A DNA stretch of 37,411 nt, from the NCBI GenBank assembly GCA_029934055.1, contig JAOZMZ010000011.1, positions 1-37,411 on the forward strand, given 5' to 3'. Source of the stretch: Kiritimatiellia bacterium (GTDB lineage: Bacteria > Verrucomicrobiota > Kiritimatiellia > B70-G9). A program made the translations under genes and the position numbers. Position 1 is the stretch's first letter. Each line of letters starts with the position of its first letter. The notes under the pieces were generated by a model. That model was not told the origin of the DNA and did no database searches. It saw nothing but the letters and a program-made list of their open reading frames with translations. Below, piece by piece: positions 1 through 37,411 of this stretch.

Positions 1-71
1 GAGGGTATGGGATTCGAACCCACGACCTCGTGAATGCCATTCACGCGCTCTCCCAACTGAGCTAACCCCCC
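1..71 (-). tRNA. tRNA-Ala (anticodon GGC), 3' end clipped by the window edge
   Basis: Reverse complement GGGGGGTTAGCTCAGTTGGGAGAGCGCGTGAATGGCATTCACGAGGTCGTGGGTTCGAATCCCATACCCTC folds as a cloverleaf: D-stem GCTC/GAGC, anticodon stem CGTGA/TCACG with loop ATGGCAT, T-arm GGTTCGAATCC. The last acceptor base lies outside the window. Confidence 0.95.
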
Positions 72-253
72 ACCGGTCCACTATTCATTCATTGACGCTT
101 TCACGGATCGAAAGCGACGATGGCGCAGGGTAGATCAGAAGGTGTAAGCTTGTCAACATCGGAGAATTGGAGGGCGGGACGTTTTGAACAGAAAGGACCG
201 GATAATCGAAAGGATCTATTGGTGGCAGATGCTTATGGAAGGAGGTCGGTGGT

Positions 254-628
254 ATGGACGCTGATGTTTACACTGAGAAACTCGAGCGCGAGTTAGATGA
301 TTTTCGGCGTGAGCAGGAACGGATTCGTAGATTGATCGGGAGGATTGGGGGGGTAAGGCAGCCTCAGAGGGAGAAGGCTATCAACGTAATATTTGCACTG
401 CTGGTATGTACGCTCTTTTTTGTGGGGGTTCTGCGGGATGTCCTCCATATAGAGTGGCCATTGCCTCCCATGCTATCGGTTGAGGTTGGCATCATGCTGG
501 TATCGCTAAAGATAATATGGATGATTCACCAGCAGACGCGAGTGGCCCATTTTCAATTCTGGATTTTGAATTCGATAGAATTCCGTCTTGCTGAAATCGC
601 GAAACACATCGAGTCCGAAAAGGGGTGA
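254..628 (+). CDS. Small membrane protein, N-terminal charged/coiled-coil segment plus about two TM helices, unknown function
   Basis: 124-aa ORF, GGAGG-type RBS upstream (aaggaggtcggtggt), hydrophobic segments VIFALLVCTLFFVGVL and MLSVEVGIMLVSLKIIWMI. Confidence 0.65.
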   Translation: MDADVYTEKLERELDDFRREQERIRRLIGRIGGVRQPQREKAINVIFALLVCTLFFVGVLRDVLHIEWPLPPMLSVEVGIMLVSLKIIWMIHQQTRVAHFQFWILNSIEFRLAEIAKHIESEKG

Positions 629-716
629 AGGCGACCGGCGGCGGTATCGTTCGGCAGGCAGGGTCTTACATTTCCTGTATTGGTTTCGGTCGGGCGGAAG
701 GATAGCGGGGTGCCGA

Positions 717-2624
717 CTATTGTTCGACAGGTATGATTATACCGCGGATGATAATTTTCTGACAAAAGACAAAGACGATGAACGTCGGCAGCGCGGCGAC
801 TACTATTGATGCATAGATGACTGCCTGACTTGAATTCTGCTGGAGTTCGTAGAGCCAGACCATGAGAGTCCACATCTTATGATCCTGGCACAACAGCAGT
901 GCAAACATGAAGTTTGCATAAGCGGCCGTAAAGGCCTGCAGGGCAATGACCGATAAGATCGGTTTTGCCAAGCCAAGGGTGATATGGAGGAAGGAGGCCC
1001 ACTCTCCGGCTCCATCGAGTGCCGCACTTTCATACAATTCCCTGGGAATTGAGTCGAAAAATCCTTTCAGAAGAAAAATGGAGAAACCGCTGGCGAGTCC
1101 GGGGAGTACCAGCGCTGCGAAAGTGTTCAGCAGGTGGAGATGACGGAGCATGAGGAAGAGGGGAATCTGTGTGACCATTGGAGGAAAGGCCATTGTCAGC
1201 ATCATAAGGAGAAGAATTTTGTAAGTCGAGCGGGGGCGGAAGCGACTGAGCGCATAAGCCGCCAGGGGATTGACGAGAAGGGCGCCGAGCACTGCGAGCG
1301 TGCAGTATATGGCCGTATTGAAGATGCCGCGCCCGTGGATGAGGATATAATTGAGGACAGTGAGGTAGTTTCGAATGAGAAATTCCCGACGTGCCTTGCC
1401 TCGGTGGGCGATGAAGAGGAGATAATGGTTTTCGCGTTGCGGTGGAGCTATGTCCTCAAACGTTTTGAAACGAGTGTGGAGCGCGGTGTTCAGTGTGCCA
1501 ATGTGGGCGTATTTGCTTTTGAGGTAATCCCGAAACATGAAATCGGGTCCGGAGATATGTATGTACCTTGCGGGAGCGATAAAAAGGGTGCCCGTGGCTG
1601 GATCATGCCATCCGCTGATGAAAGCATCCCAGTCTCTCAGGGCGGCTCCTGAGAAAGAGAGATTCGTCATGAGCGGAATTTCCGTGAAAGAATGATAATG
1701 TGTACCATAGAGGCGGTTGAGTGCGGAACAAGTGTGATATCGGGCGCGAAGGAAGTGGCGGTAGATGTCCGTACACTCAGGGTCTACCCTGATCCATAAG
1801 AGATTGAGCGTGCGACGGACGAATGTTTCCCAGTCATGGCGTACCGGGGCGGGGGCTGCGACAGGGTAGGCTGCAGAGAGGTGGACGTCTCGGTAGGATT
1901 TATAAGAAGTCTTGTGGGTAAGGTTATAGTGGTGGATATTGCGGGAGTATTGGGCCTGCAGGAAAAGTTTGCGGTAGAATCCGTCGACGGAAAAGTAGTA
2001 GAGTTCACCGGTTGGCCGCTGCATCTTGAACTTCCAGAAGATATTCTGGAATGGGGAATTGGACGGCATACGGCGTCTCGTGAGGTAGTCCTCGGGGATG
2101 ACATATACTGAATTCCAGTCGAAGAAATCCGTCGAAAGGGACGTATTGACGCGAGTAATCTTGCGGCCGTAGCGGTACGAGAGGAGCCGCTTGAATTCTC
2201 TAAGATTTGAGGGCGCAGTACGACTTATCGGCGCGTGAATGAATCCACAGGCACAGGCGTAGGGTGGGGGGCGCGTTTTTTTCAGGAAATCGCGCCATTC
2301 CTTGACGAGGGGCCGTCTTACTTGTTGCGGCGGGGTGATCTCGCGGAATGATGACAGGTCGAGCCCGTAGGAGACATTCATGGCGTCCAGGGATTCGTTG
2401 AAGAGGGCTTCGACGTACTTCTGATAGAGGACGATATCGTTGAAGAGGAAACCGGGCACGGGAGAAAGGTCGCGTGCATCTACAGGGCTGCGGACGCTGC
2501 CTGAGAGTAAAAGAAAGAAGGGGTATATCATTGTAACAGCCCCGAGAGACAAGAGAATATAGATCATCCCGAGAAGGGCTCTGACACGGATATGCTTTCG
2601 GCCTATTGAAGATATTATCGACAT
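717..2624 (-). CDS. Carbohydrate ABC transporter permease (MalG-like) with a large extracytoplasmic insertion after TM1
   Basis: Start MSIISSIGRKH... at 2624 within the longer ORF 717..3056. C-terminal half is a BPD_transp_1-type permease with EAA loop LYESAALDGAGEWASFLHITLGLAKPIL. A ~360-aa non-permease segment lies between TM1 and the remaining TMs. Confidence 0.88.
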   Translation of the reverse strand: MSIISSIGRKHIRVRALLGMIYILLSLGAVTMIYPFFLLLSGSVRSPVDARDLSPVPGFLFNDIVLYQKYVEALFNESLDAMNVSYGLDLSSFREITPPQQVRRPLVKEWRDFLKKTRPPPYACACGFIHAPISRTAPSNLREFKRLLSYRYGRKITRVNTSLSTDFFDWNSVYVIPEDYLTRRRMPSNSPFQNIFWKFKMQRPTGELYYFSVDGFYRKLFLQAQYSRNIHHYNLTHKTSYKSYRDVHLSAAYPVAAPAPVRHDWETFVRRTLNLLWIRVDPECTDIYRHFLRARYHTCSALNRLYGTHYHSFTEIPLMTNLSFSGAALRDWDAFISGWHDPATGTLFIAPARYIHISGPDFMFRDYLKSKYAHIGTLNTALHTRFKTFEDIAPPQRENHYLLFIAHRGKARREFLIRNYLTVLNYILIHGRGIFNTAIYCTLAVLGALLVNPLAAYALSRFRPRSTYKILLLMMLTMAFPPMVTQIPLFLMLRHLHLLNTFAALVLPGLASGFSIFLLKGFFDSIPRELYESAALDGAGEWASFLHITLGLAKPILSVIALQAFTAAYANFMFALLLCQDHKMWTLMVWLYELQQNSSQAVIYASIVVAALPTFIVFVFCQKIIIRGIIIPVEQ

Positions 2625-2644
2625 ATCGATTTCTTCTATATGGG

Positions 2645-5440
2645 CTATTCCTTTGCGGTGCGAAATTCCACGCGCGCGAGTATACGTAGCTGATAGGCGG
2701 TAAAGCCGATCAGGATGAAGCCGAGGACCCATGCCATTGCGGTGGCGGGACCGAATCTGAGATAAATGAATGCTTTGTAGAATATGTGAAGTCCAGCGAC
2801 CTCCGTGTCGGCCGCGCCGCCGGTCATTGCGAGAATATTGGCCGTAGCATAGAGCCAGGCAGCGGTGTACATCCCGACGAAATTTATGATCAGCAGCGGC
2901 CGAAGCGCAGGAAACACGATGAAGAGGATTTTGTCGGCAAAACCGGCGCCATCCAGCTCGGCGGCATCGTAGAGGTCGTCGGGAATACTTTTCAAGGCTG
3001 CAAGGTAAATGAGGCATGCGGGGCCAAGGCTCGCCCAGACGACAGGCATGGCACATGCCAGAATTGCCAGGTGCGCATCACCGAGCCAGCGTAGCGGTTC
3101 CGGGAGATGGAGCAGCAGCCTTTGAAGGAGGGGCAAGTCAGAGCGGGATAGCATGGGGCGGGTGATCGAGAAACAGGCGGCCAGCGAAAGCATCCCAAAG
3201 ATGAAGGCGAGGAGAGCGGTGGAGCGTTTTTCGTGGTGCCAGAGACGGAAAGCAAAGTAGAGTCCGGTCCCGAAGATCAGGAATCCGGTCAGGATGAAAG
3301 CCACGGCGGGCACGTGGAGGAGGATCGCGTTGAGTGCGCCGCTTTCGCTCGGATCAAAGAATGATTTCCAGAGGAGGACAGCCACGAGGCCTGTAGCGAT
3401 GGAGGGTAGATAATAGAGAGATCTGAAAAATATTTTACCACGCGGTATTTCCTGCAGGAAGATGGCTAGAATCAGCGGTGGCAGGAAGCCCAAGATTATT
3501 ATGAGGGTACTGTAGCGAACCGAATTCCATACCGAATGCCACCATTCCCGGTCCCAGAGGACATCACCGAAATTATTGAGGCCAACCCACGATGAATCGC
3601 CCATGAGGCGGTAGTCCTGAAAGGACATCAGGGACCCCCGGATCAGCGGCAGGTACTGCCACAGAACAATTGAAACGACAGCAGGCAGGAGGAGGAGAAT
3701 TACCTTTGCCGAGCTGAGGCGACGTCGGGCAGTGACCGCTTTCGTATGGGAAGGCCTAAGGAAGGCACTCCCAAGCTTGCTGATTCCGATGATGAATAAC
3801 AGCACAGCGGCTCCGAGAGCGATAGCGGCCGTGCGGTTACGTTTGGTTCTAGTAGTAGGGGACACGAGGCCGAGCATTTCTTCGTTTGCCTTAATGGCAG
3901 CCTGATGGAGCAACTGTCTGAGGATACGTAGCCGTGCCTGCTGGTTACGGGGAAGACGATCATCGAATGCGAGTTGTTCCGCCTGCTGGATGGGTTCGCT
4001 GATGATGTTATAGGCGTAGTTACAATTTTTCCCATATGGTTCGGGCTTGCCGGTTGAAATGGCAATTTTAAAACATTCTTGCCAGCCTTTCGGTGTGAGG
4101 CGTGCTAATTCCGGGTACCCGAACATTTTCAGGTAGGTCGGATTCATGAAACGCCCGAGTCCGCCTTCCACCATGATCCGGGTACGAATGCGCATGGCCT
4201 CCATGCTGTCGTAGAAGCGCATGTATTCCCAAGCGGCGTCACGTACAGCGGGCTCGCGTATCCCGGCGAAGAGCCCCATCATCATACTGTTCAATTCGGC
4301 ACCCCGCAGTCCGGTCGGCCCTCGGGGGACGGGTACCATTCCCGTAACGTCGGGATTGATTTTCTGAAATATTTTTTGATCGATGTATGCGAACATCATG
4401 CCTATTTCGCCACGGGCCCACTTCGCTCCGGCGGTTCCCCAATCCGGATCGCGGTAGGCATAGCCACGGTGGCGGCGCCCACGTTCATCGGTCCAGGGCT
4501 CGGTACAGAGTCGGTTGTAGAAGTCCAGTGCCAAGGCGGCTTGTGGGGAATCGAATACGGCTTTCCAATGATGGTTTGTGTGATCATAGACGACTGCCCG
4601 TCCGCCGGCAGACCAGAGGAAGCTCATCCACCACCAGGATTCGTGTTTGCCGCGGCTAAAGTAGATGCCATAGATCCCGCGGCTTGGATGCGTAATTTTC
4701 CGGCAGGCCGTCAGCATATCGTTCCATGTCCAGTCGTTGGTGGGATACGGCACCTTAAATTCATCGAAGAGATCCCTGCGATAGAGGACTACTTTCCCGA
4801 GGGCGCCACCGTAGGGAAGCGCCCAGACATGATTTGTGCCGTCCGGACCCGGGCGACGAATGACAGGCCAAATTTTCGGATGAACGCGGAAAGAAAGTTC
4901 TTCGGGAGTCATTGCCTCGAGGTAGTGATCATCGGGAAGGTCAAGTGGATAGAGGAATCTTTGCTGGATAAAAGTGTCCGACATGCGGAAGTTCACGTAA
5001 ATTACGTCCGGAGCGACCTTGCCGGCTATTGCCAGAAGAGTGCTCTCGACCCCTTCAACCCGGATGCCTGAAGCGCGGTGAAGGCTGACGCTGACGTGTT
5101 TCCATTTGTGCCTGCCGTATTTTTCGGGATGTGAGAAGTAGCGTGTACGGTAGCGGGCAGCAAAGATGGATGGATAGCGTCTTACAAATTCACGGACAAC
5201 GGCGAGGTCCGCGCGGGTGGAAGTATCGCTCCTGGCGGGATCGGGTAGATCAAAACAGGAGACGTGAATGATTGTACCGGTCGGGGTGTCTTCGATCCAT
5301 CCTGCATGGCTGAGGGAAGGTGGGATCAAGAGGAGAAAGAGACAGGCCGGCAGCCATCCGCGTTTTCGCACCGTGGGACAGCGGTGCAATCCGACAGATT
5401 GTAGATAGAACTGATCAGGCATTTGAGTACGTGTCGGCAC
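2645..5440 (-). CDS. Extracellular solute-binding protein fused to a MalF-like ABC permease
   Basis: 931 aa: signal-like N-terminus (RGWLPACLFLLLIPPSLSHAG), SBP_bac-like region (GALGKVVLYRRDLFDEFKVPYPTNDWTWNDMLTACRKI...), then a multi-TM permease with EAA loop LYDAAELDGAGFADKILFIVFPALRPLL. One continuous frame. Confidence 0.9.
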   Translation of the reverse strand: MPTRTQMPDQFYLQSVGLHRCPTVRKRGWLPACLFLLLIPPSLSHAGWIEDTPTGTIIHVSCFDLPDPARSDTSTRADLAVVREFVRRYPSIFAARYRTRYFSHPEKYGRHKWKHVSVSLHRASGIRVEGVESTLLAIAGKVAPDVIYVNFRMSDTFIQQRFLYPLDLPDDHYLEAMTPEELSFRVHPKIWPVIRRPGPDGTNHVWALPYGGALGKVVLYRRDLFDEFKVPYPTNDWTWNDMLTACRKITHPSRGIYGIYFSRGKHESWWWMSFLWSAGGRAVVYDHTNHHWKAVFDSPQAALALDFYNRLCTEPWTDERGRRHRGYAYRDPDWGTAGAKWARGEIGMMFAYIDQKIFQKINPDVTGMVPVPRGPTGLRGAELNSMMMGLFAGIREPAVRDAAWEYMRFYDSMEAMRIRTRIMVEGGLGRFMNPTYLKMFGYPELARLTPKGWQECFKIAISTGKPEPYGKNCNYAYNIISEPIQQAEQLAFDDRLPRNQQARLRILRQLLHQAAIKANEEMLGLVSPTTRTKRNRTAAIALGAAVLLFIIGISKLGSAFLRPSHTKAVTARRRLSSAKVILLLLPAVVSIVLWQYLPLIRGSLMSFQDYRLMGDSSWVGLNNFGDVLWDREWWHSVWNSVRYSTLIIILGFLPPLILAIFLQEIPRGKIFFRSLYYLPSIATGLVAVLLWKSFFDPSESGALNAILLHVPAVAFILTGFLIFGTGLYFAFRLWHHEKRSTALLAFIFGMLSLAACFSITRPMLSRSDLPLLQRLLLHLPEPLRWLGDAHLAILACAMPVVWASLGPACLIYLAALKSIPDDLYDAAELDGAGFADKILFIVFPALRPLLIINFVGMYTAAWLYATANILAMTGGAADTEVAGLHIFYKAFIYLRFGPATAMAWVLGFILIGFTAYQLRILARVEFRTAKE

Positions 5441-5549
5441 GCGATAATCATGGGAAAACGTAGCGTATTAGGCAAGCCGCGGCATGGTTTTGATGTTGCC
5501 CAACCAGCCGTCGGCGGAGAGAATCGCTCCAGCAGCATGGAGGTGAGGC

Positions 5550-6656
5550 ATGATTGCCGAGATTTGGTTGAAGTATGAGGTGGCGGGGATCGCCGTCTGG
5601 CGCGTTGGAATGCTGTTTGTGATCATACTGGCGGCGATGCTGGCAGGTAAATTGGTGAGCCAGCTGTTGTACCGTCTTTCCGGACGGGTCAAGCGGCGGG
5701 GGTCGGATTTGGCAGCGGCGGCATTTCGAGCGGTAGGGCGTTCCTGCACCATATTCTTCTTCACACTGGGATTGGCGCAGGGGACAGCGGTGGTCGTGGT
5801 TTCCGCCAAGGTGGCTGGTATGATTCATACGGTCGTCAGCATACTGATGACGATTTCCGTGGCCTACCTGGGATATTGCCTAATCGATGTGGTCGATGCC
5901 TGGCTGACTCGTTTTGCTCGGAAGACCGAAAGCAAGCTTGACGACATGCTTGTGCCGATGGTGCGGAAGAGTCTTCGGATTACGGTTGTTGTATTGGCTT
6001 TGGTACAGGTGGCGCAGATATTGAGCGATAAGCCGTTGACCTCCATTATCGCCGGGCTTGGCGTGGGCGGCTTGGCCGTGGCGTTGGCTGCGCAGGAAAG
6101 TCTCAAGAATCTTTTCGGATCACTGGTTATCTTCGCTGACAAGCCTTTTGAGTTGGGAGACAGAATTGTTGTTGATGGATTTGACGGTCCGGTGGAGGAA
6201 GTTGGATTCCGATCCACAAGAATTCGCACTCTCGATGGGCATTTGGTAACGATTCCGAATGGGGAACTGGCAAACAAGACTATCGAGAACATAGGCAAGC
6301 GGCGCTACATTCGCAGAATAGTGAACATAGGCGTTACTTATGATACTCCTCCAGAGAAAATGACGCGCGCCTTGGAGATCATACGCGAGGTCTTGAAGGA
6401 TCATGAGGGGATGCTGCCAGATTTTCCGCCCCGCGTATATTTCAAGGACTTTGGCGAAAGTTCACTGAATATTATTGTGATCTACTGGTATCATCCACCG
6501 AGTTACTGGGATTTCATGGCTTTCAACGAGCGCTTCAACATGGAAATCCTTCGTCGTTTCAACGCGGAAGGGATAGAATTCGCTTTCCCTACCCAGACCC
6601 TGTACGTGGCTGGAGACGAGCGGCGGCCGCTTGAAGTCAAGATGTCCAGTAACTAG
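5550..6656 (+). CDS. MscS-family mechanosensitive ion channel
   Basis: 368 aa. MscS core: GLGVGGLAVALAAQESLKNLFGSLVIFADKPFELGDRIVVDGFDGPVEEVGFRSTRIRTLDGHLVTIPNGELANKTIENI. Confidence 0.95.
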   Translation: MIAEIWLKYEVAGIAVWRVGMLFVIILAAMLAGKLVSQLLYRLSGRVKRRGSDLAAAAFRAVGRSCTIFFFTLGLAQGTAVVVVSAKVAGMIHTVVSILMTISVAYLGYCLIDVVDAWLTRFARKTESKLDDMLVPMVRKSLRITVVVLALVQVAQILSDKPLTSIIAGLGVGGLAVALAAQESLKNLFGSLVIFADKPFELGDRIVVDGFDGPVEEVGFRSTRIRTLDGHLVTIPNGELANKTIENIGKRRYIRRIVNIGVTYDTPPEKMTRALEIIREVLKDHEGMLPDFPPRVYFKDFGESSLNIIVIYWYHPPSYWDFMAFNERFNMEILRRFNAEGIEFAFPTQTLYVAGDERRPLEVKMSSN

Positions 6657-6733
6657 GTGTTGTGGCAGAAGGCGAGCAGCGGGTTTTTCGGTAGGGGTTG
6701 TGCAGCGGAATGAGGTCAAGAGGGAGAATTGAG

Positions 6734-7300
6734 ATGAAGGATGAAGTTTGGTGGGTGAAAAAGGAAGACGGAGAGGTGTTCGGCCCGGTTACACTTGACG
6801 AATTGCGCAGTTGGGCGATCGAGGGACGTGTGGTGCACGGTGATCTTGTTTCGCGTGATAGGGAGACCTGGGAGAGTGCAGACGGGATGGGGGAACTAGG
6901 CATGAAGTGGGTCGTGGTTTTCCCTGGTGGGGATCAGGTCGGTCCCATGCATATAGGTGCCGTGGCGGAATTGATGATTGAGGGCAGCGTTCAGGCCGAG
7001 GACTCGGTACGCGATATCTCATCGGGGAGAATGGGGCCTGCGTCTAAGGTGGTATTGAGGGGGTTGCTTGACGAGGTACACTCGCTTGAGGGGCGGATCA
7101 GTGAGGAACGCTCGGCATGGGAGACGCTTCTTGAGAACGAGCGGCGTGCGGCGGAGCGGCAGGGGGCGCACTATCGCCGACTGCTTGAAGAAGCGCGGCG
7201 GCGGCAGGACGCTTTGGCTCAGGATTTGTCAAGGATAGAAAAAGCAATCGGGATTTCAAAGAAAAAGGGGGGTGACGAGGGTCAGAAGTCCGGGAGTTGA
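6734..7300 (+). CDS. Tandem GYF_2-like (DUF4339) domain protein with C-terminal coiled coil
   Basis: WWVKKEDGEVFGPVTLDELRSWAIEGRVVHGDLVSRDRETWESADGM resembles GYF_2; a second diverged copy KWVVVFPGGDQVGPMHIGAVAELMIEGSVQAEDSVRD follows, then a charged heptad-like region. ORF track start is 6698; 6734 preferred. Confidence 0.75.
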   Translation: MKDEVWWVKKEDGEVFGPVTLDELRSWAIEGRVVHGDLVSRDRETWESADGMGELGMKWVVVFPGGDQVGPMHIGAVAELMIEGSVQAEDSVRDISSGRMGPASKVVLRGLLDEVHSLEGRISEERSAWETLLENERRAAERQGAHYRRLLEEARRRQDALAQDLSRIEKAIGISKKKGGDEGQKSGS

Positions 7301-7474
7301 GGGTCGCGGAGGGTGCAAGAATATGGAGCGGTAGAGAATATGAACGCCGGTACATCGCTTGACTTATAGGGAATATTGCGATTTGGCTTGCCAGATGAGG
7401 ACCTAAAGGGTATCATTACTTTGGTGTGAGACGAAGAGTAGGGATTGGCACGGGCAGATCCGTGCGGATGAGCG

Positions 7475-10400
7475 ATGTACATTGAAGGGATAGCATCGCA
7501 CCGGGTGGGTGTAGCTGCATCGGTTGGATTGTTTCTTTCCGTAATACTCGCATGGGTTCAACCTGCGTGGTCGGGGGAGGTTGGATTTGCCGAATATTAC
7601 GTGCTCGGTGACGAGGACGACCTGATTGAGGCGTACAAGGCGATACCCAATTCGCAGGTTCCGGCGTCGGCAGCGGGGTCGAACATAAACTCGCGGGTAT
7701 GCATCGTATCAAGTGTGGGGGGGACGCACGTATATCTCGATGAATGGGAAGATGGTTATGATTTTGATCCCAGCGATCCTTACAACACAGCGGATGCCAA
7801 GTGGGATGCTGCGGCGGGAGGACCCGGCGAAGCGGGCGATGCTCTTTCCAAGGGAGAGGTCCTGGTCCTGACGGAAACAAACAGATACGTCAGTGGAAGT
7901 GAGGGGGTTGACGGTGGGGATCGTATATATATTTCCGGGGCACCGGTTTCCGTGGTGCGGATAGTTTGGCCGGATGATCCGGGCAGTTACATTGCGGGGG
8001 CATGGGAGCTCTACCCGGAAATTGTGTGGCAAGACAAGTATACCGTACCGATAGGAGTGGATCTTACATATACGAATAGCTCCTATCCGTTTGAGTATAC
8101 ATTTTTGTTCATTGAAGCCGGACGCACAAATACGCGCATAGTAGTGACGGCTCCATCGGAAGGCGTGATCGTGGATACCAATCTTGCGGCTGGCGAGAAC
8201 ATTTATCTGACGAACGTGAATTCCGGCACGCATATTGCGGCGAGTGATCCGGTGTCGGGGGTTGCACGGCCGGTTCAGGCGGCGGTGATGAGTAGCGTTA
8301 ATGAGTATGTGGACACGCGATTTTTCACGCTTACGCCGGAGAATTTTTTGGGTACAGACTATTTGCTGCCAGCTCCCTCGCAGCAATTCATTCCAGGAGA
8401 ATTCAGCGGCACATCTACGAATGCTGCCTACATATTCGCGTTCGAGAGTAATACGACGGTAAACATCGTAACTTATCATACGAACGTACAGGTGCTGTTG
8501 ACGAACAGGTACGATGTTTACCGTTTCGAGTTGCCGTTCCTGCCATACGACCAGACATCGGGTTTTTACGGGACGGAGATATCGTCTGTGGACAGCACGA
8601 AGAAAATATGGGTTCTGGTCGCGGCCGATGATGATGATGACGTGGTTGATTGGGGGTATCAGGCGCTGAACATGGCGGAATTGAGTCAGGAGTATTTTTC
8701 TCCGTACGGTCCCGCGAACCCCGTTCACATAACACCCCAGTATGACAACACGACAGTCTGGATTGATTTTGACAACGACGGTACGAACGATAAGACGATC
8801 GTTCTTGATAAATTCGAAACCTACGAAATATATGATCCGGATCATGACGGGACGGGGGCGCGCTATTATTCAGACAAGCCGGTGGCGGTGGCATGGGGGC
8901 AGGACAACACCCAGCAGTCTCCGGGGGAACCGTTGCCCGACTATGATTACGGGTATACATTGTTGCCGCTATACTGGAGGGATCCGGTTCTGGGAATTCA
9001 GAAGAGCGCCGATCCAACTAACCTCCCCTCTGAAGGAGGGACCTCGGAATTTACACTGGTTGTATCTTCTTATACCAGCACGGTATACAACATAGATATC
9101 AGCGACAAGCTGCCGCCGGGATGGTCGTACGTGTCGAATTCCACCCTGATAGTATTCAGTGACGGAACTCCGAATATGACGAATGAGCCTTCCGGGGCGC
9201 CGGGGCCGGACCTTTCGTGGGATCTCGATCATGATCTGACGCCGACACAGACTATCACGTTAACGTTCAGCGCGTGCACGGTCAGCGGACAATACACTTA
9301 CGGCTGGCAGGTCAACGAAGCGGAGGCTTGGGGTTATAGCGTGGATGACGAGACCAACGTGAACGCACAGGCGTTTAATCCATCCGACTATTGTTTTGTG
9401 TACATTCCACAGACCGCGGTTCTGTCTGTCAGCAAGAGTTCCAGTGCCACTGGAACGGTTGATCCGGGGGACACGATCACTTATACGATAACGATAACGA
9501 ATATCGGATCGGCGCAGCAGACGGGCATCAGGGTACGGGACTATCTCCCGAGTGGGATGACATACGTCGCCAACAGCACGTGGGTGGCCTCGCCGGGGAC
9601 GGGCAGTAACACCGTGCGTGATGAGTTCAATACACAATCCTACACAAGCAACGATGGGACCACAGAATGGGCCAACGACTGGCAGGAAAGTGAGGGGGAC
9701 GGCCCCACTGCAGGGGACCTGCAAGTGCTGGCGGACGTTTCGAACTATCAACTGCGTTTTCGAGACGACAACCTATGGATCTATCGGTCGGCAGATCTTT
9801 CAGGGGCGACGGCGGCGGTGTTGAGCCTTCTGTATCGGAGGGACAGCCTTGACAATGCGAATGAATGGGTGGACTTGCTGATTTCCAGCAATGGGGCTGC
9901 GCCGTGGACCGTTCTCGATCAATATGCAGGTGCTGCCACGGACTCTTCTTACATTTACACGAATTATGACATAACAACTCACATCGGGACCAATACGACA
10001 ATTGCCTTTTGGAACAACAACCGTGGAATGGCGAATGGAGACCGGGTATGGTTTGACGACGTGGAGATTGCATATCTTTCGCCGCCAGGCACAGTGACGA
10101 ACGCCGGCGGTGCTCCTCCGATTCTTGCCGACGGCTACAGTCTCGGCCCAGGCGAAGTGATGGTGGTGACATTGCAGGCCACAGTGGATGACCCTGCAAC
10201 GGTGACACAACTAGTGAATACCGCCTATGTGCGCAGCGACCAGCAGGATCAGTTGGAAGCGTCTGTGACAAACGATGTTATAGCCGCAACGCTGGGTGAT
10301 TGGGTGTGGTATGATTCGAACACGAACGGTGTTCAAGATGCCGGAGAGACCGGGGGGGTGGAGGCTGTAACCGTCAGGCTGTATGACAGTACGAGTAACC

Positions 10401-13400
10401 TGATTGACAGTGTTCAGACGGACAGCGGGGGCTATTATGAATTCAACGGACTCGGCCCCGGTGACTATTTCCTGACATTTGAGCCGCCCACTAATTATTT
10501 CTTCAGTCCGCAGGATCAAGGGGGTGATGATGCACTTGACAGTGATGCGGACCCGACAAACGGGACTACGTCGGTTTTCAATTTGCTGCGTGGGACCAAC
10601 ATGGTCAGTCAGGACGCTGGTTTATATGTGCCGCCGGCGAGTATCGGAGACTATGCCTGGTTTGATGCCAACACGAATGGGCTGCAGGATGCCGGTGAGT
10701 CTGCAATGACAAACATCACTGTCCGGTTGTACGGCTCGCAGTCGAATTTGGTGGATAGCACGCAGACGGATTCGTCCGGTCATTACCTTTTCGAGGACGT
10801 GTTCCCCGGAGATTACTTTCTGGAATTCGAAAAACCGGTTGACTATACGTTTACTTTGCGTGACCAAGGTTCCGACGACGGTGTTGACAGCGACGTTTAC
10901 AAAATAACGCATCGCACGGCGACGTTCACCGTGTCCGCGCAGGAGGCGGCGACGAATTGGGATGCGGGGTACATTTTGCCGGTATCCGGCCTGAGGATAA
11001 CCAAGAGTTCTGACGCTGGCGTGGACTGTCTGTCGCCGGGTGATACGGTCGAATACACAATTTTGGTGGAAAACACGGGGACTGTTTCCCATTTGGTACA
11101 AATGGTCTACGATGAAGTGCCGGCCGGTGCGACGTACGTAAGTAACAGTACCCGAGTTGTCGGCTACGGTGTGGCCAGTAACACGGTTAGGGATGAGTTC
11201 AACACGGTCGCTTATGGCAACAACGACGGATCGACCGACTGGCTCGGGCCGTGGGTGGAGAATGATCCGTATGGGAATTCCGGTCCTGTGGGAGATTACG
11301 TGGGGGTAACTAATGGACGGCTACGAATACATTATGCTTATGTGGGGGACGAACGTGCTGAGCGGGCGGTAGATCTTTCGGGGTATACCAGTGCGGTCTT
11401 GAGCTTCGATTGGGAAACGGTAGGACTTGATGCCGGCGAGACGATTTCCACTCTCATTTCCACCGACGGGGTGAACTTCACGACCTTGGATACCTTCGGG
11501 GGAACGGCGAGCGGATGGACGAATTATGACATAACCGGTTACATTTCTCCAAGTACCACCGTACGTTTCGCAAATGAAAGTCAGAACTGGGAGGCGGGGG
11601 AGATGGTATTCTTTGACAACGTTGAGATCAGCATGTTGTCCGCCCCGGGTATCGTTACGAACGCCGGCGGCCCACCACCGGTGCTGGCGGAGGGTTATAC
11701 GGTGGATACCGGGCAGACCTTGACCGTGACGTTTCAGGTGACGGTTGACTCTCCGGGATCGGTAAGTGAACTTATCAATACAGGGTCTGTTGTGAGTGCT
11801 ACACATCCGGCGATTAGTGACGTTGTAACGGACTGTGTCGTTTATGCGGACCTAGCGCTCCAGAAGACGGCCACTGATACCGAGCCGTCGGAGGGAGAAA
11901 GCATCCAGTACATACTGACCCTTACCAACAACGGCCCCGACGATGGGACTAGCATACAGGTCAGTGATTCGCTGCCGTCCGGGGTCACTTATCATTCTCA
12001 TTCGAATGGGGTGTACAACGAGGTGACCGGGATATGGGACGTAGGCGATCTAGCGAGTGGCGTGTCGACTACGTTATATATTGTGGTGGGGGTGGATGAA
12101 GACACCGCCGGACAGGAGATCACCAATACCGCCAGCGTGAGTGCGCGTGATCTTTACGATCCTGTGGCATCCAACGATACTTCGAGTGTCGTGATATCAC
12201 CCGTACCGACCCTTGTAGTGATTTCGCATTTTGCTGCGAGTATTGTCAGCGGAAAAGTTGTTCTGGAGTGGGAGACAGCCTCGGAAGTGGGCACGCTGGG
12301 ATTTTACATATACCGATTTGAGAGCAACCATCTGGTCCGTGTGAATGACAAATTGCTTCCGGGTTTGCTCACGGCACCGCAGGGAGGGCGATATCGTTAT
12401 ATCGATGAGTCGGCATCACCGCGTGGTGTGCTTATTTACCGGATTTGTGAGGTCGGCGTGGACGGCGCGCGCCATTGGTACGGTCCGTTCCATGTAGAGC
12501 CGACGGCGACTGGCGAGACGCGGCTTATGGGCCGGCGTGGATTTGCCAAGAGCAAGCCGGGGTCTTGGGGCATGGACGAATATGACCGCAAGGCGAGGAC
12601 TTCGGGCCTGCGTGCACGGGCGCGGCGCCTGCAACATGCCGCACTTGTAGAAGGTATGGAAGAAAGCCGCCGGAGACTTTTCGGCAACTTATTGAAACTC
12701 GAAGTGGAAACCAACGGGATTTACTTTGTAAGCCGGGCTGAATTGGCCGAACGGTTTGCTCTCCCTGAATGGTACGTGGAGCAGATTTTGAGGTATCACT
12801 ACCTGGCGCTGAGCACTTGTGGTGATGCGGTGTCCTACTGGGTGCCGAGTGATGATTCGGGGCTGTTTTTCTACGGGGAGAAAGGGGACGGCCATTACTC
12901 AGATAAGAATGTCTACTGGCTGGGGTGGGGAGAAGGGCGCTTGATGGATGTCATGGATTGTGCCGGCGGCGGAGCAGGGTTTCAGCAGACGTATCGGGCT
13001 ACGCGACATTTTGAGGAAGATCGTTGGCCCTCGGTGGGCCTTTTCCATGATCCGGATGCGGATTTCTGGTTGTGGGATTTTGTGATTGCGGGGAGCCCGA
13101 GCGCGGGTTGCCGGGATTTCGTGGTGGATGTTCCCGCCCCAGCTGACGGTGGTGGGGATGCGCAGGTCAAGTTGCACTTCAAAGGGGCGTCTTCCACCAG
13201 GCACGATGCGGTTGTCAAGGTGAATGGGACGATAGTCGGGGAGGTTACGTGGGAGGGACTGTCCGAGCATGACGGATCGTGGTCATTTCCTCAGGGGGTG
13301 CTGGTGGCGGGTGACAATGTAATTGAGGTCGAGGGATTACTTGGAGATGGGGTGCCCTACAGTGTCTTTGCCGTTGATTCGATAGACTTGGAGTACGAGA

Positions 13401-14728
13401 GTCGCTGTTGTGCGCAGGGAGATGCCGTCGTATTGCCGGTGGTGGCCGGTATGGCGGTGAGGGTGACGGGCTTTTCTACCGATCGTGTGGCGGTGCTGGA
13501 GATCAGCGATCCCCGCGACCCGAAATGGGTAAAGGGGGCGGATCTAGAGAGTGATGGAGCCGGCGGCTGGGCGGTGATGCTGGAGCCAAGCAGCGGAGCG
13601 CACCGTTGCCTTGTAGCCGGCGAGGGAGCTTGGATGGCTCCCGTCTGTGTTCCGGCCGGTGACTATGAGAGCCTGTTGGAAAGCGAAGGCGCAGATTATG
13701 TGATTATCACTGTTCCGGAACTGGAGGATTCGGCCGAGTTGCTGGCGCAATATCGTCGCAGCCAGGGATGGGCACCGTTGGTAGCAGAGATCGAGGCGGT
13801 CTACGACGCGTTCAACTATGGGAATCCCAGCCCGGAGGCCATACGCAGGTTCCTTGACTATGCCTATACATATTGGAGCCGGCCGCCGGTGTGTGTTCTT
13901 TTGATGGGGAAGGGCACGTATGATTACCGGGATATTCAGGGATACGGAGACAATCTCATTCCGGTGAAGCTGGTGGGGACCGCACACGGGCTTTTCGCCG
14001 CAGACAATTGGTACGGTGACGTGGTGGGGGACGACGATGTTCCGGAGATGGCGATTGGGCGCCTTCCGGTGTTGAATCCATCAGAAGTTACGGATTACGT
14101 TGACAAGGTCGTCGCATATGAGGGGGGCGATGGCGATTGGACCAGGTCTGTAATACTGGCGGCGGATAATGGGGATGACGGCGGCAATTTCACGGCCGAC
14201 AGCGAGAGCATGGCCGGGCTGATACCGTCGGGGTACTCATTGACGCGTTCGTACCTGGATTGGATGGATATTGACACGGCGCGCACGGTGCTGCTGGACG
14301 CGCTCGATGGGGGGGCGGGATTGCTGAATTACATGGGCCACGGCGGCTTGGACCGCATGGCACAAGAAGGGTTGCTGACGAAGGACGATGTGGGGGCCAT
14401 GCACAATGCCGGGAAGACGCCTTTTGTCATCGGAATAACGTGTGTGATCGGGCGTTATGAGTTGCCGGGCTACGATTCTCTGGCGGAGACCCTGGTCATA
14501 TGTCCGCAAGGCGGGGCTGCAGCTGTGTGGTCACCGAGTGGTATGTCGATGCACAACGCCGCCAGGATACTTGATGACGCCTTTCTACGCGCGCATTACA
14601 TTAGCGGTGCAGATTCGGCGGGGGACTGCATCCTGCAGGCCCTGGAGCATTTTCGTGATACAAGTGAGGCTGAGTATCTGTTGCAGATTTACAACTTGTT
14701 GGGTGATCCGGCATTATTGCTGAAGTAG
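7475..14728 (+). CDS. Giant secreted modular protein: DUF11-like domains, two SdrD_B-like domains, C-terminal gingipain-type (C25) peptidase
   Basis: 2417 aa with N-terminal signal-like segment. SdrD_B motifs LGDWVWYDSNTNGVQDAGE and IGDYAWFDANTNGLQDAGE; DUF11 motifs (VDPGDTITYTITITNIG, LSPGDTVEYTILVENTG); C25 catalytic signatures LLNYMGHGG (His) and FVIGITCVIGRY (Cys). Confidence 0.92.
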   Translation: MYIEGIASHRVGVAASVGLFLSVILAWVQPAWSGEVGFAEYYVLGDEDDLIEAYKAIPNSQVPASAAGSNINSRVCIVSSVGGTHVYLDEWEDGYDFDPSDPYNTADAKWDAAAGGPGEAGDALSKGEVLVLTETNRYVSGSEGVDGGDRIYISGAPVSVVRIVWPDDPGSYIAGAWELYPEIVWQDKYTVPIGVDLTYTNSSYPFEYTFLFIEAGRTNTRIVVTAPSEGVIVDTNLAAGENIYLTNVNSGTHIAASDPVSGVARPVQAAVMSSVNEYVDTRFFTLTPENFLGTDYLLPAPSQQFIPGEFSGTSTNAAYIFAFESNTTVNIVTYHTNVQVLLTNRYDVYRFELPFLPYDQTSGFYGTEISSVDSTKKIWVLVAADDDDDVVDWGYQALNMAELSQEYFSPYGPANPVHITPQYDNTTVWIDFDNDGTNDKTIVLDKFETYEIYDPDHDGTGARYYSDKPVAVAWGQDNTQQSPGEPLPDYDYGYTLLPLYWRDPVLGIQKSADPTNLPSEGGTSEFTLVVSSYTSTVYNIDISDKLPPGWSYVSNSTLIVFSDGTPNMTNEPSGAPGPDLSWDLDHDLTPTQTITLTFSACTVSGQYTYGWQVNEAEAWGYSVDDETNVNAQAFNPSDYCFVYIPQTAVLSVSKSSSATGTVDPGDTITYTITITNIGSAQQTGIRVRDYLPSGMTYVANSTWVASPGTGSNTVRDEFNTQSYTSNDGTTEWANDWQESEGDGPTAGDLQVLADVSNYQLRFRDDNLWIYRSADLSGATAAVLSLLYRRDSLDNANEWVDLLISSNGAAPWTVLDQYAGAATDSSYIYTNYDITTHIGTNTTIAFWNNNRGMANGDRVWFDDVEIAYLSPPGTVTNAGGAPPILADGYSLGPGEVMVVTLQATVDDPATVTQLVNTAYVRSDQQDQLEASVTNDVIAATLGDWVWYDSNTNGVQDAGETGGVEAVTVRLYDSTSNLIDSVQTDSGGYYEFNGLGPGDYFLTFEPPTNYFFSPQDQGGDDALDSDADPTNGTTSVFNLLRGTNMVSQDAGLYVPPASIGDYAWFDANTNGLQDAGESAMTNITVRLYGSQSNLVDSTQTDSSGHYLFEDVFPGDYFLEFEKPVDYTFTLRDQGSDDGVDSDVYKITHRTATFTVSAQEAATNWDAGYILPVSGLRITKSSDAGVDCLSPGDTVEYTILVENTGTVSHLVQMVYDEVPAGATYVSNSTRVVGYGVASNTVRDEFNTVAYGNNDGSTDWLGPWVENDPYGNSGPVGDYVGVTNGRLRIHYAYVGDERAERAVDLSGYTSAVLSFDWETVGLDAGETISTLISTDGVNFTTLDTFGGTASGWTNYDITGYISPSTTVRFANESQNWEAGEMVFFDNVEISMLSAPGIVTNAGGPPPVLAEGYTVDTGQTLTVTFQVTVDSPGSVSELINTGSVVSATHPAISDVVTDCVVYADLALQKTATDTEPSEGESIQYILTLTNNGPDDGTSIQVSDSLPSGVTYHSHSNGVYNEVTGIWDVGDLASGVSTTLYIVVGVDEDTAGQEITNTASVSARDLYDPVASNDTSSVVISPVPTLVVISHFAASIVSGKVVLEWETASEVGTLGFYIYRFESNHLVRVNDKLLPGLLTAPQGGRYRYIDESASPRGVLIYRICEVGVDGARHWYGPFHVEPTATGETRLMGRRGFAKSKPGSWGMDEYDRKARTSGLRARARRLQHAALVEGMEESRRRLFGNLLKLEVETNGIYFVSRAELAERFALPEWYVEQILRYHYLALSTCGDAVSYWVPSDDSGLFFYGEKGDGHYSDKNVYWLGWGEGRLMDVMDCAGGGAGFQQTYRATRHFEEDRWPSVGLFHDPDADFWLWDFVIAGSPSAGCRDFVVDVPAPADGGGDAQVKLHFKGASSTRHDAVVKVNGTIVGEVTWEGLSEHDGSWSFPQGVLVAGDNVIEVEGLLGDGVPYSVFAVDSIDLEYESRCCAQGDAVVLPVVAGMAVRVTGFSTDRVAVLEISDPRDPKWVKGADLESDGAGGWAVMLEPSSGAHRCLVAGEGAWMAPVCVPAGDYESLLESEGADYVIITVPELEDSAELLAQYRRSQGWAPLVAEIEAVYDAFNYGNPSPEAIRRFLDYAYTYWSRPPVCVLLMGKGTYDYRDIQGYGDNLIPVKLVGTAHGLFAADNWYGDVVGDDDVPEMAIGRLPVLNPSEVTDYVDKVVAYEGGDGDWTRSVILAADNGDDGGNFTADSESMAGLIPSGYSLTRSYLDWMDIDTARTVLLDALDGGAGLLNYMGHGGLDRMAQEGLLTKDDVGAMHNAGKTPFVIGITCVIGRYELPGYDSLAETLVICPQGGAAAVWSPSGMSMHNAARILDDAFLRAHYISGADSAGDCILQALEHFRDTSEAEYLLQIYNLLGDPALLLK
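10291..10977 (+). repeat. Two tandem SdrD_B-like domain repeats inside the giant protein
   Basis: Parallel motifs: GDWVWYDSNTNGVQDAGE...VRLYDSTSNLIDSVQTDSGGYYEF...PGDYFLTFE and GDYAWFDANTNGLQDAGE...VRLYGSQSNLVDSTQTDSSGHYLF...PGDYFLEFE. Confidence 0.9.
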
Positions 14729-14737
14729 GGGTTTGGT

Positions 14738-15031
14738 ATGGATACCGGTATGAATACTCGTTATCAGCGGAGGCAGGAAATCGTAGCGCGAAAGATTTGT
14801 GACGAGACAATTCTCGTTCCCTCGTCGGGAAGTGCAGCGGAATTGTTGCGTTTATTCGTATTGAACCCGGTTGCTGAATATCTTTGGGAGAAATTGCGCG
14901 AGCCTCGAACCCTGGAGGAGCTCGTACATGACCTGCTGGAGAATTTTGATGTCGATCCGGTGACTGCGAGAGGAGACGTGCGCGGTTTCGTAACGACGCT
15001 ATGTCGGAATTCTTTGGCGGAAGAAGTGTAA
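14738..15031 (+). CDS. PqqD-like peptide-binding protein (RiPP recognition element type)
   Basis: 97 aa: ILVPSSGSAAELLRLFVLNPVAEYLWEKLREPRTLEELVHDLLENFDVDPVTARGDVRGFVTTLCRNSL matches the PqqD pattern (N..a..iWe.l....t.eel...l...ydv......dv..fl..L...gL). Confidence 0.9.
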   Translation: MDTGMNTRYQRRQEIVARKICDETILVPSSGSAAELLRLFVLNPVAEYLWEKLREPRTLEELVHDLLENFDVDPVTARGDVRGFVTTLCRNSLAEEV

Positions 15032-16137
15032 TGAACGTGGCCGAGGCGCCCGGATGTAGCGGGTACGAATCATCCGGTGAGACGTTTGTTGATACCGAAT
15101 GGTATCGAGAATTCCGCAGCCGTGCGGCTGCGGCACGGGTGCCGGTATCCGGAATGATCGAATTGACGAGGCGCTGCAACCTGAGATGCGGGCACTGCTA
15201 TCATCGTGATCATGTCCCTGTGAGGGAAATGGACACGGCCCTGATCCTGAAGGTCCTTTCCGAGGCGGCTGAGATGGGCTGTCTCTATATGACTTTCACA
15301 GGCGGGGAGCCCTTCCTTAGAGAGGATTTTGACGTTATCTATCGTACTGCCCGTAGGCTTGGTATGGTAGTGAGCGTATTTTCGAATCTGACTTGTCTCA
15401 GCGAGGATCTGGCCGAGCTTTTTTCAGAAATGCCGCCGCGCGTGGTCGAGGGGAGCATTTATGCGGTGCGCGCCGCGGAGCACGACGCCGTCACCGGTGT
15501 TGCCGGATCCTTTGATGCTCTACTGCAGGGAATAAAGCTTTTGCAGCGACATGGCGTCCGGGTTGCTCTCAAGACGATGATTATGCCGTCGACGGGGGAG
15601 CGGATCGCCGAGATTGAGCGGCTGGCGCAGGATCTCGGTGTGTCTTTTCGTGTCGATCCGTATGTCTTTCCCCGTTTTCACGGAGAGCGTGGGGAGCACC
15701 ATCGTTTCCACATGGATCCGAAAGATGCCGTGCGGATAGAACTGGCTTCGGGATATCGGCGCAGTCAGTGGCTGGATTATGCCCGCAGACGGGTGCGTCT
15801 GGATCCGGGGCGGAGATTGTTCCAGTGTGGAGCCGGTACGACGGGTTTTTTTGTTGATGCGTCCGGCCGTCTTTCGCCGTGCCTGATGACGACCAGATAC
15901 CGCTATGATCTTGCAGGCAGGTCTTTTGCAGAGGTGTGGCACGCTGAAATAGCCGCGGCGGTCGCCCAACCGGCTTCTCCGGACTACGTGTGTGCAGATT
16001 GCAGTTTGCGGGCGTATTGCACCGGTTGTGCGGCGGTGAATTATCTGGAAACCGGGGACGAAAACTCGCCCGATTCGTATGTATGTGCACTAGCGCAATG
16101 CCGTCGAGATGTGTTAGATTCAATGGTGAGAGTGTAG
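15031..16137 (+). CDS. Radical SAM/SPASM peptide-modifying enzyme
   Basis: CNLRCGHC (CX3CX2C) and GGEPF motif; SPASM region CGAGTTGFFVDASGRLSPC ... CADCSLRAYCTGC ... C. ATG at 15031 overlaps the PqqD stop (TAATG). ORF track start is 15001. Confidence 0.92.
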   Translation: MNVAEAPGCSGYESSGETFVDTEWYREFRSRAAAARVPVSGMIELTRRCNLRCGHCYHRDHVPVREMDTALILKVLSEAAEMGCLYMTFTGGEPFLREDFDVIYRTARRLGMVVSVFSNLTCLSEDLAELFSEMPPRVVEGSIYAVRAAEHDAVTGVAGSFDALLQGIKLLQRHGVRVALKTMIMPSTGERIAEIERLAQDLGVSFRVDPYVFPRFHGERGEHHRFHMDPKDAVRIELASGYRRSQWLDYARRRVRLDPGRRLFQCGAGTTGFFVDASGRLSPCLMTTRYRYDLAGRSFAEVWHAEIAAAVAQPASPDYVCADCSLRAYCTGCAAVNYLETGDENSPDSYVCALAQCRRDVLDSMVRV

Positions 16138-16152
16138 GTGAGGCTAGGTTTC

Positions 16153-16341
16153 ATGGCATACAACAGTAAAAAGAGACAGTCCGGCGTTGACAAGCGCAAG
16201 GAGTATCAGCGGCCGGAGGTGAAAATAATCGAGCTCAAGGCCGAGGAGACTCTTGCGGTCGGGTGCAAGTTGGCGGATGGCGGCAGTGCCAGTGGTGGTT
16301 TTACCTGCGTTTCGAATGCCTGTGCCGAGCCGGGATCATAA
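16153..16341 (+). CDS. Putative RiPP precursor peptide, 62 aa
   Basis: MAYNSKKRQSGVDKRKEYQRPEVKIIELKAEETLAVGCKLADGGSASGGFTCVSNACAEPGS: charged leader with YxRPEVKxIELKAEE, then a Gly/Ser/Cys-rich tail (C38, C52, C57). Immediately follows the PqqD and radical SAM genes. Confidence 0.8.
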   Translation: MAYNSKKRQSGVDKRKEYQRPEVKIIELKAEETLAVGCKLADGGSASGGFTCVSNACAEPGS

Positions 16342-16368
16342 TCGGCGAAACTCGGCCGGTATGAGGTC

Positions 16369-17313
16369 ATGAAATGGGTTTATTCCTGTGGTGGGCTTCG
16401 AGTAGGCGTCCGAGCGGCGCCGGGTATGATTATAGGGGTTGGGGAGGAGCAGGAGCCTTTTCTGGCTGAGGAGCGGAAGGGGCATCAGCCCGACTTCGTT
16501 GTGGATATCAACTGGATTGGATCGCAGGGGATCGGGGCGAATACCGACGAATGGGAATTTCGCGCAGGGCATACGTGGACATTCCGCCGGGATGGTTCCA
16601 GGAGATTTTTTCGTTTTGCCGGGGCGGATGGGGTGTGGGAGCGTATTTTGAGTATTGATCCGGTGAATGGACACTACGCAGTGTTCTGTTCACGCGAGGC
16701 ATGCCGGCCGAAAGGGGGCGGGTGTGTATATCCCTTGAGCTATCCCTTGGATCAGGTCTTGATGATGTATCTTTTGGCCGAAAGAGAAGGGATGATCATT
16801 CACGCAGCGTGCATTGCTCACGGCTCGGCGGGAATTGTTCTGGCGGGTCCATCGGGCGCGGGCAAGAGCACATTGGCTGCAGCGGTATTGCAGGGTGGCG
16901 GGCTGGAATGTTTGAGCGATGACCGGACAGTGCTTCTGTCCGCAGAATCCGGAAGAGTGTCTTGTTGGGGTACTCCATGGGCCGGTGAAGGTGGGTTCAG
17001 GGCAAACAAGGGCAAGCGCGCTGCCGCGGTAGTGATAATAAGGAGGTCGAAGGAGCCTGATGAGGGCTGCCGATTGAGGAGACTTGAGAAGAGGCATGGG
17101 GTAGAGGCTTTAATACCGGTGGTTTCTTTTCCCTGGTTTGATGGAGAAATGTTGGAAAGACATCTGGGGATTTTGGAGAGGATTGTCGGCTGCGTTCCGA
17201 TATATGAACTTGATTGTAATGACATCTCGGAGGCTGTGGGTCGGTTGCTATCGCTTGTCGACGGGGTATGTTCGGCGGTGAGAGACGACCAGCCCGAGAA
17301 TCTGATCGGGTGA
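16369..17313 (+). CDS. HPr kinase-like P-loop protein associated with the RiPP cassette
   Basis: 314 aa. Walker A GPSGAGKSTLAAAVLQGG followed by ECLSDDRTVL and ...GTPWAGEGGF, typical of HprK-related proteins in peptide-modification loci. Confidence 0.82.
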   Translation: MKWVYSCGGLRVGVRAAPGMIIGVGEEQEPFLAEERKGHQPDFVVDINWIGSQGIGANTDEWEFRAGHTWTFRRDGSRRFFRFAGADGVWERILSIDPVNGHYAVFCSREACRPKGGGCVYPLSYPLDQVLMMYLLAEREGMIIHAACIAHGSAGIVLAGPSGAGKSTLAAAVLQGGGLECLSDDRTVLLSAESGRVSCWGTPWAGEGGFRANKGKRAAAVVIIRRSKEPDEGCRLRRLEKRHGVEALIPVVSFPWFDGEMLERHLGILERIVGCVPIYELDCNDISEAVGRLLSLVDGVCSAVRDDQPENLIG

Positions 17314-18867
17314 AATGCGCTCCGCAGATCGTGAAGACGAATCACCACGGACTTTGTATGCGCGGATACCGGAGGGGGCGAAGAGAGTTTCCGCCAGCCG
17401 GTGGATACGGAGCAAGCCGTCGGGGGTTCGATACAGGACGAGTTGCCCTACATTCAGGGTATTTGGATTGTCTACAGGTTTGATATCGACGACGTCACCA
17501 TCATGAATTGTGGGCAGCATACTTTTTCCGCCGACGCGGATCGTGATTTTTTTCCCCTGCGCCAGCGCCTCGAGCGCAAGGTGATTCAAATAGATGTTCT
17601 GTGGTGAGGGAAGCCGGCGGGATGCGGGACGGAGTCGTCGGTTGCGTTTGCCTCTGATGGAAAAAAAGCGGCGGGAGGATAACGCCAGTAGGCGAACATG
17701 ACGTGAGATCAGACGGATGATCCTTAAGGGGTAGTAGAGATATCTGAGAGAAAACGGCAGATGTACGGCCTGGATTTCAAGGCAGGTAGGCATGAAGACC
17801 AACCAGTGAATCCATTGAATCCTGTGAGGGGGCCCGGACAGGACTGCCAGATGCATCCGCCACTTGTTCAACCGGGATGCCCGGTCATTGTAGCGACTCC
17901 AAGCCTTCGAGACGGCATCGGCCTTCTTGTCTTCTATGCTTGAGAGAGAGTCTGCGGCCTGCAGGCGATATGTGCGGCTTACCAGGCCCAGCGAAGCCGC
18001 CATCGCCGGAAGCAACCCTGACGAACGGGCATGTTCAAGGACCTCTCGCAGATCATTTTCCGAGATGAGTTTCAACAAGTGGGCCACGTCACACATAAGG
18101 GCAAGACGGTCCCAAGCGTGCTGACACCCGTGAATGAGCAGTTCTGTGAGGGTGTCGGTGGGCGATAGAGTTGCAACAGGCTTGTTTTGGATGGGGATGG
18201 AGTACAGGCGGTCGAATACATGGCTTTCACCGTTGGTAGTAATCGGCCAGGGCCTCGAGGTAATCTTCCAGTGTAGATCAATGCAAAGGGCGCCATCAGT
18301 CCTGAGGAAGGAGTGCGAATCCCTGAAAAGTGACAGCATTTCGAGTTCACGGATCGTCAGGTTGAATTGAGGAGTGTAGCCTTCGGCGGCGAGATACTCA
18401 AAGGCGCGGCGGCGCTGATCAAAAGGGATGAGGATGTCTACATCGGCGAAGATGCGAAGGAAGGGCGTATTATAAATGAGTTGCGATAGAACCGGTCCAC
18501 GGATGACCGTAGCGAGTATTCCCGAGGCTCTCAATCCTTCCAGGAATTGAAGCAACATGTCAGTGACGTAGACGGCATGGGCAACGTTGCAATAGTAGGT
18601 GTGCTGAAGGCGTTCGAAAGCATCCGCGGGTATGGATGCCTGAATGCGGTATGAGCGGATCTTGTGGAAAAGGATCGTAGCCAACCCTTCCGCGTGAGCG
18701 ACATCGGCGATTTCATGCCAATCGAGATGCTGGAGCGACTCGGCCGGAATACGGGTGCCGGGCGTTCGGGGGGTTGTCAGTTCGACGATAGTTTGTAGCG
18801 AATGGGATATTTTCCGAGATGACATAATGGACCTAGGGAACTGCATGGGCACTATTACTTGAGACAA
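17248..18867 (-). CDS. Nucleotidyltransferase (NTP_transf_5-like) fused to an S24/S26-type peptidase domain
   Basis: 539 aa. N-terminal VIRGPVLSQLIYNTPFLRIFADVDILIPFDQRRRAFEYLAAEGY resembles PF14907-type NTases. C-terminal IRVGGKSMLPTIHDGDVVDI...LVLYRTPDGLLRIHRL...YKVRGDSS...ILGLVV is S26-like (SMxP Ser and HR motif). Confidence 0.82.
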   Translation of the reverse strand: MSQVIVPMQFPRSIMSSRKISHSLQTIVELTTPRTPGTRIPAESLQHLDWHEIADVAHAEGLATILFHKIRSYRIQASIPADAFERLQHTYYCNVAHAVYVTDMLLQFLEGLRASGILATVIRGPVLSQLIYNTPFLRIFADVDILIPFDQRRRAFEYLAAEGYTPQFNLTIRELEMLSLFRDSHSFLRTDGALCIDLHWKITSRPWPITTNGESHVFDRLYSIPIQNKPVATLSPTDTLTELLIHGCQHAWDRLALMCDVAHLLKLISENDLREVLEHARSSGLLPAMAASLGLVSRTYRLQAADSLSSIEDKKADAVSKAWSRYNDRASRLNKWRMHLAVLSGPPHRIQWIHWLVFMPTCLEIQAVHLPFSLRYLYYPLRIIRLISRHVRLLALSSRRFFSIRGKRNRRLRPASRRLPSPQNIYLNHLALEALAQGKKITIRVGGKSMLPTIHDGDVVDIKPVDNPNTLNVGQLVLYRTPDGLLRIHRLAETLFAPSGIRAYKVRGDSSSRSAERISPDQILGLVVSHRRTYPVDKR

Positions 18868-18963
18868 GGGCGGACAATGCTCATGCCATCAACTTAGCAT
18901 CGTCAGCGTGAATGTCCAATCTCGGCATGGACAGCGGTGATAGAGCGGGGCGGGGGGTTACGC

Positions 18964-18992
18964 TTGCCAGTGGTAGAACGTTTGATCATAAT
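18964..18992 (+). promoter_or_regulatory. Putative sigma70-like promoter TTGCCA-17-CATAAT
   Basis: TTGCCA at 18964..18969, 17-bp spacer, CATAAT at 18987..18992, about 110 bp upstream of the 19103 start. Confidence 0.4.
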
Positions 18993-19102
18993 GAATTAAC
19001 TTCATGGTGCAGGCTGATTGCATTATGGGAGTGTGGATTGGTGGTTCTCAGCAGGGTACCGGCGGTATTGGGTCGGTTATGCGCCGGAATGCGGGAGAAG
19101 GC

Positions 19103-19513
19103 ATGCGGGTGGTTAGGCAGGGACTGCCGAAGGCAGTAACGGGGTTGTTTCTATGGCTTTTATTTGCCGGACACCTTGGAGCTGAGGCGGGACATAAGGA
19201 GTCGGCTGTAGTAGTTGAGGCCGCGCCCATCAAGGGGCGTGTCCTCATCTGCACGCAACGGGCAGAAGATGACGAGGTCCCGGCACGCAATGTAACCATC
19301 CAGGTGTGGGGTCAGAAGAATCGGCGATTACTGCAGACGACACACACAGGGAAGGAGGGATATTTTTCACTTTCCAAGCTGGAAGTGGGCAAATACGGAC
19401 TGCGGATTGGGCGTCTGCGACTGAAGATGGAAGTGATACCGTCCAGTGATCCGCGCGTAGCGCAGTTGCCGAAGGTTATTATTGTAATTCTTCCGCGCGA
19501 GTTGTTGCGGTGA
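19103..19513 (+). CDS. Small secreted Ig-like / carboxypeptidase-regulatory-like domain protein
   Basis: Start MRVVRQGLPKAVTGLFLWLLFAGHLGAEA (signal-like), RBS gggagaag; KGRVLICT...NVTIQVWGQKNRRLLQTTHTGKEGYFSLSKLEVGKYGLRIGRLRLKMEV. ORF track start is 19004. Confidence 0.7.
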   Translation: MRVVRQGLPKAVTGLFLWLLFAGHLGAEAGHKESAVVVEAAPIKGRVLICTQRAEDDEVPARNVTIQVWGQKNRRLLQTTHTGKEGYFSLSKLEVGKYGLRIGRLRLKMEVIPSSDPRVAQLPKVIIVILPRELLR

Positions 19514-19532
19514 TTCGGAAGTGTTTTTTGGG

Positions 19533-20147
19533 TCAGAGGCGTCCTTGGACGCCGAATTGAAGGAGGACGCCGGAGAAGTCTAATTCGTCATCACTCAATT
19601 TCCAGGGAGGATCAACATCGGCGTCGAACGGTTGCGCCGCCAAGTAGTCGAGCGAAAAAACAAAGAGTATATCGTAGCCGACGGAGAGCTGGAATCCGAT
19701 TGTTGTGGCCCAGCTTGATTCCAGATCAACGTCGGCATCACCGGTCCACTCTGGGTTGGGGAAATACATCAGTCCGAGATGCGGTCCAAACGAGACGTTT
19801 CGCTTTGCCCGGTATTGCCAGCATCCGTCGAGGCCGAGGGCCAGGGATCGGAAACGTTCATTCAGTAGGACGCCGATTACGCCGGTCAGATCCAGGTAGG
19901 ATTCCGGCAGGTTCAATCCGATGCCGAGGCGCATGTTCGGGATGGACGTGATTTTCCCGCCCTGTTCGACCTCCTGGATGTTAAGTTTTTGAGGGCCGGG
20001 TCCGAGAACCTCGAAGTCGTGCGTTTGGCTGCTCAGCAGGAGTGTGCCGGGGCGGAAGTCGAGGATAAGATCTGAAGGAGTACTGTTGGCGGCCCAGGCT
20101 TGAGCGGAGAGAATGAAGGCAATGAAACCCGTCATTATTCTTTTCAT
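19533..20147 (-). CDS. Probable outer-membrane beta-barrel protein, unknown function
   Basis: Start MKRIMTGFIAFILSAQAWAANS (signal peptide) at 20147 with gggagg RBS. Alternating amphipathic strands and a DFSGVLLQFGVQGRL C-terminal strand. ORF track start is 20318. Confidence 0.75.
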   Translation of the reverse strand: MKRIMTGFIAFILSAQAWAANSTPSDLILDFRPGTLLLSSQTHDFEVLGPGPQKLNIQEVEQGGKITSIPNMRLGIGLNLPESYLDLTGVIGVLLNERFRSLALGLDGCWQYRAKRNVSFGPHLGLMYFPNPEWTGDADVDLESSWATTIGFQLSVGYDILFVFSLDYLAAQPFDADVDPPWKLSDDELDFSGVLLQFGVQGRL

Positions 20148-20307
20148 ATTTGCAGCCTCCCGGCAGCTGTCACCCATAATATTAGCTTCTTCAGCGGATA
20201 TTGTACATAGATTTCTCCGATTGTGATATCCTTGATGGACGAGTGTTTCGGGTGTATTTTGAAGGCAGGTGGCAGAGTTGACTGGTAGGCTATGCCGACG
20301 CATTGAA

Positions 20308-20805
20308 ATGAAGAGCATCGGCTACAGAGTGCTGGGGGCGTGTATGGTGATCTTGGTGGGGGTGATCGCCTTGCCGGCGGTGGGAGCTGCGCCGGTATCG
20401 GACAGCAGTCTGGTGCTCACCAAGGTATTCAGGTCGCAGATTCGTGGTTTCGTTTTCTACACAGATGGGGAGACGCCGGCTTCGAAGGTTCCCGTGAGGG
20501 CATGGGATGTTGAGCAGCGAAAGTTCGTGGCCGAGACGACGACTGATGACAACGGGTTCTTTGAGTTGCCGGAATTGCCGCCCGGTGAGTACTACATTAC
20601 TTTTGACTGGACGCGGCTACGGATCGAGGTGGAAGAGAATAAGCCTGGAAATGTCGTCCAACAGGCACATCACGTCATTGTGGTCATTCCGAGGGACGTT
20701 GCGTTCATATCCATACCACAACTGAGCAGTGTTCTTCTGGCGACGTCGGTATCGGAGGTCGCCAGGCGCACCGAGGAGGAGCGACCGAAGCTTATCAGTC
20801 CGTGA
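20308..20805 (+). CDS. Small secreted Ig-like / carboxypeptidase-regulatory-like domain protein, related to the 19103 gene
   Basis: Signal peptide MKSIGYRVLGACMVILVGVIALPAVGAAP; SQIRGFVFYTDGETPASKVPVRAWDVEQRKFVAETTTDDNGFFELPELPPGEYYITFDWTRLRIEV...HHVIVVIPRDV. Confidence 0.72.
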   Translation: MKSIGYRVLGACMVILVGVIALPAVGAAPVSDSSLVLTKVFRSQIRGFVFYTDGETPASKVPVRAWDVEQRKFVAETTTDDNGFFELPELPPGEYYITFDWTRLRIEVEENKPGNVVQQAHHVIVVIPRDVAFISIPQLSSVLLATSVSEVARRTEEERPKLISP

Positions 20806-20842
20806 GAGGATGGGGCTTCACGATTGACGACGGGAAGAATGG

Positions 20843-21988
20843 ATGAATATTTTACGAAGGGGCGTAACGAGGCACGGGTCAATCAGCATATTTCTGGGGG
20901 CGGGGTGCCTGGGGCTGATGGCTGCCGTTGCGGGGGGTGGCTGTAGTCACCAGGATTTTTCGCGGCCTTCGGTTCACAATCCGCTTGCAGACGTTCTTGA
21001 TTCAGGCAAGCCGTATGTGACCGATGACAGGGAGTCGGATCGTCGCGAAAAGATGCAGAAACTGCTTGAGCGGTGGGCGGTTACTCATCGCGGTGAGGAG
21101 AAGGGGGAATATCGAGTTGGTCCGGGGGATGTTCTGGAGATATCCGTTTTTGCGCTTGAATCGCCGCAAGAAACCAGCCGCCTTTTGCGGGCGGTTGCCG
21201 ACGATGGATCAGTATCGTTACCCTGGGTTGGTAGTGTCAAAGTGGCGGGTTGGACTCCTCGTGAGGTTGAGAAGGAGATCGCGGCCGCCTATCGTGGGAG
21301 ATTCCTGAAAAATCCGCAAGTCACGGTTGATGTCAAGGAGTACAACAGTGTGGTTGTTCTTGTTACCGGGGCGGTGGTCAAGCCGGGGATTTACAAGTTG
21401 CGTCATAACCGGGACACCTTGCTTGAAATTTTAAGCATGGCGGGGGGGCTGAGAGCGGATGCCGGGGACGAGGTTTTGGTGGTTCACCGTGCAGGGCGCG
21501 GCAGGACGGGGTTGCGAGACGGTTTGAGTACCGGGGGGGCGGAGGCGGATGGGGGAACGGTTGTCAGGATAGATCTCAAGGCGCTTGTAGATGATGGTGA
21601 TTTGGATTTGAATGTGCTGGTCGGGCGTGGCGATATAGTCGCCGTACGGCCGAGGATGCGGAGATATGTTTACGTATTGGGATATGTCCAGAGGCCGGGG
21701 GCGTTTGAATTGAAGAGTGGACAGAAGGTGGATGCGCTAAAGGCAGTTGCCTTAGCGGGGGGGTTGTCGGCCACGGCGCGGGCGCAAAACTCATTTCTGG
21801 TCAGGGAAGCAAAAGACGGCCAGACGATCATTCCGATAGACTTGGTGAAGATCGCCAAAGGGGTGAGACCCCCGGTCTATCTACGCGGGGGCGACACGCT
21901 GGTAGTGGGTTCGGGATTTCTGGCGCGCCTGTCGGAGTTTGTGAGGCCGAGTGTAGGGGCGGGGGTATCGTACACGCCAGCGCCGTAA
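20843..21988 (+). CDS. Polysaccharide export outer-membrane lipoprotein (Wza-like, Poly_export and SLBB domains)
   Basis: YRVGPGDVLEISVF ... GSVSLPWVGSVKVAGWTPREVEKEIAAAY ... NPQVTVDVKEYNSVVVLVTGAVVKPGIYKL; lipobox-like GGGC near the N-terminus. Confidence 0.93.
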   Translation: MNILRRGVTRHGSISIFLGAGCLGLMAAVAGGGCSHQDFSRPSVHNPLADVLDSGKPYVTDDRESDRREKMQKLLERWAVTHRGEEKGEYRVGPGDVLEISVFALESPQETSRLLRAVADDGSVSLPWVGSVKVAGWTPREVEKEIAAAYRGRFLKNPQVTVDVKEYNSVVVLVTGAVVKPGIYKLRHNRDTLLEILSMAGGLRADAGDEVLVVHRAGRGRTGLRDGLSTGGAEADGGTVVRIDLKALVDDGDLDLNVLVGRGDIVAVRPRMRRYVYVLGYVQRPGAFELKSGQKVDALKAVALAGGLSATARAQNSFLVREAKDGQTIIPIDLVKIAKGVRPPVYLRGGDTLVVGSGFLARLSEFVRPSVGAGVSYTPAP

Positions 21989-22041
21989 AGATTTGTAAAT
22001 TCGATAACAGTTTATGTTTGAACTCGGACTTTTTATTTTAC

Positions 22042-22069
22042 TTGTCAGATAGTCAGGGTGATATATGAA
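22042..22069 (+). promoter_or_regulatory. Putative promoter TTGTCA-16-TATGAA in an AT-rich gap upstream of the Wzc-like gene
   Basis: TTGTCA at 22042..22047, 16-bp spacer, TATGAA at 22064..22069, in a locally AT-rich 128-bp intergenic region. Confidence 0.35.
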
Positions 22070-22092
22070 TGTAGAAACGTTTTACATTCATA
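22064..22092. promoter_or_regulatory. Perfect 10-bp inverted repeat (candidate operator) upstream of the Wzc-like gene
   Basis: TATGAATGTA-gaaacgttt-TACATTCATA; the 9-nt spacer contains the palindrome AAACGTTT. 24 bp before the ATG at 22117. Confidence 0.6.
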
Positions 22093-22116
22093 CTGTGTAG
22101 TTGTAAAGTAATAAAG

Positions 22117-24450
22117 ATGAAAGAATATCTTGGGCGGGTGAGGGGCGCGTCAGGTGGTGGGACTGAAGAGGTGCAAGACGCGGGAATAGAGGCGTACAGT
22201 CGCGGTCGGTTGGGTACATCGCTGTTGCGATACGTGAGTATTGTGCACCGGCATGCGGGGATTGCTCTGGCCGTATTTCTGGGGGTTTCGATTTTGGGTG
22301 TCCTCCGGGCCTATCGTTCGGCGCCGGTTTATGTTGCCCACGCGAAGGTGTTGTTGGAGACGCACGGTCCGGCGATCGTGCAATTTCATGATGTCAGCCA
22401 ACCGAATGTCCCTTGGTGGGCAGAAGATTATTATCGCACTCAGGCACAGCTTATTCGCAGCCGCAGGGTTCTGGAAATTGCGTTGGAGGATCCCTCCATA
22501 GCCGCTCTTTTCGGTAAGGCCGGTGACGTTCGGACGCGATCGCACCGTTCGATGCTCGACTCGTTGAAAGCGCTTTTGGGGTTACCGGTCAGCATGCCGC
22601 CTGAACCCTGGGAATCTCTCAAAGGCATGGTACGTGCACGGTATCTTCCGAATACCCAGTTTATTATAATCGAGGGTATCAGTACGGACCGGCGGGTGGC
22701 CTCTCTGATTGCCAATGGGGTGGCCCGGGCTTTCATAACCTATCACCACCGACGCCGTGCGGAGATGAGTAATGATGCATTTACCTATTTGAAACAGCAG
22801 AAGGAGAAGGAAGAACGGGCTCTGCGTGCGGCTGAAGAGCGGCTTCAGCGTTACCGGGAGTCTACGGATTTATCCAGTCTGGACACGACCAGTCCCGATC
22901 ATCCGGTTCTCAGGCGTCTTGCCATGTTGAACGAGAGCCTGACGAAGACGGAACTGGACAGGGTTGACGCTGAATCCGAATACCGTGTGGTGCGGATGGC
23001 GGCCGGCAAGACTGTGATAGATCCGCAGGATGAACAGTTGTTTTCGTTGCAATATGTGCGCAGTGATCCAACGGTTACCGGTTTGCGCAACGAACTGATA
23101 GAAGCGGAGGCCCAGCGCGCGTCCTTGCGTGACACGTATGGGCCTCAGCATCCGCGGATGCAGGCCGTGGCGGGCAAAATCCGTGTATTGCGGGAACAAT
23201 TGCGGGCTGCCTTGGGTGAGATTGTTGAAAGCTTGCGTAAGCGTGTCGAGGTCTTGGAGGAAAAGGAGGCTGAACTCAAGAAGCGTTACAACGAACAGAA
23301 CACGCGCGCACTGGCGTTGGCCAAGGAATCCTTTATGTTCCAACATCTCCGGAACGAGGTAGAGCGGCACCGGAAACTGTATGAGATTCTGGTGGAGCGG
23401 ATGAGCGAGGTAAAAATAACCTCGGATTACCAGTGGACCAACGCCGAGTTGGTCGAAAAGGCCTCGGTTCCGAAGGCGGCCACCGGGCCGCCGAAGGTAC
23501 GTCGGGGATTGTTGGCGCTCATGTTCGGGCTGATCCTGGGGGTGGGTGCGGCCCTGTTGGTCGAGCGATTGGATGATACGATACGTACGCCGGAAGACAT
23601 CGAAGAAGTTCTCGGTATTCCGGTATTGGGGTTCGTACCGGCGATAGGTGAGGGAGATACGGTCAGTGATGGAACTGTTTATCGCGCGCTGGTCAGTTGT
23701 CGGGAGCCGGAGTCTTCGGCGGTGGAGGCATACCGCAACATTCGGACCGTGCTCTTTTTCTCGGCGCCGTCGGATGAACGTGAGATTCTGCTGATCACGT
23801 CTCCGGGCCCGGGGGACGGCAAGACAACCATGGCAGTCAATCTGGCGGTGGTGATGGCTCAAAGCGGCCGCAAAGTACTTCTTGTCGATGCTGATTTCAG
23901 GCGACCGATGATCGCCCGCAGTTTTGGTTTGAGCAGCCGGAAGGGTCTCAGCTCGGTACTGGTAGGCGAGTGCTCCGTGCAAGAGGCGGTCCAGAAGACT
24001 TCGCAGGATTCGGCTTTGCTGGAGAATCTGGACATTCTGGCGGCAGGACCGAAGCCGGCGCGGCCGGCGGAGCTTTTGGAATCTGATGCGATGCGCAGAT
24101 TCCTGGACGAAGTGCGCAAGGGCTACGATCGTGTTATTTTGGATACCCCCCCGGTTCTGTTCGTTGCTGATACAAGTATATTGAGTGCGATCGGCGACGG
24201 AATCGTGCTGGTTGTGCGGGCGGGCAAGAGCCGCATGGGACAGGTGTTGCGGGCACGGAAGCATTTGGAAAGCGTTGGGGGCAGGGTGATCGGGGGCATA
24301 CTGAACAAGGTGGAGTTGAAGAAGTTCGGCGTATACTACTCGGACTACTTCTATCACGGCTACTCCCGCTATTATCGCGATTACAATCGCGCTTACTACG
24401 CCAAGTCACGCCGACGGAGCGATGAGACGACTGTCGAGTCGCGGGGATAG
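22117..24450 (+). CDS. Wzc-like chain-length determinant / bacterial tyrosine autokinase
   Basis: 777 aa. Wzz-type N-terminal TM and coiled coil, Walker A SPGPGDGKTTMAVNLA, VLLVDADFRRP, Tyr-rich tail YYSDYFYHGYSRYYRDYNRAYY. Confidence 0.95.
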   Translation: MKEYLGRVRGASGGGTEEVQDAGIEAYSRGRLGTSLLRYVSIVHRHAGIALAVFLGVSILGVLRAYRSAPVYVAHAKVLLETHGPAIVQFHDVSQPNVPWWAEDYYRTQAQLIRSRRVLEIALEDPSIAALFGKAGDVRTRSHRSMLDSLKALLGLPVSMPPEPWESLKGMVRARYLPNTQFIIIEGISTDRRVASLIANGVARAFITYHHRRRAEMSNDAFTYLKQQKEKEERALRAAEERLQRYRESTDLSSLDTTSPDHPVLRRLAMLNESLTKTELDRVDAESEYRVVRMAAGKTVIDPQDEQLFSLQYVRSDPTVTGLRNELIEAEAQRASLRDTYGPQHPRMQAVAGKIRVLREQLRAALGEIVESLRKRVEVLEEKEAELKKRYNEQNTRALALAKESFMFQHLRNEVERHRKLYEILVERMSEVKITSDYQWTNAELVEKASVPKAATGPPKVRRGLLALMFGLILGVGAALLVERLDDTIRTPEDIEEVLGIPVLGFVPAIGEGDTVSDGTVYRALVSCREPESSAVEAYRNIRTVLFFSAPSDEREILLITSPGPGDGKTTMAVNLAVVMAQSGRKVLLVDADFRRPMIARSFGLSSRKGLSSVLVGECSVQEAVQKTSQDSALLENLDILAAGPKPARPAELLESDAMRRFLDEVRKGYDRVILDTPPVLFVADTSILSAIGDGIVLVVRAGKSRMGQVLRARKHLESVGGRVIGGILNKVELKKFGVYYSDYFYHGYSRYYRDYNRAYYAKSRRRSDETTVESRG

Positions 24451-24589
24451 CGGTTATTCGTCCGGGCTGACGTCGGGGATTGCAGTGACCGATAAGCAAA
24501 GGGGCCTGCGGCTTGTGATTGCGGCGGCCGCTGTTAGCATGTATTCTCATTTCAGGCCAAGACAGGTTGACTGTACGTTTTCGTAGCTT

Positions 24590-26548
24590 TTGGTAGGCGG
24601 CATGAGGTCGAGGGTTACCGTCAACGATTGGGGATATATGAGGGGTACGGTAATTGCCGAGAAGGTATCAATTCGTCTGGTAATCGCTTGTCTGGTGGCA
24701 GCCCCATGGATTTTCGGTACGTCGGAATTGTGGACGGGGTTCCTGTTGGGTCTGATGTTGCAGACAGCCGCGATCCTTTTGCTGGTTTCCCGCATGATAG
24801 ACATCTCGCGCAGAATGATGCACGAGCGGCTGTTGGTGTCCCTGTTTCTTGTCTTGATCGCGTACATTTTGATTCAGGTGATACCTTTTCCAGTGCGCGT
24901 GGTGGAGGCCATGAGTCCTTTGTCGGCGACCCTCCGTCAGCGACTGGGAGCCTTGAGTGAACAGAGTGGTCTCAAGTTGGCGATGGCGACGATTTCCCTG
25001 GCACCGGGGACCTCTTGGCGTGCGATAATGTCTCTGGCCTCTGTCGCAAGTGCCTTTTACGTGATAACATCTGTGAGACCCGGATGGCCGGAATTGCGCC
25101 GCGTCGGCGAGCTGCTGGTGGCCTCGGGCGCGCTGATGGCTGCCGCGGGGATTCTGCAGTTCCTTGCCGGGGCAGACAAGCTGTTGGGTTTTCATGAGCC
25201 CATATACGGAGGACACATATTTGGTCCGTTTACAAACCGTAATCATTTCGCGGCGTACATGAATTTGGTCAGTGGGGTGGGATTGGGTCTCTTATACAGT
25301 GAGGGAGCCGAGAGGATATTCGATCCTTCGATGGGGAGTCTCCGTGGCGGCTGGAGAAGATTGCGCGGCTTGAGGTCGGTCTCGGTGCTCGTAGTCATGG
25401 CCTTGTTGATGACTGTCACGGCGACGATTTTGACGCTGTCTCGGGGTGGGATTCTGGCAATGCTCTTGGTTTTGGGCTCAAGCGGGCTGCTGACCGTGTG
25501 GGGCCGGGGGCGACACGGATATCTTCAATCGCGAGGCAGGGCGGGGATCTGGCTGTTACTGATCTGTTCATTCACAATAAGCCTTTGGATCGGATGGGAT
25601 CGTATTATTGCGAGGCTGGTTCAGATTGGTGAATATGCGCGGGATCCTTTGGCGAGCGTGCGTCTGGCGGCTTGGCGGGACACCTTACATTTATGGGCAG
25701 CCTGTCCGTGGTGGGGTTGTGGATTCGGGGCCTTTCAGCATGCTTTTCCGTTATTCGAGAGTGATCTCCTGCATTTCGGCCGCTGGACGCATGCGCACAA
25801 TGATTTTGCCGAGTTTTTGTCTGAAGGCGGGATCGCGGGCTGTCTATTGATGCTTGGTTGGGTTGCAGCTTTTTCATTCAGGGTCTGGCGGGGCTACGTG
25901 AAATCCAGTCGGCGTCGAAGATTCTTCGCCGTGGGGATGCTGTCGGGAATTGCGGCGGTGATTTTGCACAGCCTGGTTGACTATAACCTGCATCGTTTTG
26001 CGATTGCCCTCTCGATTGTGAGTTTGGCGGGGTTGGCGCTCGTAATGTTGTCCGAAGGTGGCGGATATTACTCAGGAGTGGAACAGGGTATACCGACAGT
26101 GTGGTCGCTGGTCGGAAGGCGGGTCACGGCGCTGGCGTTAATTGCGGGACTGCTGTTTCTGATGCACCTTGAGATCGACGGATTGCGGGGGCAGGCTGCC
26201 TTTGCGCGACTGCGGCAATGGGCCCGGGCGGTTGAGACGACCGAGGAGGAGAAGGATCTCGGAGTGTTGTCAGCGCTGGCACTCCGTGAGCTGGCGATTG
26301 TGCGGGAGCATTGCCGCCGATGTCCGGATGTGCTTGTTGATGCAGGGGTACTCACGCTGGGAATTGTACGGCGTTTTGACGTACCCCCGGAAGAGCGGGT
26401 GCAGCTGGCGATGTCGGTACGCCGCGCAGTTGAAACTGCGGTGTGTGAAGCACCCGGTAACAGTGAATACTGGGAATGGCTCATACGCTGGGATGATATC
26501 CTGGGGTTGAGAGAAGAGTCCCGGCGACTGAGCGAGATGACATACTGA
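24590..26548 (+). CDS. O-antigen ligase / polymerase family membrane protein
   Basis: 652 aa polytopic; FGPFTNRNHFAAYMNL and WWGCGFGAFQHAFP...HAHNDFAEFLSEGGIAG typical of the Wzy_C superfamily. Confidence 0.9.
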   Translation: MVGGMRSRVTVNDWGYMRGTVIAEKVSIRLVIACLVAAPWIFGTSELWTGFLLGLMLQTAAILLLVSRMIDISRRMMHERLLVSLFLVLIAYILIQVIPFPVRVVEAMSPLSATLRQRLGALSEQSGLKLAMATISLAPGTSWRAIMSLASVASAFYVITSVRPGWPELRRVGELLVASGALMAAAGILQFLAGADKLLGFHEPIYGGHIFGPFTNRNHFAAYMNLVSGVGLGLLYSEGAERIFDPSMGSLRGGWRRLRGLRSVSVLVVMALLMTVTATILTLSRGGILAMLLVLGSSGLLTVWGRGRHGYLQSRGRAGIWLLLICSFTISLWIGWDRIIARLVQIGEYARDPLASVRLAAWRDTLHLWAACPWWGCGFGAFQHAFPLFESDLLHFGRWTHAHNDFAEFLSEGGIAGCLLMLGWVAAFSFRVWRGYVKSSRRRRFFAVGMLSGIAAVILHSLVDYNLHRFAIALSIVSLAGLALVMLSEGGGYYSGVEQGIPTVWSLVGRRVTALALIAGLLFLMHLEIDGLRGQAAFARLRQWARAVETTEEEKDLGVLSALALRELAIVREHCRRCPDVLVDAGVLTLGIVRRFDVPPEERVQLAMSVRRAVETAVCEAPGNSEYWEWLIRWDDILGLREESRRLSEMTY

Positions 26549-26810
26549 AGTGAGATGTAGTATCTGTGGGCGAATGTGTGGGTTGGGTGAAGTGGTGGGA
26601 CAGACGTGCGGTGCTGCTTGAACGGGAGATGGTCCGTGTGAATTGATCAGAGTGGTTGTCAGGATGAATTCAGCAGGCCGGCGGGATTCCATCGCGACAC
26701 CGCGTGAGGCATATAGAGATGAACAGAATTGTTCCGCGATTCCCCCTGTTGCGGGAAGCGACGGGGACGAAGTCTGTCGCGATGGATGATACTATCATTG
26801 GAATTCCGGC

Positions 26811-28331
26811 ATGACCACGATCATTGTTGCAGCCCTGATATCGTTTCTATCTGCGGTGATCATGACGCGGCTGGTGATCGTTATAAGCCGCAGGCTTGAT
26901 ATTCTTGATCGGCCGGACGGTTACCGCAAGGTGCATTTGAGCGCTGTCCCGCGGCTGGGCGGACTTGCCGTATTCGTGGCTTTTTGCACGCCCTTGGTGG
27001 CATTGATGCTGATGCCCGGGCTGAGCATGGTTTCGCGAAATCTGCTGGAGGTGCAGCCGCGCACATGGGGTCTTCTGTTGGGTGCGGGGCTAACGGTTGC
27101 GCTTGGTTTGGCGGACGATATCCTTGATCTTCCGGCCGGACGCAAGTTGGCCGGCCAGATAATAATCGCATCGATCGTGTACTTTTTCGGTTTTTCCATT
27201 GGTGCGGTGAGCAATCCATTCGGTAGTCCACTGCAGTTGGGCATATTCAGTTTCCCGATAACGATATTCTGGTTCGTGGGTTGCATGAACGCGGTCAACC
27301 TGCTGGATGGACTTGACGGACTGGCGGCCGGGATGACGCTTTTCGTCAGCGTAACCCTGTTTCTGGTGAGTCTGCATTTCGGCAATTTTCTCGGAATGCT
27401 GCTTATGGCAGCATTAAGCGGGGCTGTTCTTGGGTTCCTTCTCTACAACTTTCCGCCAGCCCGCATTTTTCTGGGGGATTCGGGGAGCATGTTGCTGGGA
27501 TTTCTGATTGCCGGGATTTCCTTGATCGGGGCATCCAGAAAGGCGGAGGCCGCAGTCGCTCTTTTTGTCCCTATCGTTGCGCTGGGTCTGCCTATTTTGG
27601 ATACGACTATTGCAATCGTCAGGCGCTGGTACAGGAAGCTGCCTGTTTCCACACCGGACCGCGAACATATCCATCACATGTTGGTAGCTATGGGCTATAG
27701 TCAGCAGCGGGCGGTGCTTTTCCTGTACTTGGTTTGTGTTCTTCTTGGGGCGGCGGCACTTGTAGTGACGTTTGCACGCAGTGAAGTCGTGCTTGTGATG
27801 GTTGCCGCCCTGGCGGTTATCGCGTTCGTAGTGATCAGGATTTTCAGCGGTGTACAATTCCGGGATGTGTTGACCAGGCTGTCTGAGGACAAGCTGCGTC
27901 ATCAAGAGGCCGTGGCGGCCCGTGTAGCGGTGGAAAAGGCGGCTTATCTCATGCAGCATGCCCCTGATCTCGAATCTCTGTGGAAGATGTGTTTTCCCGT
28001 TTTCGAGAGTCTTAAGCTTGACTATGCCAAGCTGGTGGTATACGGCGCGACCGCGGACGGGCTGGAAGCGTTGGTATGGGAGGGGGAAAGTGGTGCCCGG
28101 GAAGGCGGTGGCTGTGACGGGTGGTCGGCGCGTCTTTCTCTTCGTTGCGGCAAGCCGGTCTTGGGGGAGCTGGTGATCGGACGCGAAGTATCGGGGGAAT
28201 TGATACTGCCGGAGACATATGAACTGTTGGACCGTCTGCGGGCGGCCCTGGCGTTTCAGGTCGTAAGAATCGCCGGAGAATCCTCCCCGACTTCGACGGA
28301 GGGTGGCGACGAAAAGAAGGAGGATGAGTGA
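26811..28331 (+). CDS. WecA/MraY-family polyprenyl-phosphate sugar-1-phosphate transferase with C-terminal GAF-like extension
   Basis: 506 aa. LADDILDL, NAVNLLDGLDGLAAG, FLGDSGSMLLGF, DREHIHHMLVAMGYS motifs, then about 165 extra residues after the last TM. Confidence 0.92.
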   Translation: MTTIIVAALISFLSAVIMTRLVIVISRRLDILDRPDGYRKVHLSAVPRLGGLAVFVAFCTPLVALMLMPGLSMVSRNLLEVQPRTWGLLLGAGLTVALGLADDILDLPAGRKLAGQIIIASIVYFFGFSIGAVSNPFGSPLQLGIFSFPITIFWFVGCMNAVNLLDGLDGLAAGMTLFVSVTLFLVSLHFGNFLGMLLMAALSGAVLGFLLYNFPPARIFLGDSGSMLLGFLIAGISLIGASRKAEAAVALFVPIVALGLPILDTTIAIVRRWYRKLPVSTPDREHIHHMLVAMGYSQQRAVLFLYLVCVLLGAAALVVTFARSEVVLVMVAALAVIAFVVIRIFSGVQFRDVLTRLSEDKLRHQEAVAARVAVEKAAYLMQHAPDLESLWKMCFPVFESLKLDYAKLVVYGATADGLEALVWEGESGAREGGGCDGWSARLSLRCGKPVLGELVIGREVSGELILPETYELLDRLRAALAFQVVRIAGESSPTSTEGGDEKKEDE

Positions 28332-29179
28332 ACGGGGAGAAAAAAGACCGCAGCTCCGGAGACGTATCGGTTCAGATTATCGAACCGCCGCGGGGTTGGC
28401 TGGGGGTTAATTGGCGGGAAATATGGCACTACCGTGAGTTGTTATATTTCCTTACGTGGCGGGACGTGAAGGTCCGGTACAAGCAGACATTCCTCGGGAT
28501 ACTTTGGGCGTTTTTGCAACCTTTCATACGCCTGGTGGTTTTCAGTATGATTTTTGGACGCTTGGCGCGAATGGATTCCGAGGGATTTCCGTATCCGGTG
28601 TTTCTTTATGCGGGGCTGTTACCGTGGCAGTTTTTCTCGGACGCACTTGGACGAAGCAGTCAAAGTGTGGTCGGCAGCGCCAACCTGATCAAGAAGGTCT
28701 ATTTCCCCCGCTTGATAATTCCACTGGCGTCAGTCGGTGCTTCGCTGGTTGACTTTGCGGTGGCATTCGCCATTCTGGTGGGCCTGATGTTGTATTACGG
28801 GATCGTCCCGGGGGCGGGAATCCTGATGGTTCTGCCGTTAGTACTGCTTACTGTTCTGACGGCTGTGGGAACAGGAACCCTGCTGAGTGCGTTGAACGCC
28901 GCCTACCGCGATTTTCGCTTCGTGGTGCCCTTCATGATCCAGATATGGATGTACATTTCGCCGGTGGTCTATTCTGTGCGAAAGCTGCCGGAGCCCTGGA
29001 AGAGTCTACTGGTTCTCAACCCGATGACCGGAATTATCGATGGGTATCGTTCGGCGATTTTGGGAACGCCTCCGGCGTGGGGGCGGCTGGGAGTGGCGCT
29101 GCTGCTGGCGGTGATGATCTACTTGGTGGGTACGCATTATTTTCGACGGGTTGAAGCCGCGCTGGCGGATATTGTTTGA
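28328..29179 (+). CDS. ABC-2 type polysaccharide exporter permease (Wzm-like)
   Basis: 283 aa. ELLYFLTWRDVKVRYKQTFLGILWAFLQPF. GTG start overlaps the upstream TGA. Confidence 0.95.
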   Translation: MNGEKKDRSSGDVSVQIIEPPRGWLGVNWREIWHYRELLYFLTWRDVKVRYKQTFLGILWAFLQPFIRLVVFSMIFGRLARMDSEGFPYPVFLYAGLLPWQFFSDALGRSSQSVVGSANLIKKVYFPRLIIPLASVGASLVDFAVAFAILVGLMLYYGIVPGAGILMVLPLVLLTVLTAVGTGTLLSALNAAYRDFRFVVPFMIQIWMYISPVVYSVRKLPEPWKSLLVLNPMTGIIDGYRSAILGTPPAWGRLGVALLLAVMIYLVGTHYFRRVEAALADIV

Positions 29180-29209
29180 GGCGCGTGCTGAGAGGAGCTT
29201 TGTACAGCC

Positions 29210-30463
29210 ATGAATGCAATAAGCGTCGAGGGGGTTTCCAAGCGTTACCGCATCGGGCGACGGCATGATCGTTACCGGACGATACGAGGTGCGATTGCCG
29301 GTGCCGCCGCCGGCTTGCTACACCGCAGAGAGGCGGCGATGGGGGGTGAAATGATTTGGGCACTGCGGGATATATCCCTGAATGTCGAACAGGGTGACGT
29401 GCTGGGGATTGTGGGGCCGAATGGTGCCGGGAAGACGACGCTTCTGAAAATTCTTTCGCGGATAACCTATCCTACGGAAGGTCGCGTACGCCTGAGAGGA
29501 CGGGTGGGTAGTTTGCTTGAGGTGGGTACGGGTTTTCATCCGGAGTTGACGGGGCGTGAAAACATTTTCCTCAATGGGGCGATTCTCGGAATGCGCCGGC
29601 GGGAGATAAGAGAGAAGTTCGATCAGATCGTGGATTTTGCGGAAATCGGGCGTTTCATCGACACTCCCGTGAAACGCTATTCGAGTGGAATGTATGTGCG
29701 CCTGGCATTTGCCGTGGCCGCGCATCTCGAGCCGGAGATACTTCTCGTAGACGAAGTGCTGGCGGTTGGAGACGTATCTTTTCAGCGCAAGTGCATCGGG
29801 AAAATGAGTGATGTGGCGCGGGGGGGCAGAACGGTCTTGTTTGTGAGCCACAACATGGCATCGGTGGATTCGCTTTGTCCGCGGGCGGTATTGCTGGAGG
29901 GTGGGCGGATTACGGCGGAGGGCAGGACGCGGGAGGTTATTCAGCGTTATCTGGGGGGAGTGGGCGCGGGTAGTGGCGAGCTGAATTTACTTGAGACGGG
30001 TGCGCGGTCTCCCGGATCCAGGCGGGTACTGCGTCGTTTGCGCTTGACCGACTCTTCCGGGAAGGTGGTCCCTCACGCGGTTCCGGGAGAGGATATCACC
30101 TTCGAGATCGACGGGGAGAGCGCGGAACTTCTGAGTGGAGCGGCGTTGGCGATCAGGATCAATACGGCTTTCGGGCAGAGAATCGCGACGTGTCACAGTC
30201 GCTACCAGTCTGAAGAGACTGTATCACTGGAAGGCGCTTTCCGTGTGCGTTGTACAATGAGAAACTGCCGACTAATGCCCGGCCCGTACACATTGATGCT
30301 GGTGCTCACCGCCGATGCAGGCATGGTGGACCAGATTGATGCGTTGCCGTTCGAAGTGGTGGAGAGTGACGTGTATGGAACCGGCAAGATGCTGCCGGGC
30401 AGGTGCGGGTATTATCTTCCGGAGGTGAGTTGGGATTTTCAGAGGGGGCGAGGCGGATCATAA
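29210..30463 (+). CDS. ABC polysaccharide exporter ATPase (Wzt-like) with C-terminal substrate-recognition-type domain
   Basis: 417 aa. Walker A GPNGAGKTTLLK, signature YSSGMYVRLAFAVA, LLVDEVLAVGD; ~160-aa Wzt_C-like extension. Confidence 0.95.
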   Translation: MNAISVEGVSKRYRIGRRHDRYRTIRGAIAGAAAGLLHRREAAMGGEMIWALRDISLNVEQGDVLGIVGPNGAGKTTLLKILSRITYPTEGRVRLRGRVGSLLEVGTGFHPELTGRENIFLNGAILGMRRREIREKFDQIVDFAEIGRFIDTPVKRYSSGMYVRLAFAVAAHLEPEILLVDEVLAVGDVSFQRKCIGKMSDVARGGRTVLFVSHNMASVDSLCPRAVLLEGGRITAEGRTREVIQRYLGGVGAGSGELNLLETGARSPGSRRVLRRLRLTDSSGKVVPHAVPGEDITFEIDGESAELLSGAALAIRINTAFGQRIATCHSRYQSEETVSLEGAFRVRCTMRNCRLMPGPYTLMLVLTADAGMVDQIDALPFEVVESDVYGTGKMLPGRCGYYLPEVSWDFQRGRGGS

Positions 30464-31530
30464 TGGAAATTGTGCGACTTGCGTGGAGGGTGATCAGGCG
30501 GATTCGCGCGCCGTTATTGAACTTCAAGGGCGCGCTGGCGCGAGTGTGTTCCGGAAGCAAGTTGGGCGCAACCTTGTACTACTGGATGTTTCCGGGGATT
30601 TTTGCCGGTGAGCAACAAGGCGTGCTGGCGGGAGTCGTGCGGGCTGGGCGGGGCGGCGGGGGTGATGTTTCGCGCGATTCATACATACTGCGGCGGAACA
30701 TCCATCGCTTGGAGAAGGCACTTTGCATGCGACCGCGCAGGGCTCTTTTCGGCCTGGGATACATTCGTGAGACCGTGGAAGTCTACGGACGTCTTGCAGG
30801 GGAGGCGGGCGGAGCGGCCGACGTTACGGAACTGGGTTGGGCGCGGGAAGTCCTGGATGAATATTTCAGGGTTATCGGAGAGCAGGAGAAAATTGCGGAA
30901 GTCCGCAGGAGTTTTGAAGCGTATCGCAATTCGATTGCGGCGGGGGATACTTGTCTTCCTTTCAAGGCCGGGCTGCGGAAGAGGGAGGAGCGTTGGGGGC
31001 CGATGCTCGGTGAACTATTGCAGTATCGCAAATCCGTACGCTACTTCCGGCCCAAACCTGTTCCGCGTTCCGTGCTTGACGAAGCGGTGCTGGCGGCCGG
31101 TCAAGCTCCGAGTGCATGTAACCGGCAGCCCTTTTACTTCCGAATTTTCGATGACCCCGGTCTTGTGCGCAGAATCGCATCGCTGGCAATGGGGACGGAA
31201 GGATACAGGGAAGGCATACCCGTTCTGGCGGTGGTCGTGGGGCAACTGCGCGCTTTTGATTCCGAGCGGGACCGCCATGTGATATACATAGATGCGTCCC
31301 TGGCTTCCATGAATTTCATGCTGTCGCTGGCGGCGGCGGGAGTAGACACTTGTTGTATCAACTGGCCTGATATTCCGGAACGGGAAACTTCCCTGAGACA
31401 GGTATTGAACCTCGAGGAGGATGAACGCGTGATCGTAATGATCGCCGTGGGTTACTGCGACCCGGACGGGATGGTGGGTGGTGCCCGCCGCAAGCCGCTC
31501 GGGCGGTTGAGGAGGTATAATTTCGAATGA
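30463..31530 (+). CDS. Nitroreductase-family protein in the polysaccharide cluster
   Basis: Start MEIVRLAWRVIRR at 30463 overlaps the Wzt stop (TAATG). RKSVRYFRPKPVPRSVLDEAVLAAGQAPSACNRQPFYF is a nitroreductase signature. ORF track start is 30403. Confidence 0.88.
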   Translation: MEIVRLAWRVIRRIRAPLLNFKGALARVCSGSKLGATLYYWMFPGIFAGEQQGVLAGVVRAGRGGGGDVSRDSYILRRNIHRLEKALCMRPRRALFGLGYIRETVEVYGRLAGEAGGAADVTELGWAREVLDEYFRVIGEQEKIAEVRRSFEAYRNSIAAGDTCLPFKAGLRKREERWGPMLGELLQYRKSVRYFRPKPVPRSVLDEAVLAAGQAPSACNRQPFYFRIFDDPGLVRRIASLAMGTEGYREGIPVLAVVVGQLRAFDSERDRHVIYIDASLASMNFMLSLAAAGVDTCCINWPDIPERETSLRQVLNLEEDERVIVMIAVGYCDPDGMVGGARRKPLGRLRRYNFE

Positions 31531-32666
31531 TCTTTGAGATACGGGGGGTCGGATTCCACAACAAGGGCGCCGAACTGATGTTACGGGCGGTGCTGGAGCA
31601 GGGGAGGCGCTTCGCGCAGGCGGTTGATTTTGCTGTGGAGCCGGGGTGTGGAACCTACGCTGCGCGTGCACGGTACGGCCTGTTACAGATAATGGAGGCG
31701 CGCCGACACGGGCGCCTGGGGTGGGCGCTCGATCTTCTTTTTCACGCCGGCTACCGCTCGCATTACGGCATGGTCAAACGGCATGAACTGGACGGTGTTC
31801 TGGACGCGTCGGGTTATGCCTATGGAGATCCCTGGGGCCGACGTGAGATTGAAAGGGCCTTACAGGCTGTTCGGTCCGTGGTGCGGAACGGCGGCAGGAT
31901 AGTGATGCTTCCCCAGAGCTTCGGCCCTTTTGAGAATCGGGGCATCAGAGAGTCTTTTCGGCGCCTGGCGCAGGATTGTGCGCTGATATACGCCAGAGAT
32001 GAGACCTCGCGCGGATACCTTGAGACTGTAGTGCCGCCAGGCTGTGAGGTCGCACGGGCGCCGGACATTACGCATTTGGTGAAAGGGCGGCTGCCCGATG
32101 GATATGCCCTTGAGCGGCCGGCGGCCTGTCTGATCCCGAACCAGCGAGTAGTTTCGGGAAGGAGCTCAAATGTGCTCCGGCGGTATACGGCCTTGATGGC
32201 GTCGGTCTCCATGAGATTTAAGCGGGCGGGTTTGAACCCGGTATTCCTGCTGCACGAAACCGAGCAAGACCGCGATCTGGTAAAAGAAATCATGGCGGCG
32301 TCTATACAGGCTACGGTGATCGATGAGAGGGATCCGGTGGTCTTAAAGGGCATCATTGGCGCCTGTGAAGTGGTCGTGGGTTCGCGCTATCATGCGCTTG
32401 TAAACGCGTTGTCCCAGGGGGTGATCAGCCTGGGGATCGGTTGGAGCCACAAGTATGCCGAGCTGTTCCGCGATTACGGGTGCCCGGAGATGTGCGTGGG
32501 AAGGGATTTTGACGATACGACGGTCGAACGGCTTTTGGGCCGGCTCGTGGACGAACGATTTCGGGCGGAGATGCGTCAGCGCCTGCTGGAAAAGGCCGCC
32601 GCAAACGGGGAGATGGTTCGCAGGATGTGGAAACGGGTGGAGGAAGTGCTCTTCACCCACGGATGA
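31527..32666 (+). CDS. Polysaccharide pyruvyl transferase family protein
   Basis: 379 aa. IRGVGFHNKGAELMLRAVLEQ; RIVMLPQSFGPFENRGIR; ARDETSRGYLE; VGSRYHALVNALSQGVISLGIGWSHKYAELF. Confidence 0.93.
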   Translation: MIFEIRGVGFHNKGAELMLRAVLEQGRRFAQAVDFAVEPGCGTYAARARYGLLQIMEARRHGRLGWALDLLFHAGYRSHYGMVKRHELDGVLDASGYAYGDPWGRREIERALQAVRSVVRNGGRIVMLPQSFGPFENRGIRESFRRLAQDCALIYARDETSRGYLETVVPPGCEVARAPDITHLVKGRLPDGYALERPAACLIPNQRVVSGRSSNVLRRYTALMASVSMRFKRAGLNPVFLLHETEQDRDLVKEIMAASIQATVIDERDPVVLKGIIGACEVVVGSRYHALVNALSQGVISLGIGWSHKYAELFRDYGCPEMCVGRDFDDTTVERLLGRLVDERFRAEMRQRLLEKAAANGEMVRRMWKRVEEVLFTHG

Positions 32667-32672
32667 ACGGTA

Positions 32673-33623
32673 ATGAATCCCCTGCGGCGGGTATGGAATG
32701 CTGTTCGGCTGGTGGGTTTCCTGTGTCTGAGGACACGCTTTGATTGGCCGGCATGGCGGGCAATACTGGCGGGTGGGGCCGCACGGGTGGACTTGCGTTC
32801 GCACTCCACTGTGCGGGCAGAGGTAACCAGGCGTACTTTCAGAACCCTCTCATTATTTCTCGCGTTGGAGAAGAGAGGTGAGCTGGAGGTCAAGGCGGCG
32901 GATAAGGAGAGGTTCGTGCTGGCCTTGCCGGGCGGCGTGGGGGTGGATGTAAAAGTGGGAGTCGCGCGCCTATTAGGGCCGGCGCTGAAGAGCGGCCGTG
33001 TCCGTCTGCAGGCTTTGACTGCCGGTGAATGTCGCTTGGAGTTTCCCGAATATGGGTTCGGACTGAGCGGACCGTTGCATGCGGTGACCTGGGCGGCCGA
33101 TGAGATTCTCTCGGAGTATTACTATCATGACGCCGACTATGGCGGGAAGGTTGTGGTGGACGTGGGCGGGAACATAGGTGACAGTGCTCTCTATTTTGTT
33201 TCGCGCGGGGCGCGGAGAGTTCATGTTTATGAAATTGACACGCGGCTTTCTGAGTACGCGGCGCAGAATTTTTCCGGCAGGGAGAACATTGTTTTGCATC
33301 CTTACGGATTGGCCTGCCGGAACGGAATCGGGCCGGCGGGGGGCGCAGTGAAGGAGATCAATGACGAACTGCGCGCGGTGCTTTCGGCGGAGGGGAGAAT
33401 CGACGTGCTGAAGATGGACTGTGAAGGATGTGAACACGAACTGGTTTCATGCCTGGAGAAAGGAATTCTGGCGGAGGTGGGGACGGTGTGGATCGAGGTG
33501 CACGCGGGGGGCCGGGAAAGCGTCCTGGACATTTTCTCGGCGGCGGGATTTTCGGTCGGTTTGCAGAGACGTCTTCCTTGGGCGAAGGATGTCGTGCTCT
33601 ACCGCCTGGATCGGCGTGGGTGA
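32673..33623 (+). CDS. FkbM-family methyltransferase
   Basis: 316 aa. KVVVDVGGNIGDSALYFVSRGARRVHVYEID ... IDVLKMDCEGCEHELV. Confidence 0.92.
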   Translation: MNPLRRVWNAVRLVGFLCLRTRFDWPAWRAILAGGAARVDLRSHSTVRAEVTRRTFRTLSLFLALEKRGELEVKAADKERFVLALPGGVGVDVKVGVARLLGPALKSGRVRLQALTAGECRLEFPEYGFGLSGPLHAVTWAADEILSEYYYHDADYGGKVVVDVGGNIGDSALYFVSRGARRVHVYEIDTRLSEYAAQNFSGRENIVLHPYGLACRNGIGPAGGAVKEINDELRAVLSAEGRIDVLKMDCEGCEHELVSCLEKGILAEVGTVWIEVHAGGRESVLDIFSAAGFSVGLQRRLPWAKDVVLYRLDRRG

Positions 33624-33626
33624 ATC

Positions 33627-34838
33627 ATGGGCCGGGTCGGGAAAGTCATTTTCTGCGACATGTTCGGCCAAGGAGCCGTGGGAATGGTGGGGCGGGAAAT
33701 CGCAGGAGCGCTGTCGTCCTGCGGGATGGAGGTGATACTGGCCGGAAGCAGGAAGAGTCTCGGGCGTTATCGCGGAATGGGAGTCCCGCGGTTCGGCGGC
33801 TTCCTGGAAGTAACCAGCCGCCGGTATACGTTTGGGTGGTGGTGCGAGAAGCTGTCGCTGCATATCAGGGGATACGAGATCGACGGCGACTTGCTTGCCC
33901 GGCGGATAAGGCGGAAGGTGGCGGGGGGTGAAGATGTTCATATTGTTACAAACTATCCTCAGTATATTCCTCCACCACATAAGGCGGCGGGCGCAATGGA
34001 TATTCTGGTATATGATTTGAACTGGCTGCATTTTCCGGAGAACTACCGGAATCCCGCTCGTACGGAGGCATGGATGGGAGGATGGGTGGAGGCCGCCAGG
34101 ATGATTTTTGCAATCTCCGAATTCACACGCCGGGAGATCGTGGAACATTACGGCGTGGCTCCGGAGAATACGGCGGTTGTACGTCCGGCGGTCCCGGGCG
34201 ACGCGGTACACTTGCAGGAGGGGACGGTTTCTGAGGATGTGCTGGCGCGGTATGGACTGAAAGCGGGGGGGTATTTCTACTGTCCGGGAAGTCTGCGGCC
34301 GCACAAGGGGATTGATGTTTTATGCGGGGCGTTGGAGCAGGCCGCGAGTGAGGTCAAGGTGGCATTGACGGGCTGGGGCGTGGACATGAAGGTCGAGCCG
34401 GAGAAATGGCCTTTTCGTGAATATCTGGAAGCGCAGCTGCCACGGCTGAGACGGCTGCGGGACGAGGGTAAACTGCTGCCGCTTGGTTTTCTGGACCGGA
34501 AAGATCAGCTCTTGTTGGCATCACAGGCGAAGGCGTTCGTCCTTCCCAGCAGGTACGAAGGATATGGGTTGGGCGTTGCGGAAGCGATCGGGTTGGGAAG
34601 ACCCTTGGTTTGTTCAGAGATTGCGCCCTTTGTCGAAGTGTTGAGGTCTTATCCACACTATTCAGCCTACAGGCTGTTTCCGCCGGGTGAGAGTGAGGCC
34701 TTGGCGACTATTTTGAGCGAGGCCGAGTTTCCCATGCGGCCGCATGATGCAACCGGGGCGGAGGGTTGGTCATGGCAGAAAGCGGCCGAGGCTATGCTTG
34801 CGGTGTGGGCAGAAGATGAAGGCTGCAGGAAGGTATGA
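33627..34838 (+). CDS. Glycosyltransferase family 4 (GT-B)
   Basis: 403 aa. YFYCPGSLRPHKGIDVLCGAL; VLPSRYEGYGLGVAEAIGLGRPLVCSEIAPFVEV. Confidence 0.93.
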   Translation: MGRVGKVIFCDMFGQGAVGMVGREIAGALSSCGMEVILAGSRKSLGRYRGMGVPRFGGFLEVTSRRYTFGWWCEKLSLHIRGYEIDGDLLARRIRRKVAGGEDVHIVTNYPQYIPPPHKAAGAMDILVYDLNWLHFPENYRNPARTEAWMGGWVEAARMIFAISEFTRREIVEHYGVAPENTAVVRPAVPGDAVHLQEGTVSEDVLARYGLKAGGYFYCPGSLRPHKGIDVLCGALEQAASEVKVALTGWGVDMKVEPEKWPFREYLEAQLPRLRRLRDEGKLLPLGFLDRKDQLLLASQAKAFVLPSRYEGYGLGVAEAIGLGRPLVCSEIAPFVEVLRSYPHYSAYRLFPPGESEALATILSEAEFPMRPHDATGAEGWSWQKAAEAMLAVWAEDEGCRKV

Positions 34839-35785
34839 GCAAGTCCGGTCCACTGGTCAGCATAATCATCCCATGCTTCAATGTGGCTGAGTTCGTCGGC
34901 GATGCTTTGGCCAGCGCCATTTCGCAAACCTACGACCGGGTGGAGATCATCGCGGTGGATGACGGTTCGACGGATGATACCCTGAGGATTTTGGAATCTT
35001 ACGGCGAGAGGGTGCGGGTGGTGAAGACGGCTCATCGTGGCGCGGCGGCGGCGCGTAATATCGGCGCGGAGTCGGCACAGGGTGATCTGTTGCAGTTCCT
35101 GGATGCAGACGACGTTCTCGATGAGCGCAAGCTTGCGGTGCAGCTACGCGGTCTCGGGTCGCACGACGGCGTGATCCGTTACTGTGACGAAATTACGGTG
35201 GATGCCAGTGACGGGCGGATTCTACGGCGCTACTCACCTGATTTGGAAGGGGACGATCCGGTGCCGATGTTGATCAGCAATTCGTTGTCGGTGGAGGCGG
35301 CCGTGATCTGGAAGGAGTTTTTCGATGCGGTGGGCGGATTCCGCGAGGAACTGGTCTGCAACCAGGAATATGATTTATATCTTCGTCTGGGTATGGAGAG
35401 ATACCGCTTCGAGCATATCGCCGAGGTGCTTTTTACCGTCCGTAAGCGAGCCGGCGGCATTTCTGCGGATTACGAGGTGGTGTTGAGACATTTCGGGGAG
35501 ATTATTGAACCGGCGTATCGGCGGATGCAGGAGAGGGGCGAACTGACGCCGGAAAGGCGTTCAGCCCTGGCCGGAAGACTGGGACGTGCGGCCCGTCATG
35601 CGGCGCTGAGGGACGATTTCGATACAGCGCAACGGTATCTACGGCTTGGGAAGGAGATCGACGTCCAAGCCATGCGTCGGGAGTTCGGCCCGTGGCTGTG
35701 GCAGCTTGCTGAGATGATCGGCGTGAGTAACGCTGTGCGTTTGAGGCGGTTCTTGACGAAGGCCCGGCGGCCGGACCAAACCTGA
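34835..35785 (+). CDS. Glycosyltransferase family 2 (GT-A)
   Basis: 316 aa. LVSIIIPCFNVAEFVGDALASAISQTYDRVEIIAVDDGSTDDTLRILESY; LQFLDADDVL. ATGA overlap with the upstream gene. Confidence 0.95.
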   Translation: MSKSGPLVSIIIPCFNVAEFVGDALASAISQTYDRVEIIAVDDGSTDDTLRILESYGERVRVVKTAHRGAAAARNIGAESAQGDLLQFLDADDVLDERKLAVQLRGLGSHDGVIRYCDEITVDASDGRILRRYSPDLEGDDPVPMLISNSLSVEAAVIWKEFFDAVGGFREELVCNQEYDLYLRLGMERYRFEHIAEVLFTVRKRAGGISADYEVVLRHFGEIIEPAYRRMQERGELTPERRSALAGRLGRAARHAALRDDFDTAQRYLRLGKEIDVQAMRREFGPWLWQLAEMIGVSNAVRLRRFLTKARRPDQT

Positions 35786-35793
35786 GAGGCAGG

Positions 35794-36876
35794 ATGTCGA
35801 GGATTGAACAGGCTAGTGGGCGCATATTTATTGTAAGCCATACTTTCGGCCACCACATGAGTCGCTCCGGTTATCGCCAACTGTTGCGCTACATTCCGGC
35901 AGAAGAGATCGCGCCGGGACGCCTGCTGCACGCTATGGGCGAGACGGCGTTGCGGGTGCCGGCAAAGCTTGTTTCCTGGTATGGAGGTTCCTTCGAATAT
36001 TCGCGGCATGATTTCGTCAAAGAATGTGCGGTTTTGCTGCACATGTTGCGTCACAGGAACTGCATCTATCACTTTCTCCAGGGGGAAAAGAGTTACAAAC
36101 TGCTGGCACATTTTCATGGATTCCGCGGCCACAGGTTTGTGGCGACGTTTCATCATCCGGCTTCTCACTTTCGCTGGTTGTTCAGGAGCACCGGACACTT
36201 GAAGCGCCTTGATCGAGTGATCGCGCTATCGCGCGCTCAGGCACGGTTCCTGGGAGAGATCGCCGGCGAAGAAAGAGTGACGTTCATTCCGCATGGAGTT
36301 GATACGGATTATTTCCGTCCGTTGGATGCGGGGGGTGGGACGGATCGCCTGCGCTGTTTTTTCGCCGGGGTTCACATGCGCGATTTCAAAACCCTGGCAG
36401 CGATCGCGCGGAAGGTTAGTGCATCCCTGCCGGAAACGGACTTTGTCATAATATCCCATGATCGGGGGGTGGAACATTGCCGCGGTATTCGGGGTGTGCG
36501 CATCCTGAGGGGGGTCAGCGACGCCGAGTACCTGGATCTGCTTCGTAACAGCACTGTGGCGGTGATACCACTTGTGGAGAGTGTAGCGGTGACGACCGTG
36601 CTTGAGGCGCTGGCGTGCGGGATTCCGGTTGTGACCAACCGGGGCGGTATTTCCGATTACCTTAGCGATGCGTGTGCCTTGCAGTATGAGGCGGGGGACG
36701 GGGAAGGCATGGCGGCTGGAACATTGGAGCTGCTGAAGGATGTCTCGCGGCGCAAGCGCATGGCGCGGGCGGCGCGGGCACGGGCGGAAGAACTGGCATG
36801 GCCGCGGATAGCGGATGAGATGATGGACGATGTATACCGCAAGCTGGGCGCTGGGTCTGGCAGTGGAAGAGGGTGA
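35794..36876 (+). CDS. Glycosyltransferase family 4 (GT-B)
   Basis: 360 aa. ALSRAQARFLGEIAGEERVTFIPHGVDTDYFRP; VVTTVLEALACGIPVVTNRGGISDYL-type C-terminal GT-B motif. Confidence 0.92.
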   Translation: MSRIEQASGRIFIVSHTFGHHMSRSGYRQLLRYIPAEEIAPGRLLHAMGETALRVPAKLVSWYGGSFEYSRHDFVKECAVLLHMLRHRNCIYHFLQGEKSYKLLAHFHGFRGHRFVATFHHPASHFRWLFRSTGHLKRLDRVIALSRAQARFLGEIAGEERVTFIPHGVDTDYFRPLDAGGGTDRLRCFFAGVHMRDFKTLAAIARKVSASLPETDFVIISHDRGVEHCRGIRGVRILRGVSDAEYLDLLRNSTVAVIPLVESVAVTTVLEALACGIPVVTNRGGISDYLSDACALQYEAGDGEGMAAGTLELLKDVSRRKRMARAARARAEELAWPRIADEMMDDVYRKLGAGSGSGRG

Positions 36877-36884
36877 GGCCGGCA

Positions 36885-37411
36885 GTGTGTGGAATATGTG
36901 GACAGGTTGATTTCAGCGGCAAGGGACCCGACGTGGAGATGGTCATGCGAGTGCGCGAGCGCATGCGCTGGCGCGGTCCGGACAGCGACGGATTGTGGAA
37001 GGATGCGCACGCGGTTCTGGGTCACAGGCGGTTGAGCATAATCGACCTTTCCCATCGCGGTGATCAGCCGATGTTGAGTGAGGATGGCGGTGTGGTCATG
37101 GTGGCCAACTGCGAAATCTACAATTACCGGGAGCTGAGGAAAAGTCTCGTGGAGGCGGGTCACAGATTCGTCTCCGAGAGTGACGCGGAGGTGATCCTGC
37201 ACGGGTACGAACAATGGGGGCCGGGGGTGAGCATGCACCTGGAGGGGATGTACGCCTTCGCAATTTGGGATGCCGTGGCGGGGCGGTTGCTTCTGGGGCG
37301 TGATCGTTTCGGGGAGAAGCCCCTGTTTTTCGGCAAAAGAAATGGGGCTTACTGGTTTGCCTCGGCGCTCAACGCCATGCTGCCGGAGTTGGAGGGCCTG
37401 AGGGTCCGGCG
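36885..37411 (+). CDS. Asparagine synthase (glutamine-hydrolysing), N-terminal part, truncated by window end
   Basis: GTG start: (M)CGICGQVDFSGKGPDVEMVMRVRERMRWRGPDSDGLWKDAHAVLGHRRLSIIDLSHRGDQPM...NCEIYNYRELRKSLVEAGHRFVSESDAEVILHGYEQWG...GMYAFAIWDAVAGRLLLGRDRFGEKPLFF. Open to the window edge; absent from the supplied ORF track. Confidence 0.93.
   Translation, partial: MCGICGQVDFSGKGPDVEMVMRVRERMRWRGPDSDGLWKDAHAVLGHRRLSIIDLSHRGDQPMLSEDGGVVMVANCEIYNYRELRKSLVEAGHRFVSESDAEVILHGYEQWGPGVSMHLEGMYAFAIWDAVAGRLLLGRDRFGEKPLFFGKRNGAYWFASALNAMLPELEGLRVR

Follow-up and report, generated by a model that had tools for sequence, protein, structure and literature searches.

The window, i.e. the whole 37,411-nucleotide stretch of contig JAOZMZ010000011.1 (Kiritimatiellia bacterium, assembly GCA_029934055.1) that was analyzed, contains a set of genes around a 62-aa open reading frame, with the following features:

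7475 to 14728, plus strand: 2417-aa repeat protein (DUF11, SdrD_B) with a C-terminal C25 (PorU-like) peptidase domain (PF01364, E = 4e-81, aa 2075-2415)
14738 to 15031, plus strand: discrete RRE of the PqqD family (PF05402, E = 3.2e-14)
15001 to 16137, plus strand: radical SAM/SPASM peptide maturase (PF04055, E = 2.3e-24)
16153 to 16341, plus strand: RiPP precursor (probable, see below), ATG start, 62 aa, with relatives in about 70 loci
16369 to 17313, plus strand: HprK-like kinase with His145, Lys166 (P-loop GPSGAGKS), Asp184 and Asp185
17248 to 18867, minus strand: NTP_transf_5 nucleotidyltransferase (NTase) fused to a C-terminal archaeal-type signal peptidase I-like domain (PF14907, E = 3.5e-42)
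20843 to 30463, plus strand: surface-polysaccharide genes (Poly_export/SLBB, Wzc-like, Wzy_C, GT4, Wzm/Wzt ABC exporter; Pfam)

The small ORF lies 15 nt 3' of the radical SAM gene and 27 nt 5' of the kinase gene; an alternative GTG start at 16138 would yield a 67-aa product. The original prediction had described a 62-aa peptide with Cys at positions 38, 52 and 57 and a C-terminal Ser, next to an HprK-like ORF at 16369-17313; both ORFs are located there as described, and the peptide sequence given matches from EYQRPEV onward. The leader (YQRPEVKIIELKAEETLAVG) includes, at residues 18-23, YQRPEV (YxxPxV, Tyr18), a putative RRE-binding motif, together with an EExL stretch. The boundary between leader and core is placed before Cys38, an inference from conservation only, whereby the putative core (CKLADGGSASGGFTCVSNACAEPGS) comprises Cys38, Cys52, Cys57 and the terminal Ser62, with further Ser residues at 45, 47 and 54. 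There is no second precursor copy in the window's genome, and no NCBIfam family matches the precursors at a meaningful score.

The radical SAM gene probably starts at the ATG at 15031, overlapping the stop codon of the RRE gene. Its product has a SPASM match of 21.3 bits, marginally under the Pfam cut-off of 21.5, and the alignment of its relatives (denoted A1) shows invariant CxxxCxxC and C-terminal Cys columns. In the PDB, the RRE matches TbiB1, a lasso B1 protein (E = 0.0012).

To place the locus among its relatives, two samples were used. A kinase search of the phylum covered 291 genomes, 29 of them positive, and in many stretches around the kinase matches the RRE, radical SAM, precursor and kinase genes occur together. 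A scan of the GTDB collection with alignment A1 gave 80 named loci (L062 is on the same contig as L043, and their precursor was entered once) from Verrucomicrobia/Kiritimatiellae, Planctomycetota, Omnitrophota, Desulfobacterota, Nitrospirae, Acidobacteria, Aminicenantes, Elusimicrobia, Chloroflexi and others; many of these carry the same cassette as the window, and the RRE is present in 71 of 79 cassette loci. Further genomes of the phylum, as well as members of many other phyla, have small ORFs homologous to the precursor in the same position, between a radical SAM gene and an HprK-like gene. To avoid bias on the terminal residue, precursors were collected with a profile of the leader only, blind to the C-terminus, which gave 70 distinct precursors in radical SAM loci.

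The last residue of these 70 precursors is Ser in 62 and Thr in 3, with one each of Tyr, Pro, Gly, Gln and Cys, against 10.7% Ser among the remaining core residues. Terminal Ser is thus conserved far more than expected by chance (binomial p about 3e-51, uncorrected for relatedness). Because this p value ignores relatedness, the average over 34 radical SAM clusters at 50% identity, a terminal Ser fraction of 0.86, is the fairer figure. Ser does not exceed 16% at any other of the last 12 positions, compared to 89% at the last one, and at −2, the C-terminal position with the next highest conservation, only 36 of 70 have Gly. The median core similarity is low (0.30), yet the terminal Ser persists. 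The order radical SAM-precursor-kinase was found in 46 cases, with Ser as the last residue in 40, Thr in 2 and another residue in 4. Every core has at least 2 Cys (70/70), two or three being usual, and the first Cys is at core position 1-2 in 63 of 70. The proposal was to be refuted by homologues in which the terminal Ser or the Cys pattern is not conserved; the terminal residue (Ser or Thr in 65/70) and the presence of core Cys stood up, whereas the spacing of the Cys residues is not fixed. The suggestion that the Cys residues are radical SAM targets gains support from their number and from the position of the first one, with the type of cross-link undetermined.

The structure model of the kinase (mean pLDDT 90.6) matches known structures of HprK and PEPCK. 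Across 93 HprK-like proteins, His and Lys never vary; most have D-D at the two acidic positions, and the remainder mainly D-E or E-D. The window kinase retains the His-Lys-Asp-Asp motif of the lasso-peptide C-terminal-Ser kinases, a motif that is essential in the lasso kinases phosphorylating the terminal Ser (reviewed in PMC9266682 and PMC8498205). Of the five precursors that end in neither Ser nor Thr, those of L080, L093 and L105 (ending in Pro, Gly and Gln, respectively) accompany kinases with an E-D-Q motif; all three are from Anaerolineae/Chloroflexi and thus possibly reflect one evolutionary event. This variant does not account for the other two, L060 (Tyr) and L109 (Cys). The kept motif, and exceptions that in part go with an altered one, support the earlier proposal that the adjacent HprK-like kinase acts on the terminal Ser, in the absence of phosphorylation data.

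The L060 precursor (4395-4529, plus strand) ends KGY, its close relative in L050 ends ADGS, and the kinase motif is D-E-K in L060 vs. D-E-R. HprK-like genes without a radical SAM neighbour (L044, L048, L049, L056 and L061) adjoin peptides that lack a terminal Ser; core Cys are absent from these peptides as well, with the exception of L056.

Two further elements go beyond the original prediction: a leader-peptidase domain and the C25 gene. The fusion gene carrying the former is convergent with the kinase gene, overlapping it by 66 nt on the opposite strand (17248-17313). Its peptidase domain shows an apparent Ser449, His489, Asp509 triad, recognized from motifs only; the S24/S26-like match (22 bits) is just under the Pfam cut-off of 23.3, the TIGR02228 match (28.3 bits) is below its cut-off, and a PDB sequence search with this domain gave no match. 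The peptidase part of the structure model has low confidence because the alignment held NTase rows only; the NTase part matches MenT1, aminoglycoside nucleotidyltransferases and, weakly, FKRP. With the mixed profile split so that the two domains were counted separately, a signal peptidase-like domain with the Ser/His/Asp motifs is present in 60 of 79 cassette loci and the NTase in 22 of 79 (a lower bound, the stretches being limited), the two being fused in four loci, in both orders. We infer that the signal peptidase-like domain is a probable leader peptidase.

The C25 gene, the only one in the window's genome (7475-14728), is separated by 9 nt from the RRE gene that follows it and probably belongs to the operon. 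Its product shares the C25 domain with PorU, the type IX secretion sortase, and its best NCBIfam model is indeed PorU (NF033707), although the score is half the cut-off (212.7 vs. 420 bits). The catalytic His and Cys are kept in 28/28 aligned copies, with one fragment that does not cover them. In several phyla a C25 ORF is the neighbour of the cassette, a number of these ORFs being no more than 30 nt away from the RRE gene; C25 was found in 23 of 79 cassette stretches, several of which are cut by contig or stretch ends. In the phylum sample, C25 genes are carried by 25 of 29 kinase-positive genomes compared to 33 of 262 others (p about 3e-16). SprA and the Por secretion tail had no match in the window's genome; the SprA control was likewise silent.

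The polysaccharide genes downstream are regarded as context, not as a proven part of the cassette; the interval that separates the cassette from the polysaccharide export genes encodes two small CarboxypepD_reg/SdrD_B-like proteins (19004-19513 and 20269-20805). A sigma-70 promoter scan did no better than shuffled sequences and a terminator scan was only slightly above them, so that no operon boundary is claimed from these scans. Three loci (L049, L057 and L061) have C25-RRE-HprK sets with no radical SAM gene in the stretch, and the peptides of L049 and L061 have neither Cys nor terminal Ser; these sets possibly represent a sister system.

Several known systems share parts of this gene set. 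Among them are the linear polyphosphorylated peptides (LPP) of Bacillota (Popov et al. 2026, PMC13381572), which combine an RRE, an HprK-like kinase, the signal peptidase SpI, an NTP transferase and a YxxPxV leader. In LPP biosynthesis, LppK phosphorylates core Ser3, not the last residue, and the SpI-like peptidase (catalytic Ser, His and Asp) cuts off the leader when the RRE presents it; the function of phosphorylated RiPPs is unknown, according to the same authors (PMC13381572). Common to LPP and the cassette are the discrete RRE, the YxxPxV leader motif, the HprK-like kinase, the NTP transferase, nearby capsule/exopolysaccharide genes and an archaeal-type SpI-like leader peptidase, the last being in the window a domain fused to NTP_transf_5 that is identified by motifs only, with family matches below cut-off. 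However, LPP have no described radical SAM enzyme, which finds no mention in the main text of the LPP paper (PMC13381572), and carry phosphate on core Ser3, whereas the cassette has a radical SAM/SPASM protein, a Cys-rich core and a conserved terminal Ser. The window leader does not meet the LPP consensus YxxPxVLxHQxIxFETxxS, and core position 3 is not Ser. No counterpart of the MsbA-like LPP exporter was seen in the window, where the only ABC exporter among the ORFs scanned is of the Wzm/Wzt type, about 10 kb away; an ABC transporter family occurs in 16 of 79 related stretches.

Lasso peptide clusters of the paeninodin/pseudomycoidin type (PadeK, ThcoK, PsmK, PsmN) have in common with the cassette the terminal Ser, the His-Lys-Asp-Asp kinase motif, an NTP transferase and a B1-like RRE, but differ by a macrolactam cyclase and a B2 peptidase, in place of which the window locus has a radical SAM enzyme and a Cys-rich core. 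The SynChlorMet set (TIGR04248-TIGR04251: ScmD, ScmC, ScmE, ScmF) likewise brings together PqqD-like, HprK-related and radical SAM/SPASM proteins, whereas the window has one radical SAM protein, and these models match far below their curated cut-offs in the window (ScmE, 97 vs. 400 bits), L118 and L068. A Cys-rich core with a dedicated radical SAM/SPASM maturase (the SPASM match being marginally under cut-off in the window) is found in sactipeptides and ranthipeptides too; the cassette, with its undetermined cross-link type, differs in adding a lasso-type RRE, a Ser kinase and a signal-peptidase-like enzyme. We found no paper in the literature searched on a RiPP that joins radical SAM with an HprK kinase or with C25.

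That the neighbouring enzymes modify the 62-aa peptide is almost certain, an inference from genes, motifs and conservation. On balance, we favour the reading that this is the precursor gene of an uncharacterised RiPP whose maturation combines a radical SAM enzyme with phosphorylation of the C-terminal Ser, a reading we consider likely although the enzymatic steps are inferred. The PqqD-type RRE would bind the YxxPxV motif of the leader and present the peptide; the radical SAM/SPASM enzyme would modify the Cys-rich core, with thioethers formed from Cys as the most likely cross-links; and the HprK-like kinase would add one or more phosphates to the hydroxyl of the last Ser, as PadeK and ThcoK do on lasso precursors. 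The signal-peptidase-like domain of the fusion would then remove the leader, as LppS does in LPP biosynthesis, and the NTase domain may decorate the phosphate, by analogy with PsmN, an NTase relative linked to hexose addition on phosphorylated Ser (PMC9266682); with the NTase in only 22 of 79 loci, the last step would not be general. After export, for which the cell surface is the probable destination, the product may act together with the C25 (PorU-like) protein and the downstream polysaccharide genes. The genes, motifs, conservation, gene order and co-occurrence are observed; what each enzyme does, in which sequence the enzymes act, where the leader is cut and what the peptide is for are inferred.

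The site of phosphorylation could be questioned. The LPP kinase acts on core Ser3 (PMC13381572), so that the C-terminus is not an obligatory target for such an HprK-like kinase; Ser45, Ser47 and Ser54 are available in the window core, and the terminal Ser might be kept for another reason, such as recognition by the radical SAM enzyme, a peptidase or an exporter. We regard an internal target as unlikely, given the scarcity of Ser at the other positions of the core end, the changed kinase motif that accompanies loss of the terminal Ser and the precedent of related kinases, which are known to phosphorylate a C-terminal Ser (PMC9266682). It is more doubtful still that the kinase acts on some other substrate (a carrier, sugar or regulator) beside a plain radical-SAM RiPP cluster, the association with Ser reflecting shared ancestry only. 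The HprK-family proteins in loci without radical SAM, next to peptides without terminal Ser, would fit such a role, but the kinase gene is directly 3' of the precursor in 46 radical SAM cases, the terminal Ser outlasts the divergence of the cores, and there is literature precedent for phosphorylation of such peptides (PMC9266682, PMC13381572). The YxxP leader, B1-like RRE, HprK-like kinase, NTP_transf_5 and terminal Ser taken together resemble a paeninodin-type lasso cluster; however, a radical SAM enzyme stands where the lasso enzymes would be expected, Asn_synthase matches occur only on other contigs of the genome and nothing scores above the cut-off for the B2 family. Membership in the lasso class, which retains hardly any plausibility, was rejected because neither a lasso cyclase nor a B2 peptidase is seen in the window.

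Another possibility concerns what the peptide does: it may be a partner of the C25 protein, as protease substrate, activator, inhibitor or a linker anchoring proteins to surface glycan. The spacing of 9 nt, the adjacency in several phyla, the enrichment of C25 among kinase-positive genomes and the conserved catalytic dyad speak for such a partnership; however, C25 is present in a minority of the stretches, several of them truncated, and there are no direct data on peptide and C25. We hold this to be rather improbable as it stands, if the least remote of the alternatives, and it is compatible with terminal-Ser phosphorylation of a radical-SAM RiPP, not opposed to it. A specific version is a long shot: that the mature peptide is a ribosomal linker, whose phosphorylated C-terminal Ser would be joined to surface glycan via the NTase, and whose free N-terminus would be the acceptor for a PorU-like C25 protein anchoring proteins to the cell surface.

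With the phosphorylated radical-SAM RiPP as the favoured reading, the cassette is, judging by sequence, a widespread radical-SAM RiPP system in which the C-terminal Ser is conserved and a matching kinase is present; its chemistry and function have not been shown. On this reading, it joins radical SAM chemistry on a Cys-rich core with HprK-type phosphorylation of the terminal Ser, which in the literature searched are described apart. Since relatives in many phyla share the motif and the last Ser, the locus exposes a widespread, undescribed peptide system of this combined kind. The cassette occurs in many phyla, mostly of uncultured bacteria, and its precursor motif is searchable, so that one mass-spectrometry experiment could test dozens of candidate products. 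As to the role of phosphorylated RiPPs, the association with PorU-like C25 and polysaccharide genes gives a first point of entry.

Among the related loci, L102, L106, L109, L111, L112, L113, L118, L123, L129, L133 and L137 encode proteins of ~650-700 aa that match both the radical SAM and the HprK profiles. These loci have several radical SAM genes, and the precursor, where found, usually ends in Ser (the exception being L109, with Cys).
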